A stretch of DNA of 58,468 nucleotides from Natronosalvus rutilus (GTDB taxonomy: Archaea; Halobacteriota; Halobacteria; Halobacteriales; Natrialbaceae). The number at the start of each line of letters is the position of its first letter. Positions within the stretch are counted from its first letter, which is position 1. The position numbers and the translations under genes are program-made. The notes below the pieces were generated by a model. The model was not told the DNA's origin. It was given only the letters and a program-made list of their open reading frames with translations, and did no database searches. The stretch spans positions 1 to 58,468 of the forward strand of contig NZ_CP100358.1 of NCBI RefSeq assembly GCF_024204665.1, given 5' to 3'. This document shows positions 1 through 58,468 of this stretch, one piece after another.

Positions 1-11
1 GCAATCAGAAT
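1..11. repeat. Terminal direct repeat, left copy
   Basis: The first 11 bases, GCAATCAGAAT, are identical to the last 11 bases of the window (58458-58468). This fits a circular or circularly permuted genome with a small assembly redundancy; counted once, the circle would be 58457 bases. The AAA+ ATPase at the right end would then be followed directly by the RHH gene. A chance match or a real short terminal repeat cannot be excluded. Confidence 0.6.
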
Positions 12-32
12 ACGGTCAGACCGCCATCTAAC

Positions 33-245
33 ATGGGACGACGAAAGATCACCGAAGAAGCCGAACGGAAGAAGCAGTCCGAAACCGAGCCAGACCAGGA
101 CGGCGATCAGCCCGACGGCCGGGACCAGCTCACACAACGGATGCCGACGGACCTCGTCGAGGACGTCGACGACTTCGCCGAGGCTCACGGGATGAGTCGA
201 AACGCCGCGATCAACTTCCTGGTCCGTCAGGCCCTCCCGGAGTAA
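33..245 (+). CDS. Ribbon-helix-helix (CopG/Arc-like) DNA-binding protein
   Basis: This 70-residue protein has a basic and acidic, probably disordered N-terminus (residues 1-33). A compact ribbon-helix-helix follows: a strand around QRMPTDLVEDVDDF, a helix, then the turn HGMSRNAAINFLVRQAL. RHH proteins act as dimeric regulators or as centromere-binding partition adaptors. If the window is circular, it lies about 50 bases downstream of the AAA+ ATPase gene at 57574-58437 on the same strand. An ATPase plus RHH pair recalls plasmid partition modules, but a simple repressor role is equally possible. Confidence 0.7.
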   Translation: MGRRKITEEAERKKQSETEPDQDGDQPDGRDQLTQRMPTDLVEDVDDFAEAHGMSRNAAINFLVRQALPE

Positions 246-246
246 A

Positions 247-498
247 CTACTCGTACAGTTGTCCCAGGAGGTACACGACCAGGCCCATTACGGCCAGGAA
301 ACCAAGATGGACGAATGCGCCCGTCCAGTCCGTGGGAGGGCGCATGAGGGCACCGATAATGAGGTGCGCCCATACCAGAAGCAGGAAGAATAGGACGGCC
401 GCGAGGGTGATCTGGACCAGGACGATCAGCCCGATCACGGACTCCTCGTGCCTTCCAGCATCGAATCGGAGCCTCGGGCCGGGTTGACTCATAGCCAT
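247..498 (-). CDS. Small two-TM membrane protein, paralog A
   Basis: This 83-residue protein has a short cytoplasmic head with the signature LRFDAGRHEE. Two hydrophobic segments follow (about residues 23-45 and 60-78), and the end is VYLLGQLYE. The next upstream gene (565-840) shares the LRFDAG-x-HE head and the VYLLG-x-LYE tail, so the two are a tandem duplication. The start MAMSQ is chosen because a TATA-like sequence lies about 26 nt upstream, giving a leaderless transcript; the paralog starts identically with MAM. Function is unknown. Superinfection exclusion and lysis are possibilities not shown by the sequence. Confidence 0.65.
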   Translation of the reverse strand: MAMSQPGPRLRFDAGRHEESVIGLIVLVQITLAAVLFFLLLVWAHLIIGALMRPPTDWTGAFVHLGFLAVMGLVVYLLGQLYE

Positions 499-513
499 AC
501 TTGGTGTTCGTCT

Positions 514-536
514 ACTCAAATATTTAAGGGTTGTCG
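514..536 (-). promoter_or_regulatory. Promoter of paralog A
   Basis: On the minus strand this reads GACAACCCTTAAATATTTG. The TATA-like CTTAAATA is centred about 26 nt before the ATG at 498. The block GACAACCCTTAA matches the core of the virus-wide promoter module, but the full GTTAACCACG operator is not conserved upstream, where only TTAACGCAC is seen. Confidence 0.5.
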
Positions 537-564
537 CGATTGTGCGTTAATTTCACCAGCCAGG

Positions 565-840
565 TTACTCGTACAGCTTCCCGAGGAGGTACACGGCTGC
601 GACAATCGCGAGCATCACTGGTACCCAGTGACCGAGGTACAGCACTGATCGGGTCTCGAGGAAGATGGAGTTGGCGGTGACAAGCGTCCAGGGCAACAGC
701 ATAACGAGCAGGATGATCCCGAGCAGGCCCCGGAGAGTCATAATTGCCTTCACCAGGAAGTCCTCGTGGTCTCCAGCGTCGAACCGGAGCTTTGCATCTG
801 GGAGGTCGGTGCGGTCTCGATCTTCCTGGGTCATAGCCAT
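565..840 (-). CDS. Small two-TM membrane protein, paralog B
   Basis: This 91-residue protein is a paralog of the neighbour at 247-498. It shares an MAM start, an acidic head ending LRFDAGDHED, two hydrophobic segments (about residues 30-52 and 65-84) and the tail VYLLGKLYE. Its own promoter CTTATTAC sits about 27 nt before the ATG at 840, preceded by GCGACAACT, a degenerate form of the shared GACAACC block. The two copies therefore appear to be transcribed separately. Function is unknown. Confidence 0.65.
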   Translation of the reverse strand: MAMTQEDRDRTDLPDAKLRFDAGDHEDFLVKAIMTLRGLLGIILLVMLLPWTLVTANSIFLETRSVLYLGHWVPVMLAIVAAVYLLGKLYE

Positions 841-1093
841 ACTATTCAATCAACCTGTAGCGGTAATAAGAGTTGTCGCAGACATGGGATGAACACGTAG
901 TAAAACGGCATCGGATTCCCCGGCTCTCTATCGGCTGGATAGCGGCCAGTATGAACCCATCGACCACAAAAATGATGTGCAGATTATGGTGTGGAATCGA
1001 TACTTCTATATTATTTTAATTGTTAGCATTACGTGACGATTAAGGGACAATTGTTATCTGCTCCCGGCAAATATTTCGATAAGAAGGTGTCAT

Positions 1094-1372
1094 ATGTCAG
1101 TGGAAATTGCAAAAAAAGTAAACTCATTATCTAAGTTGACACTTGGTGCGTGCATCTTATTTAATGACCGAGCCGTGCCGGTTGTGGTGAAAGATATGGA
1201 AATGAGTGTGTACGACGATCACGAGACGTTTACTGTTGTACACCGGGCCTTCTGCGATGGTCCCCGCGGAGGGAGCCTGATCCTCGAGGAACTCGACAGT
1301 GGGAGATTACGTGTCCTCCGGGAATTCGGTGCCGAAGGGCGAACCGTAACCAATCTTCGTCGCAGCCAGTAA
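1094..1372 (+). CDS. Hypothetical protein with GPRGG beta-domain
   Basis: This 92-residue protein is rich in beta strands, with a central motif GPRGGSLILEE followed by RLRVLREFG. The same arrangement (GPRGGRVILEG, then RTRAKVG) occurs in the protein at 15345-15617, which also shares a leading LFxDR motif, so the two are distant paralogs. It stands alone on the plus strand in an AT-rich stretch. The coding part has lower GC in its first 100 bases than its neighbours, suggesting a separate origin. No catalytic motif is visible and function is unknown. Confidence 0.6.
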   Translation: MSVEIAKKVNSLSKLTLGACILFNDRAVPVVVKDMEMSVYDDHETFTVVHRAFCDGPRGGSLILEELDSGRLRVLREFGAEGRTVTNLRRSQ

Positions 1373-1610
1373 CTATGCTCATCCCGTGCCCGCGCCAGCG
1401 GTAGCGGATGCCATCGCGGGGGCCATAGTCCATATCGCGTTATGGGATTTATGGGCCGAGTGTGGCGGGCTCCAGTGACCGATCAGGTCTGACAGCTTAC
1501 CACAGGGATACGACTCGGGAGTAGATCAGTTATCTAAACACGTAACCCCCCGATTTCGGGTAGAAGAACGTATCCGTAAGGTGATCCACGAGACGTTCTC
1601 GCCGGCTCGC

Positions 1611-2297
1611 TCACTCGGCGTCGTCAGCTCCCTCGTGATCGCCCTCGCCGTCGCCCTCACCCCTACCCTCCTCGTCGACGTCAGCGCCAGCATCGCCGTC
1701 GACGGGAAGCCGGTGGGCCTCGATGGGCTCGATCACGTTCCCGGTCGCTTGCTGCAGGTCCTCGATGCTCCCGTAGATCGAGACGTGCGGGTCCTCCAGC
1801 GGCTCCGGGAACGCCTCACGCCGCCAGTCCACGTAGACGTCGTGCTCGGGGAAGTCGACACCGATGCCCAGGACGTCACCGTTGTACTCGGTCTCGTCGT
1901 CCGGGTTCGCGATCACCTGGAACACGTCCACCCCGTAGCCGTCGCCTTCCTCCTTCTGATCCGCACCCTCGCCTTCACCCTCGCCCTCGTCCTCCTCACC
2001 GCCGACCTCGTAGCCGGCGAACTCGAGCAGCGAGGCGAACGAATCACCGACCGGTTCGTCCTCGCCGGCCAGGGACTTCGCGATCTCGATGGCCTGGTCT
2101 CGCTCACTCTCATCGAGCTCGGCTTTCACCGACGCGGTGCAGATCGCGTGAGCCGACTGCTCACCGTGACCGTCCTCCATCACCTGGCGGACGCACTGAT
2201 CGTAGGCTTCACCCTTCTGATCCGGGTCGCCCCGAAGTTTCGACCACTTCTCTTTCATGAAACTGTACCACGCGTCCGCCACTGTTTCTTCTGACAT
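1611..2297 (-). CDS. Putative head-associated acidic structural protein
   Basis: This is a 228-residue acidic protein and the last gene of the packaging operon. The N-terminal domain (about 1-80) is helical with Cys residues in QCVRQVMEDGHGEQSAHAICTAS. A low-complexity Glu/Gly linker separates it from a beta-rich part (about 118-190), and the tail is a second Gly/Asp/Glu run. The start MSEETVADAW is chosen because it follows the portal stop by two bases. The helical Cys domain resembles small segments found near portal and prohead genes in other tailed phages; this comparison is from memory and the role is inferred. Confidence 0.55.
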   Translation of the reverse strand: MSEETVADAWYSFMKEKWSKLRGDPDQKGEAYDQCVRQVMEDGHGEQSAHAICTASVKAELDESERDQAIEIAKSLAGEDEPVGDSFASLLEFAGYEVGGEEDEGEGEGEGADQKEEGDGYGVDVFQVIANPDDETEYNGDVLGIGVDFPEHDVYVDWRREAFPEPLEDPHVSIYGSIEDLQQATGNVIEPIEAHRLPVDGDAGADVDEEGRGEGDGEGDHEGADDAE

Positions 2298-2299
2298 GG

Positions 2300-4738
2300 T
2301 TAGGCACTCACCTCCTGGAAGGTCCCCTGGACCGCAGCGGGCCCGGGAGCCTCGCCGAACTCGGCTTTGAACGTCTCGATCATGGTGTGTCGCTCGTTCG
2401 GATGCAGGACGAGATCTCCGCCGTACTTCAGGTTCGGGAAGAACTTGGCACTCGCTTCCTCGAGGATATCGTGCATCCGCTCGAGGCTCACCCCGCCTTT
2501 CGTCTGCTCTTTCACCCAGGCGCAGGCGTCGGTCTCGCGGTGATCTGACGGGCCGGTCCACTTGAACTTCCGGCCGTCGACGTCGCCCTGTTGTTTGTAC
2601 GCCTCCTCGCGGGTCTTGTTGAGCACCCGCGCCGACTCCGTCCGCCCGATGGTGTCAGCCACTTCCTGATCGAGGTCGAACCGGTCCTGGAGGTCCTCGG
2701 CGATGCTCCCGAGGCTCCACCCTTCCGGTTGCGTCAGCTTCTCCCGGAAGAAGTCCTCGAGCTTCCGTTCCTGGCCCGACGTCAGTGACTGGATGCCATC
2801 GAAGATTGCGTCCCCGCGGTCGATCACCGCCTCGATGGCGTCCTGGACGAACTCGGGGACCTGATCGTCGGCGTCCCAGAACGGGTCCGCCTTCGTATCC
2901 TCGTCAGCCCACACGATGTGTTCGAAGCCCTCGTCGAGCTTCTCCGTGAGCCGCTCGAGCTCACGGCTGCTAAAATTTCCCAGGGTGGCCTCCGGATCAC
3001 CCCCGGCCTCCGGGTCGTCAGCGTCGGGAACCTCGCCGTCTGCGTCCTCGCTGAAGAAGCCGCCCCCGCCGGCCTCGGCGTCGGCCGACTCCTCGAAGTC
3101 GCCATCAGCGATGTCGACCTCGCCGTCCTCGAGGCGGGCGTCCAGGCCGGCGTCAGCAGCGGCCTGACCCAGGTCGATCTTCGCCTGCCGTTCGTCGGTG
3201 TCCTCGTCCTGCTCGGGGACGAACGCCATCCGGTAGTCGGTCAGCCCCATCAGCTTCGCGAGCTCGTCCAGCGGCCCCGTCGATAGGTCGTGATGCCTCG
3301 AGGCAACCCCCCGCTCGGTCACCTCGAGTTGCAGGCCCTCGTTGTTGAGCCCGCCGGCGTCCTCGAGCTCGGAGTCGAACACGTCCGTTACCCGCCAGTT
3401 CTGCCGGATGTCAGACTTGAACCGCTTTTTCATCTGATCGTCCTGGCCGAGCAACTCGTCGTTCATCAGGTCGATCACCTGGACCTCCGGCGTCGACTGA
3501 CTCTCGCCGGAGTACTCGTTCATCATGATCTGCTCGCTGTAGGGGTTCTCCTTCGCGTCAGACTCGGCCTTCTTGAAGTTCCGCTCCCAGGTGTCCGGGT
3601 TCGTCGTGTGGACGACCATGAACTTGTTTGGATACCGGTCGCTCGAGGGGTCGTAGAACGCCGAGGCGTAGACGTCCATCCAGTGGAGGATGGCCTGCTT
3701 CAGCCAGACGTGATGGGTAGGCGAGAGTCCGTCCAGTCCGTTGAGCCGCGGATACCAGAACGCCCAGGTGACGATCTCCTCGTTGAAGTAGTACTTCGTC
3801 GGCTTCCGGACGGTGGCCGCGCCGCTCTCTTTCTCGACGAAGTACACCTCCCGAAGCCGGGAGTTGCAGACTTCACAGTGGCCCGGCTCGCGTTCGACCA
3901 CCGCTGCCTCGTGAGGCGGGCGGTGGACCGGGCAGGCCCACCAGTAGTTGCCCACCCGCCCGTTCGCGTCGACGACCGGGACGATACGCTTCGGGTCGCC
4001 CCTGACGAGCTCATCGATCTCCTCGTGGATCATGTCGCCCGGGTCGTAGGTCGGGACGTCACCCTGGGCGATCACGTACCGCCACTTGACGACGTGAAGG
4101 CCGACCCCCAGGCGGTTGTGATCGTCCTCGCAGAGTTTGTACAGATCACGAAGCGACTGGCCCTCCTTGTTGACGCTCTCGAACTCGCGTTCGGCCTCTC
4201 GCTTCTGTGCCGGGTCCGGATGCCTGACCGGGTGATCGCGGTAGCCCTCGGGGACGTCAGCCGGGTCCGCCGGTGGGGAGGAGACCCCGTCCCGGAGCAT
4301 TTCACGCCGGGCACACTCGAGGCAGAAGGCGATCTCCTCGTCGTACTCGGCCCCGCAGTCGTCGTCCTCGCACTTGACGGTGAACCGCGGGATCAGGATG
4401 GGGAAGTTGTTGAGGAAGGTCTCGTCCCGGAACACGGTCGTCGCCTGGGCGATCTCGTAGCCGTCCAGGCCGAGCGCCTCGATCTGGACTGACCCCAGGG
4501 ACGTGAAGATATCGTTGAACCGGCGGACCGGGCCCCCCTTCCGGGAGTCGTAGTTCTCCTCCTCGCTCGTCGGGTCCGGCGTTTTAGCCTCCGGATCACT
4601 ATCGGTTTGTTCGTTCAGGGCTTTCCCGACGGCCTCCGACGCGAGCCCCTCGTCGTAGGGCATTAGCAGGACTGACCGTCCCTGCCCGTCCTGACCGAGG
4701 GGCATCACCGGCGAATCTGGATTAGGTGACGAGCTCAT
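2300..4738 (-). CDS. Portal protein fused to MuF-like head morphogenesis domain
   Basis: This protein has 812 residues, much longer than typical portals of 400-550. The central part (about 180-510) has portal character, including EEIVTWAFWYPRLNGLDGLSP and ASAFYDPSSDRYP. The C-terminal third matches the MuF/SPP1 gp7 minor head domain: a tryptophan-rich helix, then TIGRTESARVLNKTREEAY and a W-TGPSDHRETDACAWV segment. Two zinc-ribbon-like knuckles lie inside the portal part: CEDDDCG with CLEC near residue 120-140, and CPVH with CEVC near 270-300. They are unusual for portals. It forms the dodecameric head vertex through which DNA passes. It lies downstream of TerL and has a late-type motif 16 nt before its ATG. 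Confidence 0.8.
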   Translation of the reverse strand: MSSSPNPDSPVMPLGQDGQGRSVLLMPYDEGLASEAVGKALNEQTDSDPEAKTPDPTSEEENYDSRKGGPVRRFNDIFTSLGSVQIEALGLDGYEIAQATTVFRDETFLNNFPILIPRFTVKCEDDDCGAEYDEEIAFCLECARREMLRDGVSSPPADPADVPEGYRDHPVRHPDPAQKREAEREFESVNKEGQSLRDLYKLCEDDHNRLGVGLHVVKWRYVIAQGDVPTYDPGDMIHEEIDELVRGDPKRIVPVVDANGRVGNYWWACPVHRPPHEAAVVEREPGHCEVCNSRLREVYFVEKESGAATVRKPTKYYFNEEIVTWAFWYPRLNGLDGLSPTHHVWLKQAILHWMDVYASAFYDPSSDRYPNKFMVVHTTNPDTWERNFKKAESDAKENPYSEQIMMNEYSGESQSTPEVQVIDLMNDELLGQDDQMKKRFKSDIRQNWRVTDVFDSELEDAGGLNNEGLQLEVTERGVASRHHDLSTGPLDELAKLMGLTDYRMAFVPEQDEDTDERQAKIDLGQAAADAGLDARLEDGEVDIADGDFEESADAEAGGGGFFSEDADGEVPDADDPEAGGDPEATLGNFSSRELERLTEKLDEGFEHIVWADEDTKADPFWDADDQVPEFVQDAIEAVIDRGDAIFDGIQSLTSGQERKLEDFFREKLTQPEGWSLGSIAEDLQDRFDLDQEVADTIGRTESARVLNKTREEAYKQQGDVDGRKFKWTGPSDHRETDACAWVKEQTKGGVSLERMHDILEEASAKFFPNLKYGGDLVLHPNERHTMIETFKAEFGEAPGPAAVQGTFQEVSA

Positions 4739-4753
4739 GCGCTTGAACCTACC

Positions 4754-4765
4754 TTTGTACCCATA
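4754..4765 (-). promoter_or_regulatory. Late-type motif upstream of portal
   Basis: On the minus strand this reads TATGGGTACAAA and ends 15 nt before the portal ATG. Near-identical 12-mers precede four other structural genes (5021, 49355, 51580, 57422), pointing to a shared late promoter or activator site. Confidence 0.55.
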
Positions 4766-4786
4766 GCCCGGAGTGATCGGTCGCGT

Positions 4787-5011
4787 TTAAGTACCACCCT
4801 GATCCGCATCGGCGTCTTTCTCCCGCTCAACTTGCTCGAGGTTGTCGATTGGGATGCCAAAATACGAGCTCTCAATCCAGGCCAGCGGGTTCCGACAGTC
4901 GTACATGACGAGGAAGTCCTCGGAGGTCTCATACGTCTCGGTCACCGACACCGCCTCGTTCCAGTGTTCCCGCCCTGGTTCGTTTTGATCGTCTGCCTCA
5001 CCAGCACCCAT
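4787..5011 (-). CDS. Hypothetical acidic protein before portal
   Basis: This is a 74-residue acidic protein. The recognisable core, VMYDCRNPLAWIESSYFGIPIDNL, looks like a short helical hairpin. The ATG at 5011 is preferred because a late-type motif ends 9 nt upstream. Between this gene and portal lies a short gap with a second copy of that motif, so the two genes are probably both late but separately controlled. No family was recognised. Confidence 0.55.
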   Translation of the reverse strand: MGAGEADDQNEPGREHWNEAVSVTETYETSEDFLVMYDCRNPLAWIESSYFGIPIDNLEQVEREKDADADQGGT

Positions 5012-5020
5012 ACCTGATGG

Positions 5021-5032
5021 TTTGTACGCATA
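5021..5032 (-). promoter_or_regulatory. Late-type motif upstream of gene 4787-5011
   Basis: On the minus strand this reads TATGCGTACAAA, the consensus form of the motif also found at 4754, 49355, 51580 and 57422. It ends 9 nt before the ATG at 5011. Confidence 0.55.
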
Positions 5033-5054
5033 CGCCGGCGAACACCGCCGCTCG

Positions 5055-5633
5055 TCACTCGGCGTCGTCGGCGTCAGCGCCGGCGTCCGTCGGGATCTGC
5101 TCACGGACCTCGTCCGGGAGGTCCTCGGGCGAGACGTCGCCCCCGATCACCGCCTCGAGGGTGATCGCCTTCTCCTCCTCGGGAATCGGCTCCATCCGGC
5201 CGTAGCGGGCGTTCGCGTTCGCCGTGAAGGAGTAGTCCTTCTCGAAGGAGTCGGCCACCTGGAAGAGAGCCTGGTTGATCGCCGCCCGATGCTCATCGGT
5301 CACCCAGTCCGCCATGAACGTCTGGACCTCCACCTCGTACTTGAACGACCGCAGATCAGCCAGGCAGTTCGAGCAGGCCCGCTCACCCGTCTCGAGGCGG
5401 ATGTACGTGACGTCCTCGTCGGCGTCAGCCTCCGGGACCTTACAGCAGACGCAGAGTTGGTCCTTCACCGCGTACCGCGGGAGCCGGAGGTCGCGGTCGC
5501 ACTGATCGCACCGGCCCGGGTCGCCATCGACGTCGTCGACGGGCTCGCCGCAGCTCGGGCAGTGCGTCAGATCGGGATGGGCGTCCGGGTGATCGGTCCA
5601 CTCGAGGTCGTCGTGAGGTGTCTCGTAGTTCAT
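5055..5633 (-). CDS. Multi-zinc-ribbon acidic protein
   Basis: This 192-residue protein carries several Cys pairs in its N-terminal half: CPSC (about 25), CDQC (about 43), CVCC (about 62) and CSNC (about 88). These suggest two zinc ribbons. A helical region with AHPDL-like acidic character and a disordered Asp/Ala tail follow. It is translationally coupled to the 58-residue zinc protein upstream (ATGA overlap) and sits between TerL and portal. A role in head assembly or packaging is inferred from position only. Confidence 0.6.
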   Translation of the reverse strand: MNYETPHDDLEWTDHPDAHPDLTHCPSCGEPVDDVDGDPGRCDQCDRDLRLPRYAVKDQLCVCCKVPEADADEDVTYIRLETGERACSNCLADLRSFKYEVEVQTFMADWVTDEHRAAINQALFQVADSFEKDYSFTANANARYGRMEPIPEEEKAITLEAVIGGDVSPEDLPDEVREQIPTDAGADADDAE

Positions 5634-5806
5634 GGTTTCAGCTCCGCTTTCAGTCGGTGTCCCCGCCGGTCACACGCCGGGCAGCTCCATCGCTCGGCGT
5701 AGATCCCCAGGCTCGCGTATCGCTTCAGGTCGGTGAACGCACACGCCGGGCATTCGGCTGGTGCGTCCGCGAGGTCGCTCTCGGTGTCGCTGTTGTAGTC
5801 GGTCAT
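5630..5806 (-). CDS. Zinc-ribbon mini-protein
   Basis: This 58-residue protein has two CPAC knuckles (about residues 19-22 and 43-46) spaced as in a rubredoxin-like zinc ribbon. The start at 5806 overlaps the TerL stop by ATGA, and its end overlaps the next start, so it lies inside a tightly coupled operon. It is one of many small Cys-paired proteins in this genome. Its specific role is unknown. Confidence 0.65.
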   Translation of the reverse strand: MTDYNSDTESDLADAPAECPACAFTDLKRYASLGIYAERWSCPACDRRGHRLKAELKP

Positions 5807-7428
5807 GTTGGCAGATCGCTCATGTCGTAGTCGCTGTCGGTCACGTTCTCGGTGCTGATCCCGCGCAGACCGATCTCGCAGGAGTCCAGGCGGTCGTCGT
5901 GTTTCCCCGTCGGGAAGCCCACCCACTCGTCGATGAACGACTGCCACTTCGCGCCCGCCCGCTCGGCCCGCTCGTCGACGGGCGTGGCCTTCGAAAGCGT
6001 GTCGTCGATAATCCGTACCCGGCCACTCTCGAACCGGCCGGCCATCGAAATGATACGCTCCTCCTTCGAGCCGCTCGAGGTCGTCGTCTGGAACCGGAGG
6101 TCCTTGTCGCGGGCCTCCTGGACGAGCCACCGCTGGGCCTGGTTACCCTCAACGTTGATCCGGGAGACCGGATGGCCGAAGGTACCCTCGACGTCGCTGA
6201 CTACCCGGCTGATCCAGGAGATCGCCCGGCTCATCGTGATGCCGCGCTTGCGCTCGAGCTCGACGAGGAAGGTCGTACTCGATGGCGGGTGATCGCCGTA
6301 CACCGCGACCGACCACCAGTCGCTGTCGCCCACCGCCGCCTTCTCCGGGTCGTCCTCGATGCCGACGTCGACGCCGGCGACGAACCTGACCCCCTGATCG
6401 GGGAGGGCAGACCGTGGCTCGAACACGAGTTGGTCGGCGTTGAGGACCTGCCCCTCGAGGGCCCGCGGGTCGTTCTGGTTCTCACGCTTGAACACCAGCG
6501 CGGAGCCGTCCTCGCTTTGTACCTCCGTCAGCAGCTTGTCGATCAGGTTCTCGAGCGACCACCGCTCGGGCCACAGGACGTCGACCTCGCGATGGGCATC
6601 GATATCCAGGATGGTCTCACGCTGGGCGTCGATCTGCGAGAGCTCGGCCCCGCTGTAGGTGTTGCCGGCGTCAGTCGTGACGGTGAACTCGCCGTTCTCG
6701 ATCACGCTGTAGTCGCTGATCGCCTGCTTGACTTCGACGTTCCAGTTGGGCGAGTGGATCAGCTTCGAGTAAAGATCCTCTGGGTGCTTCCGGGTCCCTA
6801 ACACGAGGTAAACGCTGTCCCCGGCCGCCCCCAGGTTCTGGGAGTAGTCCTGGAACTGCGACCATCGCTTTTGCCGCTGGGTCTCCGTCCGTTGCGTCGG
6901 CCAGGAGACGATGTCGTCGAAAATCAGCAGGTCGTAGTGGCCGCCCGTGATCTTGCTGTCCATACCCCGGGCAGCGATGGTGGGCTCGGCGTGGTTCGCC
7001 GTCCGCCGCAGCGTGAGGTCAGTCGCGGAGTCCTTGTCGATCTGCCGGCCGAAGCGCGGCCCCCACTTGTTGATCGTCTTCCGGCACTGGTTGAGCTTCT
7101 CCTTCGCCTTCGACTCCGACTCCATCAGGATGAGAACGCGGACGTTCGGATTCGCCAGCGCCTTCCAGGAGGGGACGATGTGCGAGCCCGTCTCCGATTT
7201 GGCGTGGTCACGCGGGTACAGCTTGCACATTCGCTTCGGCTGGCCCGGGTGATCCTCGAGCGCCCGGTACACCTCCGCCATCAGCGAGCGGAGATACCGC
7301 GGCGTCATGTACTCGAAGTCGTGCAACGCGATGGACGACAGCGTCGGGCGGGCCAGCGGGTTCTCCTTCGCCAGCTCGATCAGCCGCTGGGACTTCTCCA
7401 GCGCCCCGTCGTCAGCGCCCGCACTCAT
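5803..7428 (-). CDS. terL: Terminase large subunit
   Basis: This 541-residue motor ATPase and nuclease pumps viral DNA into proheads. The Walker A-like loop YPRDHAKSETGS (about 71-82) has the terminase-type P-R-x-x-x-K-S-x arrangement. Walker B is DLLIFDD (about 166-172), with DD as metal and catalytic acids. LVLGTRKHPEDLY (about 208-220) fits the coupling motif. The RNase H-fold nuclease begins AGVDVGIED (D354) and ends with the GKHDDRLDS motif near residue 510. It overlaps the HNH gene upstream and the zinc mini-protein downstream by 4 bases each. Length is normal for the family. Confidence 0.9.
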   Translation of the reverse strand: MSAGADDGALEKSQRLIELAKENPLARPTLSSIALHDFEYMTPRYLRSLMAEVYRALEDHPGQPKRMCKLYPRDHAKSETGSHIVPSWKALANPNVRVLILMESESKAKEKLNQCRKTINKWGPRFGRQIDKDSATDLTLRRTANHAEPTIAARGMDSKITGGHYDLLIFDDIVSWPTQRTETQRQKRWSQFQDYSQNLGAAGDSVYLVLGTRKHPEDLYSKLIHSPNWNVEVKQAISDYSVIENGEFTVTTDAGNTYSGAELSQIDAQRETILDIDAHREVDVLWPERWSLENLIDKLLTEVQSEDGSALVFKRENQNDPRALEGQVLNADQLVFEPRSALPDQGVRFVAGVDVGIEDDPEKAAVGDSDWWSVAVYGDHPPSSTTFLVELERKRGITMSRAISWISRVVSDVEGTFGHPVSRINVEGNQAQRWLVQEARDKDLRFQTTTSSGSKEERIISMAGRFESGRVRIIDDTLSKATPVDERAERAGAKWQSFIDEWVGFPTGKHDDRLDSCEIGLRGISTENVTDSDYDMSDLPT

Positions 7429-7805
7429 CGGCCGCCGTCACCCCGGTCGTACAGCCCGTCGTTATGAGAGGCGAGCAGCGCCCACGTGTCCGCCTCGAGG
7501 TCGCCGCCGGCGTCCTGGAGGAGGCGGGCGACCGTCTCCGACCTGGACCGGTAGCCCCGCGCCTTCGTGAGCTCGTCGAGCGCCTCGATCACCGGCTGAC
7601 CCAGGGCGAACCAGATGGTGTACGGAGGAGCCCCGCGGTGAAGGGAGACGTGACAGCCCTGGCACAGTGGGACCCAGTTGTCCCGCCGGTCGTGATCGTG
7701 ATCGCCGTCCATGTGGTGGACCTTCACCTGATCGGTCGACCCACAGTGAAGGCACTGCTCGCCGTACAGTTCGAGGGCCCGATCTCGATACCCGCGCCCG
7801 CTCAT
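7425..7805 (-). CDS. HNH endonuclease
   Basis: This 126-residue protein has an N-terminal HNH nuclease domain: CLHC (about 19-22), KVHHMDGDHDHDRRDNWVPLCQGCH (about 28-53). The HH pair, Asn and second CxxC are those expected of the beta-beta-alpha metal fold. The C-terminal half is a helical region of unknown role. It overlaps the TerL start by 4 bases. HNH proteins next to terminases often cooperate in genome cleavage during packaging in siphoviruses, which is the likely job here. The start is preceded by GGGGGTAACAGGCAG, the same Shine-Dalgarno block as in the shared promoter module. Confidence 0.85.
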   Translation of the reverse strand: MSGRGYRDRALELYGEQCLHCGSTDQVKVHHMDGDHDHDRRDNWVPLCQGCHVSLHRGAPPYTIWFALGQPVIEALDELTKARGYRSRSETVARLLQDAGGDLEADTWALLASHNDGLYDRGDGGR

Positions 7806-7853
7806 CTGCCTGTTACCCCCGTCTGCGTTGCGTATGGTTCGTTACCTGACCCA

Positions 7854-8321
7854 TCATGCATTTTTACTCATTATCTCGTGTAAGGGGGGCAGGTCTTTCC
7901 CTTTTTCCGTCAGCCGGGCGTGGAGCGCCCACAGGAGCTCCCACCGCCAGTTCACGACGGCCTCGCCGTCCTCACCCGCGACCATCGTCTCCCCCGTCTC
8001 CGGGTCACCGAACGGGAGCAGGCCGATGGGCGTCAGCTTGCACAGGACGGTGTTGTCGCAGACGATCAGCGCCGCCCCGCCCTCGAGGGCCGTGTCGACG
8101 GACGTGATCTGGCGGACGTGATCGTAGCCGTTGAGGATCACCACCCAATCGTGGCCCTCCTCCTCGAACCGGTCGTACCAGATCCGCTCGAGGCTGGACA
8201 GCGGCTCGCCGTGAGCGCCGGGGAGCTCACACGCCAGGGCGTAGGTGACCGGGACGCCACCGAGTTGGTCGATTATCGCTTCGCCCTCGGCCGCCTTCCG
8301 TTGTGCCGCCTGCTCACCCAT
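7854..8321 (-). CDS. Hypothetical protein
   Basis: This is a 155-residue mixed alpha/beta protein. A beta-rich middle contains WVVILNGYDHVRQI and ALIVCDNTVLCKLTPIGLLPFGDPETGE, and the C-terminal helix is WELLWALHARLTEKG. The start MGEQAAQRK overlaps the stop of the upstream gene by 8 bases, so it is part of the long operon. No family was recognised. Its position just before the packaging genes hints at a pre-packaging role, but nothing in the sequence settles it. Confidence 0.55.
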   Translation of the reverse strand: MGEQAAQRKAAEGEAIIDQLGGVPVTYALACELPGAHGEPLSSLERIWYDRFEEEGHDWVVILNGYDHVRQITSVDTALEGGAALIVCDNTVLCKLTPIGLLPFGDPETGETMVAGEDGEAVVNWRWELLWALHARLTEKGKDLPPLHEIMSKNA

Positions 8322-8643
8322 CGGCCCCCTCCTCGTCGTCGCCCCCATCGCCGGCCTCGTAGTCGAAGTCCGGCTCGAGGTCCTCGTCCTCTTTCAGTCC
8401 GACCGCGCCATCGTCCAGATCGACGACCAGGAAGCGACGGCTCACCCGCCGGGCGAGCCCGAGCATCGTCTCCCGGTTCTCCTCGGGGAGTTCGTCGAAC
8501 GGGACGGACGTCCCGTCTTGGGTCTGCCAGCCGGCGTCAGCCGCGGCCTCCTCGTACTGCTCGTGGAGGTATTCAGCGAACGCTTCGACGTCGTCTTCAT
8601 CCTGCGGTTCGACCATCAGGTCCGTGATTTCTTCGAAGGTCAT
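8314..8643 (-). CDS. Acidic hypothetical protein
   Basis: This is a 109-residue strongly acidic protein. The helical N-terminus MTFEEITDLMVEPQDED leads into LARRVSRRFLVVDLDDGAVGL and an Asp/Glu/Gly tail. The start at 8643 overlaps the stop of the tiny membrane gene upstream by ATGA, which fixes the start. Not recognised. Confidence 0.55.
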   Translation of the reverse strand: MTFEEITDLMVEPQDEDDVEAFAEYLHEQYEEAAADAGWQTQDGTSVPFDELPEENRETMLGLARRVSRRFLVVDLDDGAVGLKEDEDLEPDFDYEAGDGGDDEEGADG

Positions 8644-8759
8644 GGTGTCAGTATGAGTGCTATTAGTGCCCAGCCACCGAGTAAGGTGAGGATGAGCAGG
8701 ATCTGGAGCCAGAACAACCGGTCTCGGTGTGTCAACCCCCGGGGTAAGACTCCCTTCAT
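8640..8759 (-). CDS. 39-residue single-TM microprotein
   Basis: This small gene encodes 39 residues: a basic head MKGVLPRGLTHRDR followed by one strongly hydrophobic helix (about 15-37: FWLQILLILTLLGGWALIAL). It fits exactly between two genes, sharing ATGA overlaps with the stop of 8756-9010 and the start of 8314-8643. Those overlaps are the main evidence that it is translated. Small single-TM viral proteins often modify the host membrane or aid lysis, but no function can be assigned. Confidence 0.6.
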   Translation of the reverse strand: MKGVLPRGLTHRDRLFWLQILLILTLLGGWALIALILTP

Positions 8760-9010
8760 CGGCTTCCAGACCCCTCGTTCTCTCCGGTTTCGCCGGTTTC
8801 GTCATTCTCTCGCTCGTCAGCGACGTCGAAGCCGGTGTACGACCTCGCCAGTTCGTTGACGATCTCGCCCGCCGTGAGCTCGTCCTCGGTCGGCCGGCCC
8901 CGGCTGGTCTTGAGGGTCCCGCCGAGCTCCTTCTCGACAGCCGCGATGGCGTTCTCGAAGTTCTCGATGTGATCCTCGTGGGTGAGGCTGACGGAGACGG
9001 TATCAGCCAT
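8756..9010 (-). CDS. Hypothetical protein, possible RHH-like
   Basis: This is an 84-residue protein. An N-terminal strand MADTVSVSLTHEDHIENFENA is followed by helices, then a polar acidic tail. The strand-helix-helix start is loosely like ribbon-helix-helix proteins, but the spacing is not convincing. It overlaps the Hjc-like gene upstream by 8 bases. Confidence 0.5.
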   Translation of the reverse strand: MADTVSVSLTHEDHIENFENAIAAVEKELGGTLKTSRGRPTEDELTAGEIVNELARSYTGFDVADERENDETGETGENEGSGSR

Positions 9011-9542
9011 CGGCCTCTCCCCCCTGATCCTGGTCTTGATCCGAGCCCCACATTGCGGCCGGGTCCGGTTTCGGGGCCTCAACCATCCCCTTCCCGAGCC
9101 TGCCGTTGACCGAGTGGTACAGCGCGAAGGCCGTCAGGTCCTCCGGGTAGACCCCCTCGGCCGACCCGTCGGGCTCGGCGATCTTCGCGGCCCACTTCTC
9201 GTCACCGGGCGAGCCCCGGTAGGTCCCCGCGTTCGTCCGCTCCATGTCCTCGGGATTCCAGACGTAGAACGCCCGCTCGCCTTTGAAGCGGCCGATCAGG
9301 ATGGTCTCCATCCCGTAGGCGTCAGCGTAGGCCCGCAGCGCCTCGAGCTCGTCCTCCTGGACGTAGATGTACGGCTCGCTCGTCGTCTTCTCCTCGCCGG
9401 CGAACGCGATGCCCTCCTGGGCGAAGGTGACGTCCGGGAGATCGCCGTCGCCGCCGGAGCCGGAAGCGGCCGCCCGCTGCGCCCACCAGTGAGGAGTCTC
9501 CTGGAACATACGGACGAACACCCGCTCCTCGCGATCACCCAT
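9003..9542 (-). CDS. Hjc-like Holliday junction resolvase
   Basis: This 179-residue protein has its N-terminal 110 residues in the order of archaeal Hjc (PD-(D/E)XK fold). The order is REERVFVRMFQE (catalytic Glu about 5-6), a GSGGDGDLPDVTF segment (Asp37), then GEEKTT (E-x-K at 50-52), followed by the basic helix ELEALRAYADAYG and the strands ILIGRFKGERAFYVW. Archaeal Hjc cleaves four-way junctions symmetrically; in tailed viruses resolvases debranch replicated DNA before packaging, which matches the neighbouring terminase genes. A C-terminal extension of about 60 residues is unusual and unassigned. The start at 9542 is chosen over a GTG nine bases upstream. Confidence 0.72.
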   Translation of the reverse strand: MGDREERVFVRMFQETPHWWAQRAAASGSGGDGDLPDVTFAQEGIAFAGEEKTTSEPYIYVQEDELEALRAYADAYGMETILIGRFKGERAFYVWNPEDMERTNAGTYRGSPGDEKWAAKIAEPDGSAEGVYPEDLTAFALYHSVNGRLGKGMVEAPKPDPAAMWGSDQDQDQGGEADG

Positions 9543-9930
9543 CGTCCTCACCCCCTCGCCGGTCCTGGATCAGCCGGCACATACCGCAGGGGTAACAGCC
9601 CTTCTCGATGGCCTCCGACCGGCTGCTGATCTGGTGACCGGCATCGTGATCGACGTCGTGGAGCGGGTCGCCGCTCTCGTCGAGCTCGTGGTAGGCCCAG
9701 GCGTTGTTCTCCGAGCGCCCCTCCGGGTACAGGACGTCGCTGTCCAGTGGCCGGCCGTCCAGCTTCGCGAGGCGGGTCCGGTCGGAGGCTGACTTCCGCC
9801 CGCCCGCGGTTCCCGTCGGGCAGGTGTGCTGGCCGACGCTGACCACGACCTTCTCGCAGTCCTCGCAGTACTCGAACGCGTCCCGGATGTCCTCCGGGTA
9901 GGATTCGGGCGGGCGGGCCAACTGGTTCAC
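9535..9930 (-). CDS. Zinc-binding hypothetical protein
   Basis: This 131-residue protein has two putative zinc sites. CEDC with a later HTC (about 22-36) lies near the N-terminus, and CYPCGMC (about 112-118) near the C-terminus. The middle contains a His/Asp-rich stretch HDVDHDAGH. It shares overlaps with both neighbours. The family was not recognised. Confidence 0.55.
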   Translation of the reverse strand: MNQLARPPESYPEDIRDAFEYCEDCEKVVVSVGQHTCPTGTAGGRKSASDRTRLAKLDGRPLDSDVLYPEGRSENNAWAYHELDESGDPLHDVDHDAGHQISSRSEAIEKGCYPCGMCRLIQDRRGGEDDG

Positions 9931-10346
9931 CCCACCACCCCGACTCGGTCCGTCCCTGGCTTCCAGGTCTCCTCGGGAACGCCGGCGTCAGGGAACGGCG
10001 TATCCTCGTAGTTGATCGGATGGAGATCAGCCTCGGGCGGTGCTGACGGGTTCTCGGGCAGCCAGTCTCGAAGGCCGGCCTCATCCATCGCGTAGTGATC
10101 GCGGGTCCGGTCCTCGATCACGACCAGCCCGTCTTTGAGCGTCGGCCGCCGGTAGGACGTCACCACCTCGAACTGATCGGTCTCGGGCCGCCAGGCGACG
10201 AACTGCGCCCACCCCCAGCCGATGTACACGAAGGCGATGTACCCGCCGCTGCCGGTCAGCGCCGCGATCAGCTCCTCTCGGGAGAGGGTCAGCGGGTTCT
10301 CGCTCCCCGATGCTACTCCCGAGGGTCCTTCCTCCCCACCCATCAT
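9927..10346 (-). CDS. Hypothetical protein
   Basis: This is a 139-residue protein with a disordered Gly/Ser-rich N-terminus. An aromatic beta-sheet core follows, YIAFVYIGWGWAQFVAWRPE then VVTSYRRPTLKDGLVVI, and then a Pro-rich tail. The start overlaps the upstream stop (TGATG arrangement). No family or catalytic signature was seen. Confidence 0.5.
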   Translation of the reverse strand: MMGGEEGPSGVASGSENPLTLSREELIAALTGSGGYIAFVYIGWGWAQFVAWRPETDQFEVVTSYRRPTLKDGLVVIEDRTRDHYAMDEAGLRDWLPENPSAPPEADLHPINYEDTPFPDAGVPEETWKPGTDRVGVVG

Positions 10347-10585
10347 TGGTCGGTCACCTTCGCATGCCAGGGCCTCGGCTGGTACACCTCACCCTGCCGG
10401 TACAGCGCGGACAGGGCGTCGAGGACGTCGGGTGTGGTGTAGCCCGTCTCGGCTTTCACCTCGCCGATCACCTCGTCGACGTACACACCGTTGCCGGGCG
10501 TCTCGGCATCGAGCCCTCGAACCGCCTCGAGGAGCGTCTCCTGGAGGGGCTTGCTGTCGACGTGATCGCGGCCGGTGTCGCTCAT
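10343..10585 (-). CDS. Stand-alone winged helix resembling MCM C-terminus
   Basis: This 80-residue protein looks like a single winged-helix domain: helices LQETLLEAVRGL and YTTPDVLDALSALYRQG, ending GEVYQPRPWHAKV. The last part closely follows the end of archaeal MCM helicases, where an EGxIYEP wing precedes the terminus. Only that domain is present; no MCM ATPase was found. It could recruit or modulate host MCM, or simply bind DNA. It overlaps both neighbours by 4 bases in the packaging operon. Confidence 0.5.
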   Translation of the reverse strand: MSDTGRDHVDSKPLQETLLEAVRGLDAETPGNGVYVDEVIGEVKAETGYTTPDVLDALSALYRQGEVYQPRPWHAKVTDQ

Positions 10586-11046
10586 GCCATTTCCTCCAGG
10601 CTGACGGCCTCACCTTCGACGCCACAGAACTCGTCCAGGAGCTCCTCGTCCTCGGGCTCCAGGCCCTGGGCGAGCTCGAACTGTTGCGGTTCCTCGTTCG
10701 TGAGCCCGAGGCGCTGACTCATCCGCATGTCCGACTCGAGGTTCTGCCTGATCTCCTGCCGGACGGACTTCTCGGTCGTGAGGTCCTCCTGTTGACGGGC
10801 CTCGAGGGCCATCTGGTTGAGCCGCTGTCGCTGCTGACGGAGCTCGCGCAGCCGGCTCACCCCGGAGTAGTAGGCGACGTCCAGTTCGCCTATCCAGGTC
10901 TCCATCCGGGAAATGTCTGTCTTCACGGTGCTCTCGTTACAATCGAAGTTCTCGGCGATACGGGCGACTGCATCGCTGTACCCGATACCCATTTCGACGA
11001 GGAGCCGCCAGGTCTCCTCGCGCCGTGCTCTTAGTTCGTCTCTCAT
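10582..11046 (-). CDS. HTH/coiled-coil protein, candidate small terminase
   Basis: This 154-residue protein has an N-terminal helix-turn-helix (about 25-55: ARIAENFDCNESTVKTDISRMETW). A long charged coiled coil follows (about 62-110: RLRELRQQRQRLNQMALE and onward), with an acidic C-terminus. HTH plus an oligomerising helical segment and an acidic end is the layout of small terminase subunits. The gene lies upstream of Hjc, HNH and TerL in one operon. It could instead be a regulator; no signature distinguishes the two. Confidence 0.5.
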   Translation of the reverse strand: MRDELRARREETWRLLVEMGIGYSDAVARIAENFDCNESTVKTDISRMETWIGELDVAYYSGVSRLRELRQQRQRLNQMALEARQQEDLTTEKSVRQEIRQNLESDMRMSQRLGLTNEEPQQFELAQGLEPEDEELLDEFCGVEGEAVSLEEMA

Positions 11047-11053
11047 GGTTGTG

Positions 11054-11500
11054 TTAGTGATCTGCTACCTTTCCGTTGTCGTAGATGAACTCGGTGCGGC
11101 CGCCGTGACCGTGGATGGCCACCGCGACCTCCATTCGCGGTCGGATGTCGATGCCGGTGTCAGTGAACTGCAGGTTCTCGTTCTCGTCGTTACGCCACTC
11201 GATCACCACCCGGCCGGAGGGGAACTGGGCGAAGTCAGCGACGACGCCCGTCCCGCTCACGCCGGACTGATCCTCACGCCGGAGCATCACGCCCGTCAGC
11301 GGACGGCGGTCGCTCGCGATCTGCGTGACGTCCTCGAGGTGAAGGCCCCCGGACTCCTCGTCGGGCCAGTGAAACTCGAGCTCGTTCGCCCCCTCGATCA
11401 CGGTCACCCCTCGCGGGAACTGGACCGCCGGGAGCGCGGCCGAGGATGGGCTCGCCCGGTAGGAGCCCTTCGTCAGGACGGAGTCGCGGTACTTAGCCAT
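11054..11500 (-). CDS. Hypothetical beta-rich protein
   Basis: This is a 148-residue protein almost entirely of predicted strands, with GVTVIEGANELEFHW and GRVVIEWRNDENENLQF as two similar blocks. RPRMEVAVAIHGHGGRTEFIYD follows. The start at 11500 overlaps the upstream stop. The strand blocks suggest an internally repeated beta sandwich. Not recognised. Confidence 0.5.
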   Translation of the reverse strand: MAKYRDSVLTKGSYRASPSSAALPAVQFPRGVTVIEGANELEFHWPDEESGGLHLEDVTQIASDRRPLTGVMLRREDQSGVSGTGVVADFAQFPSGRVVIEWRNDENENLQFTDTGIDIRPRMEVAVAIHGHGGRTEFIYDNGKVADH

Positions 11501-11777
11501 CGGGCGACACCTCCTCGATCTCGATCTTGGTCCCGCCGCCGGCGTCGGCGTCGGCATCGGTGTCGGCCTCACCCTCGCCATCGCCGGCCTCGTCGGTGAC
11601 GTCGACTCGGATGTACAGCAGCCCGTCTTTCGCCATCGTGACGTCGTGGACGTCGCCGTCGACGGCATCGGTCTCCTCGAGGGCCTCGCTGACAGCCCGG
11701 GAGATCTGGCCCGAGCAGTGACCACAGAAGTGGCCGTCGATGAGCGTCACCGCGTGCCCACACCCCCGGCAGGTCAT
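11493..11777 (-). CDS. Zinc-knuckle protein
   Basis: This is a 94-residue protein. The N-terminus carries CRGC (3-6) and CGHC (18-21), a compact zinc ribbon. A helical segment, a strand pair GLLYIRVDV and an Asp/Ala-rich low-complexity stretch follow. The ATGA overlap with the upstream membrane-anchored gene supports co-translation. Confidence 0.55.
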   Translation of the reverse strand: MTCRGCGHAVTLIDGHFCGHCSGQISRAVSEALEETDAVDGDVHDVTMAKDGLLYIRVDVTDEAGDGEGEADTDADADAGGGTKIEIEEVSPDG

Positions 11778-12211
11778 AGCTTCCTCCGTAGATCGTCACC
11801 GACGTGCTGGTAGATCACGCCCGCCAGGTCTTTGAGGTCCTCGCGGCCCACCTCGTCGACGTCGAAGTCGAGGTCCTCACCGCCGACCAGGAACGCCAGT
11901 TGCAACTCGAGCGGGTCGTCACCCCGGTCCATCGCGAGGAGCTCACCCAGGACGGCGTCGACGCCCTCGACGAACTCGAGGTCGGTCTCCTGGTGGATGC
12001 CCTGATCGCGACGGGACTTCGCCCGGGCCGCCGCCAGACACACCTCGGCGAACTCGATGGGCTCGCGGTCTGCCTCGCCCTCATCGTCGACGGCGTCAGC
12101 GTCAGCGGTAGCGTCCGGGTCGGGCCGGCTGGTCACCAGGAGGTACGCCAGGTAACCGATGCCGGCCGTGAGCCCCGCGCCCCCGACCAGGCCGATCACG
12201 AGCTCATGCAT
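11774..12211 (-). CDS. Membrane-anchored acidic protein
   Basis: This 145-residue protein has one N-terminal TM helix (about 3-27: LVIGLVGGAGLTAGIGYLAYLLV). An acidic linker then leads to a helical domain (about 55-145). The start MHELVIG overlaps the methyltransferase stop by 8 bases (ATGCATGA). The topology predicts a soluble domain tethered to the cytoplasmic membrane. Function is unknown. Confidence 0.55.
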   Translation of the reverse strand: MHELVIGLVGGAGLTAGIGYLAYLLVTSRPDPDATADADAVDDEGEADREPIEFAEVCLAAARAKSRRDQGIHQETDLEFVEGVDAVLGELLAMDRGDDPLELQLAFLVGGEDLDFDVDEVGREDLKDLAGVIYQHVGDDLRRKL

Positions 12212-13505
12212 CGGCCGGGACCTCCTCGTCTGGAGCCTCGCCATCGCCCTCGGCGTCCCCGTCGCCGTCAGCGTTGCCGTCGACGTCAGCGTTCTGCGGG
12301 GAGTCTCGCTGTCGTTTGGCGGTGTGGATACGGCGTTCGATCACCGGGATGTACGCTTCCTCGAGCTCCCAGAGGCGGGTCTCGCGGCCGAGCTTGACCG
12401 CGGCCTCGCCGGTCGCGCCGGAGCCGCCGAACGGGTCGATCACGAGGTCGCCCCGCTCACTCGAACGTTCGATCAGCTCCTCGAGCAGCGCGACGGGCTT
12501 CTGCGTCGGGTGGATGGTCTCCTGGTCTTCGACGTCAGACCAGCGGGCCTCGGTGTACTCGAGGACGTCATCCGGGTAGCCATCGAGCGGGCGGGCCCCG
12601 TCCCTGACTGCAAAGAGGATGAACTCGTGTTTGTAGCCCCACTTCGGTTTGGAGCCGGTGCCGAAGGCCGCGATCTGTGAGGCGTCCTTCTTGACCCAGA
12701 CCAGGTAGTTCTGGACCTGCCAGCCGTGGGCCTCGATCACGTCGCGGAAGGGGCCGGCTGTTTTCCAGGAGGCGAAGCAGTACAGGTGCGCCTGGGTTGA
12801 GGCAACCCGGTCGAGCTCGGTCATGACGTCGTCCCATAGCTCGAGGGCTTCCTCCTCGTCGTGATCGTTCGCGACGGTCCCGAGGTGTTGGGTCTCCTTC
12901 ACCCGGCCCATGCTGTCGGAGATATCGATGTTGACTCCGTAGGGCGGGTCGGTGACGATCAGGTCGACCTCGTCGTCCTCGAGGCGATCAGCCATCCCAT
13001 CGACGCAGTCCTCGTTGAACACCTCCGGCTGGGGAGGCGGGGTCGGAGGGTTATCCCGCGTGGGCGTCACCCGGATCATGTCCAGGTACTCGTCGAGGCT
13101 CTCATCCCGGGCATCGAGCATGTCCAGGACCTCGTCACGCCGGCCGTTCTCGACGAGCCAGTCGTACTCGAGGGCGTCAGCCTTGTCCTCGTGCTCGCCG
13201 TGGATCTTGTTCATCTTCAGCCGGAGCATCCGGCGGTCGGCCTCGGAAAGATCCTCGCCCAGGACGGGGACCTCCTCGAGCCCGATCTCGTCTGCAGCCT
13301 TGAGGCGGTGTTCGCCATCGGAAATGAGCCCGTCAGCGTCAGCCAGGATTGGCGGGCCGACCCATCCGTACTTGCGGATGTTGTTCACCAGCTCGGTGAA
13401 CATTTCGTCGTCCATTTCGTTCGGGTTGTCGCCGTCGACGTGGAGGTCACCGACAGCGGTCTCGAAGCCCTCCCAGTCCGGGCCGGGTAGATCGGTTAGC
13501 TTCAC
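12204..13505 (-). CDS. ParB-like domain fused to DNA (N6-A or N4-C) methyltransferase
   Basis: This is a 433-residue protein. Residues 20-80 are a ParB/Srx-like domain (NNIRKYGWVGPPILAD, then GEHRLKAA at 64-71). Residues 160-400 are an S-adenosylmethionine methyltransferase of the order with catalytic motif first: TDPPYG (185-190) and DPFGGSGAT (357-365), with HPTQKP between, typical of class beta enzymes. It methylates an exocyclic amino group on adenine or cytosine, probably masking viral DNA from host restriction. ParB-methyltransferase fusions are known in viruses and mobile elements. The start is GTG, overlapping a 25-codon upstream frame. The tail is Asp/Gly low complexity. Confidence 0.85.
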   Translation of the reverse strand: MKLTDLPGPDWEGFETAVGDLHVDGDNPNEMDDEMFTELVNNIRKYGWVGPPILADADGLISDGEHRLKAADEIGLEEVPVLGEDLSEADRRMLRLKMNKIHGEHEDKADALEYDWLVENGRRDEVLDMLDARDESLDEYLDMIRVTPTRDNPPTPPPQPEVFNEDCVDGMADRLEDDEVDLIVTDPPYGVNIDISDSMGRVKETQHLGTVANDHDEEEALELWDDVMTELDRVASTQAHLYCFASWKTAGPFRDVIEAHGWQVQNYLVWVKKDASQIAAFGTGSKPKWGYKHEFILFAVRDGARPLDGYPDDVLEYTEARWSDVEDQETIHPTQKPVALLEELIERSSERGDLVIDPFGGSGATGEAAVKLGRETRLWELEEAYIPVIERRIHTAKRQRDSPQNADVDGNADGDGDAEGDGEAPDEEVPADA

Positions 13506-13579
13506 GGCCCCGGATCACCCCGCGTGGAGTCCGGGCCGGGACGGCCGGTGTCAGTACGGTCAGTTGGTATCGCGTTCAT
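13502..13579 (-). CDS. Possible 25-residue leader peptide
   Basis: This is a short frame starting MNAIPTDRTDTG and ending in a TGA that overlaps the GTG start of the methyltransferase. The overlap suggests translational coupling, but composition is poor in hydrophobic residues and no Shine-Dalgarno is clear. It may be only an untranslated leader. Confidence 0.25.
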   Translation of the reverse strand: MNAIPTDRTDTGRPGPDSTRGDPGP

Positions 13580-13682
13580 GTGTTGCTGGCCTCGCGGGTG
13601 TGCGCGTGAAGGCACAAATCCGGCCTCGAAACCGACGGACGGCGTCGGGGTGCCGTTGTAACCTCCCTTCTATCGTCGTCGG

Positions 13683-13703
13683 AGGTAAGCCGTCTTACCT
13701 GAC
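13683..13703. repeat. Inverted repeat with TTACCTGAC motif
   Basis: AGGTAAG-CCGT-CTTACCT forms a perfect 7-bp inverted repeat (13683-13700). Its right arm continues as TTACCTGAC (13695-13703). The 9-mer recurs upstream of genes starting at 7805, 15257 and 28120, so it is a candidate operator. The surrounding 13580-13814 stretch holds no convincing gene. Confidence 0.45.
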
Positions 13704-13814
13704 GAGTCAAACACACACCTTACCCTACAGATATGAGAGCCTACAGAAAAAGGTATCTCCGTTGATGGGGGGAGCGTCAGCAGGAACCAGTCGTGGAGGA
13801 TAAAGCGTCAGCCG

Positions 13815-14165
13815 TCAGTCGTCAGCGGGTGCGGTAGAAGCCTGGGTGTCTTCGGAGCCGTAGGGGTTCGCGACGTCTTTGCCCTGGGCGTGCCGGACGA
13901 AGTACTGGAGGTCGTTGATCGCCTCGGCCCCCTTCTGCGTGAGGCTGTAGGCGTTTGTTCGCTTGTCCCGTTCGGTCTTTTCGACGAGCCCGCGGTCGAC
14001 GAGCGCGTCGAGGTTCGGGTACAGCCGGCCGTGGTTGACTTCTTTGCCGTAGATCTGCTCGAGGGCCTCCTTGACGGCCAGGCCGTGGGGGATGTCTCCG
14101 TGCTGTCGTTCACTGCTTGCGATCACGAGTACGCAGTTCTGTTGGAACGCGGTTAGGTCAATCAT
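13815..14165 (-). CDS. PadR-family transcriptional regulator
   Basis: This 116-residue protein is a PadR winged helix. The order is LTAFQQNCVLVIAS, GLAVKEALEQIYGKEVNHGRLYPNLDALVDRGLVEKTERDKRTNAYSLTQKGAEAI split around the recognition helix and wing (about 35-85), with a short C-terminal helix. The YPNLDALVDRGLV and YSLTxKG features are characteristic. PadR-like proteins are frequent in haloarchaea and their viruses. Start MIDLTAF is preferred over an upstream in-frame start. The tRNA gene follows upstream. It may control its own promoter and the methyltransferase operon. Confidence 0.8.
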   Translation of the reverse strand: MIDLTAFQQNCVLVIASSERQHGDIPHGLAVKEALEQIYGKEVNHGRLYPNLDALVDRGLVEKTERDKRTNAYSLTQKGAEAINDLQYFVRHAQGKDVANPYGSEDTQASTAPADD

Positions 14166-14240
14166 GGAACGCGTTAGTTGATTGTAGTACCTTACCAATA
14201 AACATTTGGGTATCACTGTGAGGTAATTGTAAGACGTGAT

Positions 14241-14315
<75 letters not shown>

Positions 14316-14525
14316 GCTGCCCGGTCGCCGTGCCCACGCCATTAGGCGATGCGATGTGGTGGTGATTGGATTCGGCCACGGTAGGGCCAGACGTTGGTGC
14401 GTCGTGCCGTATCCCGGAGTTGGTTTGCCGGGCCCGATTGGGAGATCACACGGGTACTGTTCGTGGGCCGATAGCGCCGGGTCGTCTGTTGTATTCGCTT
14501 ACGAATATATAAATATACGTGATTG
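14316..14525. promoter_or_regulatory. AT-rich intergenic region upstream of tRNA
   Basis: This 210-base region has no convincing gene. It contains the palindrome TATTCG-CTTA-CGAATA (14492-14507), overlapping TATA-like ATATATAAATATA just after it. A similar TATTTGCTTACGGATA lies at 22211-22226, next to the orphan promoter. It probably holds the promoter for the tRNA and PadR side. Confidence 0.45.
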
Positions 14526-15257
14526 TCAGGTAGTCGCCCGGCCATCCTCGAGGGAGTCGGGAGCTCGGCGTGCGATGTACTCGTGATCGCAGTGTGCCTT
14601 GTAGGTGTAGACGGTCTGGCGTTTGGTCCCGTAGGCGTCAGCGATCAGTTGCGTCGGGACGTCCAGGTCACGCAGGACCATCATGGTGTTCGCAGCGATC
14701 ACCTTCCCGCGGCCGTACCAGTCGAAATAGGTCTCGGGGAGCCCACGGATGAGTCTGGAGGCGGCTTCGTCGTAGTCAAACCCCAGGCGTTTGCGGGCAA
14801 CAGGTTGTCGAATCCAGAGGAGGGCCGCGGTTTTGAGCCAGGCCACCCGCCGGAAGGTGAGCCGGAGCTTCGCGTGCCGGCGTGATCGTTCCGAGCAGTC
14901 AGCGTCGTGGACGTCGATGGCCCCGCCGTCGATGTTCCCGATTCGGCCCCACCCGTAGGAGTACCCGCAGTCGCAGGTCTCCTCGAGGTCGCTGTACTTG
15001 TGAGCGTGAGCGTAGCCGGGGTTGACCCATCGGGCCTTCTTCTGACTGGTTCGGTCCTCGGGTGCGGGCCAGGAGCCCAGGGAGTGCAGGGCCTGATCGC
15101 CGAGGGTCTGCCGCCAGTGGTTCGACGTCACCGCGTCTCCGGGAGCGAAAAGGGCCGATGTCTCGGGCCGGGCGTCGACGTACTCTCGGAGCTCGGCCAT
15201 GTGGGTGAGCCGGCCTTCCGGGTCAGACTCGTCAATCAGGAATTCGTGCGTCTGCAT
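14526..15257 (-). CDS. Large protein with C-terminal HTH
   Basis: This is a 243-residue protein. A zinc-like cluster CDCGYSYG with a later DADC lies near residues 95-125. A helical domain follows, then a helix-turn-helix near the end (about 200-225: VPTQLIADAYGTKRQTVYTYK) resembling resolvase or sigma-like recognition helices. The gene has a leaderless promoter: CTTTATTA about 25 nt before the ATG, preceded by TTACCTGAC. A DNA-binding regulator is inferred; the N-terminal part is unassigned. Confidence 0.55.
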   Translation of the reverse strand: MQTHEFLIDESDPEGRLTHMAELREYVDARPETSALFAPGDAVTSNHWRQTLGDQALHSLGSWPAPEDRTSQKKARWVNPGYAHAHKYSDLEETCDCGYSYGWGRIGNIDGGAIDVHDADCSERSRRHAKLRLTFRRVAWLKTAALLWIRQPVARKRLGFDYDEAASRLIRGLPETYFDWYGRGKVIAANTMMVLRDLDVPTQLIADAYGTKRQTVYTYKAHCDHEYIARRAPDSLEDGRATT

Positions 15258-15294
15258 GGAGTCGCGTCGGACTGTCAGTGTTAATAAAGTACCG

Positions 15295-15303
15295 GTCAGG
15301 TAA
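15295..15303 (-). promoter_or_regulatory. TTACCTGAC motif
   Basis: On the minus strand TTACCTGAC sits just upstream of the TATA-like CTTTATTA for the gene starting at 15257. The same 9-mer lies in promoter regions at 7842, 13695 and 28156. Confidence 0.4.
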
Positions 15304-15344
15304 AACGAATTACTCGGCCCAGGGCCTCGGGAGGTCGATGCCGG

Positions 15345-15617
15345 TCAGGTGACTACCTGGAGATCGTCGACGGTGTACGCCGGTGACCAGGATGCCTGGC
15401 CGACCTTCGCCCGGGTGCGGCCGGTGCTCGTTCCCTCGAGGATCACGCGGCCGCCTCGAGGGCCTTCGAGTTCGGCCCGGGAGCGGATTCGGATGGTTCC
15501 CTCGCGTTCGGTGACGTCGTCGACGTCGGTGACGGTCAGCGGCTCGCGGCGATCACCGAATAGGACGCGGTCGCCGGTAGTGAGCTCGCCGACCGTCGGC
15601 CGGTGGGTGTAGTGCAT
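15345..15617 (-). CDS. Hypothetical protein with GPRGG beta-domain
   Basis: This 90-residue, beta-rich protein has TTGDRVLFGDRREPLTV leading to GPRGGRVILEG, matching the layout of the protein at 1094-1372. Translation is coupled to the upstream gene through TGATG at 15617. The two form a small operon behind a copy of the shared promoter module. Not recognised. Confidence 0.55.
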   Translation of the reverse strand: MHYTHRPTVGELTTGDRVLFGDRREPLTVTDVDDVTEREGTIRIRSRAELEGPRGGRVILEGTSTGRTRAKVGQASWSPAYTVDDLQVVT

Positions 15618-15829
15618 CACCGGGCCTCCTCGGGCTCGGGCCGGCTGACCGCGAAGCGGCCGCGGGTTAGATCACGCCGGAGCGCGGTAGCCAGCGCCGT
15701 CACCTGGACTCCGTCGGGCCGCTCGTAGGTGACGCTCCCTGCGTCGACGTCGGTAATGACGTGGGTCCGCTTGCGTCCGTACACCGTCTCGATCAGTAGG
15801 TCCCCTTCGGTGGGGTTGTACCGTCTCAT
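15617..15829 (-). CDS. Hypothetical protein, first gene of module-driven cassette
   Basis: This 70-residue, beta-rich basic protein contains GDLLIETVYGRKRTHVITDV and VTALATALRRDL. Its ATG lies directly at the end of the conserved AACAGGCTATG-type block, here GTAACAGGCTATG, which fixes the start. Function is unknown. Confidence 0.6.
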   Translation of the reverse strand: MRRYNPTEGDLLIETVYGRKRTHVITDVDAGSVTYERPDGVQVTALATALRRDLTRGRFAVSRPEPEEAR

Positions 15830-15890
15830 AGCCTGTTACAACTGGTCGATGGACAGGTGACACCTTAAGGGTTGTCCTACGTGGTTAACC
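15830..15890 (-). promoter_or_regulatory. Shared promoter module, copy 1
   Basis: It contains GGTTAACCACG, then GACAACCCTTAAGG and the GTAACAGGCT start block. It drives genes 15829 and 15617. Confidence 0.8.
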
Positions 15891-15920
15891 GCAGTCGGGC
15901 GGGGATGAGAAGGGAGCCGA

Positions 15921-16478
15921 TCAGGCCCGCTCGATGGGCATCTTTCGCGGGTCGAAGTCAGCCTCGAGGGTGAGGGTAGCGTCGTCTATCTGCTCCTGGA
16001 GGAACTCCCGTTCGAACGGGAGGGTGTACTTCGAGCCGAGCTTCTCCGGGTCACCGATGTACACCCAGACTCCCAGCGGGCCTTCGACGCGCTTGTACAG
16101 GTGAGGCGTGCCTTCGTACCGGTCGAGATTCCGCAGGCGACCGGTCGTCACCTTGTGGACCTCGCCGCAGACGGTGTGATCCGGGCTCGGGATCAGCGTG
16201 GGGAACTGGCCGGTGTCGTCTTTGGTGAAGCCTTTGAGCTCGGCGTCGTAGCCGGAGCCGTTCCGCAGCGTCCCGTACACGAACACGTACTCGATCTCCT
16301 CTTGATCTTCCTCGGGCGTCAGCGGGACGATTTCGTGAGGTTCGCCGTCCCAGGAGCCGTCCTCGAGGACGTTCGCGTGGGTTCCGCACACCGGCCGGCC
16401 TTCGTCGTCGCGGAAGGTCGCGGTGTGATCGTTCCAGCACAGTTCGCAGAGTGTTTCGTCCGATGTGGTCACATTCAT
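15921..16478 (-). CDS. GGCT/AIG2-like cyclotransferase with zinc N-terminus
   Basis: This is a 185-residue protein. Residues 10-35 carry CELC and CGTH, a probable zinc knuckle. Residues 64-145 are a gamma-glutamylcyclotransferase/AIG2 fold: the hallmark YGTLR (68-72), the strand CGEVHKVT, and LDRYEGTPHLYKR with Glu122 in the catalytic position. Such enzymes cleave gamma-glutamyl amides by forming 5-oxoproline. Together with the amidoligase and class II amidotransferase at 33947-35561, which use the same promoter module, it completes a set that comparative genomics has linked to amide-bond synthesis and removal. The substrate is unknown. Confidence 0.8.
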   Translation of the reverse strand: MNVTTSDETLCELCWNDHTATFRDDEGRPVCGTHANVLEDGSWDGEPHEIVPLTPEEDQEEIEYVFVYGTLRNGSGYDAELKGFTKDDTGQFPTLIPSPDHTVCGEVHKVTTGRLRNLDRYEGTPHLYKRVEGPLGVWVYIGDPEKLGSKYTLPFEREFLQEQIDDATLTLEADFDPRKMPIERA

Positions 16479-16547
16479 AGCCTGTTACCTCGGTGCAGGT
16501 GAACGATAGACCGCGTTCACCTTAAGGGTTGTCGCTCGTGGTTAACC
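16479..16547 (-). promoter_or_regulatory. Shared promoter module, copy 2
   Basis: It drives the GGCT/AIG2-like gene. GTTAACCACG is here GGTTAACCACGAGCGAC, followed by AACCCTTAAGG and GGTAACAGGCTATG. Confidence 0.8.
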
Positions 16548-16677
16548 GGCAGAAGAGCCGGCGGGTCCCAGGGCGGATAGGTGTGACAGTCCTGGGCAGT
16601 TGAATTATCAGCCGGGGGATGGATAAGAGTGAGCCGTGGGTGTGGAGTGAAAGTGAAAGTGAAACTCCGGTTCGCGA

Positions 16678-16944
16678 TCAGTTGGAGACGGTGCTCCGAA
16701 GGAGTACCTCGCCGTCGGCCGTGATCGCCTCGTTCGGCCCGCCGAGCTTGGGGAGGCTCGCCTCGATCTGCTCGCGGTCCTTCTCGGTGGGCGTCAGCGT
16801 GCCGGCGGTCGTGTCGTAGACGTTGAAGCGGTCACACGCGCCGGCCGTCTCGCGGGCGGTCGCCTCGTCGGAGCCTTCGACGTAGACCCTCATCCGGGTC
16901 GCGCCGGCCCCTTTGTCGGGGAAGCAGGCGGAGTACCAGGTCAT
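16678..16944 (-). CDS. Hypothetical protein
   Basis: This is an 88-residue protein. The strand-rich start MTWYSACFPDKGAGATRMRVYVEG is followed by EATARETAGACDRFNVYD, giving a small alpha/beta fold reminiscent of single-domain phage proteins of unknown function. It begins one base after the stop of the upstream zinc mini-protein and is co-transcribed with it. About 130 bases downstream (16548-16677) hold no gene. Confidence 0.55.
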   Translation of the reverse strand: MTWYSACFPDKGAGATRMRVYVEGSDEATARETAGACDRFNVYDTTAGTLTPTEKDREQIEASLPKLGGPNEAITADGEVLLRSTVSN

Positions 16945-16945
16945 G

Positions 16946-17119
16946 TTAGGCCGCCCCCGTTCCGATGTGGATCAGGCCGCAGTTCTCACAGTCGATGCCG
17001 TAGTCAGCGTCGGCCTCGCCCGGGACGTCGGTGACGATGGTGATGGCCCCGCCGCAGTCCATGCAGCCGGAGTCGTTCGGTTCGTCGCGTACTTCGCGCG
17101 GTTGTGGTCTCGTTCTCAT
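16946..17119 (-). CDS. 57-residue zinc-ribbon mini-protein
   Basis: This gene encodes 57 residues with CMDC (about 19-22) and CENC (about 44-47), a classic zinc-ribbon spacing. Its ATG lies at the end of promoter module copy 3, which fixes the start. It is one of a group of short Cys-paired proteins placed first behind this module. Such mini-proteins are abundant in haloarchaea and often act in regulation; the specific role is unknown. Confidence 0.65.
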   Translation of the reverse strand: MRTRPQPREVRDEPNDSGCMDCGGAITIVTDVPGEADADYGIDCENCGLIHIGTGAA

Positions 17120-17185
17120 AGCCTGTTGACCTCAACTAATCGATGGACGGCTTCTACCTTAAGGGTTGTCCTTCGTGGTTAACCG
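17120..17185 (-). promoter_or_regulatory. Shared promoter module, copy 3
   Basis: This is a near-consensus copy, CGGTTAACCACGAAGGACAA, CCCTTAAGG, then GAGGTCAACAGGCTATG. It drives 16946-17119 and 16678-16944. It overlaps the 3' end of the DpdA-like gene by a few bases. Confidence 0.85.
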
Positions 17186-18261
17186 TTGAGTGGTGCGGTT
17201 TCGGGGTCGTACATTGGGTGGTCCGGGTTCATGGTGTGATCCCGTAGGGTGAGGATGAGCCGGTCGCAGTACCGGCAGGCCCCGGTCTGATCTGCCAGGT
17301 AGTTCGGGTTGACGAGCTCACCGCAGCGGCACTTCGCGATGGGGTACGGCTTCTCCCGGAGGTCGGCATCGGTGAAGTCGGCGAGGCTCTTGACCGTGAT
17401 CGGGTGACCGTCACCGTCGACGGCGTCGAGTTGCTCGAGGACGTCAGCGCGGTAGGACTGATAGGCCCGGGTGATCCGGTCCCAGGTGTAGCGGTGGCCT
17501 TCGGTTGAGGCGTTCGACTCGGCGTCCATCCGGACGGCGTAGTCCCAGGCGTTGCTGTCGACGGAGTCCAGCGCCATCACGACGTCAGGGAACCGGAGGA
17601 CCGTCTTTTTCACGCCGAAGGCGTGGAGCCGGCATCGGTCTGGCAGCGCCTCGCTCACCTGGAGGATGGTCGACCGGATTTCCTCGTCAGCGTTCCGCCG
17701 GCAGACCGAGCCGATGCCGACGTGATCTGACAGCAGGCCGTGCTCGCGGTAGTAGTCCAGGTGCTCGAGGTACTCCGGGACGGTGTAGCCTTGGAGGACA
17801 CTGACGGGTTCGGCTTCTACGCCGATCTCCTCGGCGAGCTCGAGGCATTCGACGTGGTCACGGATGGTCCACTCCTGGTGTTGGCGGGCGGTCCGGCCGT
17901 GCTTTCGCAGGACCTTACTCTCGCACGCCCAGTCCCGCAGCGCGTACCGGTCGATGGTCACGCCGTCGCGTTGCTCGTGTTCGCGGATGAACTCGAGGTA
18001 CTCCCTGATCGGGTCCTCGTACTCGCTGTTGCCGAGCAGCGTGCTGTAGCCGCCGGAGTCGATGAACCACTCCGGGCCGGGCCAGGGCTTGTTCGCCCGG
18101 GTGGCGAACGAGACCATACACGACTCGGGGGCCGGGACGTCACCGAGGGCGAGGGTCTGACCGTGAGCCTCGACGGTGTCGTCGCGTTCGGCTTCGCGTA
18201 GCGCCTTCCGGGAGCCGCCGCTCGATACCGTCCAAAAGAACCGCAGGTTGTCGTGAATCAT
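17179..18261 (-). CDS. dpdA: DpdA-like DNA transglycosylase (TGT fold)
   Basis: This 360-residue TIM-barrel protein is of the tRNA-guanine transglycosylase superfamily, in its phage DNA branch. FIDSGGYS (66-73) carries the catalytic Asp68. SVLQGYTVPEYL (154-165), GIGSVCRRN (182-190), LHAFGVK (212-218) and LDSVDSNAW (231-239) follow the order of DpdA. A zinc-like CRC...CRYC cluster lies at 311-332. DpdA enzymes exchange guanine in DNA for 7-deazaguanine bases such as preQ0, protecting viral DNA from restriction. No preQ0 synthesis genes are visible; a haloarchaeal host makes preQ0 for archaeosine and could supply it. It is cotranscribed behind 18279-18485. Confidence 0.78.
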   Translation of the reverse strand: MIHDNLRFFWTVSSGGSRKALREAERDDTVEAHGQTLALGDVPAPESCMVSFATRANKPWPGPEWFIDSGGYSTLLGNSEYEDPIREYLEFIREHEQRDGVTIDRYALRDWACESKVLRKHGRTARQHQEWTIRDHVECLELAEEIGVEAEPVSVLQGYTVPEYLEHLDYYREHGLLSDHVGIGSVCRRNADEEIRSTILQVSEALPDRCRLHAFGVKKTVLRFPDVVMALDSVDSNAWDYAVRMDAESNASTEGHRYTWDRITRAYQSYRADVLEQLDAVDGDGHPITVKSLADFTDADLREKPYPIAKCRCGELVNPNYLADQTGACRYCDRLILTLRDHTMNPDHPMYDPETAPLNG

Positions 18262-18278
18262 GGGCCGGGGTTCCGCCG

Positions 18279-18485
18279 TCAGTTCCCGGCGATGTCCCGC
18301 GCGATCTCCTCGCGTGGCGTGTCGTCCGTCTTCTTGACGAACCGCTTGGGGTACTCCTTCCCGCAGCCCCGGCAGTCGACGTAGACTTCGTCGGTCGTCT
18401 CGGTCTCGTCTTCGGTCCAGTACACCAGCTCCTCCTCATCGCAGCCGGAGCAGGTCGCGTCGGTTAGTGTGTATGCAACGTTCAT
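18279..18485 (-). CDS. Zinc-ribbon mini-protein
   Basis: This 68-residue protein has CSGC (12-15) and CRGC (38-41) around an acidic Thr/Glu strand, ending in a basic helix KRFVKKTDD. The ATG lies at the end of promoter module copy 4. The DpdA-like gene follows 17 bases downstream on the same strand, so the pair is a two-gene operon. Function is unknown; a DNA or RNA adaptor for the modification enzyme is conceivable. Confidence 0.65.
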   Translation of the reverse strand: MNVAYTLTDATCSGCDEEELVYWTEDETETTDEVYVDCRGCGKEYPKRFVKKTDDTPREEIARDIAGN

Positions 18486-18552
18486 AGCCTGTTGACCTCT
18501 ATCTAATCGATGGACGGCTTCTACCTTAAGGGTTGTCCTTCGTGGTTAACCG
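18486..18552 (-). promoter_or_regulatory. Shared promoter module, copy 4
   Basis: GGTTAACCACGAAGGACAAC, CCCTTAAGG and GAGGTCAACAGGCTATG drive the zinc mini-protein and DpdA-like gene. Confidence 0.85.
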
Positions 18553-18567
18553 TAGGGGGAGAAGGCG

Positions 18568-18909
18568 TCAGGTGACCGCGGGGCTCGCGGCCGGCATGTC
18601 CAGGCCCGGCCCGCCGTCGTCGTCGTCGAAGTCGTCCAGGTTCGTCTGGTCAGAATGCAGCCACGGCGTCTCCTCGTCGCAGTACTTCCCCCGGCCACGG
18701 CGAAAAAATCGGGCCCGGCAGGGCTTCGAGCAGAACCGGAGCATTTCCTTGTTGTTGTGCCCGAAGCCCAGGGAGATTCGCTTCTGTACACGGTCGCCCC
18801 GGGGGATCACCTCGAGGTCGAGCTCACAATACTGGCAGACGTCGCGGTCCTCGGGAGCAATCAGGGCCCCGTTGTTGACCGTATCGAGTTCTCGTTGAGT
18901 CTCTCGCAT
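18568..18909 (-). CDS. Zinc-binding protein
   Basis: This 113-residue protein has CQYC (25-28) and CSKPC (about 60-64) embedded in basic segments FGHNNKEMLRF and RARFFRRGRGKYC. The tail is Asp-rich. The Cys-x2-Cys and CSxxC features recall HNH-adjacent or MYM-type zinc fingers, without a clear nuclease His. It sits alone behind module copy 5. Confidence 0.6.
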   Translation of the reverse strand: MRETQRELDTVNNGALIAPEDRDVCQYCELDLEVIPRGDRVQKRISLGFGHNNKEMLRFCSKPCRARFFRRGRGKYCDEETPWLHSDQTNLDDFDDDDGGPGLDMPAASPAVT

Positions 18910-18975
18910 AGCCTGTTACCTCGAGCTCGTCCATGCACGAGCCCCGCTTTAAGGGTTGTCCCTCGTAGTTATCCG
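18910..18975 (-). promoter_or_regulatory. Shared promoter module, copy 5 (variant operator)
   Basis: The operator reads GGATAACTACGAGGGACAAC, differing from GTTAACCACG at two positions. The TATA-like region is CCCTTAAAG and the start block is GGTAACAGGCTATG. Confidence 0.7.
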
Positions 18976-19032
18976 CCACGGGTGGCGGTTTCCAGAAGTC
19001 GGCCGGCTGGTCGCTGAAGTATAGCCTGGGGA

Positions 19033-19290
19033 TCAGGCCGCGTCCGCGGTGACGTTGAGCGCCTGGAAGCGGCCGTCCTCGGTGACGGTCACCGTCCCGA
19101 TCTCGAGCCGGCGGGTCTCGTCGGGGGTCGCCTTGGCCGCCCCGATCAGGTCCGAAAAGTCCTCCCGGCCGTGGAGGGCGTTCTCCGCGCGGTCCAGGAC
19201 GGTGTACGGGAGCGTCTCGTCCTCGAGCGTGAGGAACGCCCACTCGTCGACCTCGTCGTAGATCAGGACCGCGTCGACGTCGACGGTCAT
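19033..19290 (-). CDS. Hypothetical protein
   Basis: This is an 85-residue acidic alpha/beta protein: a strand pair DAVLIYDEVDEWAFLTLED, a helix around YTVLDRAENALHG, and a C-terminal strand IGTVTVTEDGRFQAL. It overlaps the stop of 19287-19523 by 4 bases and is last in the three-gene cassette. Not recognised. Confidence 0.5.
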   Translation of the reverse strand: MTVDVDAVLIYDEVDEWAFLTLEDETLPYTVLDRAENALHGREDFSDLIGAAKATPDETRRLEIGTVTVTEDGRFQALNVTADAA

Positions 19291-19523
19291 GCGTTACCCC
19301 GCCGTCGCTCCTCGAGGTCCTGCCTGACCATGACCTCGAGCGTGGGCATCTGTCGGATGGTGGCGTTGACCGCCTCCTTCATCGCGTTGTGCGGGCGGTC
19401 GAGCGGCCGGCGGTCGTCACACTTCTGGAGTTGCTCCATTACCACGGCGTAGGCCCGGGCGTGATCGCCCTGCTGGTGAGCTCCGGGAGCCGCCATGTAC
19501 GTGAAGGGTCGGTCTCCCCGCAT
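19287..19523 (-). CDS. Hypothetical helical protein
   Basis: This is a 78-residue basic, helical protein with an HQQGDHARAYAVVMEQLQK segment and a C-terminal helix VMVRQDLEERRRG. It starts immediately after the stop of 19524-19811, so it is translated as part of the same operon. No family was recognised. Confidence 0.5.
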   Translation of the reverse strand: MRGDRPFTYMAAPGAHQQGDHARAYAVVMEQLQKCDDRRPLDRPHNAMKEAVNATIRQMPTLEVMVRQDLEERRRGNA

Positions 19524-19811
19524 TCACGCCTCCAGGTAGTACTCCGCGAATTCTTCGAATTGGCCGTCCTCGCGGAGGGTTGCGAACCAGGTCATTCGCT
19601 CGCTGACGAGCGTACCGGCCATCTTCGGGACGTTGTCGTAGCTGACCGTGACGTCGGTGTGGGCCAGGACGCTCCAGGCGTCCATGAGACTTCGGCCGTC
19701 GGCCTTCTCTTCCATCCGGCGGAAGCGCGGGCCCGCCAGGCGTTCGACTTCGTCCAGGAGTTGCTCGGTCAGTTCGTCGTCGTTCCGTGGGATTTCTGGG
19801 TCTGCGTTCAT
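19524..19811 (-). CDS. Hypothetical protein, first gene of cassette
   Basis: This is a 95-residue acidic, mostly helical protein (LTEQLLDEVERLAG, RSLMDAWSVLAHTD, ERMTWFATLREDG, FEEFAEYYLEA). The ATG is set by module copy 6. It heads a three-gene cassette with 19287-19523 and 19033-19290. Function is unknown. Confidence 0.55.
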   Translation of the reverse strand: MNADPEIPRNDDELTEQLLDEVERLAGPRFRRMEEKADGRSLMDAWSVLAHTDVTVSYDNVPKMAGTLVSERMTWFATLREDGQFEEFAEYYLEA

Positions 19812-19877
19812 AGCCTGTTGACCTCAACTAATCCATAGACAGCTTCTGCCTTAAGGGTTGTCCTTCGTGGTTAACCG
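19812..19877 (-). promoter_or_regulatory. Shared promoter module, copy 6
   Basis: CGGTTAACCACGAAGGACAA, CCCTTAAGG and GAGGTCAACAGGCTATG. It drives three hypothetical genes. Confidence 0.85.
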
Positions 19878-19914
19878 CGGGCCAAAAAAAGAGGCGGGTC
19901 AGTGGTGAGCGAGA

Positions 19915-20976
19915 CTAATGCCGGGTCTCGAAGTAGCTGACGGCCTGGGACACCATGTCCGAGGTGCAGTAGCTGACGTAATCGCCCAGTGGGCCACTAT
20001 CGGGCGACCAATCACCGCTGGGCGAATCCCCGCGGCAGAAGCTGCTCGCGAAGACGTCCTCCATCGCGGTGAGGGTCTTCTTCCCGCCCGCGCTGGTGAC
20101 GTAGTTGTCGTTGCCGTTGTGGATGCCCTCGGCGAGCTCCCAGTCGCGGTCCGTGTCGTAGATGTCCGTTCCCGGTGGCGTGTTGACCGTCTGCCAGTGG
20201 CCGTCGTCCCGGCACCGGATCAGCGTGTGAACCAGCATGGACGTGAGTCGGCCGACGCAGTAGTCAGCAATCCGAACCCGGGCGTGAGCGTAGTCGTTGG
20301 AGTGCTGGTCACCGGCGACCTTGTCGGCAATGATCGGGTGCCACCTGCTCGAGGACATGGCCGGGTCGGTCCGCGGCCCGTCGTGGTGTTCGTCGCTTCC
20401 GGAGCCCTCCCAGTCGCTCATCTGGTTCTGGTGGACGTCACCTACGTCCCACACGTAGGTCACGTTGTCACCGAGCGAGGTCGTGTTGAGGGCGTCGTCG
20501 AGGACGTCCAGCGTGGGCTCGTAGATCGCGTAGCTGTTATCGCCCCATCCCGTGTGACCGTCGTAGTCTTCGAACCAGCCCCCGTCGTACTCGTAGAAGT
20601 ACGCCGTGGCTCCCATGAGATAGTTCGACTTGCTGACGAGGTCCGAGATCACTTTCTGGCAGTGATCGGCCTCGGCGTCGATGAACTCATCGAAGGGGGT
20701 GTAATCCCCGAGATGCGATTCGGGAATCATCACTCGGAACGTCGCGCTGGAGTCGTGACTCGTGTCGCCAGCGTCGACGTATTTGGTGTGGAGATTCACG
20801 TCGAGGTCGTAGGGTGACTTCGACGCTGTTGCGTTGCCGGTAGTTCCGATCAGGCCCGCGCCTGCAAGTGTCGATACCGCTGCGGTCTTTCGAAGGAAGT
20901 TTCGTCTTTCCATTGACGTGTCGCTGTCGCGTAATTTGGTCTTAGAGCGATTCTTCTGACGTTCTGACTCTCTCAT
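19915..20976 (-). CDS. Tat-secreted protein, paralog 1
   Basis: This 353-residue protein has a twin-arginine signal peptide: MERRNFLRKTAAV, then a hydrophobic stretch to about residue 52 (NATA-S). The mature part (about 300 residues) is acidic and Cys/His-containing, with DYAHARVRIADYCVGRLTSML and YCTSDMVSQAV. It shares overall size, promoter module, MRES start and an H-x5-H-x-RV core with the protein at 21139-22092. Tat export implies folding before export to the outside of the cell. Role is unknown; a secreted hydrolase, adhesin or defence modulator is possible. Confidence 0.7.
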   Translation of the reverse strand: MRESERQKNRSKTKLRDSDTSMERRNFLRKTAAVSTLAGAGLIGTTGNATASKSPYDLDVNLHTKYVDAGDTSHDSSATFRVMIPESHLGDYTPFDEFIDAEADHCQKVISDLVSKSNYLMGATAYFYEYDGGWFEDYDGHTGWGDNSYAIYEPTLDVLDDALNTTSLGDNVTYVWDVGDVHQNQMSDWEGSGSDEHHDGPRTDPAMSSSRWHPIIADKVAGDQHSNDYAHARVRIADYCVGRLTSMLVHTLIRCRDDGHWQTVNTPPGTDIYDTDRDWELAEGIHNGNDNYVTSAGGKKTLTAMEDVFASSFCRGDSPSGDWSPDSGPLGDYVSYCTSDMVSQAVSYFETRH

Positions 20977-21047
20977 AGCCTGTTACCTCACCTGCAACCA
21001 GTGCATGGACAGAGGGTGTATTAAGCGTTGTCGTTCGTGGTTAACCG
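20977..21047 (-). promoter_or_regulatory. Shared promoter module, copy 7
   Basis: GGTTAACCACGAACGACAAC is followed by TATA-like GCTTAATACAC, then GGTGAGGTAACAGGCTATG. The TATA-like block is changed from CCCTTAAGG, as in copy 8; both drive Tat-secreted paralogs. Confidence 0.8.
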
Positions 21048-21138
21048 TATAGTAATTGTCATATCTGTGAGGAGGAATACCAGACACCAGACCGCGAAAA
21101 AATGGGCTCAACGGCGGGCCGCCCGCCGCGTTCAGTGA

Positions 21139-22092
21139 TTACCTGAAGTAATCGGCCGCATCGCGGATGAGGAATGACGTGCAGGCCGTGATCTGCCGAA
21201 GGTACTCGTCACCGAGCTGGTAGTCGCTGGGCACGGTGCTGCCCCCGCAGCTCCCGTCCTCGTTGTTCATCTCCGGCTTCGAGTAGATCCCCATCGCCGT
21301 GGGGGCCCACTTGTCGCCCGAGGTGTTCACCGACCTCGCGGCTTCGTAGTGGTAGGTGTTCCCTCGGTCGGGAACATTCTCATAGAGGTCGTTCCACTCG
21401 CCGAAAGCATTGACTCGCGTGAGTGCCATGAGCGCCCCTCGAGTCAGCCGTCCCGTGACGACCTCCCCGTTGGTAACGCGGACGTGCATGTTGTTGTGAC
21501 CGAGCCCGTCGTCTCCGGGGAAGCCGGTGATCGGCGGGTAAATGTCGCTGCTCGTGAGCGCAGGGTCACAGACGTTGACGAGGTTCTCCGCGCACTGAAC
21601 GTTGCAGTCCCCGCCGTAGCTGTCGACTTCGTCGCAGTTCCAGACCTTGATCCGGTCGTTGCCATCAGTCCAGTGATCGCTGATGATGCCGTCAAGTTCC
21701 TGGAGGGAGATGTCCCAGCTCATTGACGAGTCGTGGTCGTAACAGTAGAGCGCCAGACCGTCGAAGTCGGAATCGCCAGCAAGATTCCAGTAATCACCGA
21801 ACGTGTCCTCGGCGTGGTCGAAGGCGGTCTGGGCGTTGTTGTTCTCGTAGCGAGCCATCAACTGAATCTTGGCGACGTTCGCGCCTGACGTGTTGCCCCA
21901 GGTGGCGCTGTCAATGAAGTTGAAGTTGGTGCTCGCGGCCGCCGTTCCCACGATACCAATAGTTGCTCCCGATGCCGCTGCCGCTCGAAGGAAGTTCCGT
22001 CGATTGATGTTGTTGTCAGATCCTTTCATGGATTCTTCTAACCGCTGTAATTTGTTCGCAGAGCTATTCTCCGCCGTATCTGACTCTCTCAT
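21139..22092 (-). CDS. Tat-secreted protein, paralog 2
   Basis: This is a 317-residue protein. The N-terminus has a Tat signal: NRRNFLRAAAASGATIGIV to a cleavage region near AAAST. The mature acidic domain contains Cys pairs (CDEVDSYGGDCNVQC) and HNNMHVRVTNGEVVTGRLTRG, aligning with the paralog at 19915-20976. The MRES start and identical promoter type support a gene duplication that included the promoter. Exported viral proteins of unknown function are candidates for cell-surface effects such as superinfection exclusion or host-surface degradation. Confidence 0.7.
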   Translation of the reverse strand: MRESDTAENSSANKLQRLEESMKGSDNNINRRNFLRAAAASGATIGIVGTAAASTNFNFIDSATWGNTSGANVAKIQLMARYENNNAQTAFDHAEDTFGDYWNLAGDSDFDGLALYCYDHDSSMSWDISLQELDGIISDHWTDGNDRIKVWNCDEVDSYGGDCNVQCAENLVNVCDPALTSSDIYPPITGFPGDDGLGHNNMHVRVTNGEVVTGRLTRGALMALTRVNAFGEWNDLYENVPDRGNTYHYEAARSVNTSGDKWAPTAMGIYSKPEMNNEDGSCGGSTVPSDYQLGDEYLRQITACTSFLIRDAADYFR

Positions 22093-22163
22093 AGCCTGTT
22101 ACCTCACCTGCAACCAGTGCATGGACCGGGGGTATATTAAGCGTTGTCCCACGTGGTTAACCG
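22093..22163 (-). promoter_or_regulatory. Shared promoter module, copy 8
   Basis: GGTTAACCACGTGGGACAAC, then CGCTTAATATACC and GGTGAGGTAACAGGCTATG. It drives Tat-secreted paralog 2. Sequence upstream of the operator (ACTATAC) is shared with copy 7. Confidence 0.8.
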
Positions 22164-22210
22164 TATAGTAGCTGTCATATTTCTTCTTGTGTATGCTTAC
22201 CTGTATGGTA

Positions 22211-22226
22211 TATTTGCTTACGGATA
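22211..22226 (+). repeat. TATTTGCTTACGGATA motif
   Basis: This resembles the palindrome TATTCGCTTACGAATA at 14492-14507 and lies just upstream of the orphan promoter copy, so it may be a second operator. Confidence 0.35.
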
Positions 22227-22252
22227 TCCACGTAGGACAACCCTTAAGGGGA
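22227..22252 (+). promoter_or_regulatory. Shared promoter module, orphan copy 9
   Basis: This is a plus-strand core with TATCCACGTAGGACAACCC and CCCTTAAGG, but no start block or coding frame downstream. It points into a structured non-coding stretch. Confidence 0.7.
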
Positions 22253-22269
22253 CGTCTGTCCTCGGACGT

Positions 22270-22500
22270 GGGGGAGTTCGACTTCCGACCACCGCGCGGT
22301 TCCGCTGTATAGAAGTCGGAAATTCGCTATTCGCCCGATTTCACGGGGGACAGACCCCAAAAGTACCGTTTCCGTTTGATTCCTCGCCAGGGGGTATCAT
22401 ACACGGAGGGGCTCCGTCGGCACTCGAGGCGAACGTGCGCGACTGTGGGCCCGCTGTCGGTCGGCAGAATTCGGGGAGGACAGGCCGCGAGAAGGCGGGT
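22270..22500 (+). ncRNA. Putative structured non-coding RNA
   Basis: No credible gene lies here, yet a module copy ends about 20 bases upstream, predicting a transcript starting near 22270. The stretch is rich in complementary segments. CGACTTC (22279-22285) pairs with GAAGTCG (22312-22318) around an ACCGCGCGGT loop. GGGG/CCCC pairs around 22346-22358. A perfect ACGGAG-GGG-CTCCGT hairpin (22403-22417) is nested inside CCTCG (22382-22386)/CGAGG (22425-22429). It converges on the ASCH gene. A decayed gene with a relic promoter is the alternative. Confidence 0.5.
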
Positions 22501-22507
22501 CTCGTCG

Positions 22508-22852
22508 TCAGTCCGGGCGGTCCCGGCCGACGTATTCGAATTCGATCACCCACACCACTTTCTCGGGGTCCCAGGAGCCCTCACCGTACACGAGCTCGTA
22601 GCCGGCCCGGAAGTCAGCGAGGTCCTCGTAGTCACCCTCCGCCCGGGCGTCCTCGTCGGTCATGTCCCCGAGCGCCTGCTGGTAGACGTCGTCGACGCGA
22701 ATGTAGCAGTCAGCCTCGTCGTGACTCGTGAACATTTCCGTCGACGCGATGTACACGCCGTCCGGTTTGGCCTGCCGGCGTTCCCATTCCCGACGGGTGA
22801 CGGTTTTCGAGCCCGACCTGATCTGCTCCATGTGGTAGTCCTTGAATAGCAT
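22508..22852 (-). CDS. ASCH-domain protein
   Basis: This is a 114-residue protein of the ASCH (PUA-like) type. It opens with LFKDYHMEQIRSGSKTVTRR, a pattern typical of ASCH where the SKTVTRR segment contributes to a nucleic-acid groove. Strands YIRVDDVYQQALGDMTDEDA and a closing VVWVIEFEYV follow. ASCH proteins are thought to bind RNA or modified bases, and some hydrolyse modified cytidines. Its neighbours are zinc proteins and a C5 methyltransferase, suggesting nucleic-acid modification. Length is normal. Confidence 0.7.
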   Translation of the reverse strand: MLFKDYHMEQIRSGSKTVTRREWERRQAKPDGVYIASTEMFTSHDEADCYIRVDDVYQQALGDMTDEDARAEGDYEDLADFRAGYELVYGEGSWDPEKVVWVIEFEYVGRDRPD

Positions 22853-23053
22853 TTACCTGACCACCATCGATGGCCCGCCTTCTTCAAATTCCTCCTCGTG
22901 ATCGCACCATTCGCATTCCGCGGCCTTCACTCGGAAGAACGCAGAAAGCTCGGTCGGGACCAGGTAGTGGTGATCGCGGTCGCAGGCCCACTCCTGGTAG
23001 CGGGTTAGGTTGAACCGCTCGGCGAGGGTGTGAACGAAGCGTGGAGGTTTCAT
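22853..23053 (-). CDS. Zinc mini-protein
   Basis: This is a 66-residue protein with CDRDHHYLVP and CEWCDHEEEF elements, together a likely zinc site (about residues 24-50). It is translated just upstream of the ASCH gene and overlaps the neighbour at 23050. Function is unknown. Confidence 0.5.
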   Translation of the reverse strand: MKPPRFVHTLAERFNLTRYQEWACDRDHHYLVPTELSAFFRVKAAECEWCDHEEEFEEGGPSMVVR

Positions 23054-23223
23054 CGGTCGACCTCACCTCGCGGAGCCCCGCAGTGCGGGCAGGGGCCGGG
23101 CTCGTCCGTGATCGCGACGTCCTCGAGGAACTCCCGGTCGTCCCGGGTCTCGTGGCTCCCGCTGACCTCGAGCTCGAAGCAGCCGTTCGGACACGAGAGG
23201 TCGATGGTGGTGTCAGTCTGCAT
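23050..23223 (-). CDS. Zinc mini-protein
   Basis: This is a 57-residue protein. CPNGC (about 11-15) and CPHC (about 45-48) could bind zinc. The start at 23223 lies inside the 3' end of the methyltransferase gene, an 11-base overlap. Part of the same operon. Confidence 0.5.
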   Translation of the reverse strand: MQTDTTIDLSCPNGCFELEVSGSHETRDDREFLEDVAITDEPGPCPHCGAPRGEVDR

Positions 23224-24763
23224 CGACCTCACCTCCGTCGGCCGGCGTCGGCTCGCCGTAGCTGTTGAGCGTCGGCTCGTCCGCGGTGAGCAGGTGTTCG
23301 CAAAGCGACTTCGCCATCGTGACGGGGACGGCGTTGCCGATCTGCTTGACCGTCTCGGTTTTGTTCCCGGCGATGTCGTATTCGTCAGGGAAGCCCATCG
23401 CCGCAGCGAGCTCGCGCGGCTCCAGCATTCGGAACCGAATATCCAGGCCCCACGGGTAGTGTTCGGGCAGGACCAGCGCCAGGCTGTCCCGGGCCGTGAT
23501 CGTCGGCATCGGGTCCTCGAGCGAGCGGGCCCCGGAGTTGCCGTGGTACTGTACCAGGTAGGGCGTGACGACGTGGCCGTCGGTGTTTTTCGCCGTGACG
23601 GTGTGGAGCGGTCGGTCCTCGGGGTCGTAGGCGGGGTTCGAGTGAAGCCCGCGGTAGGCCCCGTTCCGCGGCAGGACGAACGGCCGGGGCTCGATTTTGC
23701 TGATCGCCCCGCGGGTCGCGATGGTCGGGACGCCTTCCTCGGTGACGTCCTTCGGGAGCGCGTTCGATTGCTGACCGAGCAGGTACGGAGTTGCCAGGGC
23801 GAACGTCGGGTTCGTCCTGATCGTCCCCATCGGCTCGTCGACTGACTGGTGAGCGTCTGACCGGCCGTAGTACTTCACGAGGAAGGGCTCGCCCCGTTCG
23901 GCGACGACCTCCTCGGTGACGTCCTCGAGGGCGACCGGCTCCTGTTGCATCGCTTCGACGTCGGCTTTCGTGAGCTCGGCGACGGCCTCGGCGAACGGCT
24001 CGAGATCGGCCGCGCCGTGCCGGCGGATGCCGTCAGCGATACGCTGCATCGTGTTGTTCACCAGCGGCCGGTCGCGCGTCCAGATGCTCTCGCCCGGGTC
24101 CGACCAGTCGATCACCTCCGCGGCCGCCCGCCAGGGCTCGGTCCCCGGCTCCTCGCCATCGCGACTGTGCGTCGGTTCGGGGAAGGTAGCCCGCGCCCCG
24201 AGCCGCCCGATCACGAATAGCCGTTCCCTCGAGGTGGCCTCGCCGTAGTCGGCCGCGTTGAGCACGCGCCAGTCGACGCTGTAGCCGATGGCGTGCAGCG
24301 CCGTCACCCAGGCGTCGAATAGCTCACCGTTCCGGGTCGGCTGGCCGTCCTCGTCGACGGGGCCCCAGCTTTCGAGCTCCTTGACGTTCTCGACGAGGAT
24401 GGTTTGCGGCCGGATCTTCTGTGCCCAGTCGACGATGTGCCAGGGGGAAGCCCGCTTTTGCTCGTCGACGGGCTTGCCGCCCCGGGCGTTGCTGAAGTGG
24501 GTACACTCGGGAGCGCCCACGAGGATCTTGACCTCGCCCGGCGTTACGACGTTCGGCGGGTGCAGCTCCTCCACCTTCGCGTTCCGGTGTTCGGCCCACT
24601 CGTGGTTTTGCTGATGGGTCTCGATGGCGGTCGTCCAGTGGTTGACCGCGACCAGGTCGACCTCGCGGCCCAGCCCTTCACACGCCAGGGCCAGCCCGGT
24701 CGATAGCCCGCCGGCCCCGCAAAAGAGGTCGACGGCCGTCACGGCGTCGTCGGCGTCACTCAT
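23213..24763 (-). CDS. C5-cytosine DNA methyltransferase
   Basis: This 516-residue enzyme has motif I DLFCGAGGLSTGL (12-24) and a catalytic loop GAPECTHFS with Cys87 as nucleophile. It has PEC instead of the usual PCQ. Motif VI ENV (125-127), SRERLFVIG (178-186) and the C-terminal GNAVPV are present. The region between about 230 and 420 is long and contains repeated GT(I/T)-type segments that probably form the target-recognition domain. It methylates cytosine in DNA, likely to protect the genome. Overlaps the zinc gene downstream and the gene upstream by 8 bases. Confidence 0.85.
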   Translation of the reverse strand: MSDADDAVTAVDLFCGAGGLSTGLALACEGLGREVDLVAVNHWTTAIETHQQNHEWAEHRNAKVEELHPPNVVTPGEVKILVGAPECTHFSNARGGKPVDEQKRASPWHIVDWAQKIRPQTILVENVKELESWGPVDEDGQPTRNGELFDAWVTALHAIGYSVDWRVLNAADYGEATSRERLFVIGRLGARATFPEPTHSRDGEEPGTEPWRAAAEVIDWSDPGESIWTRDRPLVNNTMQRIADGIRRHGAADLEPFAEAVAELTKADVEAMQQEPVALEDVTEEVVAERGEPFLVKYYGRSDAHQSVDEPMGTIRTNPTFALATPYLLGQQSNALPKDVTEEGVPTIATRGAISKIEPRPFVLPRNGAYRGLHSNPAYDPEDRPLHTVTAKNTDGHVVTPYLVQYHGNSGARSLEDPMPTITARDSLALVLPEHYPWGLDIRFRMLEPRELAAAMGFPDEYDIAGNKTETVKQIGNAVPVTMAKSLCEHLLTADEPTLNSYGEPTPADGGEVDAD

Positions 24764-25079
24764 CGCCGGCTTCCTCCTCGAGGGCGTCGGCCAGCGCGGA
24801 GATCTCCGGCTTCGTGAACGGGCCCCCGCAGTCGAACGCTTCCCGGGGCTCGAAGTCGGCGTCGTACTCCTTGAATAGCAGGTTGAGCACCTCGAAGCTC
24901 ACCCGCCCGTTCGAGGCGTTCTCGAGCTTCTTGCCGGTCAGCGCGTAGTACGCACGGTTCTTCTCGTACTTTCGAAGCGGCCGGTAGCCGCCCCGGACGT
25001 CTGACTCGATCAGCCGACGGATCTGCTTTCGGAGCCCGCTGACCGTCGACGGCTCGAGGTCGTCGTCGTCAGTTGGCAT
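24756..25079 (-). CDS. Hypothetical protein
   Basis: This is a 107-residue protein with a basic helical front (VSGLRKQIRRLIESDVRGGYRPLRKYEKNRAYYALTG) followed by an acidic half (FKEYDADFEPREAFDCGG). It is coupled to the methyltransferase gene and could be an accessory or a DNA-binding helper. Not recognised. Confidence 0.5.
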   Translation of the reverse strand: MPTDDDDLEPSTVSGLRKQIRRLIESDVRGGYRPLRKYEKNRAYYALTGKKLENASNGRVSFEVLNLLFKEYDADFEPREAFDCGGPFTKPEISALADALEEEAGDE

Positions 25080-25569
25080 CGGCTTTCACCTCCCCGCCGT
25101 GCTCCCGGAGGAGCGCGGTGACGTCCGCCTCCGATAGCTGGTCGCCGTCGGTGATCGCCCCCCAGGGAACCTCGCCGATGTCGAGACGGTACAGCAGGTC
25201 GAACGGGTACAGCTTCGTCAGCGGGAACGGATGCTTTTCGGCGAAGCCGTACAGATCAGTGCTCGCGACCTGGGCCTTGTTGTTGCTGCTCATCGACTGG
25301 AACTGGATGTACTCGCCTCCGTAGCCGATCTCGCCCAGGATGTTCCGCTCACCGTCGAAGCGGGTCAGCATCAGGTACAGGTACTGGCCGCGTTCCTGCA
25401 GGTGGAAACGGATGGTTTTCGTCTCGTAGCTCGTCTCGCTGACGGTCACCTCGTACAGTGACGGGAGGTCCGTCTCGTCGACGTCGTCGACGCTGACCGG
25501 CCCGCCTTCCTGAAGGGCCTCGGCCGCGGACGGATCAGCGCCCAGGGCGTAGGTCTCCTCCTCACTCAT
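25069..25569 (-). CDS. Hypothetical protein
   Basis: This is a 166-residue protein: an acidic N-terminus, then a beta-rich region with SYETKTIRFHLQERGQYLYLMLTRFDGERNILGEIG, and a C-terminal helix. The ATG at 25569 is preferred to a GTG nine bases upstream. No family was recognised. Confidence 0.5.
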   Translation of the reverse strand: MSEEETYALGADPSAAEALQEGGPVSVDDVDETDLPSLYEVTVSETSYETKTIRFHLQERGQYLYLMLTRFDGERNILGEIGYGGEYIQFQSMSSNNKAQVASTDLYGFAEKHPFPLTKLYPFDLLYRLDIGEVPWGAITDGDQLSEADVTALLREHGGEVKADAN

Positions 25570-26002
25570 CGTCCTCACCCCCCTCTGCGTCGACTGTTAC
25601 CGGGTCGGCCTTCCGGCAGCACTCCTTGCAGTCCTCACCGTCGACGTAGGCGGCTCCCTCCTGGACGGGCGTCCCGCGCCCGGTCGGGTAGAAGCCGTAC
25701 TTCCCGCAGAGACTGCGGCCGTCCTCGCCGAAGATGTGCTGGACGTGGGCGTTCCCTGGCGCACCCCAAAGGAGGTCGGGCGTCTCCAGGACGCCGGCCT
25801 CGTCGATGGCGATGGCGAGCTTCCGGGCCCGGTCAGGACTGAAGCCGTCGAGCTTCGAGAGTCGGGCGGGCGAGTAGCCGGCCGGGATGTCGGTCACGAC
25901 CTCACGCAGCTCCTCGGTGCTGTCGAACTCGCCGGCGATCACCGCGGCCGTCGCCTCACCGATGCCGTTGACTTCCTCGAGGCGATCAGCGAGCTCACTC
26001 AT
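25562..26002 (-). CDS. Helix-hairpin-helix and zinc protein
   Basis: This is a 146-residue protein. Residues 1-60 hold two helix-hairpin-helix motifs (LEEVNGIGEATAAVIAGEF and LSKLDGFSPDRARKLAIAI), a general DNA-binding arrangement. The C-terminal part has CGKYGFYPTGRG and CKECC, probably a zinc site. It may be a DNA structure-binding protein. An alternative start six bases upstream (26008) exists. Confidence 0.6.
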   Translation of the reverse strand: MSELADRLEEVNGIGEATAAVIAGEFDSTEELREVVTDIPAGYSPARLSKLDGFSPDRARKLAIAIDEAGVLETPDLLWGAPGNAHVQHIFGEDGRSLCGKYGFYPTGRGTPVQEGAAYVDGEDCKECCRKADPVTVDAEGGEDDE

Positions 26003-26234
26003 CGCCATCGCCCCCTGCGGTCTCGTAGTTGATCTGGACCATCCCCGGGACCTCCAGGCCGCCGGCTTGTTCAACGCCGGCGTCGATGAGCGCCTCCCCG
26101 ACGGCCTCGAAGTCGACGTCGTCGGCATCGGCCTCGATCACGAAGTGACCGCCCCCGTTCTGGTAGTGGGTCACGCTGTCCGGGTCAGCGCCCTCGATCT
26201 GCTCAACCGCCTCGGTGACGTCGGACTTACTCAT
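25995..26234 (-). CDS. Hypothetical protein
   Basis: This is a 79-residue acidic protein with an N-terminal helix TEAVEQIEGADPDSVT and a GHFVIEADADDVDFEAVGEALIDAGVEQAGG core. It resembles a small ferredoxin-like fold. The start MSKSD is chosen over a GTG nine bases upstream. It overlaps both neighbours. Confidence 0.45.
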   Translation of the reverse strand: MSKSDVTEAVEQIEGADPDSVTHYQNGGGHFVIEADADDVDFEAVGEALIDAGVEQAGGLEVPGMVQINYETAGGDGDE

Positions 26235-26442
26235 CGTCACCACCGTCCTCGAGGTCGTCCAGGTAGCCGCGCATGCAGTCAGCCGAGCAAAGGTAGCTCG
26301 TCACGACACCCAGGCCGTCGTCCGGCTCGTGTACGTGGGTGAAGAAGGGCGTCTCGCCCGCCTCTTTCGCCTCGAGATCGCCGTGCCAGATTTCGTCGGC
26401 GAACTCGTGATCGCACTCGGGGCCTTTACACGTCAGCGCCAT
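26227..26442 (-). CDS. Zinc-finger mini-protein
   Basis: This is a 71-residue protein. CKGPEC (5-10) with HEF and H-rich FFTHVHEP, then CSADC (about 53-57), is a probable zinc finger. It is followed by an acidic helix. The ATG overlaps the stop of the upstream gene in a TAATG arrangement. Confidence 0.55.
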   Translation of the reverse strand: MALTCKGPECDHEFADEIWHGDLEAKEAGETPFFTHVHEPDDGLGVVTSYLCSADCMRGYLDDLEDGGDDE

Positions 26443-26804
26443 TAGGCATCGCCCTCCTCGTCCGCCTCGTCTGGCTGGAGGGCCCGAAGCCGGTCGGTCC
26501 ATCCGTTCTCCTCGGCCATCGTCAGCGCCGCCTCGAAGTCAGCGGCCGCCTCCTCGGCGTCCTCGCCGCGGCCCTCGAGGAGGAGCTCGTCCTGATCGCG
26601 GGTGGCGGTGCCGCGCTTGACCTTCGCCCGGACCTTCACGCCGTGATCGAGGGGCTCCTTCCGGCCGGCCTCGTACTCGAGTGAGTCGGTGTCGTCGCCG
26701 TCGGTGAGGGTCGCCTGGTTCTGGTTCGGTTCGTCCGTCGTGTCGTGATTGCCTGTTACCATGTTTGGGTCTGCGTCTGCGGTTGATTCGCTCGCGTTAC
26801 TCAT
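26442..26804 (-). CDS. Acidic hypothetical protein
   Basis: This is a 120-residue protein. The Ser/Asp/Asn-rich N-terminus (1-45) is likely disordered, and the core is KVRAKVKRGTATRDQDELLLEGRGEDAEEA. It shares overlaps with both neighbours. No known family. Confidence 0.45.
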   Translation of the reverse strand: MSNASESTADADPNMVTGNHDTTDEPNQNQATLTDGDDTDSLEYEAGRKEPLDHGVKVRAKVKRGTATRDQDELLLEGRGEDAEEAAADFEAALTMAEENGWTDRLRALQPDEADEEGDA

Positions 26805-27384
26805 CGACGAGGGCTTCCTCGGCCTTGCACACCCGCTTGAAGCGGGTGCTGTCCGGCTCCGCCCCCTCCGGGTGATGCCGCGCCTTCAGCTTCCGGGCGA
26901 CCGTGCTCACGATCTCCGGGTCGGCGTCGGGTGCCACGCCCAGGACCTCGTGAGGTGGCTCCTCGGCGACGACGGCGTCGTCGTCCGCTGCCGGGAGAGC
27001 CGCCGCAGCGAACTGCGACTGCCCGGTTTTCACCTTCCGGTCGCCGGCCTTCCGGGTCTCCTTCATCCACATGAATACCTCCCTGACGTTGTCGCGGAGG
27101 TGGGTGTAGTCGTCACACCCCACCACGAACTGATCGCCGTCCTTCGTCCACCGGAGAACGAAGCCGGGGTCGTCAGGGCGGGCGTTGTGCAGCGGGAGCC
27201 CGTTCGATTTGGTGTGGCCGTTCCCGATGGATGCCCGGAACTTGTCAGCGCCCAGGCGGTCCATTTCGCGGGCGAGCTGCTTGGTCGTCTGCCCGAGGTT
27301 CGCCTGGTAGGCGCTCGTCGACGAGCGCTTCCCTTCGGGCGTCCGCGGGAGCTCTGGTGGCCAGTCGATGCCGGTGTCAGTCAT
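26797..27384 (-). CDS. Protein with J-domain-like C-terminus
   Basis: This is a 195-residue protein. The C-terminal 55 residues match the J-domain order HEVLGVAPDADPEIVSTVARKLKARHHPE, with HPE in place of the canonical HPD that activates DnaK, then FKRVCKAEEALVDE. The N-terminal 130 residues are unassigned and basic. A real J-domain would recruit host Hsp70 to replication or assembly complexes; the altered HPD could abolish this. Overlaps both neighbours. Confidence 0.55.
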   Translation of the reverse strand: MTDTGIDWPPELPRTPEGKRSSTSAYQANLGQTTKQLAREMDRLGADKFRASIGNGHTKSNGLPLHNARPDDPGFVLRWTKDGDQFVVGCDDYTHLRDNVREVFMWMKETRKAGDRKVKTGQSQFAAAALPAADDDAVVAEEPPHEVLGVAPDADPEIVSTVARKLKARHHPEGAEPDSTRFKRVCKAEEALVDE

Positions 27385-28120
27385 CGGCCGGCTCGCCTCC
27401 GAAGCTGTCCAGGCCGGACTGATCCTCCTCGCGTTCCTCCTCGTCTTCTTCCTCGGGGACCTCCGTGTGCGGGAGGATCACCTCGTTGACGAACTTGGCG
27501 AACTTCTCGGTGTCCAGGTCCCAGGCCGCGACGTAGCCCGACCGGGTGACCATCATTTTGGTGATGTACCCCTCGAAGTTGCCCTCGAGCCCGAGCTGGT
27601 TGCTCGCGGAATCGCCCAGGGTGTCGTTGAGGACGTCCGAGTTACCGTACAGGGTGCCGCGGACGAAGCCCTCGGGCCCGAGCGCCCACTCCGAAGCGTC
27701 CGGATAGGCGTCACGGAGCGAGATCAGGTCGACCTCGGCCCGCGTGATCCGGGCGGTCCCCTGCTCGGCGATCAGGTAAAAGACGAACTCGCCGACTGAC
27801 CGCTCGGCGACCACGTACCGGTTCGGGACGCAAATCCAGTTCGTCTGGTGGGCCTCTTTCCTACGGGCGCTTACTGTCCCGATCTCGTTGTTCTCACCGT
27901 CCACCCGAGTCTTGTCGACTTCGATGGCTTCCTCGCGGGCCGCTTTCCCGCTGGTCGCGATGTACTCGCCCTCGAGGTCGCGATGGGTGTCGGTCGCTTG
28001 AATCACTGTCGCGAGCTCGAACTCGCCCTCCATGCGGGTGTACCCCGCCGTAGTGGGCTCGCCGAACTCGCACCATTCGTCTTCGGGGATGCCGATCACC
28101 CCGCTGTTTAGGTCTGGCAT
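27377..28120 (-). CDS. Hypothetical beta-rich protein
   Basis: This is a 247-residue protein and the first gene of the 22508-28120 block. It has many strands, including FVFYLIAEQGTARITRAEVDLISL and GYITKMMVTRSGYVAAWDL, and an acidic Glu-rich tail. The leaderless start follows a TATA-like TTTTATAAGG about 26 nt upstream. No family was recognised. Confidence 0.5.
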   Translation of the reverse strand: MPDLNSGVIGIPEDEWCEFGEPTTAGYTRMEGEFELATVIQATDTHRDLEGEYIATSGKAAREEAIEVDKTRVDGENNEIGTVSARRKEAHQTNWICVPNRYVVAERSVGEFVFYLIAEQGTARITRAEVDLISLRDAYPDASEWALGPEGFVRGTLYGNSDVLNDTLGDSASNQLGLEGNFEGYITKMMVTRSGYVAAWDLDTEKFAKFVNEVILPHTEVPEEEDEEEREEDQSGLDSFGGEPADD

Positions 28121-28142
28121 GACCAGTAAGACAACGAACTTA

Positions 28143-28165
28143 CACCCTTATAAAATTACCTGACA
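28143..28165 (-). promoter_or_regulatory. Promoter of the 28120 operon
   Basis: On the minus strand TTTTATAAGG lies about 26 nt before the ATG at 28120, preceded by GTCAGGTAA (28156-28164 on the other strand). This is the same 9-mer as at 7842, 13695 and 15295. Confidence 0.6.
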
Positions 28166-28219
28166 TAGCCCAATAAGCACTCTCGGGCATTGTCTCAACT
28201 TGTAAGAAGGGGTCCGCAG

Positions 28220-28453
28220 TTACGCTCGCTCGCCCGTGTGGTCGAAGTGATCCTCCCAGGACATGACCGCCGGCGGGTACTCGATGGCGTCGTTGTCACC
28301 GTCACCGTAGCCGGTCCAGCCCGTGCGTTCGGCCTCGGTCAGCAGGTGATCGAAGCGCGTCGTGATGAGTGCGGCCGTCCCCGCGCCCAGGAAGTCCCGG
28401 AAGCGGTAGATCGTGACGTCCGCCCCGCTGTCGGTCGTGAGGTGGGTCGCCAT
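28220..28453 (-). CDS. Hypothetical protein
   Basis: This is a 77-residue protein with DVTIYRFRDFLGAGTAALITTRFDHLL in the middle and a polar Trp-containing end. It begins two bases after the stop of 28456-28698. Unknown. Confidence 0.45.
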   Translation of the reverse strand: MATHLTTDSGADVTIYRFRDFLGAGTAALITTRFDHLLTEAERTGWTGYGDGDNDAIEYPPAVMSWEDHFDHTGERA

Positions 28454-28455
28454 CG

Positions 28456-28698
28456 TCAGAACACCTCCTCGGCCGGCTTCATGCCGACGAGTCGCTCGTC
28501 GAGCGTGGCTCCGTTGACCGCCTGCTTTTGCGACCATCGGTTCGAGCCCAGGCGGGCCCGTCCCTGGATCACGTACCTCGTGAACTCTCCCTCGGCCCGC
28601 TTGATCTTGCAGATTCGGAGCTCGCGCCCCGCGCCCACGAACGTCTGATCTGCCTGTACTTCCCGGCCGGCCGGTGTCGTCTCGGTTTCGGTCGTCAT
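28456..28698 (-). CDS. Hypothetical basic protein
   Basis: This is an 80-residue protein with strands FVGAGRELRICKIKRAEG and TRYVIQGRARLG, ending VGMKPAEEVF. The ATG lies at the end of module copy 10 and fixes the start. Function is unknown. Confidence 0.5.
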   Translation of the reverse strand: MTTETETTPAGREVQADQTFVGAGRELRICKIKRAEGEFTRYVIQGRARLGSNRWSQKQAVNGATLDERLVGMKPAEEVF

Positions 28699-28764
28699 AG
28701 CCTGTTGACCTCAACTAATCGATGGACGGCTTCTACCTTAAGGGTTGTCGTTCGTGTTTAACCG
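28699..28764 (-). promoter_or_regulatory. Shared promoter module, copy 10
   Basis: CGGTTAAACACGAACGACAA, CCCTTAAGG and GAGGTCAACAGGCTATG. It has a single-base change in the operator (AACAC for ACCAC). Drives 28456 and 28220. Confidence 0.8.
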
Positions 28765-28793
28765 TGCCGTCAGTCGAAAAAGAGGTGGTCAGA

Positions 28794-28949
28794 TCAGTAC
28801 GGCTTGAGTCCGACCGCGCAGGCGAAGCACGCCCCGGCTGGGGAGTGCTTGCTGTACCAGTCACCGCAGGTACACTGCTGTACCTCACCCTCGCCGTGAA
28901 GTTCCTCGGCCTCCTCGCGGGACTTTGGCGGTGATGCTCGGCGTGGCAT
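28794..28949 (-). CDS. 51-residue zinc mini-protein
   Basis: This gene encodes 51 residues: CTCGDWY (about 26-32) and CFAC (about 41-44) form a probable zinc ribbon. Its ATG abuts the stop of 28950-29219, so it is the second gene of that cassette. Role is unknown. Confidence 0.55.
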   Translation of the reverse strand: MPRRASPPKSREEAEELHGEGEVQQCTCGDWYSKHSPAGACFACAVGLKPY

Positions 28950-29219
28950 CTACTGCGCCCCCGTGTTGATCGTCACCGAGACGACGCTGCCGTCGTGTTT
29001 CCCGGGGACGTACTTCACCTGGCCCGCTTGCTCGAGGGGTTCGTCGACGGTCAGGTGGCCGGCGTCGACGGCGTCGTCGACGCGGTCCTGGATGGTCGCC
29101 AGCGCCCCGACCGGGATGTCCGGCCGTTCCTGGTTCATCACCGCGAAGGGGCCGTCCGCATCAGGGTACACTCCGAAGGTGAGCTCGCGTTCGTTCGTTG
29201 CTGCGTCGTGTTCTGTCAT
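28950..29219 (-). CDS. Hypothetical acidic protein
   Basis: This is an 89-residue protein: beta-strand rich front LTFGVYPDADGPFAVMNQ, a helix VGALATIQDRVDDAVDAG and a strand SVVSVTINTG. The ATG is set by module copy 11. Unknown. Confidence 0.5.
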   Translation of the reverse strand: MTEHDAATNERELTFGVYPDADGPFAVMNQERPDIPVGALATIQDRVDDAVDAGHLTVDEPLEQAGQVKYVPGKHDGSVVSVTINTGAQ

Positions 29220-29284
29220 AGCCTGTTGACCTCAACTAATCGATGGACAGCTTCTACCTTAAGGGTTGTCCTTCGTGGTTAAGC
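29220..29284 (-). promoter_or_regulatory. Shared promoter module, copy 11
   Basis: CTTAACCACGAAGGACAACC, CTTAAGG and GAGGTCAACAGGCTATG, with CTTAACC instead of GTTAACC. Confidence 0.85.
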
Positions 29285-29462
29285 GTGGGTGAGAAGGGAA
29301 GCTGACCGGTGAGGAGAGGTGGGAGGAAGGGAAGGTGTGACAGTCCTCCTCGGAATCCGGCCTCGATCACGGAGGCAACGACGGTGCCGAAGGCGAAAAC
29401 ACCCCGGCGAGTGAAAAGAGAACCGCGGGTACTATCAACGTAATCCTACCCAGGGAGCTCAC

Positions 29463-29566
29463 CGTGAGGGACCTCCCCCGGAACAACTCCGTAACAGCAC
29501 TGTTTCGACCCTTGTTACCGCGGGGGAGTGACGTCCCCGGGAGCAACCCCGTAACACCGCTGATCC
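29463..29566. repeat. Imperfect direct repeat containing iterons
   Basis: The segments 29463-29506 and 29525-29566 align along their length, from GTGAGGGACCTCCCCCGGAA versus GAGTGACGTCCCCGGGAGCA to the iterons GTAACAGCACTGTTTC and GTAACACCGCTGATCC. The duplicated unit carries one degenerate iteron each. Confidence 0.6.
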
Positions 29567-29848
29567 AACCTCGTAACACGACTGTTACACCCCAGGAAAG
29601 TGACTTGTCATAGAATCCGCGGAGTAACAGCGTTGTTACGGAGTTGGTGGCCCGGGACGGTACTACCGTACCCTACTTTCGTAGAAAGTCCGGTCCGGTC
29701 CCGTTGCTAACTGTTACAGCTTGTATCAATAGCGGTTATATGCAACCACTATCTCATTACCGGGGCTTATCTTGGGTTCGTGGGTGTGGCTCGGTTTTCG
29801 GTGTCTCTGTAACGCCTTACGGGGGGGTCCCTGTAACAACGCTGTTAC
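29491..29848. other. Iteron cluster, putative replication origin
   Basis: The inverted repeat GTAACA-N4-TGTTAC occurs exactly at 29573-29588, 29624-29639 and 29833-29848. It is degenerate at 29491-29506 and 29551-29566, and half sites lie at 29513-29518, 29712-29717 and 29809-29814. This non-coding stretch of about 530 bases (29285-29816) lies between promoter module 11 and two likely replication genes. Such iteron groups typically bind initiator or partition proteins. The last iteron lies in the 3' end of the 29817-30179 gene. Confidence 0.6.
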
Positions 29849-30179
29849 GGGGTTGTGTCGGGGTGGGTTCGTCCACTCGTGGTGAGTCCTGTATATCCTC
29901 CGGTTCCGGCTCCTCCTCCTTCTGGGGAGAGTCAGCCGGTGGCGTTCCGGCTTTCCGGGCCTGGGCGATCTGCGTCTGGACGCTCTTGACGAGCTCGTCG
30001 TCGTCGAGCGTGATCTGCACCTCCTTCCCGAGTGTGTCAGTGTTCGGCGTGACGATCACGTCGTGAGCCTCCGCGGCTTCCCGGCTCGCCTCGAGGCGCT
30101 CGGGCGTCGGGTTGTGATCGTCCGGGACGGCGTACAGCACCTTCCGGCGTTCCTCGTCGAGTGTCCCGCAGTCAGTCAT
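29817..30179 (-). CDS. Hypothetical protein, coupled to coiled-coil wHTH gene
   Basis: This is a 120-residue protein. An N-terminal alpha/beta part (VLYAVPDDHNPTPERLEASREAAEAH, then EVQITLDDDELVKSVQTQI) is followed by a Pro/Glu-rich tail ending NSVVTGTPP, the last codons of which are part of an iteron. The start overlaps the stop of 30176-30910 by ATGA. The overlap with the iteron cluster suggests a replication or partition accessory. Not recognised. Confidence 0.5.
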   Translation of the reverse strand: MTDCGTLDEERRKVLYAVPDDHNPTPERLEASREAAEAHDVIVTPNTDTLGKEVQITLDDDELVKSVQTQIAQARKAGTPPADSPQKEEEPEPEDIQDSPRVDEPTPTQPRNSVVTGTPP

Positions 30180-30910
30180 AGCAGGGTCACCCGGTCAGGG
30201 TCGGCCAGCTTCACCATCTTGAACGTTGAGCTGCTGTCCGGCGTCGGCTTCTCGTGGTACTCGAAGGCACCGCCGGTGATATGCTCACGGCCGGCGGAGT
30301 CGGTGACCTCCTCAACTTCCTCGGTCTCGGTGACCGAGAGCTTCGCGAGGGCCTTCATCGCCCGGTACACTTCGGCGTTGTGCAGGGTCTCACCGGTCGC
30401 CGCCTGCAGGTCGACTTTCAGGGCGATCTTGTTGTAGCGCCCGCGGGTGTGGTTCGTCGAGATCACCTGGCCGGCCTGGACGTGTTGTGACCAGTCCCCC
30501 CAGTGCTCGAAGATCGTCACCGCCCGCAGTTTCGAGGTGTTGCCCGCGAGAAGGTCCTGGCGTTCGTCCTCACTCATCGAGGCGTACTTCTCGAGGATGG
30601 TCATATCCTCGTAGTAGTTCCCTGATCGCGGGTCCGTCGGGTCGTCCCCGTCGAGGCGGGCCTGGACGTCGTTGAGGGTCGCGGTCAGTCCGCGGATGGT
30701 CTCCTGTTGTTCACTGACGTCGCTCGCCAGGTCTCGGGTAACCTGTTGCCAGCCGCGGACCTCGTCGCGAAGGTCCTGGACCTCCTCTTTGAGCTCGTCC
30801 GGCGTCAGTTCATCGCACGGTTCATCCTGGCCCTGGCCCTCGATCTCCTCGAGTGTATCGAGCGAGTCGAGGAAGGACCGGTCGTCGTCCGTCAGATTGT
30901 CCGCTGTCAT
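30176..30910 (-). CDS. Coiled-coil plus winged-helix protein, candidate replication initiator
   Basis: This is a 244-residue protein. The N-terminal 95 residues form a long coiled coil (ELKEEVQDLRDEVRGWQQ and ETIRGLTATLNDVQARL). The C-terminal 90 residues look like a winged helix: YNKIALKVDLQAATGETLHNAEVYRAMKALAKL, then a beta wing. Similar coiled-coil/wHTH proteins occur on haloarchaeal plasmids near origins. It lies directly next to the iterons and has its own palindromic TATA GGTTTATAAACC and Shine-Dalgarno GAGGTAACAGGAC. Confidence 0.55.
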   Translation of the reverse strand: MTADNLTDDDRSFLDSLDTLEEIEGQGQDEPCDELTPDELKEEVQDLRDEVRGWQQVTRDLASDVSEQQETIRGLTATLNDVQARLDGDDPTDPRSGNYYEDMTILEKYASMSEDERQDLLAGNTSKLRAVTIFEHWGDWSQHVQAGQVISTNHTRGRYNKIALKVDLQAATGETLHNAEVYRAMKALAKLSVTETEEVEEVTDSAGREHITGGAFEYHEKPTPDSSSTFKMVKLADPDRVTLL

Positions 30911-30952
30911 GTCCTGTTACCTCACGAACACGGGCCGCGTGACGGAGACGGG

Positions 30953-30968
30953 AGGATAGGTTTATAAA
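30953..30968 (-). promoter_or_regulatory. Palindromic TATA of the putative initiator gene
   Basis: GGTTTATAAACC lies about 48-60 bases upstream of the ATG at 30910, which is preceded by GAGGTAACAGGACATG. This leaves a short 5' leader. Confidence 0.5.
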
Positions 30969-31192
30969 CCGCGAAACCGAAAAACCACCCGGCGAGACGG
31001 CGAGGTCCCGGCGGTGGGCTTCCCGTTCTCCAAACTTGTACTGCGCGACCATTTGTGTTCAGTTCCAACTGTGCTTGCCGCATCTATATATATCTACCTA
31101 ACAGGTCAAACGCTCGCATTACCGATTATGCATTCGTGAGAACGAGAGAAGTATCTAACCGAAAAGGCCGTCGTTGGCCGGTGTACGGCGTG

Positions 31193-31600
31193 TTATTTCG
31201 GGAATTCCAGGAAAAGGTCGCGAGTCACCGGATCAACGGTGATCGTCACCTTAACCCCCTTGGCCCCTTCGTCTCCGTAGCCGAGGTCCTCCTCGATGCA
31301 CTCCGGCGGGATGGTCAGCAGGACCGTCCCGTGGGAGTTTTCGCGGATTTTCCGGCTCCCCCGAGCCTTCGCCCCCTGGTTGTAGTACCGGCGGGTGTCC
31401 GCGGTGATCGCGAGCTCCCGCTCGTCCGGGAGGCTGAAGATCGCTGCATGTTCGCCCACATCGAAGGGCGTATTCTCGAGCGTATCCGGCGGGATGGAGA
31501 CGCTTAGGCTGTTTCCAGATTGGTACAATTCTTTCTTTGCGAGGATGATCCTACGCTCGTCGTCAGGCATATCTGCGACCTGTGGTTGTCCTGTGCTCAT
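31193..31600 (-). CDS. Tandem AbrB-like regulator
   Basis: This is a 135-residue protein with two AbrB/MazE-type swapped-hairpin repeats. KKELYQSGNSLSVSIPPDTLEN (about 20-41) and SRKIRENSHGTVLLTIPPECIEED (about 78-101) both keep the G-x-S/T-hydrophobic-x-IPP pattern. Two fused copies in one chain would form a pseudo-dimer. AbrB-like proteins regulate transcription in haloarchaea. The start MSTGQ is preferred over an upstream candidate. Confidence 0.7.
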   Translation of the reverse strand: MSTGQPQVADMPDDERRIILAKKELYQSGNSLSVSIPPDTLENTPFDVGEHAAIFSLPDERELAITADTRRYYNQGAKARGSRKIRENSHGTVLLTIPPECIEEDLGYGDEGAKGVKVTITVDPVTRDLFLEFPK

Positions 31601-31777
31601 CGTACTGTCACACCTATATCGTATCAATCAGTTGGTCGTCAACGTAGTTATATGCTGGGTACCATCTGTAAATACTGATAACGGATCTGTACATATTTGG
31701 TTAAGTAATTTGGATTAGATGACTGGTTAGGTATATGTGGGACAAGTATCTTATAGGACGGCTTACAATGGACCGAT

Positions 31778-32233
31778 ATGGCGAAGGACAGCCTGCTCGG
31801 GCGGGTGAAACGACAGATCGTCACCTGGGGATGGAAGCTCCAGCGCACCTACCGTGACGACCACGGAGCCTACTGCGTCAGGGCCACCTACCGTGGCCAG
31901 ACCTTCTACTGCGTGGCGAAGGAGACTGCTCACCAGGGCCTGGCATCCTTCGGCCCGCGAGTCACGAAACGGGCCGCTGATACCGATAGCCTCCTGGTCG
32001 AATTCTTCGGAGAGGAGCCCCGCTTAGGCGAGGCATACGTGTTCGACCCCGCGTTCGTCCTCGAGGTCGCTGACGAAAGCCGGGGGGCATCGAAAAAGGG
32101 CCAGATCACCACCTGGTATGAGCTCCCGCTCGATCACGGAGCCATCCTCGGTGACGTCGTGAGCGGTCGCGATGAACCTGATCGGGACGTCAACGAACAC
32201 AAACCGCGTCCCGTGAAAATTACCGATTACTGA
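31778..32233 (+). CDS. Hypothetical protein
   Basis: This is a 151-residue protein. A basic N-terminus (AKDSLLGRVKRQIVTWGWKLQRTY) leads to beta strands YCVRATYRGQTFYCVAKET and a VEFFGEEPRLGEAYVFDPAFVLEV block. An N-terminal PD-(D/E)XK-like look was considered but the catalytic residues do not line up. A TATA-like CTTATAG lies about 26 nt upstream. It overlaps the convergent gene 32227-32508 by 7 bases at the 3' end. Confidence 0.5.
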   Translation: MAKDSLLGRVKRQIVTWGWKLQRTYRDDHGAYCVRATYRGQTFYCVAKETAHQGLASFGPRVTKRAADTDSLLVEFFGEEPRLGEAYVFDPAFVLEVADESRGASKKGQITTWYELPLDHGAILGDVVSGRDEPDRDVNEHKPRPVKITDY

Positions 32234-32508
32234 CTCGCCGGCCCTTCGCCGTCGGTCTCATCGTGGTCCTTTAGGTCGCCTCGAGAGATCCGGTTGATTT
32301 CGTCCATGTCTTCGTGAATCCAGGCGAACACTTCCTCGGCTGCTTCCAAGAAGTCAACCATCACGTCGTCAGTTATCCCGACGTCAACCGTTTTTTCGTC
32401 CCCGATGAACCGGACTTTCTTTATATCCTCGGCGCTGTCAAACAACTCGATCTCCCGGACCCACCTGACCGACTCATCCGGTTCGTCGTCTGGCCTGTTA
32501 CCTCTCAT
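32227..32508 (-). CDS. Acidic hypothetical protein
   Basis: This is a 93-residue protein. A charged N-terminus (MRGNRPDDEPDES) precedes VRWVREIELFDSAEDIKKVRFIG, then helices. The start MRGN lies four bases after the stop of 32513-32671. Unknown; it is second or third in the winged-helix operon. Confidence 0.5.
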   Translation of the reverse strand: MRGNRPDDEPDESVRWVREIELFDSAEDIKKVRFIGDEKTVDVGITDDVMVDFLEAAEEVFAWIHEDMDEINRISRGDLKDHDETDGEGPASQ

Positions 32509-32512
32509 CGAT

Positions 32513-32671
32513 TTACTCCTCGCCCGTGATCTCGCGTTGCCACTGTTTGAACGCTTCCCGTCGGGCCTCGTTATCCTCGCGCATCTGCTGCTCGAGGGGG
32601 ATGGGTTCGGCATCCCGGAGCTTCTCAAGTTCGTCCTCGGCCTCGGCCTCGATTTCGTCGCGGGTGGCCAT
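32513..32671 (-). CDS. 52-residue charged helical protein
   Basis: This gene encodes 52 residues, almost all charged and helical (RDEIEAEAEDELEKLRDAEP, then MREDNEARREAFKQWQREI). The ATG follows the stop of the winged-helix gene by four bases. Probably a small coiled-coil partner. Confidence 0.5.
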   Translation of the reverse strand: MATRDEIEAEAEDELEKLRDAEPIPLEQQMREDNEARREAFKQWQREITGEE

Positions 32672-32675
32672 CGGT

Positions 32676-32930
32676 CTATCCCTCAACCCACCAGACTCGG
32701 GCGTTCGCTCCGACCTTCTTCGTGAGCACGCGGTCGTCCTCGGCGAGCTCGTGGAGTCGGTTGTGGGCGGTCGGCTTCGAGCAGCCGACTCGCTGGGCGA
32801 CTTCCTTGTTGGTGAGCGGCTCCGGGTGAGCCTCGAGCAGCGCGTCGACGACGTCGTCGTCGCTGTACTTATCCTTGAACTTCCCGCCTTCGCCGTGTTC
32901 GACGTTTCCTCGGACTTTGCTTTCTGTCAT
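32676..32930 (-). CDS. Winged-helix regulator, candidate controller of the module regulon
   Basis: This is an 84-residue protein. A DNA-binding winged helix (about 22-80) reads DDVVDALLEAHPEPLTNKEVAQRVGCSKPTAHNRLHELAEDD split around the recognition helix, then RVLTKKVGANARVWWVEG as wing. It is expressed from a leaderless promoter with TATA-like TTTATTA about 25 nt before the ATG. A variant operator, GTGGATAACCG on this strand, overlaps the start site. The divergent gene 33021 carries the consensus GTTAACCACG. This arrangement makes it the best candidate repressor or activator of the module regulon, with autoregulation. Confidence 0.65.
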   Translation of the reverse strand: MTESKVRGNVEHGEGGKFKDKYSDDDVVDALLEAHPEPLTNKEVAQRVGCSKPTAHNRLHELAEDDRVLTKKVGANARVWWVEG

Positions 32931-32945
32931 ACAGCGTCCCATACG

Positions 32946-32955
32946 GTTATCCACG
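32946..32955 (-). promoter_or_regulatory. Variant operator in winged-helix gene promoter
   Basis: GTTATCCACG on the plus strand differs from GTTAACCACG by one base. It lies between the TATA-like TTTATTA and the ATG at 32930, where a bound protein would block transcription. Confidence 0.5.
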
Positions 32956-32968
32956 TAATAAAGCCTGC

Positions 32969-33020
32969 GGTTAACCACGAGGACAATCCTTAAGAACGCC
33001 GGCATCGTTGTCACGGCCAT
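32969..33020 (+). promoter_or_regulatory. Shared promoter module, copy 12 (no start block)
   Basis: GGTTAACCACGAGGACAATC is followed by CTTAAG. The ATG at 33021 lies 26 nt after the TATA-like, so this copy is leaderless and lacks the AACAGGCT start block. Confidence 0.75.
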
Positions 33021-33332
33021 ATGTCGATCACTCACCCGACCAGTTCGGCTGCCTCGGTACTGACCGATGGCGACACCGAGCTCGTCCAGGAGCTCGAGGA
33101 AGCGGCCACTGACCGATGGGGAGACGAGTGGGCGATCTCCATCCGGCGGTGGTCTGACGGCTCCGCGCAGATCTACGCCGAGCACCTCGTCGGACTGACC
33201 GAGGACGGCCATCGCGAGAAAGAGCGGTTGTGGCCCGATGGGGACGGCGGCTTCCTCCACGACGCCGTCACCGTCGAACGGCCGGCGACCGTCAGCCACG
33301 ACGTGATCGAGGAGCAGGTGCGCTCCGAATAA
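33021..33332 (+). CDS. Hypothetical protein opposite the regulator
   Basis: This is a 103-residue protein, alpha/beta, with TELVQELEEAATDRWGDEWAI then RWSDGSAQIYAEHLVGL and a HDAVTVERPATV end. It is divergent from the winged-helix gene and its promoter holds a consensus operator. No family recognised. Repression by the neighbour is inferred. Confidence 0.5.
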   Translation: MSITHPTSSAASVLTDGDTELVQELEEAATDRWGDEWAISIRRWSDGSAQIYAEHLVGLTEDGHREKERLWPDGDGGFLHDAVTVERPATVSHDVIEEQVRSE

Positions 33333-33353
33333 AATCGTGGGGCCGCGGTGGCC

Positions 33354-33500
33354 CTACGCGAAGTACAGCCCCCGGAAGCAAGTCGGGCACACTACCCGGA
33401 CGCTTCCGTAGCGGGTTTTCACGTCCCGCCAGTCGCTTTGTTCGAACGGCCCTTCTTTGGCCGCGTTGTACTCCTTGCCGCATCCGTCACATATTGTCAT
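33354..33500 (-). CDS. 48-residue zinc mini-protein
   Basis: This gene encodes 48 residues. CDGCGKEYN (4-12) and CPTC (about 38-41) form a zinc ribbon. The ATG at 33500 is set by module copy 13. It shares the CDxCGKxYN opening with the next gene (33628-33774), so the two arose by duplication. Confidence 0.65.
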   Translation of the reverse strand: MTICDGCGKEYNAAKEGPFEQSDWRDVKTRYGSVRVVCPTCFRGLYFA

Positions 33501-33570
33501 AGCCTGTTTCACCTCCTGCATGCATTGCATGGACAGTATGTACCTTAAGGGTTGTCCTTCGTGTTTAACG
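33501..33570 (-). promoter_or_regulatory. Shared promoter module, copy 13
   Basis: CGTTAAACACGAAGGACAAC, CCCTTAAGG and GGAGGTGAAACAGGCTATG. The operator is AACAC like copy 10. Confidence 0.8.
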
Positions 33571-33627
33571 GTCACGCATTGCGGTTTCGGTGTTCGAACC
33601 GCGACGACGACGGGCCGCGGTGGCCCG

Positions 33628-33774
33628 TCAGTTGTTCCGGATCAGCTTCCGGTGGCACTTGTCGCAGAGTGTCTCGAGCGTTTCATCGTAGCCGGGGACG
33701 TCGTAGCGCCCCGCCCAGAATCTGTCGCCGAGGAACTGGTTGTACACCTTTCCGCATGCGTCACAATCTGTCAT
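33628..33774 (-). CDS. 48-residue zinc mini-protein, paralog
   Basis: This gene encodes 48 residues. CDACGKVYN (4-12) and CDKC (37-40) form a zinc ribbon. The opening CDxCGKxYN is shared with 33354-33500. The ATG is set by module copy 14. The stretch also has a basic tail RKLIRNN, so nucleic-acid binding is possible. Confidence 0.65.
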   Translation of the reverse strand: MTDCDACGKVYNQFLGDRFWAGRYDVPGYDETLETLCDKCHRKLIRNN

Positions 33775-33847
33775 AGCCTGTTTGTCACCTCCTGCATGCA
33801 TTCGATGGACAGTATGTGCCTTAAGGGTTGTCCTTCGTGTTTAACGG
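33775..33847 (-). promoter_or_regulatory. Shared promoter module, copy 14
   Basis: CGTTAAACACGAAGGACAAC, CCCTTAAGG and GGAGGTGACAAACAGGCT before ATG. It faces copy 15 across 34 bases, giving divergent promoters. Confidence 0.8.
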
Positions 33848-33880
33848 TCACGTCTGGCGTTTTTGCTGGCTTGTTAGCAC

Positions 33881-33946
33881 GGTTAACCACGAAGGACAAC
33901 CCTTATTATAACCCGTGTGTATGGACTACTTGGAGGTCAACAGGCT
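33881..33946 (+). promoter_or_regulatory. Shared promoter module, copy 15
   Basis: GGTTAACCACGAAGGACAAC, CCCTTATTATA and GGAGGTCAACAGGCTATG. It drives the amidoligase and class II amidotransferase genes. The TATA is changed to CTTATTATAA. Confidence 0.85.
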
Positions 33947-34984
33947 ATGAGACACAACGGAAGCAGCCCATTTACGCACGGAATGGAGATCGAACAATTC
34001 CCCGGGGCCTGCCCGCGGGAGGTTCGCAACTACACGATGAACAACGACCGCGGCGAGCTCACTGACTGGCACAACGACATGAGCGGCCCGCGGGAGACCA
34101 GCATCGGGGCATACAAGAACTGCAAGACCATCCTCAACCGGTTTTACGCCGACACCCGCGACGAGGATATCACCTGGGACTGGCACGCCAGTCACGAAGG
34201 GGCCGGCGCAGGAAGCCACGTCCACCTCTGTGTGGCCGGTGACGTGTTCGACGACCCGATCACGGCCTGGACTATCAGCTACAACACCGTGGCCGAAGTC
34301 TTCCCCTTCCTGGCCCCCTTCTTCTGTCACAACTGGGAGGAGGGATTCCGGGACGGGAGCCAGCGCGGGTACGGCAGCAGCCTCAACGTCGAGCACTGGG
34401 CCGAAGGTCAGCTCACCCGGTACAGTCAGGACAGCATCGAAAGTCACGTTAACCGCCCGCGGAGCTTCAACCGAAGCTACAACAGCGTGACCTTCAACCC
34501 CGCGGCCGGGAACAAGCCGGTGACCATCGAACTCCGGGCGAACGACGCCCACCCCGCGATGGCACTCAACGGCCTGCTCCTCATCCGCCGGCTGACCGGC
34601 CGAGCCATCGAGGGCGGCTGGTCACCGAAGCTGGAGAACCACCGCGCGACCCTCGAGGCGTGCTACGAGACGATTTACCGACGCGCGGCTGACGTCGGCC
34701 TGCTCACCGCGATGAAGGAGCAGATCCCGGGCGGGATCACCTTCCAGGAGGACCGCGGCCTCCCGGGCATCGACAAGCGCGAATTCGACACCATGTGGGA
34801 GGTACTCCGGGCGATCATGGTAGCCTTCCCGCAAACCCCCGGCACCTGGCGCAAGCGCAGCCACATTCTGGTCCGCAGCGGCCGGGATGAATACGGCCCA
34901 CAGAACAACCCCGACGCACTCTGGAACTTCGACGCCCCGCGCGGGGAGTTCGAATGGGACCACGGCCCGGAGCAGGAGGACTAA
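33947..34984 (+). CDS. Amidoligase (glutamine synthetase-like COOH-NH2 ligase)
   Basis: This 345-residue protein matches the amidoligase superfamily. HGMEIEQFPG (11-20) gives metal-binding Glu14 and Glu16. GAGAGSHVHLC (85-95) gives His91 and His93, and TIELRAND (193-200) gives Glu195 and Arg197 for ATP and metal binding. The fold resembles glutamine synthetase and forms amide bonds between a carboxylate and an amine at ATP cost. The ATG at 33947 follows the module start block exactly, so an upstream in-frame start is rejected. The class II amidotransferase starts four bases downstream of its stop, so the two are co-translated. Its substrate is unknown. Confidence 0.82.
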   Translation: MRHNGSSPFTHGMEIEQFPGACPREVRNYTMNNDRGELTDWHNDMSGPRETSIGAYKNCKTILNRFYADTRDEDITWDWHASHEGAGAGSHVHLCVAGDVFDDPITAWTISYNTVAEVFPFLAPFFCHNWEEGFRDGSQRGYGSSLNVEHWAEGQLTRYSQDSIESHVNRPRSFNRSYNSVTFNPAAGNKPVTIELRANDAHPAMALNGLLLIRRLTGRAIEGGWSPKLENHRATLEACYETIYRRAADVGLLTAMKEQIPGGITFQEDRGLPGIDKREFDTMWEVLRAIMVAFPQTPGTWRKRSHILVRSGRDEYGPQNNPDALWNFDAPRGEFEWDHGPEQED

Positions 34985-34988
34985 GCCG

Positions 34989-35561
34989 ATGTGTTGGATG
35001 AGCGTTTACCGCGGTGAGGATGCGGTTTCGCAGGCGCTGACGGCTTGCCAGGAGAACGAACAACACTCGGGCGGGCATTCGTGGGGCTTCGCGGCCGTCA
35101 CTGACGACGGCCTCGAGATCGGGCACGGCCTCGGTGAGATTCCCCCGTATGTCTCTTCGGTGTGTGACGGCTCCGAACTGGCCCTGGGCCACACGCGGCA
35201 CGCCACCCGCGGGGAGATCACCCTGGAGAACGCCCACCCGTTCCCGGTGTACGACGCCGAGGGTGAGGCGGTCGCGGCCCTGGCTCACAACGGCACCTGG
35301 TACGAAGCCCCGGACGACGGCCGGTGTGACAGCTACCACATTGCCCGGCTGCTCGAGACGATGTACCGTCACAACGACGAACCGTTCGAGGACGTCGTCA
35401 GGGACGCCGGTGAGATAACCGGCGAGACCATCACCGTGATCCATCGCGACGGCCGGGCGTTCGCATACGCCGGCCGCTTCGGAATCACCACTGACGGTGA
35501 GGCAGCGATCAGGAGCTCGGGCGAGGAGCCGATACGGCCCGGCCGGGTGGTCGAACTCTAA
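34989..35561 (+). CDS. Class II glutamine amidotransferase-like protein
   Basis: This is a 190-residue Ntn-hydrolase of the class II amidotransferase type. The catalytic Cys2 lies right after the start (M-C-W). GHTRHATRG (67-75), NAHPF (81-85) and HNGTWYE (100-106) are the binding-loop motifs, and CDSYHIAR (113-120) follows the usual order. The domain hydrolyses glutamine and releases ammonia. Its location four bases after the amidoligase indicates that it supplies ammonia for, or otherwise works with, that ligase. Length is typical for a free-standing domain. Confidence 0.85.
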   Translation: MCWMSVYRGEDAVSQALTACQENEQHSGGHSWGFAAVTDDGLEIGHGLGEIPPYVSSVCDGSELALGHTRHATRGEITLENAHPFPVYDAEGEAVAALAHNGTWYEAPDDGRCDSYHIARLLETMYRHNDEPFEDVVRDAGEITGETITVIHRDGRAFAYAGRFGITTDGEAAIRSSGEEPIRPGRVVEL

Positions 35562-35612
35562 GCGGCCCGCGGCCCGCGGCCCGCGGCTCGACCAGCGAAC
35601 CTCTTTTCTCGG
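35562..35612 (+). terminator. GC-rich heptamer repeat and T-rich stretch
   Basis: Three tandem GCGGCCC units and one GCGGCTC (35562-35589) are followed by CTCTTTTCTC. They lie just after the amidotransferase stop. Probably a transcription terminator; the tandem heptamer itself is unusual. Confidence 0.4.
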
Positions 35613-35621
35613 CTGTTACCA

Positions 35622-35691
35622 CGGTTAACCACGAACGACAACCCTTAAGGTATAACGGGTATATGGACTGCATGTAGGAGGTCAACAGGCT
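35622..35691 (+). promoter_or_regulatory. Shared promoter module, copy 16
   Basis: CGGTTAACCACGAACGACAA, CCCTTAAGG and GGAGGTCAACAGGCTATG. Drives 35692 and 35984. Confidence 0.85.
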
Positions 35692-35982
35692 ATGAACGGA
35701 ACTACTACGAAACGACTGGAGGACCGGACGACTGAATTCATGCACGCGCTGGCCGCGGCCGACGTCGACGCCGCCAATATCTCGGCTGACCGCAGCGGGG
35801 CCGGCATGATGGTACACACCTGGCTCCCCGAGGCGGACCTCGAGGCAGCCGAGGAGATCGCCGGCGACCACGGCTTCGAACTGTACGGCGAGACCCTCAC
35901 CGAACTGAAGGCGAAGTACAACCGCGCGGCCGCAGATCAGGGCCGGAAGCGATACCGCTTCGAAGCCGAGGAGGGGGCCTAA
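35692..35982 (+). CDS. Hypothetical protein
   Basis: This is a 96-residue protein with helices MHALAAADVDAANIS and DLEAAEEIAGDHGFELYGETLTEL, ending in a basic GRKRYRF. It is set by module copy 16 and is followed by 35984-36277 after one base. Unknown. Confidence 0.5.
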   Translation: MNGTTTKRLEDRTTEFMHALAAADVDAANISADRSGAGMMVHTWLPEADLEAAEEIAGDHGFELYGETLTELKAKYNRAAADQGRKRYRFEAEEGA

Positions 35983-35983
35983 G

Positions 35984-36277
35984 ATGAACGCCGAACAACA
36001 CCCGCTCGACTCGGACGACCGCGAGAAGACGGTCACCCACGAGGACGTCGACGTCCGGGCAACGATCAGCGCGGACGGGAAGCGCGTCCGGCTGACGGTG
36101 ACCGACCAGGACGGTGACCGCGAGCGGTACCAGCTCCGAGGGCTCACCCTCAACGGGACGCCCATCCGGGCCGGCCAGCCACTCTCGCTGTACGGCGTCG
36201 ACGCCGTGATCGAATGGCAGAACGGCGGGCTCGGTCTGTACCCCGGCGTGAACGTGATCGTCTCCCGGGACGACTAG
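35984..36277 (+). CDS. Hypothetical beta-rich protein
   Basis: This is a 97-residue protein: strands DVRATISADGKRVRLTVTDQ and LRGLTLNGTPIRAGQPLSLYGV suggest a small beta sandwich. It shares the operon with 35692. No family seen. Confidence 0.5.
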   Translation: MNAEQHPLDSDDREKTVTHEDVDVRATISADGKRVRLTVTDQDGDRERYQLRGLTLNGTPIRAGQPLSLYGVDAVIEWQNGGLGLYPGVNVIVSRDD

Positions 36278-36290
36278 CGCCGGCCACCCG

Positions 36291-36398
36291 GTGCTCACCA
36301 CGCCCCGGCCGCACTGCCGGGCCAGGTTCTGGCTCGCCATCGGTCTCATGCTGATCCCGCCCGCCGGCCTCGCGCTGGCGGTGGCACTGCTCACGTAA
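36291..36398 (+). CDS. Possible 35-residue single-TM microprotein
   Basis: GTG-started frame of 35 residues with a hydrophobic stretch (FWLAIGLMLIPPAGLALAVA) ending LLT. No clear Shine-Dalgarno; it follows the 35984-36277 gene by 13 bases. Weak support. Confidence 0.35.
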   Translation: MLTTPRPHCRARFWLAIGLMLIPPAGLALAVALLT

Positions 36399-36417
36399 CT
36401 CCTTTTCACCCGTCCAC

Positions 36418-36487
36418 GGTTAACCACGAGGCACAACCCTTAAGGTGTACCCCGTCCATGCAATGAATGCAGGAGGTAACAGGCAAC
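36418..36487 (+). promoter_or_regulatory. Shared promoter module, copy 17
   Basis: GGTTAACCACGAGGCACAAC, CCCTTAAGG and AGGAGGTAACAGGCAACATG. The start block here is AACAGGCAAC. Confidence 0.85.
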
Positions 36488-36898
36488 ATGGCAACCGCAT
36501 ACCGACACTTACCGGCCAAAGCGCCGGTCGACCGTATCGAACAGCACGACGACGTCCCGCAGATCCCAGGCCCCTGGGAGCTCATCGAGGACCCATCTGA
36601 CCGCCCCTTCGACGCCCGGGCCGCCTGGGCTCACCGTGAGACCGGCCAGATCGTCGCCGTAGTCAAGAACGTCCGACCGACCCAGATGCACACCCCGGAG
36701 ACGTCCCGCGACGACACCGGGTACAACGCCCGGGTGTACCGCCCTGACACCACCGGCGAACGCGACCTCTCCAGTGAGCTCGGCTCGAAGGACGCCGCCT
36801 GGGTCAGCGCCATCCGCTTCATGGCGAAGTACCCTGCCGGCGACTACGAAATCCCCGAACTGGACACCTGGGACTACGGCACCACGGTGGAGTGGTAA
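36488..36898 (+). CDS. Hypothetical protein
   Basis: This is a 136-residue alpha/beta protein. GPWELIEDPSDRPFDARAAWAHRETG and GQIVAVVKNVRPT form strands, and AAWVSAIRFMAKYP a helix. The ATG at 36488 is chosen from the module rather than an earlier in-frame start. First gene of a cassette with 36901-37365 and others. Confidence 0.5.
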   Translation: MATAYRHLPAKAPVDRIEQHDDVPQIPGPWELIEDPSDRPFDARAAWAHRETGQIVAVVKNVRPTQMHTPETSRDDTGYNARVYRPDTTGERDLSSELGSKDAAWVSAIRFMAKYPAGDYEIPELDTWDYGTTVEW

Positions 36899-36900
36899 CG

Positions 36901-37365
36901 ATGAGCGACGACTTCCCCACCCCCGACGGCGTCGAGCTCGCTGACGAGACGGAGCGACCGGGCGAGCCGCTGTACCCCGGCACTCACACCATCGTCGACC
37001 GGGAGAATGAAGCGTTGACCCAGGGCGAGGTGATCCAGGTCTGGTTCGAAACCTACGCTGACGGGTTCGGCACCGAGCTCGTCACCGCGGAGCTCCTGGT
37101 GATCGGTGACGACGGCGAAGGCGATATCTTCGCCGTCCCAGCCCACCAGGACTTCTCCGACACCTCGAGGGTGTACCGCCTCGCCGGCGATCTCGAAACC
37201 ATCCAGGCCGGGTACGTGATCCCCGTCCCAGACTACGACCACGAGGAGGGCGTCCTGACGGTCACCCGCGAAGTGATGGTCCAAGGTAACCCGAAAAACG
37301 ACCTCATCGAAGCCCGCAGCCAGGGAATTGAGGGGTTCTGGACCCACAACGGCAGGGAGCTATGA
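36901..37365 (+). CDS. Hypothetical protein
   Basis: This is a 154-residue acidic protein. VIQVWFETYADGFGTELVTAELLVIGDDG forms a beta-rich core, then VYRLAGDLETIQAGYVIPV. The start follows the 36488 gene by two bases. No known family. Confidence 0.5.
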   Translation: MSDDFPTPDGVELADETERPGEPLYPGTHTIVDRENEALTQGEVIQVWFETYADGFGTELVTAELLVIGDDGEGDIFAVPAHQDFSDTSRVYRLAGDLETIQAGYVIPVPDYDHEEGVLTVTREVMVQGNPKNDLIEARSQGIEGFWTHNGREL

Positions 37366-37428
37366 GCCGTCAGAACACCCCCGACACGGAGGGATACCCC
37401 CCTAAAACCACCACCAGGATTAATAACA

Positions 37429-37641
37429 ATGGTTCACCTACGCGAGATAAGTGTGATGAACGTGTCGCTCACAGAACACCGGCTCGAAAACCTGCACACG
37501 GCAGCCATCCTGACCGCGTTCGGCGTGATCGGGGTCGGGTTCGTTGGTGTTCTCAACCACATGATCGGCATCCCGGTCATCGCAGTGTGCCTGCTCGTGA
37601 TCGGGTACACGACCCTCAAGCTGGCGGAATTCGAAGACTGA
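37429..37641 (+). CDS. Two-TM membrane protein
   Basis: This is a 70-residue protein with two hydrophobic segments (LHTAAILTAFGVIGVGFVGVL and IPVIAVCLLVIGYTTL). A start at 37429 or MNVS at 37456 is possible. An overlapping longer frame from 37362 has composition typical of a wrong frame. Function unknown. Confidence 0.55.
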   Translation: MVHLREISVMNVSLTEHRLENLHTAAILTAFGVIGVGFVGVLNHMIGIPVIAVCLLVIGYTTLKLAEFED

Positions 37642-37708
37642 CGACGCGCCGACCGGGTCACGAGCTCGAACGCCCGCCCGGCCGCCTCGAGGAGCAGGTG
37701 ATCCCGGC

Positions 37709-37960
37709 ATGAACGGGTACGACCTGGCCGACGCGATCTCCGGTCACGACGCTGCCGAGCTCGTCGACTTCACCCGCGACGGGTACCGACGGATTATCGC
37801 CCTCGCCCACACTTCCCGGGCGAAGTACCGCCTGATCGACCTCGCGGAGCAGGCCGGCTTCGATGTTACTGTCGCCGGTGAGCTCGACGAGGAAACGCGA
37901 GCCTATCGGCTCACGTTGATGGTTCCTCAGAAGGTCCGGGAAGGAGGTAACAGGCTATGA
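37709..37960 (+). CDS. Hypothetical protein
   Basis: This is an 83-residue protein: helical N-terminus GYDLADAISGHDAAELVDFTRDGY, then HTSRAKYRLIDLAEQAGFDV. Its last codons (EGGNRL) are encoded by the Shine-Dalgarno and start block of the next gene, with which it overlaps by ATGA. Confidence 0.5.
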   Translation: MNGYDLADAISGHDAAELVDFTRDGYRRIIALAHTSRAKYRLIDLAEQAGFDVTVAGELDEETRAYRLTLMVPQKVREGGNRL

Positions 37961-38088
37961 AACTTCCTTCGGACCGCATCCTCACTATACCGGGTGGAAG
38001 TAAAAAGCCTGCGTCACGTCAGGCAAACGTGAGACCAGTACGCGGCCACAGTGACGTCGGCTGCCTCGCCGGTGGTCGCGATGAGTGA
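37957..38088 (+). CDS. Hypothetical small protein after start block
   Basis: This is a 43-residue basic protein (start MKLPSDRIL). The start is preceded by GGAGGTAACAGGCTATG, the same start block as in the module but without a promoter. It overlaps the next ATG at 38081 by 8 bases (ATGAGTGA). Confidence 0.5.
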   Translation: MKLPSDRILTIPGGSKKPASRQANVRPVRGHSDVGCLAGGRDE

Positions 38089-38401
38089 GACTGCAACCCC
38101 CGGGTCCGGCCCCCCAGATCACCGGAAGCACGCCGACTGGGTCGCGATCACGAACTGCCACGGTACCCAGCGCCGAATCCATAAGGTGAAGGGCAACCCC
38201 GGCCCGGGCGAAATCCAGAACGGTGACGAGGTGGAGGTCGCCTGTAAAACCTCCCTCGTCGGGAGTGAGTCCTCCTGGAAGGCAAAGCCCGCTGCCGTGT
38301 TCCCGCCCGGGTACCATCCGCTTTGTGACTGCCCGGAGTGCTTCGGTGAGGAGATCGGTGAAACCGATGGCGACGGGCGGGGCCAGGGCCAGGATCAGTA
38401 G
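38081..38401 (+). CDS. Hypothetical protein with zinc-like pair
   Basis: This is a 106-residue protein, last plus-strand gene of the cassette. HRKHADWVAITNCHGTQRRIHKV leads to strands, and CDCPEC (about 87-92) may bind zinc. A basic, Gly-rich tail follows. It converges with 38395-38991 and overlaps it by 7 bases. Confidence 0.5.
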   Translation: MSETATPGSGPPDHRKHADWVAITNCHGTQRRIHKVKGNPGPGEIQNGDEVEVACKTSLVGSESSWKAKPAAVFPPGYHPLCDCPECFGEEIGETDGDGRGQGQDQ

Positions 38402-38991
38402 GACAGGTTGAGCGCCTCCACGATCACGTCCTGGGCCGTCTTTACGTACCGCGCGACCTGGTGATCGTGGAAGTTCTCCGGGTCCAGGCGTTTCTTCGGG
38501 TAGTACCGCTCCTGGAGCCGCTGACAGTGCTCGAGCTTGATCTCGCGCATGGTCCGCTCCTGGAGGTTCCCGTGCATGTGCCGCCGCTCGTACCACTGAC
38601 GGGCATCGTCCTGGAACACCCGCAGATCTCCCTCCATTTCGAGGTACTTCTTCAGGCTGATCGACCGCTTCTCACAGAGTCCCGCCAGGAACTCACTCGC
38701 GACTATCCACCACCAGTCGTTGCCCTTCGACCGGTGAACCTCACCGAAGTCGACCAGGACCGATGCCGTGTTCCAGGTCTCCGGCCCCGCTTTCCCGAGC
38801 TCCTCCTGGAGCCGGGAGTGCGTGACCATCGGAGGGTCGCCGTTGACGATCACGAAGTACGCCTCGCTCACTTCCTCGAGGGTGACGTCCCGCTCGGTCG
38901 CGATCTCCTGGAGCTCCTCCAGTTCCTCGGAAAACAGCGCCTCGAACCGGGCGAACTGCGGCCCCGGCCCATCGTCTCGCTTCGGGCTCAT
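38395..38991 (-). CDS. Hypothetical protein, end of tail block
   Basis: This is a 198-residue protein. An acidic coiled N-terminus (FEALFSEELEELQEIATERDVTLEEVSEAYF) precedes a basic C-terminal part (RRHMHGNLQERTMREIKLEHCQRLQERYY). The start MSPKRDD is fixed by TGATG overlap with 38991-39374. Probably part of lysis or tail module; no motif recognised. Confidence 0.5.
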   Translation of the reverse strand: MSPKRDDGPGPQFARFEALFSEELEELQEIATERDVTLEEVSEAYFVIVNGDPPMVTHSRLQEELGKAGPETWNTASVLVDFGEVHRSKGNDWWWIVASEFLAGLCEKRSISLKKYLEMEGDLRVFQDDARQWYERRHMHGNLQERTMREIKLEHCQRLQERYYPKKRLDPENFHDHQVARYVKTAQDVIVEALNLSY

Positions 38992-39374
38992 CACGACAGC
39001 CATGTCCCCGTGGTGAGCGTGATCGCCCCGACACCCAGGAGGAACGCCCCCAGGAAGTGCCACGGCTCCCACCTGATCGTCTTTAGCGCGATGCTCTTTT
39101 CGTACTCGTCAGCGTCGTGAGAGAGTGACCGCAGGAACGGCCGGCCGAAAAGTGCGTACCCGACCAGGCCAGCCCCCGAGAAGAAGCCGATGGCCTCGTA
39201 GCCGATCAGGTAGGCCACGGTGACCAGGATGCCAGAACCGATGCCGATAACGTGAGCGTGAAACTCGTTTACCGAGATCGGGTGATCGATCACCGGAACA
39301 CGGTACAGGACGTCGTCGCCCGCCCGAAGCCGGTCCTCGAGCTCGGCCGGCTGGCGGTCGTCGACCTCACTCAT
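38991..39374 (-). CDS. Membrane protein of possible lysis module
   Basis: This is a 127-residue protein. Three likely hydrophobic stretches (about 43-61 VIGIGSGILVTVAYLIG, 64-85 AIGFFSGAGLVGYALFG, 108-126 FLGAFLLGVGAITLTTG) lie between acidic segments. It overlaps both neighbours. Membrane proteins after tail genes are often holin-like or entry related. This is inferred from position only. Confidence 0.55.
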   Translation of the reverse strand: MSEVDDRQPAELEDRLRAGDDVLYRVPVIDHPISVNEFHAHVIGIGSGILVTVAYLIGYEAIGFFSGAGLVGYALFGRPFLRSLSHDADEYEKSIALKTIRWEPWHFLGAFLLGVGAITLTTGTWLS

Positions 39375-39822
39375 CCTCCTCGCCTCCGTCTGGAAAGAGG
39401 TCGCCCCCGTCGTCCCGGACGATATCGTCGTCCAGGTGTGTCTCAATCCGGTGTAGCGCCCGCTGGGTCGAATGGGCGTGCTGGGCAACCCGCGCCTCGA
39501 GGTGCTCGATGGAGGTCCCGTTCTGCTCGGATTGGTCTTTGACCGAGTGAATCTCCGCTGATAAGGATTCGATGTCTTCTTCCGCCCGCTGTATCTCGGT
39601 CGCCCGCTGGGAGACGGCTCCCCGGTCAGAATCGTCGTCCGGGTGGCCGAAAAGCCGCGTCGTGAGCTGCACAAATCCCCGGTCCAGATCGCTGATCGCC
39701 TTCCCGTTCTTGTCGATGTCCTCCTGTTGTTTCCCGTCCCGCCGGTACAGAAAGCCAGCTCCCGTACTGGCCAGGCCGATCACCCCGAGAAGAGCCGCGA
39801 GAAAGAGATTGGGGTCTTGCAT
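39367..39822 (-). CDS. TM plus coiled-coil protein
   Basis: This is a 151-residue protein: one N-terminal TM (about 3-25: NLFLAALLGVIGLASTGAGFLY). A long acidic coiled coil (about 60-120) and an Asp-rich tail follow. The ATG at 39822 is chosen over a GTG 12 bases upstream, since GGGTGG precedes it. Possible spanin-like or membrane-tethered partner of the next gene. Confidence 0.55.
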   Translation of the reverse strand: MQDPNLFLAALLGVIGLASTGAGFLYRRDGKQQEDIDKNGKAISDLDRGFVQLTTRLFGHPDDDSDRGAVSQRATEIQRAEEDIESLSAEIHSVKDQSEQNGTSIEHLEARVAQHAHSTQRALHRIETHLDDDIVRDDGGDLFPDGGEEDE

Positions 39823-39967
39823 CAGGTAACCCACCCTACGAGTATGGTATTACACATGACTTACACGGGAAAAGGAAGTCCCCGAGTATTTACTTTTCCG
39901 TACCTGGAGGTCTCGAACCGATGGGGTTGAGGTGGGCCAAAAAACAGCGATCTGCCGCTTGTGAAGG

Positions 39968-42691
39968 CTACTCCGTGGTGGTGTGGTCGTGTTCGACCTC
40001 GGAGAAGTCCGGGTCGTGGTGATCGTTCCCGTGCGGGCTCGGTGCGTAGGCGTCCTCCATCGCCGGCCCGCCGAAGAAGATCCCCTTCTCGCTAATCATA
40101 TCTATCGAACTGGCGACACTGCCCGTCCCGTTCGTGAAGTTGATCCAACTCCCGGAAAACAGGTTGACGGTATCCGCGGTCGCGTTATGGGCGTTGATCC
40201 AGGAGCCCCGCGTGGCCTCGATAGACCGACTGCCAGTGTTGACCGCTGATCCACCGGAGAAGTTGATCCGGGCCCCCTCGTAGGCGAGTACTCCCTGGAC
40301 GCTTGCGCCGTCCACTGACGCACCCGAGGCGTTTACCGTCGACCCTCGGTTCGCGACGATACCGTCCCCGTTCGAATCGGTCAGATCAGCGTTGTGGACG
40401 TTGATCGTCGAGGCGTAGTCCGCCCGGACGTTATCGGCGTTCGTCGAAGCCCGCGCATCGTGAGCGTTGATCGTCGACGACCGAGTCGCCTCGATGCCGG
40501 TCTGGCTGCAGAGATTGGCTTCCCCGTTGTGGAAGTTGATCGTCGACCCCTCGTAGGCGAATACACCGGCGAAATCCGCGGAGCTGCAGTAGGCTCCGGT
40601 CGCGTGAACTATCGAACCGTTCTGGGCCGCGATGCCGTCCGTTCCCGCCGAACTGCAGTCGGCGTTCCGGGCCGACACCAGCGACCCATCGTGACAGTCG
40701 ATGCCCCGCTCCGTGGCGTCTGAAAGGTCCGCCTCGTTCGCGTACACTCGGGATGCTCCTTCCGAGACCACCGCGTTCCCGCCGGCGAGCGAGCAGTCCC
40801 CGCCGTTGACCGTCAGCGTCGACGAGCCATACGACAGGACGTTATCCCCGCCGTTCTCCCTGATCGTTGCGTCCTGGGCGTTCACCGCTGACGCTCGGGT
40901 CGCCTCGGCCCCGCGTTCGCCGTTGTTGGTCGCGGTCCCGTTGTCGAAGTTGATCCGGCCGGCCTGGTACGCCAGAAGCCCCTTCCGGTCGTTATCGGTC
41001 GTTGAGGCTTCCCCCGCGTTCACCACTGACCCTCGAAGCGCGGAGAGACCATCGCGACCGCTGCCGCTCACCTCACCGCCCTGGAAGTTGATGAACGATA
41101 CCTCGTTCGCCGTCACCCCATCGACAGCATCGACGGTCCCACAGTCGGTCACCACGGCGTTCTCGGCGTTAATGATGCACGCCCGGGACGCGATCACGCC
41201 CTCCGCGCCGCTTCCCGTGGCCGTCCCCGTGTTGAAGTTGATAACCGACCCCTCGGTCGCCAGGGCACAGTGCCTCGTCGGCCCGTCGACGGTCGCCCCT
41301 TCGGCGTTCACCGCGGAGCCCCGAAGCGAGACCACTCCGTCCTGGGCCCCGCCCGTGATCTGCACGTTCGGGCAGTTGACCATCGATGCCTCGTTCGCGA
41401 CGAGGGCGTCGTGGCCGGGGTTCTCGATCACCACCCGCTCGGCGTTGATGAGACAGTTGCGGCTCCCGACCATCGCCTGCCCGCCGGTGTTCTTTGCAAT
41501 CCCGTCCGTGAAGTTGACCGTCGACCCCTCGATGGCCAGGACCGCGTGCCGGAACGCCCCGCTCGCGTCGACGGAGTCGGCGTTGATCGTCGACCCCCGC
41601 AGCGCCGCGACGTTATCCCGCTCTTTCCCCCCGGTGCAGATCGACCCTTTGATGCTGATCGTTGAGGACCGGTTCGCGACGACGTTGTCGCTGACGCAGT
41701 CCGTGATCGTACAATCCTCGGCGTTGAACCGGCTCCCGCCGGTCCCGACAATCCCGTGGGTGCCGGCCTCCGAGAAGTCTGACTCGGCCGCCTCGATCAC
41801 CGACCCACTGATCGAAACAGCACAGTCGTCTAGGGAGCGCCGGAAGGTCCCCCCGGTCGCGTACAGCGTCGACCCCCGCGTAGCCATCAGGTTGTGGTGG
41901 ACGGCGTCCTCGGCCTCGGCGTTTTCTGCGACGATGGTGCTCCCCCGGCTCGCGTGGATGCCGATATCCCCACACCAGTTGGCCGTGATCCCGTCGGCCA
42001 GCGCCCGTGACCCATTCAGCGCCCACAGGCCGTTCCCGGCCGAATTCATGTCCGGCGTCTCGCCTTCGTACACGCCGCCTGCCTCGAACTCGTCACGGTT
42101 GCCCGTCCCGCTGACGTCCGCACCCCGCGCGTCGACGAACGCCCCATCGTGAGCCGCGATGCCGAAGACGTCGCCGTCGACGGTCGGGAACTGATACCTG
42201 GCGTCGGTCGTCACTGACCCTTCCCCGCCCGTCACCAGGAGCCCGCCGGCGTTCACCCCTGACTCGAGGTCCTCACCGTGAACCTCGATGTTCGTCACCT
42301 CACCGAAGCTCGTGTTATCGATATGCAAAAACGGCTGCATGAGCCCGTGGGAGGTCTGTACCGTCTCCCCGTCAGATAGGCCCGTCTCGATCACCGCGCC
42401 GTTCCCGAGCCCGACGATGTTCACCGCCCCGGCCTGGGCGTGCGTCACCGTCGTCGTTTCCTCCCATCGACCGCCCGAATAGCTCCCCTCCGCGACCTCG
42501 ATCACCACCCGCGAGTTGACCGGCAGGAGCTCGTACTCGATCTGCTCGATGGCGTCCTTGATCGTGTCGTAGTCCTCTGGTACCGAAAGGACGACGTCTG
42601 ACTCTTCTGCCTGAAATCCCGTTGCTATCAGACTGCCCTCAATGAAGGCAAACGAATTCCGCTCCGGAAGCTCGTCGTTATTTCCGGACAT
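39968..42691 (-). CDS. Right-handed beta-helix tail spike
   Basis: This is a 907-residue protein. Residues about 150-860 form many repeating coils with patterns such as GSTINAxxA and GVxAxxGSxVNA, typical of a parallel beta-helix adhesin. The N-terminal part (about 30-140) resembles pectate-lyase-like starts (VPEDYDTIKDAIEQIEYELLP). The C-terminus, SPHGNDHHDPDFSEVEHDH, is a His-rich motif also found in the protein at 43395-44321. The protein probably attaches to the tail by one end and binds or degrades cell surface polysaccharide. This is the largest gene of the tail module. Confidence 0.75.
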   Translation of the reverse strand: MSGNNDELPERNSFAFIEGSLIATGFQAEESDVVLSVPEDYDTIKDAIEQIEYELLPVNSRVVIEVAEGSYSGGRWEETTTVTHAQAGAVNIVGLGNGAVIETGLSDGETVQTSHGLMQPFLHIDNTSFGEVTNIEVHGEDLESGVNAGGLLVTGGEGSVTTDARYQFPTVDGDVFGIAAHDGAFVDARGADVSGTGNRDEFEAGGVYEGETPDMNSAGNGLWALNGSRALADGITANWCGDIGIHASRGSTIVAENAEAEDAVHHNLMATRGSTLYATGGTFRRSLDDCAVSISGSVIEAAESDFSEAGTHGIVGTGGSRFNAEDCTITDCVSDNVVANRSSTISIKGSICTGGKERDNVAALRGSTINADSVDASGAFRHAVLAIEGSTVNFTDGIAKNTGGQAMVGSRNCLINAERVVIENPGHDALVANEASMVNCPNVQITGGAQDGVVSLRGSAVNAEGATVDGPTRHCALATEGSVINFNTGTATGSGAEGVIASRACIINAENAVVTDCGTVDAVDGVTANEVSFINFQGGEVSGSGRDGLSALRGSVVNAGEASTTDNDRKGLLAYQAGRINFDNGTATNNGERGAEATRASAVNAQDATIRENGGDNVLSYGSSTLTVNGGDCSLAGGNAVVSEGASRVYANEADLSDATERGIDCHDGSLVSARNADCSSAGTDGIAAQNGSIVHATGAYCSSADFAGVFAYEGSTINFHNGEANLCSQTGIEATRSSTINAHDARASTNADNVRADYASTINVHNADLTDSNGDGIVANRGSTVNASGASVDGASVQGVLAYEGARINFSGGSAVNTGSRSIEATRGSWINAHNATADTVNLFSGSWINFTNGTGSVASSIDMISEKGIFFGGPAMEDAYAPSPHGNDHHDPDFSEVEHDHTTTE

Positions 42692-42693
42692 GG

Positions 42694-43398
42694 TTATTGT
42701 GAGAACGGCTGGCGGTCGTACAGCGCCGTCTTCTCGTCCCTGGTCAGCCCTGTAAACCCGATCATTACCTCGCCGATCACGCCCACGAACTCCCGGCTGC
42801 CCGAGCCCCGACGCCCGATCTTGAACGTCGTCGGCTCACCACCGGGGACCGTCCCGCTGGACGTGGTGGTGTTCATCGACTGATCGTTGAGCATGATCTC
42901 CCGGTTGTCATTCAGGTTGTCGTGGATGCCGATGGTGTGGTACTGCGTGTCCGCCGAGACGGAGCCCGCCCCGCTGGTGATGTTGTTATCGCCGCTCATC
43001 CACCAGCCGATACGGCCGTCCTGATCCCAGCTTCCCGTCTCGAGGTTCCAGCGGTCGGAATCGGACGTGTCCACGACCGATGCCAGGATTCCCCGGTTGT
43101 TCGGCTCGTAGTCCGTAAACGCGACTGACACCCACATTTGTTCCTCACCGCCGAACGCCGTCGAATCCAGGTCGAACTGGACCCAGTCGCCTGCAGCGAA
43201 TTCGAGCCCGTACCCGCCTATCCAGTCGCCGGAGACCCAACTCGCCCCGTTGATCGTCCCGACCTCGCCGGTGACCGAGCAGGTGATCGTCCCTCCGCTT
43301 CCTTCGTCGATCTTCCAGTGGTAGTCGGCCCGGTCGGCCATGTTTCGGTAGATCGGGTCGCCCGTCGTCAGGTCTCTCCACAGGTTAAAGTGTGTCAT
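42694..43398 (-). CDS. LamG/ConA-like lectin-fold tail protein
   Basis: This is a 234-residue protein. WKIDEGSGGTITCSVTGEVGTINGASWVSGDWI and GYGLEFAAGDWVQF begin a jelly-roll typical of LamG domains; YHTIGIHDNLNDNREIMLNDQ and FKIGRRGSGSREFVGVIGEVMI follow the pattern. Such domains bind carbohydrate and are common in tail fibres. Overlaps the neighbour by 4 bases. Confidence 0.75.
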   Translation of the reverse strand: MTHFNLWRDLTTGDPIYRNMADRADYHWKIDEGSGGTITCSVTGEVGTINGASWVSGDWIGGYGLEFAAGDWVQFDLDSTAFGGEEQMWVSVAFTDYEPNNRGILASVVDTSDSDRWNLETGSWDQDGRIGWWMSGDNNITSGAGSVSADTQYHTIGIHDNLNDNREIMLNDQSMNTTTSSGTVPGGEPTTFKIGRRGSGSREFVGVIGEVMIGFTGLTRDEKTALYDRQPFSQ

Positions 43399-44321
43399 TC
43401 TTGGAATAACCCCGCGTATCGGTCTTCATCCTCGATGTACGCCAGCGTCGGCTCCTCCAGGCTATCCGGATCAGGGAGCTCGCTCCGTTGAGTCACCGCC
43501 AGCGTGTCGATATCGATGCTGTCCTCCACTGATTGGACGTCCGAAGCGACCGCGTCCACCTCGGCCTTCCTGGCGACGTCAGTGTCGGAGCTCGGCTGAT
43601 CGCTCACCGATGCCGCTGTCGCCGTGAGGCTGGCGACGTTCGTCAGGGCGTTCCCGTCCAGGTCAAGGTCGGCCGCCAGCGTCTCGATCTCCGCCACCAG
43701 GGCGTTGATCCGCGCCAGCGCCTCGGTCTGTCCCAGGGTCTCGCCGGAGTGATCGTGGCCCTCCTGGCTGAAGTTCGGGTCGTGCTCATCGTTCCCGTGG
43801 GGGGAGGTCGCCGTATTCCCGACCAGCCAGGTGAAGCCCTCGTGGACCGTCTGCCCGTCGACGTCGTTGTGATCCAGGGGAGCGTTCGCCGCGGGTTGCG
43901 GCCGAGTCCGCCAGTTCCTGACGTCCTCGTCGGTCAGGTTCGGCATGTCCGTGTCGACCTCGATGTATGCGATCAGCACCTCTCCGTCACCGATGCCCTC
44001 GGGCTGCGGTGTCGACCCCGGCGTGCCGGTCTTGATCCCGACTGACTCGGTCGCCGTATCGAAGTACACGACGTCCCACCGCGGGTCCGCGTCAGGCTGG
44101 TTCACCGTCAGCGTGTCGGCTGCCGCGTGCTCGAACCGCTGTCCATCGTACTGGACCTCGCCGGCCGCGACGTCGACGTCCCAGTCGCCGCTCCCCGCGG
44201 TCGCCTCGAGCCCGCCGATGCCGATCACGCCGTGGCCGTAGATTCCCTCGCTGAACGCCCGGAACGTCACCGGGAAAAGCGGGTCCGGTACAACTATCTC
44301 GAATTCTGGTGCTCGTGTCAT
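43395..44321 (-). CDS. Tail fibre/baseplate protein with HGN motif
   Basis: This is a 308-residue protein. The N-terminal part is beta rich (FEIVVPDPLFPVTFRAF and GVIGIGGLEATAGSGDWDVD, as in baseplate wedge proteins). The middle has SPHGNDEHDPNFSQEGHDHSGE, a probable metal-binding His cluster shared with the tail spike C-terminus. The C-terminus is a coiled region (ALARINALVAEIETLAADLDL) for trimerisation. It likely links baseplate and spike. Confidence 0.65.
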   Translation of the reverse strand: MTRAPEFEIVVPDPLFPVTFRAFSEGIYGHGVIGIGGLEATAGSGDWDVDVAAGEVQYDGQRFEHAAADTLTVNQPDADPRWDVVYFDTATESVGIKTGTPGSTPQPEGIGDGEVLIAYIEVDTDMPNLTDEDVRNWRTRPQPAANAPLDHNDVDGQTVHEGFTWLVGNTATSPHGNDEHDPNFSQEGHDHSGETLGQTEALARINALVAEIETLAADLDLDGNALTNVASLTATAASVSDQPSSDTDVARKAEVDAVASDVQSVEDSIDIDTLAVTQRSELPDPDSLEEPTLAYIEDEDRYAGLFQE

Positions 44322-44323
44322 GG

Positions 44324-45304
44324 CTATATGATCCTGATCCTCGCGTCGACGATCACTGGCAGATCGTCGGTTTTCTCTTCCGTGTCGAACACGGTCCGCC
44401 AGATCAGCCGGCCCTGGTTGTCTTCGAGCCCGATCTCCCGGAGGGAGTGCGGGTGACCGGCTGGCTCATCTTCGAACCAGACGGTGAGCGCCGAGACCGA
44501 ATCAGAACGGGCGTGGCGTTCGACCGCCTTGTCGTCCAGGCGCTCGCCCATCGTCGTGTCCGTCGGGGCCGGCTGCTGATCGGACGTCCCGATCACCGCC
44601 CGGTCGATGCCGGCCACCTCCTCGCTGACGGAGACGGAGTCGGTGATCGCCTCCAGCCCGACGTCGGTGATGTACCCGTCGCCGAGGGTCTGACTCTCGA
44701 AGCGGAGGGTCACCTCCACCCGGTAGTCGCTGGTCCCGGTCACTGATCCGACGTCGCCAAACAGGAGCCGGCCCATCAACCGCCCGTTGCGGTCGATCAC
44801 GCCGGCCTCGGATAGATCACCCGTCAGCACGGAGGAGAACTTCTGCAGGACCGTCACCTCCGTCGGTCCGGTATCTTCCGTCCAGGCCCGATGCCGCTCG
44901 GTCTCGTTGTCGAGCTCCTCGTCTGACCGGACCGCGGGCTCGTCTCCCGTCCCGACCGCCAGCTCGTGTATCCCGTTCTCGATACCGCGGAGTGAGTCAA
45001 CGACCGTCGCCCGGCCATCGACCGTGAACACACCCGTCTCGCCCTCCTCTGTCACCTCCATATACTCGCCGTACTCGGTCCCGATGCCGCCCCGGCCGAT
45101 GCCGTGTTCGGGCTCCGTACTCCCGACCAGGAGGTGGTCGCCGCGGTCTCGCTCGTACACCGCGCCCGAAACGCGGACCATGCAGGTGATCCCGCTGAAA
45201 GACAACTCGAGCGCCCGCTCGTCACTCGCGTCGACGAGGTATCCTTCCAGCCGGCCGACGCCCCGGTTGTTGTTCGAAACGAAGTCCTCGACGCGCCGCG
45301 CCAT
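44324..45304 (-). CDS. Baseplate or tail-tip protein
   Basis: This is a 326-residue protein with beta segments and repeated GxxxDN-type turns: VSNNNRGVGRLEGYLVDASDERALELSFSGITCMV, and TVLQKFSSVLTGDLSEAGVIDRNGRLM. Its closing strands resemble its opening ones. The start at 45304 is fixed by TGATG overlap with the gene before it. No enzyme motif. Confidence 0.55.
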   Translation of the reverse strand: MARRVEDFVSNNNRGVGRLEGYLVDASDERALELSFSGITCMVRVSGAVYERDRGDHLLVGSTEPEHGIGRGGIGTEYGEYMEVTEEGETGVFTVDGRATVVDSLRGIENGIHELAVGTGDEPAVRSDEELDNETERHRAWTEDTGPTEVTVLQKFSSVLTGDLSEAGVIDRNGRLMGRLLFGDVGSVTGTSDYRVEVTLRFESQTLGDGYITDVGLEAITDSVSVSEEVAGIDRAVIGTSDQQPAPTDTTMGERLDDKAVERHARSDSVSALTVWFEDEPAGHPHSLREIGLEDNQGRLIWRTVFDTEEKTDDLPVIVDARIRII

Positions 45305-46086
45305 CACAGATCACCCGAGGTTACTCGAACCTCAACCGGAGGCTCGCCGTCGATCTGTACTTCGAGGCGGGAAATCCGTGGCTGGACGTAGCTAAAGCGG
45401 GCTTCCTCGGTTGCTCCCTGGGCGATATCGACTTCGACCTGCTCTTCGACCACGCCGTTCACGACGAGCTGCGGGAACACCCGGACGTCAGTGTCGGAGT
45501 TGTTGGTGATCGGGCAGAACACCTCGAACTCTTCATCCACTATCGGCTCGGCCGGCTCCACCTCGACGGCCCCGTAGGCGAGGTCCTCCTCCTCCGGGTC
45601 CGGCTCCTTCATTTCGGAGATCTCCAGCCGGCTCCCGAACAACTCGATGGTCCCCGGAGGCAGGCTCAATCCCGCTTTGCTCACCCCCGCTTCATCGTGA
45701 AGCCGGACCCCGACGGCCACCTCACCGTCGCCGGTCGTCTCGATGCCGCCGAAGACGACCTCGGACGGGAAGTCGCCCTTCATCGCCCGGTAGGAGTCGA
45801 CCTGGACGTTGATGTAATTATCATACGCCCACCAATCGTCGAACGAGTTGTCGATCTTTGACGTAAACAGCTCCGCGTCAGGCTCCGGCCAGCCTTGCTC
45901 GCGGATCAGCCGGAACTCGTGATCGGCCAGGTCCGCACTCTCGTCGACGAATATCTGGTACTGATCGAACCCCCCGACGGTCCGCTCGAGGCGGTTGATC
46001 TCCGCCTTTACCTCGCTCTCGTCGTCGCCGTCACGCTTCGCTCCCAGCCATTTCAGCTTCTTCCCCTCGGTGAGCTCGGGGCTCAT
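45304..46086 (-). CDS. Tail protein with CARDB-like C-terminus
   Basis: This is a 260-residue protein. N-terminal coiled segment (about 24-60), then a beta-rich middle. The C-terminal about 90 residues (EPAEPIVDEEFEVFCPITNNSDTDVRVFPQLVVNGVVEEQ and EARFSYVQPR) resemble a CARDB/Ig-like adhesion fold. Function as a baseplate decoration is inferred. Confidence 0.55.
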   Translation of the reverse strand: MSPELTEGKKLKWLGAKRDGDDESEVKAEINRLERTVGGFDQYQIFVDESADLADHEFRLIREQGWPEPDAELFTSKIDNSFDDWWAYDNYINVQVDSYRAMKGDFPSEVVFGGIETTGDGEVAVGVRLHDEAGVSKAGLSLPPGTIELFGSRLEISEMKEPDPEEEDLAYGAVEVEPAEPIVDEEFEVFCPITNNSDTDVRVFPQLVVNGVVEEQVEVDIAQGATEEARFSYVQPRISRLEVQIDGEPPVEVRVTSGDL

Positions 46087-47498
46087 GCCCGAACCCCCAG
46101 CCCGAGGGTCACCTGCCCGGAGCTATCGACCTCCTTCTCGTTCACGACGAAGTACCCCGTGAGGTCAGCCGATGGCCAGTCAACGAACATGGACGACCCC
46201 TTCTCGACTGACTGGTAGGCGGTATCCGCGATGGTGAACGTCGCCGCGACCTCGTCCCAGGCGTGTTTCGCCAGGTAGCCGTTCCCGCGGTCCTGGGCCT
46301 CCGCGGAGGTCTTGATCGACTCGTCGATCAGCGCCTCCTCCCTCGAGGACACCCCGTAGTACCGGATGGATTCGGCGTCCCGGACGTTCTCCTGGATGCC
46401 GTCACCCTGGACCTTCACCTCGTTGACGATGCCGTCGTAGTCACGGTCGAAGTCGGCCGCTGTTACCGCGGTCTCACCCCGGACGATCTGCAGGTCGGTC
46501 TCCTCACTCCCGACCGGCTCGAAGTACACGACCTCGTTCGAATCCACCCACGAGTGATAGTTCTCCTCCGTCCCGAGGTCCTGGATCACGTCCAGTGCTG
46601 ACTCATCGAACCGACGGGAGATCGCCCGCTCCGTAGTCCGAACCCCGCCCGCGCCCAGCGGTGACTCGCGGTCGACCACCTCGAAGGTGTACGTCGTCGC
46701 GTAGTCGATGGCGAAGCCGGTGTTGTCCGCCAGGTCGCCCGAAATCTTGAAGCGGTACTCCAGGGTGTCCGGGGACTCAATCTCACCCCCCTCGGCGTCC
46801 TCGAGGGCGAGCTCGTACTTCGTGAAGCCGTCAGACCCCGGGTCGATCTCCCACACCAGGCTTAGGCCCTCGTCAGTGACCAGTTCCACCTCGCCCGTGA
46901 TCTGGTCGGCGTTGTCGTTGACCATCAGCCGCGTCTCGAGCTTGTAGATCTGCGCCCGCCCTGGAACCGACCTCGAGGGGACGTCAGTGAAGCGAATCCG
47001 GTAGGTCCCCGACCCGCCCTCGCGGATGCCGCCAAACAGGACGTCGTCGCCCTTCTCGTGGAGCTGCTTCGACGCCAGGTTCCCCAGTTCGAAGACGTCC
47101 ATGTCGGACTCCCATCCTGCGAGGCTACTCCCCCGATGGACGTCCTCACTTCCGCGTTCCTCGGCCTTCGTCCGGATCACCTGCCGGACGATCTCCCCGC
47201 TGTCGACCTGGAAAAACGGCCGCGAAACGTTGCTCTCCTTGAGCTCGTACCGGCTGTCCATCGCCTTGATCTCGATGGTCCCCTTCGATTCGTCGGTCGG
47301 GTTTGCCGTCAGGTAGCCCGTCCACTCATCGCCGCCGGCCCGCTCGATCACGACCTTGTCGCCGCTCGAGAAGGTCTGCTTGTTGAACTGCGTGGCCCCG
47401 ACCACGATGGTACACGAACCGAGGGTATCGGTCTGACTGGCGTCCTTAATGTCGATCAGCGCCTCGGGCACCTCACCGCCGATGGTCACCGTCGGCAT
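46083..47498 (-). CDS. Tail hub/baseplate protein (gpD-like)
   Basis: This is a 471-residue protein. A beta-barrel start (MPTVTIGGEVPEALIDIKDASQTDTLGSCTIVV and SGDKVVIERAGGDEWTGYLTANP) and KGTIEIKAMDSRYELKESNV follow the pattern of Mu gp44/P2 gpD tail hubs. RYYGVSSREEALIDES and GYLAKHAWDEVAATFTIADTAYQSVEKGS near the end continue the barrel domain. It likely forms the trimeric hub at the tail tip and overlaps its neighbours. Confidence 0.68.
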   Translation of the reverse strand: MPTVTIGGEVPEALIDIKDASQTDTLGSCTIVVGATQFNKQTFSSGDKVVIERAGGDEWTGYLTANPTDESKGTIEIKAMDSRYELKESNVSRPFFQVDSGEIVRQVIRTKAEERGSEDVHRGSSLAGWESDMDVFELGNLASKQLHEKGDDVLFGGIREGGSGTYRIRFTDVPSRSVPGRAQIYKLETRLMVNDNADQITGEVELVTDEGLSLVWEIDPGSDGFTKYELALEDAEGGEIESPDTLEYRFKISGDLADNTGFAIDYATTYTFEVVDRESPLGAGGVRTTERAISRRFDESALDVIQDLGTEENYHSWVDSNEVVYFEPVGSEETDLQIVRGETAVTAADFDRDYDGIVNEVKVQGDGIQENVRDAESIRYYGVSSREEALIDESIKTSAEAQDRGNGYLAKHAWDEVAATFTIADTAYQSVEKGSSMFVDWPSADLTGYFVVNEKEVDSSGQVTLGLGVRA

Positions 47499-47989
47499 CA
47501 GTCATCCCCCACGTAGACGTCGGTGTGTGACCATTCGAAGCTGAAGGTGTACTGATCGGGCCCGTTGTCACCCCGGTTTTGCGTCGTCGTCAGCTTCGAA
47601 AACATGCCCGAGATCTCGCGCGGACCCCAGATCAGCGTGTCAAACCCGTCCGCGGAATTCGGCCCCCAGGTCCGAAAGGCGTGCGTCAGCGCCATTTCCT
47701 TCTCTGTCGCCCGTCCCCACTCGTCGGTGTTGATGTCCGGGTAGTTCCCGCCGGTCGGGTACGTCCCCTCCTGGGTGCTCTGGATGCTCCCCTGGACCTT
47801 GACGTTCTCAAAGCCCATGTTCACCCGCTTACCCGCGATGTCGCCGGCCAGCCCCAGGAGCCCCTCGGTCACGATGTTGTTGCTCATCGACCGCTCGGCC
47901 TGCCTCGCTTTGAGGTGGAGGACGTCACCGCTCGTCCCGTAGTCGTTCCGCCGTACCTCAACCGATAGGTCTGTAGTGTCGTCAGGCAT
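47498..47989 (-). CDS. Tail tip protein
   Basis: This is a 163-residue beta-rich protein with FENVKVQGSIQSTQEGTYPTGGNYPDI and WGPREISGMFSKLTTTQNRGDNG then YTFSFEWSHTDVYVG. It lies right after the tape measure, the usual place for a distal tail protein. That role is from position alone. Confidence 0.55.
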   Translation of the reverse strand: MPDDTTDLSVEVRRNDYGTSGDVLHLKARQAERSMSNNIVTEGLLGLAGDIAGKRVNMGFENVKVQGSIQSTQEGTYPTGGNYPDINTDEWGRATEKEMALTHAFRTWGPNSADGFDTLIWGPREISGMFSKLTTTQNRGDNGPDQYTFSFEWSHTDVYVGDD

Positions 47990-47992
47990 GGA

Positions 47993-49339
47993 TTACACCA
48001 GTTGCTGTAGTTCGTCTCCCATCTGCTCGGCGATCAGGCCGGCCAACTCCTCGAGCTCGAACTTCCCGAGCTCACGGATGTCCAGACTCTGGTCCCCGAT
48101 CTCGACGAGGAGTTGCTCGATACGGACGCCCATCCCCCCGCCTCCGCTTGCATCCGTACCTCCGCTGCCTCGGAGGGCGTCGATCACGCCCCGGCTGACG
48201 TCCGCCGGCAGGACCATTTCGTCGTCGTGGACTTCGACGGCCCCGCCGCTCTCGATGAAACCACCGGTCGCGAGCTGCGGGAGGTCGAAGGTGAAGCCCT
48301 CGAACACGGTCTGCCCGCCGACCGTCGTTGAGCCGAGCGGCCCTGCATCGATGGTCGTTGTCGGGAGCTCAACGGCCGGGAAGCCGACCTCCGACGGGAT
48401 CACCGTATTCCAGACCCCCTTCACGCCATCGGTGACGGCATCGGTCAGCCCCGACGCCATGTCCGAACCGAAGCTGGCCGCGTCAGTGGCCAGATCGCTG
48501 AGTGAGGACCGGACGTCACCCGCGAAGCCGGCCACGGCATCGTAACCGTCACTCGCCAGATTGCTTAGGGAGGTCCGGACGTCGCCCGCGAAGCCGGCCA
48601 CGGCCTCGTAGCCGTCACTCGCCATGTCGGTAAACGAGCCCACGACCTTGTCTTTGAGGTCACTGAAGTACCCGCCGATGTCGGTGAGCAGGCCGCTCGC
48701 CCACGAGACCAGGTCCGACCCCAGGCTACTGGCCGTGCTGGTGACGTTGCTGGCCAGATCCGTGACGTATCCGACCCCATCCGATAGGAGGCCACTGAAG
48801 AAGCCCAGGACGGCTTTTACTCCCGCCCATATCTCATCCCGGAAGAGAACGACGGCCGCCACGACGGCGATCAGGGCCGCGATAAGCGCCACTGTCGCGA
48901 TCACCGGGAGGCCGAGTGCTGCAGCTATCGCTGTCACCGCTCCGATCAGGGCCTTCCCGACGACGATCAGGCCGGCTTTCGCGGCCGCCAGTACGCCGAG
49001 CCCGCCGGTCAGCTTCGTGACGATTCCGACGAGCCCCGCCAGCAGGGCACCCCCCTTCGCGGCCACGGCCCCCAGGCCCGTCAGGTTGAGGATGAGCTGC
49101 AGGACTCGCCCGGAGAGGAGACCGAGGGCTCCGCTCAACAGCGTCGACGCCCCGCCTAACTGGCCGAAGCTCCCCCCGGTTGATTTGGCCGTCCCTCCGA
49201 CACTTCCGACGGCATCGTCTGCGGCCCGGGCATCTTCTGCCAGGTCACCAACCCCGTCGCTCACTGACTCGGCATCGCGTTTCGCGCTTGCGAGCCCCTG
49301 TATTTCAGCGACCCAGGTTAGTTCGCCGACTTCGGCCAT
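47993..49339 (-). CDS. Tape measure protein
   Basis: This is a 448-residue protein, long for its neighbours but short for a tape measure. A Gly/Ala hydrophobic stretch (about 85-170) and a helical middle precede a direct protein repeat DGY(E/D)AVAGFAGDVR(T/S)SLS near residues 245-290. Its length would set a short tail, on the order of 65-70 nm if about 0.15 nm per residue. Its gene follows the tail chaperone genes, and a late-type motif lies 15 nt upstream. Confidence 0.8.
   Translation of the reverse strand: MAEVGELTWVAEIQGLASAKRDAESVSDGVGDLAEDARAADDAVGSVGGTAKSTGGSFGQLGGASTLLSGALGLLSGRVLQLILNLTGLGAVAAKGGALLAGLVGIVTKLTGGLGVLAAAKAGLIVVGKALIGAVTAIAAALGLPVIATVALIAALIAVVAAVVLFRDEIWAGVKAVLGFFSGLLSDGVGYVTDLASNVTSTASSLGSDLVSWASGLLTDIGGYFSDLKDKVVGSFTDMASDGYEAVAGFAGDVRTSLSNLASDGYDAVAGFAGDVRSSLSDLATDAASFGSDMASGLTDAVTDGVKGVWNTVIPSEVGFPAVELPTTTIDAGPLGSTTVGGQTVFEGFTFDLPQLATGGFIESGGAVEVHDDEMVLPADVSRGVIDALRGSGGTDASGGGGMGVRIEQLLVEIGDQSLDIRELGKFELEELAGLIAEQMGDELQQLV
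48504..48628 (-). repeat. Direct repeat within tape measure gene
   Basis: Two near-identical about 55-base units encode the tandem DGY-AVAGFAGDVR segments. They may have arisen by recent duplication and could change tail length by unit gain or loss. Confidence 0.5.
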
Positions 49340-49354
49340 GTATCGGGTGAGAAA

Positions 49355-49366
49355 TTTGTACCTATA
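49355..49366 (-). promoter_or_regulatory. Late-type motif upstream of tape measure
   Basis: On the minus strand TATAGGTACAAA, 15 nt before the ATG at 49339. Confidence 0.5.
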
Positions 49367-49376
49367 CCGCGCCGTC

Positions 49377-50278
49377 CTACCGCGTGTTGAGCGACTTCCC
49401 TCCCGATTTCCCCCGCTGTTTGGCCTTTCGCTCGGCCTCTTTCCGCTTCTCCTGCTGGATCTGCTTGTACTCCTGATGCAGGACGTTGAACTCGTGAACC
49501 TCGCGGTCGGAAAGCCCCTCCTGGCGATGCTCGATCACGTCGACGGCCGGCCCCCGCTCGAGGTGATCGGTGAGCTCCTCCTGGTAGTGGAACGCGGCCA
49601 TCGCGAGCGCCGCGACTACCAGCCCCGTCCAGGTGAGCCCCGCCTCGATCAGCCCGCCGCCGATGAGAGCGCACAGGCCGGCCGCTGTGGCTACCGAACG
49701 GACCGACGGGTCCCAGCGGTCACGATAGCGTAGCTCCTCGCTGTGCTGGCCACGTAGGTCCGTCAGCGTAAAGCCTGCCTCCTCGGTCAGCAGGTATTCT
49801 ACTGCTCGCCGCTGGTAGTAGACGAATCCAGGGTCGTGGTATCCTCGCCCTCCCGGACTCCGGCCGCGAAGGGCTCGTCGGAGTTTTTTGCTTCCTGGTT
49901 CTCCAGGGCGTCACCCGGCCGCGGGGCCAGATCCTGGAGCTTCTGCCCGAGCTCCGGGCTCACGCCCGCCAGGAAGATCGACAACGAACCGTCGACGGAC
50001 GAATCCTGGATCATGGCCTCCAGGACGTCCTTGTAGTACTGGTCGATGCGCAGCTCCGTCTTCTCCTCGCCGATCTTCAGCGCGTCACTGACGTACTTGT
50101 TCTTGCCCGTCCACGTCAGGTCCTTGACGTCGAACCAGTACCGCCGCATTTCGCCCTCGTGATTCGGGGCCCGAAGGTACACCCGCTCGGCCTCGTTCGA
50201 GACCAGCGCGTCCTCCCGGGTTCCGTCCTCGAGGTCGTCCCACCAATCCGGCTTCTCTCCGCGTGCAATGTCAGACAT
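49377..50278 (-). CDS. Tail assembly chaperone fusion (gpG-T) made by -1 frameshift
   Basis: The gpG frame (49799-50278) shifts at a slippery AAAAAAC (minus strand; 49883-49889 here), zero frame GCA-AAA-AAC. In the -1 frame it continues without a stop to 49377. The extension has no start codon (no ATG, GTG or TTG before MAAF) and encodes VYYQRRAVEYLLTEEAG, a hydrophobic hairpin (SVATAAGLCALIGGGLIEAGL), then a coiled coil (HEFNVLHQEYKQIQQEKRKE). In siphoviruses the G and GT proteins wrap the tape measure. The tape measure gene is directly downstream. Confidence 0.65.
49799..50278 (-). CDS. Tail assembly chaperone (gpG-like)
   Basis: This is a 159-residue protein between the tail tube and tape measure genes. 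It opens with DWWDDLEDGTREDALVSNEAERVYLRAPNH and has helices KIGEEKTELRIDQYYKDVLEAMIQ; the C-terminus is a polar, acidic tail. It is the zero-frame product of the frameshift site. The position and helical nature match gpG proteins. Confidence 0.65.
   Translation of the reverse strand: MSDIARGEKPDWWDDLEDGTREDALVSNEAERVYLRAPNHEGEMRRYWFDVKDLTWTGKNKYVSDALKIGEEKTELRIDQYYKDVLEAMIQDSSVDGSLSIFLAGVSPELGQKLQDLAPRPGDALENQEAKNSDEPFAAGVREGEDTTTLDSSTTSGEQ
49883..49889 (-). promoter_or_regulatory. -1 ribosomal frameshift slippery site
   Basis: AAAAAAC on the coding strand, with zero frame A-AAA-AAC. It joins the gpG and T frames. Confidence 0.65.
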
Positions 50279-50519
50279 TGTTGATGTATTCCTCCGTGAA
50301 CTGCTGGTGATCGCGTTCGAACGCCTGTTGAGTCTGGTATGCTTCCTGACTCGTGAGGTGTTCTTGCATATCTATCACAACGCCTCGTATAAAATACTCC
50401 CGCTGTTTCACTTCCTCGAGCCGGCCCATCGCCTGATCCGGTGACGGGTAGGCGTCACACCGCTGCCCGAGGAGCTCGCTTTCCCACCAGCACTGGTAGC
50501 GCGTGTTCGGTGAAACCAT
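50271..50519 (-). CDS. Small tail-region protein
   Basis: This is an 82-residue protein, helical, with CWWESELLGQRCDAYPSPDQAMGRLEEV and RDHQQFTEEYINNV. It overlaps the chaperone by 8 bases. Unknown. Confidence 0.5.
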   Translation of the reverse strand: MVSPNTRYQCWWESELLGQRCDAYPSPDQAMGRLEEVKQREYFIRGVVIDMQEHLTSQEAYQTQQAFERDHQQFTEEYINNV

Positions 50520-50531
50520 GAGCCGAAGCGA

Positions 50532-51557
50532 TCACGCCGGCGTGCCGGCTTCGAGGTATCCCGTCCCGTCGCTCTCGCTGTCGACGACGGTGATCGTCGT
50601 CTGCCGCGGGAGGATGGTGATCGGGACCTCGATCTTGCCCTCCTCGGGGACGCCATGCGGGGCCCCCTCCATCCGGCATCCGGTGGACCTGATCTCCAGG
50701 GTCTCGTTGCTGTCCTTGACGAACGTGATCGAGGTGTCGAAGCCGCCCTGGGTCGGGTCGGCCATTTCCTGGTAGATCGAGTTGTCCGTCACCGCGATTT
50801 CGACCTCGAGGGAGTACCCGCCGTTGCCGTACAGCAGCTCGTAAGGCTCGTTGCCCTCACTCTCCTCGATGTAGTGCTCGGCTGTCGCGTTGTTCGCGAT
50901 CTCCAGGCTAAAGTCGATCACCCGGGCGAACGACTGCGCCCCTGCGCCGAACGCGAGCTCGAGGTTGCTGTCGACCTTGGAGAACCGCCACGGCTGCCGG
51001 TCGGGGAGGCTGACGTCGACCGCCGACCGCGTCCCGTCCTGCGTGTCCGGCGTCAGTCCCAGGCCGATCAGGTCCGTGGTCACCTCGAGCTTCCCTTCGT
51101 TGTCTTGCTGGATGGTCGCCGTGTCCGGGTACACGCCCAGGAAGCCGTTGACGAGGTCCTCCTGGGAGCCCCGGCCGAAAAACGCCCCTTCGACCGTCGC
51201 CGTCGGTGGAGCGCCGTCGTGAAGCCGCTCGATGGTGTGCGTCGTCAGCCCGGCCTCCGGGTCGTCGACGGTGACGGTCTCGCTGCCCATCGCCCAGGCG
51301 ATGGGGAAGCCGTCGTAAGGGTGGATGGTCCAGGAGCCGCCGTCGAACGAATGCTGACCCTCGGTGTGGTCGTGCGGGTCGCGATCAGCCCCGACGTACC
51401 GGCCCTCCTGCCAGTCGATCTCCGGGTCGGTCATGTCCTGATCGCCGCTTAGGAAGCCCGGGTACCGCGTCGGGACGACCTCGGTCTTTTGCTGACCCTC
51501 GATTGCGAGGGCGATCTGCGTCAGTTCTGCCTTGTACGGGTGCGGTTGCGTGCTCAT
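50532..51557 (-). CDS. Major tail tube protein
   Basis: This is a 341-residue, beta-rich protein. YPGFLSGDQDMTDPEIDWQEGRYVG starts a sandwich, then strands FARVIDFSLEIANNATAEHYIEE and GGYSLEVEIAVTDNSIYQ, IEVPITILPRQTTITV. Position between neck and chaperone genes indicates the hexameric tail tube subunit. Late-type motif 22 nt upstream of the ATG. Confidence 0.72.
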   Translation of the reverse strand: MSTQPHPYKAELTQIALAIEGQQKTEVVPTRYPGFLSGDQDMTDPEIDWQEGRYVGADRDPHDHTEGQHSFDGGSWTIHPYDGFPIAWAMGSETVTVDDPEAGLTTHTIERLHDGAPPTATVEGAFFGRGSQEDLVNGFLGVYPDTATIQQDNEGKLEVTTDLIGLGLTPDTQDGTRSAVDVSLPDRQPWRFSKVDSNLELAFGAGAQSFARVIDFSLEIANNATAEHYIEESEGNEPYELLYGNGGYSLEVEIAVTDNSIYQEMADPTQGGFDTSITFVKDSNETLEIRSTGCRMEGAPHGVPEEGKIEVPITILPRQTTITVVDSESDGTGYLEAGTPA

Positions 51558-51579
51558 AGTCTCTCCGCCTGGTTATCCC

Positions 51580-51591
51580 TTTGTACGCATA
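51580..51591 (-). promoter_or_regulatory. Late-type motif upstream of tail tube gene
   Basis: On the minus strand TATGCGTACAAA; the motif ends 22 nt before the ATG at 51557. Confidence 0.55.
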
Positions 51592-51615
51592 AGTCAGGAA
51601 ACCCGGGAGAACCCC

Positions 51616-52134
51616 TCACACGACCGAGAAGGAGGTGTACCCGATGTCGTAGTACGCCCGCCACTGGTTCGAAAAGCGCGTCGGCGTCGTGTCGATGTTC
51701 ACCAGGCCGAGCTCTTGCCAGTCAGATCCGAACACGCCGCCTCGAGGTGCGTTGTTCGCTTCCCGGATGTTCTCCAGGACGTACACGACCGCGTCCCGCA
51801 TTGCTTTCCCGCTGCGGCCGTCCATGTCCCCCGCGACCACGATCTCCATCCGGACGGTGAAGTCGTAGTCCTGGGACTGTTGCATCGGGTCTGACCATTC
51901 GATGTCTCGCGGGGCCTCGTCGTGGACGTAGATCAGCGGCCGCGTCCGCTTGTTCGGAGGCAGGCTTCGCGAGGACTCCCCCGGCCCGGGCGATTCGACG
52001 TCGAAGAAGTCCGGCTTCTGGACCGGCTCGCCGTCCTTGTAGGTGTTGTGGTCGCCCCACAGTCCCTCAAAGCCGGAGGTCCCGTCAGCGCCCTCGATGG
52101 TGAGCGTCTGGACGTCGTAGTCCGGCCGGGTCAT
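51616..52134 (-). CDS. Tail terminator-like protein
   Basis: This is a 172-residue protein. TLTIEGADGTSGFEG, RTRPLIYVHDEAPRDIEWSDP and MRDAVVYVLENIREANN suggest the alpha/beta fold of tail terminator proteins; the gene lies between the gp10-like neck gene and the tail tube. Function inferred from position. Confidence 0.6.
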   Translation of the reverse strand: MTRPDYDVQTLTIEGADGTSGFEGLWGDHNTYKDGEPVQKPDFFDVESPGPGESSRSLPPNKRTRPLIYVHDEAPRDIEWSDPMQQSQDYDFTVRMEIVVAGDMDGRSGKAMRDAVVYVLENIREANNAPRGGVFGSDWQELGLVNIDTTPTRFSNQWRAYYDIGYTSFSVV

Positions 52135-52664
52135 TTCGCGATCACCTTCGCCGGGAACGCTGATCGCTGGAGGTTCCCATCCGATGCCGCACTCACCCGG
52201 CTGACCAGGTTATCGTTCGCGAGCTCGAGCGACCAGTTGGCGAAGTCGCGGGCGATCTCGACGACCGGCGTCTCCGCGTCGTACCCCCGGCCCTCGAGCC
52301 ACTTCTCGCCCCGCTGGGAGGCTTCGATGAACGCGTCCGAAGCGTACAGCATCGGCTTCGTCCCGTTCTCGGCGATGTGAGCCGCCAGGTGGTACGCCCC
52401 AGGCAGCGGGTCGCCGGCCGCCCGCCGGTTGTCGACCTTCTGCCACAGGGCGTCCTCGCTGTCGGCCTCCTGGAGGTCGTAGTTCTCCCAGCCGAGCTTG
52501 TTGGTCCACCTGACCATCGGCGTCAGCGGTGGCCAGTGCGGGTCGCTCCCGTAGTTGACCGCCGCCGCATACGGTGCGGCAAACCCGACCTGTACCCGGA
52601 CGTCGGCCTCGGGAAACACCGCGTCGATGGTGTCGCCATGATGGAAGTCGACGTCGACGGTCAT
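52131..52664 (-). CDS. HK97 gp10-like neck protein
   Basis: This is a 177-residue protein. It contains the gp10-type motif APYAAAVNYGSDPHWPPLTPMVRW near residue 35-58, and a helical C-terminus EKWLEGRGYDAETPVVEIARDFANWSLEL. Members stabilise the head-tail joint. The start MTVDVDF overlaps the connector stop (ATGA). Confidence 0.68.
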   Translation of the reverse strand: MTVDVDFHHGDTIDAVFPEADVRVQVGFAAPYAAAVNYGSDPHWPPLTPMVRWTNKLGWENYDLQEADSEDALWQKVDNRRAAGDPLPGAYHLAAHIAENGTKPMLYASDAFIEASQRGEKWLEGRGYDAETPVVEIARDFANWSLELANDNLVSRVSAASDGNLQRSAFPAKVIAK

Positions 52665-53572
52665 AGCATCCGGGCCTCCGACCGGTTCCGCAGCGCCTGA
52701 TCCCACTCCCCTTTCAGGTTCTCGATCAGGCTCGAGAAGGTCAGATCGTCGTCCGGCGTCGGCAGGTTGTCCCCGATGTGATCGGTCTGGATGAACTCCA
52801 CGGCCACCCGTGCAGCGACCGCCGCCCTGATCTCCGACGGGCAGTAGTGAACGACCTCGCCGGCATCGTGTTCTTTCGCCTGGGTACGCCGCGTCCCCCG
52901 GGTGACGGTGACCGCGCCCGTCTCCGGGTCGATGCTGTTGATCTGGCCGTACTCCGTCCCGCCGATCAGGACCACGCCCCGGGCGGGGAGCCTCGAGGCG
53001 TCAGCCACCTCGAAGGTGGTCTCCTCGGTGCCCACCTGACTGGTGAGCGTCGTCTGGCCGCCCCGGTTCTCGTCGCCGCCGAGCGCCCCGTAGCGGTAGG
53101 TGATCCGGACGTTGTCTTTCAGCCCGGCCTTCCGCCAGTTCCCTCGGTAGCGATGCCCGAAGATACGCAGGCGGGCCTCGTCGTAGTTCGCCATCCACAT
53201 GGTGCCCTCGGAGGCAGTGATGTTCTTCCAGCGATCACGCCCCGTCCGGATCAGGAGCTCGTCGCCCGCTTCCGGGTCCAGGGGGACCGCTTCGCGGTGA
53301 TCGAGCCACAGAGTGGCCCCGTTCTGATACCGCCAGAAGTCGATGTCCCAGGACTCGTAAGTCGCCCGGTGACCGGGTGAGCCGACGCGCCGCTCACGCC
53401 AGGCGTGTCCGGTCTCGTTCTCCAGCTTCAGCTCGTACTCCTCGATCTTCGAGAGAAGCCACTCCTCGTCCTCGTAGGCGAAAAGCTCGTCGGCCTGAAG
53501 CTGCTCCTCGGTGAACGTCGGGATAATCTTTCCCAGGACGTCCACCGGGTGGGCGTAGTACGTCCTGGGCAT
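52661..53572 (-). CDS. Head-tail connector/adaptor protein
   Basis: This is a 303-residue protein. Helices (TEEQLQADELFAYEDEEWLLSKIEEYELKLE) precede a beta insertion (GGQTTLTSQVGTEETTFEVADASRLPARGVVLIGGTEYG) resembling Ig-like decoration, and a helical end. The overall helical pattern fits a head-completion adaptor that sits on the portal. It overlaps the gp10-like gene. Confidence 0.6.
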   Translation of the reverse strand: MPRTYYAHPVDVLGKIIPTFTEEQLQADELFAYEDEEWLLSKIEEYELKLENETGHAWRERRVGSPGHRATYESWDIDFWRYQNGATLWLDHREAVPLDPEAGDELLIRTGRDRWKNITASEGTMWMANYDEARLRIFGHRYRGNWRKAGLKDNVRITYRYGALGGDENRGGQTTLTSQVGTEETTFEVADASRLPARGVVLIGGTEYGQINSIDPETGAVTVTRGTRRTQAKEHDAGEVVHYCPSEIRAAVAARVAVEFIQTDHIGDNLPTPDDDLTFSSLIENLKGEWDQALRNRSEARML

Positions 53573-53573
53573 A

Positions 53574-53768
53574 TCAGGCTCCTGGCGTGTACACGATCTG
53601 GATGCTTACCCGATCAGAGGAGGTTTTCACCGTGTCGATCTGGTCGATGGAGTCCGGGGCTTCCGTGGCCTCGAAGTCCTCGATAGCCGCCTCTATCGAC
53701 GGGTACACCCGGTCGGAGTCACCGCCGGCCGTTGCGTTTGCTCGCGCCTCGAGGACAGTCCAGGCCAT
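53574..53768 (-). CDS. Small hypothetical protein
   Basis: This is a 64-residue protein with VYPSIEAAIEDFEATEAPDSIDQIDTVKT and a final strand RVSIQIVYTPG. It is one base before the connector gene. Unknown. Confidence 0.45.
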   Translation of the reverse strand: MAWTVLEARANATAGGDSDRVYPSIEAAIEDFEATEAPDSIDQIDTVKTSSDRVSIQIVYTPGA

Positions 53769-53774
53769 CTACGA

Positions 53775-54539
53775 TCACCCGTCGTCCTCGTCCTCGTCGG
53801 TGTCTTCGGCCTCGCTGTCACCGTCACCATCGGCCTCCTCGTCAGCGTCGGCATCGGCCTCGCTGTCAGCGTCACCGTCGGCGTCGTCGCTTCCGGTGTA
53901 CGGATCAGGCTCCTTGCCCGCCTGGACCTGATCGATACGCGAGCGGACCGCCTGCTGGTCCTGCTCGCGGAGGAAGTCCTCGAGGTCGGTGTTCTTGGCG
54001 TGGGCGATGTTGAAGTCCGTCTCGAACGCCCCGGCCACCGACTGAAGCTCCGACCGCGTCAGGTCGTAGTCGGGGCCCGAGAAGGACGTCACCTCCTCGC
54101 CCGGGTCGTCGACGCCGGCGATCTCCGCGAGCTCCTCGCGGTAGGCGGATGCCTCCATCTTCGGGCCGTCGATGCCCAGGTGATCGAACACCCGCTTGCG
54201 AAGTTCCGGGTTGAAGTTCGCCCCGAACACGTCCGACGGCAGGTAGTTCTTCTCCAGGATGGCCTCCGCGATGGTCTCCGGGTCGTAGGCGATCTCGAGG
54301 TTGTTGTGGTTCTCGAACCAGCCCAGGTTCTTCGACGGGATCTGCGCGAGCTTCCAGGGCCCCGGCTCGCCGCCGTTGCCGCCCGAAAGCGCCGCTGACG
54401 ACGGGAAGTTGCCCTGCCGCCCCATCGCCTCGTCGTTGTAGATCGACCGCGGGCCCGTGTACCGCAGCGCCGCGAGCGTGAGCTCGTCGTGGCCCTCGGC
54501 CGCCAGCTCCTCATTCCGTGTAGTTGAAATGAAACCCAT
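53775..54539 (-). CDS. Head protein with acidic repeat tail
   Basis: This is a 254-residue protein. Residues 1-190 are alpha/beta (SKNLGWFENHNNLEIAYDPETIAEAILEKNYLPSDVFG); the C-terminal about 45 residues are a low-complexity Asp/Glu/Ala/Gly run. The gene lies just after the capsid gene. Not recognised; probably a head-associated or completion protein. Confidence 0.55.
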   Translation of the reverse strand: MGFISTTRNEELAAEGHDELTLAALRYTGPRSIYNDEAMGRQGNFPSSAALSGGNGGEPGPWKLAQIPSKNLGWFENHNNLEIAYDPETIAEAILEKNYLPSDVFGANFNPELRKRVFDHLGIDGPKMEASAYREELAEIAGVDDPGEEVTSFSGPDYDLTRSELQSVAGAFETDFNIAHAKNTDLEDFLREQDQQAVRSRIDQVQAGKEPDPYTGSDDADGDADSEADADADEEADGDGDSEAEDTDEDEDDG

Positions 54540-54545
54540 CGGGAA

Positions 54546-55850
54546 TCACTCCGAAAGGTCTCGGAGCTTGCCCTGGTGGTTGAACCGCCGGCACACCGGC
54601 TCCTGGGTCGTCAGCAAGCCGACCTGATCGGCCAGCTTGTTGATCGCGAGCGTGTTGGTCGCCTGGCCCAGTCCCGCGGTCTCGGTGACCATCGGGAGGT
54701 AGACTTCCATCCCCAGCTTGGGGACGTTCTGACCGGTGACGGGGTCCTGCATCGTACTCATGTCGAGGAAGTAGATGCGGGACAGGCTGTCCGACGGGAC
54801 GTTCGGCCCCTGCACGACCGGGACGTCGTCCCAGTGGCTGATCTGGGAGTTGAAGTTGACCCCGGGACGGGTCTCCGCCTCGTCAGTCCCTCGAGCGACC
54901 GCCGCGGCCGCCGCAGCGGCCAGGGCGTCAGCCCGGAACTGCGAGTCGCGGAGCTCGCTCATCACGCCGGCCGTGTCGACGCCGGTGAAGATCACGATGT
55001 TGTCCCGGTCGACTCCGTTCTGGATCATCGACTGGATCACCCCGTTGATGAGGTCCTTCGTGAGCTGCCGGTCGCCGTTGCCGGCGTTGTGATCGACGAC
55101 TGCGTCCGCCCAGTTCGCCTCGTTGGCACCGCCCGCGCCCGTCGCCGAACGGTCGATGGTGTAGACGTCCAGGTCGCCGTCGGCGAAGTTGACCCCGTTG
55201 GCGTCCTGGGCGTTGGCCTCCTCGTCCGCGGAGGCGATCACGCGGTCCAGCGCCGTCAGCGTCGTGTCGTCGGCGTACTGCACGCCGTTGCCGCCGTTCG
55301 CGTCGTCGGACGATTCGACCGCCCGGGCGAGCCCATCGACTTCGATGGACCGCTGGAAGTACTCCTCGCCGATCTGCGTGAGGTTCTCGAAGGGAACCCC
55401 GTCCTGGATCTCGGCCTGGAGCTGCTGAAGCAGCGTGGCCTCGAAAAGGATCTGGGAGTGGTGCGGGTCCGCGGCGACTTCGCGCGTGCTGAAGTCGACC
55501 GGGTCCGGCCAGGCGTCACCCTCGTCGGGCGAATTCATCGACGGCGGGTTGAACACCGCCCGGAACGTCTGCGCCCGCGGGTCGCTGATCGACGTCACTG
55601 GCTGGTCCGACGGGACCTTCGGGAGCATCCCCCACAGGGGGGTTTTGACGTTCGCCTGCTGCCAGAGGACCTGCCCGTAGGCCCGGTTGTTGATCCCGTC
55701 GGTGCCGCTCGTGAACGCGGCCTTCTGGTAGAGCGAGTCGCTCTTGCCGTACAGCCCGTCCATGTTGTCAGCCCAGTGGAAGCCACTGGCGACACGCCCG
55801 ACCGCGTGGGCGTACTTTGCGAGTCCGCTGTTGAATGCTTCTACACTCAT
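54546..55850 (-). CDS. Major capsid protein (HK97-like)
   Basis: This is a 434-residue protein following the protease/scaffold gene. Its order fits the HK97 fold: N-terminal arm (WADNMDGLYGKSDSLYQK), E-loop/P-domain region (LLQQLQAEIQDGVPFENLTQIGEEYFQRSIEVDGLARAV), and A-domain IVIFTGVDTAGVMSELRDSQFRADALA with a final strand GMEVYLPM. The central linker contains many Ala/Asn residues. It makes the icosahedral shell. Confidence 0.82.
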   Translation of the reverse strand: MSVEAFNSGLAKYAHAVGRVASGFHWADNMDGLYGKSDSLYQKAAFTSGTDGINNRAYGQVLWQQANVKTPLWGMLPKVPSDQPVTSISDPRAQTFRAVFNPPSMNSPDEGDAWPDPVDFSTREVAADPHHSQILFEATLLQQLQAEIQDGVPFENLTQIGEEYFQRSIEVDGLARAVESSDDANGGNGVQYADDTTLTALDRVIASADEEANAQDANGVNFADGDLDVYTIDRSATGAGGANEANWADAVVDHNAGNGDRQLTKDLINGVIQSMIQNGVDRDNIVIFTGVDTAGVMSELRDSQFRADALAAAAAAAVARGTDEAETRPGVNFNSQISHWDDVPVVQGPNVPSDSLSRIYFLDMSTMQDPVTGQNVPKLGMEVYLPMVTETAGLGQATNTLAINKLADQVGLLTTQEPVCRRFNHQGKLRDLSE

Positions 55851-55853
55851 GGT

Positions 55854-57410
55854 TCAGTCCCCCCCGCTTCCGAAGTTGGAAGCGATATCCTGACCGTAGT
55901 CGACCTGGTCGTGGGTCGAACCGCCAGCCGGGTCGGAGGTCTCCCCGGTTGCCATCTTCTCTCCGATGTCTTCGACGATGCCCGGGACGGCCTCGTTGAT
56001 CGCCCCCTTCATCGATTCCTCGAGATCGCCCATCTTCTCGGCGAGCTCTTCTTCGGTGACACCGCCCTCGAGGTCGGCCTTGAACTCCTCAAGCCGCTCG
56101 TCGAGTTTCTCCTCGGTGACGACGCCATCGGGAAGCCCGTCGCCCCCCTCGCCGGCGTCGGCCTTCTCGTCCTCGTCCTCGTCGTCTGGAACTTCGTCTT
56201 CTTCTTCTTTCATCTCGCCCTCCGCGGCCGCTTCCGCCGCCTGATCCTCGGGGCCCTCGTCGCCCCCTTCGCCGGTCGCCTCGGGTGTGAGGGCCGCCTC
56301 CAGGGCAATCCGGGCCTCCGGATTGATCGACTCTTCGACCTCGTCGAGGATGGCCGTCAGATCGCCCGCCTTCTGGTCGGTCGCGGTGTCGTCCCCGCGG
56401 ACCGCCTTCAGCGTCTCGATCACGGCGTCAGCCTCGAGGTCGTGCTCTGCTGCAACTTCGTCAGCTTTCTCACGAAGCTCGCCCTCGTCGGCGTCTGCCT
56501 TCTGGGCCAACTCGGCCGCAGCAGTCAGTCGGGCCGAATCGAACCCGAGCTCACTACCGGACTTCGTGAAAAGCTGCTCGTTGAATGCGTCTCCCATAGT
56601 TGTGTCTGCCTTGTGGTGTATCTCCTCGGCCATGCCGTCGGCCTCATCGGAACCGCCGGGTAGCAACCCGGTCGGCCAGGCGTCCTCCATGAACGCCTTG
56701 AATTCCGCCACACCGAAGCGGGACTCTTTGTTCTTGATTTTGTGCTCCTCGCCGATGGTGACAGCGTGCCAATCGAGGTCGGTCACGACCTCACCCGCGG
56801 GAGTCTCCTCCCACTCTTTGGCGTAGATGGTCACCGAAAACCCGTTGAGGTCTCCAGCGAGGGCTCGCAGCCGGGTCTCCTTCGCGATCTCCGAGTTGTT
56901 CTTCAGCTTGGCGACAATCCAGAACTCGTCTTCCTCGGCTCGGCCGGCTCCCCCGGGCCGAGGCTCGCCCTTCTCAACGACCTGCGTCGCCAGGGCGTCA
57001 CCGGCGTCGAACGATAGCGTGAGGTCTCCCACCTGCATTTCGGCCGGCGACTCGAGCTCGTGCTCGGGGGCCACCGTCCCGACCGGGATATCCTTGTGCC
57101 GACGGCTGATAATCCCGTCTTCGTACAGTTGAGGCAGCGCGTTCGCCAGCGCCTCCATCTTGAGCTTCTGCGACGGCGTGTCGTCGTCATACTGCTCCAC
57201 GGACGCCTTGCCGAAGATAACAAAATCGTCCGCCTCGACGGCCTCACGACTATCCTGATCCAACTTTTCTTCATCGACCAGCTCCCGACGGCGTCTCCCG
57301 TCCTCGAGCTCCTTCACCTGACCGAGCGGAGTAGCGCCCCCGCTGGTGTGACCGACGATTCCGTATCGTCCAGAGAGCCCGAGTCGTGGTTTACTGCCGC
57401 CAGCACTCAT
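55854..57410 (-). CDS. Prohead protease and scaffold fusion
   Basis: This is a 518-residue protein. Residues 60-240 form a prohead protease of the herpesvirus-assemblin type, with SRRHKDIPVG (His105) and GFSVTIY (Ser192). Residues 240-518 are acidic, helical and Ala/Glu rich (SARLTAAAELAQKADADEGELREKADEVAAEH), a scaffold-like tail. Protease plus scaffold in one chain is common in haloarchaeal tailed viruses. It is the first late gene on the minus strand with a late-type motif 11 nt upstream. Confidence 0.78.
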   Translation of the reverse strand: MSAGGSKPRLGLSGRYGIVGHTSGGATPLGQVKELEDGRRRRELVDEEKLDQDSREAVEADDFVIFGKASVEQYDDDTPSQKLKMEALANALPQLYEDGIISRRHKDIPVGTVAPEHELESPAEMQVGDLTLSFDAGDALATQVVEKGEPRPGGAGRAEEDEFWIVAKLKNNSEIAKETRLRALAGDLNGFSVTIYAKEWEETPAGEVVTDLDWHAVTIGEEHKIKNKESRFGVAEFKAFMEDAWPTGLLPGGSDEADGMAEEIHHKADTTMGDAFNEQLFTKSGSELGFDSARLTAAAELAQKADADEGELREKADEVAAEHDLEADAVIETLKAVRGDDTATDQKAGDLTAILDEVEESINPEARIALEAALTPEATGEGGDEGPEDQAAEAAAEGEMKEEEDEVPDDEDEDEKADAGEGGDGLPDGVVTEEKLDERLEEFKADLEGGVTEEELAEKMGDLEESMKGAINEAVPGIVEDIGEKMATGETSDPAGGSTHDQVDYGQDIASNFGSGGD

Positions 57411-57421
57411 CGGGTCAGACT

Positions 57422-57433
57422 ATTGTACGCATA
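57422..57433 (-). promoter_or_regulatory. Late-type motif upstream of protease/capsid
   Basis: On the minus strand TATGCGTACAAT, 11 nt before the protease ATG. Confidence 0.55.
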
Positions 57434-57508
57434 TCTGAGGGTAGTTTCCTGACGGGTATGGTAATCCACCGCAAATATAACACAAAAACCAGATCCTCAC
57501 AGACACTT

Positions 57509-57529
57509 ATCTGCAATCAATCTGCAATC
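57509..57529 (+). repeat. Tandem 11-bp repeat in ATPase promoter
   Basis: ATCTGCAATCA followed at once by ATCTGCAATC, about 45 nt before the ATPase ATG. The GCAATCA core also occurs at both ends of the window, near the RHH gene. Candidate binding sites of the RHH or ATPase protein. Confidence 0.5.
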
Positions 57530-57573
57530 TCACTGCGTGCAACACGAATACAGAACGATGGTGATCTGAAAGC

Positions 57574-58437
57574 ATGGGACGTCTCAAAGAGATCGCGGAC
57601 GAAACGGATGCCGAAATGCGCGAGTACCTCGATCACCTCGGGTGGGAGCAAAACCCCTTCGCCCACCCGGTGACCGGGGACGAGTATGTCCTCCCCTCCG
57701 CGGAGGATATCGCTGACGTGAGCAGCCACCTCCAGAACTACACCGGGCCCGTCCTGATCCACTCACGGTACTCCGGCGTCGGGAAAACGACCCTCCTTCG
57801 GCTGATGCTCGAGGAGCTCGGCGATGAATACCAGCCCGTACACGTCGGCGAACACAACGTCACCCCCTACGAGCTCATATCCATCGTCGCTGACGCAGTC
57901 GGCGTCGGGAAGTCCTCGTCGACGAAGCTCACAGAACAAAAAGTCCGGGGGGCCTCCTTCGATCAGGACGTCCTCCTCGGCGTCGACGAATTCGGCCTCA
58001 ACGACCCTGACACCCTGCACGTGATCCAGTTTTTGAACGACCTCGAGCCGTTCCGGGTGATCCTCACCGGAATGACCAGCCAGTGGGATGCCATCGGTGG
58101 CCTCGGCAGCGAAGGCCGGGCGTTCCAGCGCCGGGTCTCCTACCAACTCGAACTCGAACCCTTCGACCGCACCCAGACCCAGGAACTCGTCCAGCGCCGG
58201 ATAGCCCGGTCCGATGGCAAAATGCCATCAGAATACGATCAGGTAGATATCGAACCGTTTTCAGAACGAGTGCTCGATGAAGTCCATACGCAATCAGAAG
58301 GGGTGCCCGCTGTCGTCACCTCGAGCCTGTCCGAGCTCATCGGCCTCGCCGCGTACCGGTACGTGAACGACCTCGGGAGTGAGGTCACCGTCGACATGGC
58401 CTCCAGTATCGACTACCCGGAGCCGAAGGTAGAATGA
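57574..58437 (+). CDS. AAA+ ATPase (ExeA/TniB or Orc-like)
   Basis: This is a 287-residue AAA+ ATPase. WEQNPFAHPVTGDEYVLPS (24-42) precedes Walker A SGVGKTT (67-73); Walker B is VLLGVDEF (133-140). The following ILTGMTSQWDAIGGLG and RVSYQLELEPFDRTQTQELVQRRIA fit sensor 1 and lid helices. The NPF front end recalls ExeA/TniB-like ATPases, while an Orc1/Cdc6-like replication role is also possible. Shine-Dalgarno GGTGATC lies upstream of the ATG. In a circular genome it is followed by the RHH gene, so partition is another option. Confidence 0.75.
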   Translation: MGRLKEIADETDAEMREYLDHLGWEQNPFAHPVTGDEYVLPSAEDIADVSSHLQNYTGPVLIHSRYSGVGKTTLLRLMLEELGDEYQPVHVGEHNVTPYELISIVADAVGVGKSSSTKLTEQKVRGASFDQDVLLGVDEFGLNDPDTLHVIQFLNDLEPFRVILTGMTSQWDAIGGLGSEGRAFQRRVSYQLELEPFDRTQTQELVQRRIARSDGKMPSEYDQVDIEPFSERVLDEVHTQSEGVPAVVTSSLSELIGLAAYRYVNDLGSEVTVDMASSIDYPEPKVE

Positions 58438-58457
58438 TGCCAGGGAGACAGCAGGGT

Positions 58458-58468
58458 GCAATCAGAAT
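58458..58468. repeat. Terminal direct repeat, right copy
   Basis: GCAATCAGAAT, identical to bases 1-11. See the left copy; together they indicate a circular sequence. Confidence 0.6.

Follow-up and report, generated by a model that had tools for sequence, protein, structure and literature searches.

The question raised by this locus is whether two adjacent genes of a haloarchaeal virus, together with a third gene some distance away, form an enzyme set which makes and removes amide bonds, and what such a set could act on. The window, by which we mean the whole stretch of DNA analysed, is the entire contig C4 of 58,468 bases in a haloarchaeal genome of four contigs (G000). Its reading frames include PHROG matches to the terminase large subunit, portal, major head protein and tape measure protein, and the window is therefore the genome of a head-tail virus which forms its own replicon. 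Megablast of positions 1-25000 against phages and of 30000-40000 against plasmids gave no match. The window shares few frames with the virus phiCh1. They include the ligase-amidotransferase pair and a winged-HTH gene as well as methyltransferases and a gene of the HNH type; the remainder of the window is largely unrelated to phiCh1, and the IMG/VR contig G657 (L002/L045/L046) is closer. The pair lies inside an island at about 33.9-38.4 kb which is transcribed opposite to most of the genome, and the AT-skew changes there. The features needed below are the following.

15921-16478, minus strand: GGCT/AIG2-type gamma-glutamyl cyclotransferase (PF06094)
16521-16547, minus strand: box before the GGCT gene, weight-matrix (PWM) score 46.8
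17179-18261, minus strand: DpdA, which inserts 7-deazaguanine in DNA (PF23859, E 1.1e-25; PHROG 1279); the gene immediately upstream is small and follows the box at 18551
32676-32930, minus strand: winged-HTH protein of the phiCh1 gp38/ChaoS9_205 type, 84 aa, candidate regulator
33881-33907, plus strand: box before the ligase gene, GGTTAACCACGAAGGACAACCCTTA, PWM score 45.8
33947-34984, plus strand: predicted ligase P0001, 345 aa, its ATG preceded by AACAGGCT
34989-35561, plus strand: class II (Ntn glutaminase) amidotransferase P0003, 190 aa, stand-alone

The ligase and its superfamily

The initial annotation called the 33947 protein an amidoligase with the motif residues E14/E16, H91/H93 and E195/R197, and these are present as described. 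They belong to a series consisting of GMEIE (E14, E16), D44-S46/E50, H91/H93 and E195/R197. The three residue pairs are invariant in six homologues with a lowest identity of 48%, and in all six the motifs GxExE, D(G)S...E, HxH and E-[FLY]-R follow each other in this order. When twelve recognised Amidoligase_2-type proteins were used for comparison, GMEIE, DxSGPxE, SHVH and IELR aligned in the same order with GxExE, DGSL...E, [ST]HxH and IEFR. The motif spacings are 77/104 in the ligase family, 67/94 in the L019 homologue and 64-74/88-96 in the 12 known members. The fetched loci contain 495 distinct reading frames whose length is 200 aa or above. A search pattern of three motifs, G.E.E-(50-95)-H.H-(70-125)-E[FLYM]R, matches 21 of these, each being the ligase, one of its homologues or a recognised amidoligase; in shuffled ligase sequence the pattern was found 33 times in 100,000.

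Sequence profiles, by which the initial annotation had proposed to check the assignment and whose failure it had named as a refutation, did not place the protein. Searches with the ligase in Pfam and NCBIfam and an hmmsearch of PDB sequences gave no usable match, PF12224 gave none at E<=1 for P0001 or at E<=10 for the homologues, and hhalign against the 12 amidoligases gave no motif-aligned match. The ligase is matched by PHROG 23742 (E 4.5e-183), a family labelled there as of unknown function. Since the profiles are negative, superfamily membership rests on the motifs and the predicted fold.

AlphaFold2 models of P0001 and of the L019 homologue have low confidence (mean pLDDT 45.5 and 51.9), and both match almost only GS-fold ligases (YbdK, Dop, PafA, GCL, GS); the 50 structural neighbours listed for each of these two low-pLDDT models all belong to the glutamine-synthetase superfamily. 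The best listed neighbour of P0001 is Dop 7oyh (Z 5.5, 3.8 A, 112 residues) and that of the L019 homologue is YbdK 1r8g (Z 8.1, 5.4 A, 224 residues), followed in the latter case by Dop, PafA and then glutamate-cysteine ligase and glutamine synthetases; the lists re-examine Foldseek's own candidates, and a Z of 7-8 is possible between unrelated folds. Foldseek with the first (P0001) model found nothing below E 0.9 in the PDB, and in BFVD the phiCh1 homologue only. Z is thus insufficient when taken alone, and what makes the assignment convincing is that uniform structural lists come together with the motifs. The predicted protein resembles YbdK/glutamate-cysteine ligase 2 and Dop/PafA in fold and in the order of the metal-binding Glu/His/Arg motifs, but outside the motifs sequence similarity to YbdK and Dop/PafA is not detectable. 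Pup, the protein on which Dop and PafA work, is not known from haloarchaea.

The negative profile searches would also be expected if the motifs were a coincidence in an unrelated viral protein which is not an amidoligase. This is the least probable of the readings weighed here: it is at variance with the specificity of the pattern (21/21), with four aligned motifs at family spacing, with structural lists confined to the GS superfamily for two different query sequences, and with the constant amidotransferase partner described below. The claimed class is therefore upheld by motifs and predicted fold and left without backing from Pfam, NCBIfam and hhalign. The evidence supports the 33947 protein as a very divergent member of the amidoligase (COOH-NH2 ligase) superfamily with a predicted GS-type fold. 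Because it stays below the PF12224 cut-off it is placed in a separate family of the superfamily and not in Amidoligase_2; as judged from sequence, the ligase, phiCh1 gp41 and ChaoS9_220 are one family outside Pfam and NCBIfam.

Two variants of the gene were noted. The ligase of L005 (2027-3313) has a C-terminal extension which resembles helix-hairpin-helix, a possible nucleic-acid link. In the metagenome contig L004 (1426-2500) the ligase frame contains one in-frame stop, and the partner amidotransferase gene is intact.

The amidotransferase and the constancy of the pair

Four bases (GCCG) separate the ligase stop from the start of the amidotransferase (GATase), which has Met1-Cys2 and the loops GHTRHATRG, NAHPF and HNGTWYE, so that the description of a class II enzyme four bases downstream was accurate. 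Seven homologues show no variation in the cores C2, HTR-x-ATRG, NAHPF and HNGTW. A profile of the family finds the PurF/GlmS glutaminase domains in the PDB (E 1.6e-6 to 6e-5) and, in numerous haloarchaeal genomes, proteins of about the size of GlmS (E 1e-9 to 3e-14). The 34989 product is, from its conserved active-site motifs, a class II glutamine amidotransferase. It has no synthase domain, and its ammonia must therefore be used by a partner.

The GATase could be a gamma-glutamyl hydrolase instead. GATase_4 is the family of EgtC/YafJ. In ergothioneine synthesis EgtA and EgtC are a GS-fold ligase and a partner with class II amidotransferase fold, working within a longer pathway, and the window pair is alike in this combination. 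An alternative reading along these lines hypothesizes that the ligase attaches an amine to the gamma-carboxyl group of glutamate in the manner of YbdK, GCL and EgtA, that an EgtC-like class II enzyme later removes the gamma-glutamyl group, and that GGCT recycles it; the product would be a small metabolite and not an amidated macromolecule. In its favour, GATase_4 is the best Pfam match of P0003 (21.4 against a cut-off of 23; the L019 homologue reaches 24.4 against 23), the L019 ligase model has as its best match YbdK, which is of the gamma-glutamyl:cysteine ligase type, and GGCT, a gamma-glutamyl enzyme, is present in two of the viruses. However, the longer profiles put the GATase nearer to the PurF and GlmS glutaminase domains and most relatives lack GGCT, and we regard this reading as unlikely.

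The ligase was found in eight virus records (the window, G657, ChaoS9, phiCh1, L004, L005, L019 and L018/L020), and each of them also carries the GATase, with the ligase first; in the L018/L020 record the two lie at opposite ends of one contig. The close layout is retained in phiCh1, ChaoS9 and G657, the gap being three bases in G657. The most divergent relatives have about 640 bases between ligase and GATase (L019 9361-10001). The pairs gp41-gp40 of phiCh1 and ChaoS9_220-ChaoS9_215 are true orthologues, with order and ligase box as in the window and with 74-75% identity for the ligase and 55% for the GATase; they are annotated as an uncharacterized protein plus a glutaminase or GATase, and both genomes are without GGCT and DpdA. 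The dN/dS values of three pairs, 0.23-0.27 for the ligase and 0.25-0.41 for the GATase, place both genes under purifying selection. For phiH1 the pair is listed as absent (table in PMC6471424).

Among 391 genomes of the class a strong match to the ligase was found in G000 and G046 only, with a weak fragment in G388 (E 0.005), and two scans of genome contigs found no ligase relative. The haloarchaeal chromosome of G146 (L086 6797-8400, minus strand) encodes an Amidoligase_2 protein which overlaps a class II GATase, and this is an independent second archaeal version of the pair.

The pairing also recurs in phages, among them LUZ24 (gp18-gp19), vB_EcoP_YF01, StenR_269 and Proteus phage 3H10_20. 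The cassette of LUZ24/phiEco32/RIO-1-type phages combines a PF12224 Amidoligase_2 with GATase_6, a COOH-NH2_lig (PF14395), an ATP-grasp and GGCT. Like it, the window has an amidoligase closely followed by a class II GATase, a possible GGCT and a proposed host-modifying role. It differs in that its hosts are archaeal and without peptidoglycan, that the ligase is unmatched by PF12224, that the GATase is a bare domain of 190 aa as against 510 aa in LUZ24, that GGCT is unlinked and in relatives mostly absent, and that the pair has its own operator box and winged-HTH gene. A second ligase of the PF14395 type was sought in G000 (including the window), G657, ChaoS9, phiCh1, G661 and G662 and none was found, the LUZ24 control being positive; a search of the window contig and relatives for a RimK-like ATP-grasp gave no match, as did the LUZ24 control.

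The operator box, its candidate regulator and the accessory genes

The box was analysed with a weight matrix built from the sites in the window. Its consensus is GGTTAACCACGAAGGACAACCCTTAAG, and the start codon usually lies 60-75 bases downstream of the first base of the box. The window holds 16 boxes and shuffles hold 0, the maximum score in shuffles being 9.5. Most of the boxes precede coding starts, including those of the ligase, GGCT, the small gene next upstream of DpdA, the two Tat-signal paralogues described below and several small CxxC proteins. The promoter module which the ligase and GGCT were claimed to share does exist, both in the window and in G657; as the box also stands before about a dozen further genes it is not specific for the trio.

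In the relatives the box is much more restricted. In the phiCh1 genome (58.5 kb, both strands) the box, also written as GGTTAACYACGNNGGACAACC, has only two sites above noise, one before the ligase gene gp41 (33.7) and one before the winged-HTH gene gp38 (17.7). L004 likewise has two, before the ligase (38.8) and the winged-HTH gene (18.4), and the 21 kb of ChaoS9 searched contain the ligase site (33.7). The boxes of G657 are those of the ligase (47.1), of GGCT (35.0), of a gene at L045:3801 and one opposite the ligase. The winged-HTH protein is 65-70% identical in phiCh1, ChaoS9, G657 and L004 and 50% in L005, and a longer frame of its gene matches HTH_IclR (E 6.7e-8). The gene accompanies the pair in the window, G657, ChaoS9, phiCh1, L004 and L005; it was not found in L018/L019, and in the most divergent relatives of the L019 type neither box nor winged-HTH gene was found.

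Because the phiCh1 boxes stand only before the ligase and the winged-HTH gene, the usual unit seems to consist of box, ligase and GATase together with a candidate regulator of its own, and this unit appears to occur in otherwise unrelated viruses. The winged-HTH protein probably reads the box, the ancestral arrangement would be box-ligase-GATase-(box)-HTH, and the box has multiplied within the lineage of the window. Two Tat-signal paralogues of the window (19915-20976 and 21139-22092, both minus strand), without other family match, have boxes at 21046 and 22162, and the DNA upstream of the two genes is 86% similar.

The GGCT gene at 15921-16478 is genuine, as was claimed: the protein scores 48.7 bits against PF06094 (GGACT; cut-off 22.8, E 1.4e-12) in a match beginning at residue 65, with YGTLR at 68-72 (Y68-R72) and E122. 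Its N-terminal 60 aa contain CxxCW-H...CGTH, which looks zinc-binding and is kept in G657. G657 is the only relative with GGCT (58% identical), so that just two pair-bearing virus records contain the gene. It was not found in complete phiCh1, complete ChaoS9, G661 and G662 and is therefore an accessory of one lineage. This rules out an obligate trio of ligase, GATase and GGCT, and of the three-gene set that had been claimed the pair is the constant part; GGCT is a genuine accessory and not a constant part of the cassette. The presence of the box before GGCT also in G657 makes a functional link with the pair somewhat likelier than chance.

DpdA, just downstream of a box-bearing gene, brings in a further possibility, namely that DpdA inserts 7-deazaguanine in the viral DNA and that ligase and GATase then amidate a carboxylated base (CDG to ADG-like). 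DNA with 7-deazaguanine and traces of dADG is known in a halovirus (PMC6884629), and the C-terminal extension of the L005 ligase would fit. DpdA occurs, however, in no other virus record with the pair, complete phiCh1 and ChaoS9 included, so that the pair does not depend on it; a link to DNA modification is lowered accordingly and we consider it improbable. The reading frames scanned showed no genes for preQ0 synthesis, and the same situation is reported for HRTV-29.

The proposed reaction, its target and its meaning

The model which we propose takes its mechanism from reactions well established for both enzyme families. With its Cys2, the class II amidotransferase would split glutamine to glutamate and ammonia. 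The GS-fold ligase, with ATP and metal bound at its Glu/His residues, would activate a carboxylate as an acyl-phosphate, which would react with that ammonia, or with a small amine, to give a carboxamide. The cassette's own winged-HTH protein would read the operator-promoter box in the strand-reversed accessory island. The cassette is probably of the fitness ('moron') type and would alter a host or virion molecule, with a possible benefit such as blocking of superinfection or evasion of defence, and GGCT as an accessory may trim gamma-glutamyl products. The direction of ammonia flow, the acyl-phosphate chemistry, the binding of the box by the winged-HTH protein, the substrate and the benefit are what we infer here. 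We give an about even chance to the reading that the pair are glutamine-dependent amide-forming enzymes in a strand-reversed fitness cassette under the box.

Haloarchaea have no peptidoglycan, and the usual explanation from bacterial phages therefore cannot apply as such. For bacterial podoviruses the proposal is that these cassettes change the peptidoglycan of the host and so guard against superinfection (PMC5498523, PMC10580990). A corresponding suggestion for the surface of Natrialba-like hosts is that amidation of poly-gamma-glutamate or a similar wall polymer by the pair keeps other viruses out; besides the podovirus precedent, it could draw on CapC (PF14102, E 4.6e-24), which marks poly-gamma-glutamate synthesis and is present in G046, a genome with a phiCh1-like element, and on the box common to the two Tat-signal proteins. 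No CapC match was found, however, in the window's own host genome G000, which lowers poly-gamma-glutamate as a common substrate, and the host of ChaoS9 is a Halobacterium, not known for such a polymer; we regard this suggestion as very improbable. With CapC missing from G000 and DpdA confined to the window, neither the polymer nor a DNA modification can account for every carrier.

The amide-forming model can be put in a more specific form, which we hold tentatively and with less confidence than its general form: a new amidoligase family, which otherwise unrelated haloarchaeal head-tail viruses would carry as a self-regulated cassette of operator box, ligase, GATase and winged-HTH gene, would make a carboxamide on an archaeal target other than peptidoglycan, and in the lineage of the window the operator would have spread to at least 12 accessory genes, giving a provirus regulon with GGCT, DpdA and two exported proteins.

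The prediction that these families act together reportedly goes back to the comparative work of Iyer et al. in 2009. The set had been called unusual for an archaeal virus, and so it is, but the GATase of phiCh1 and ChaoS9 was already known: ChaoS9_215 and phiCh1 gp40 carried the annotation class II GATase or glutaminase, and the gene is counted among the metabolic genes of tailed viruses of archaea (PMC8651126). Among the best eight matches of a literature search there was no halovirus paper mentioning an amidoligase. Three points are new: the upstream gene is identified as a ligase of the amidoligase superfamily, the two genes are constantly paired, and their operator is conserved and has a candidate regulator.

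In a model archaeal virus, a protein of 345 aa which was labelled 'uncharacterized' can thus be described as a predicted ligase whose catalytic residues are specified, and phiCh1 obtains a concrete candidate promoter/regulator pair. The cultured virus-host pairs phiCh1/Natrialba magadii and ChaoS9/Halobacterium salinarum are suited to testing the model. Amidoligase-GATase cassettes of bacterial phages are usually explained by remodelling of peptidoglycan or the cell wall (PMC5498523, PMC10580990); the presence of a conserved cassette of this kind, under separate regulation, in viruses of hosts without peptidoglycan suggests that the shared function of these cassettes may lie elsewhere.
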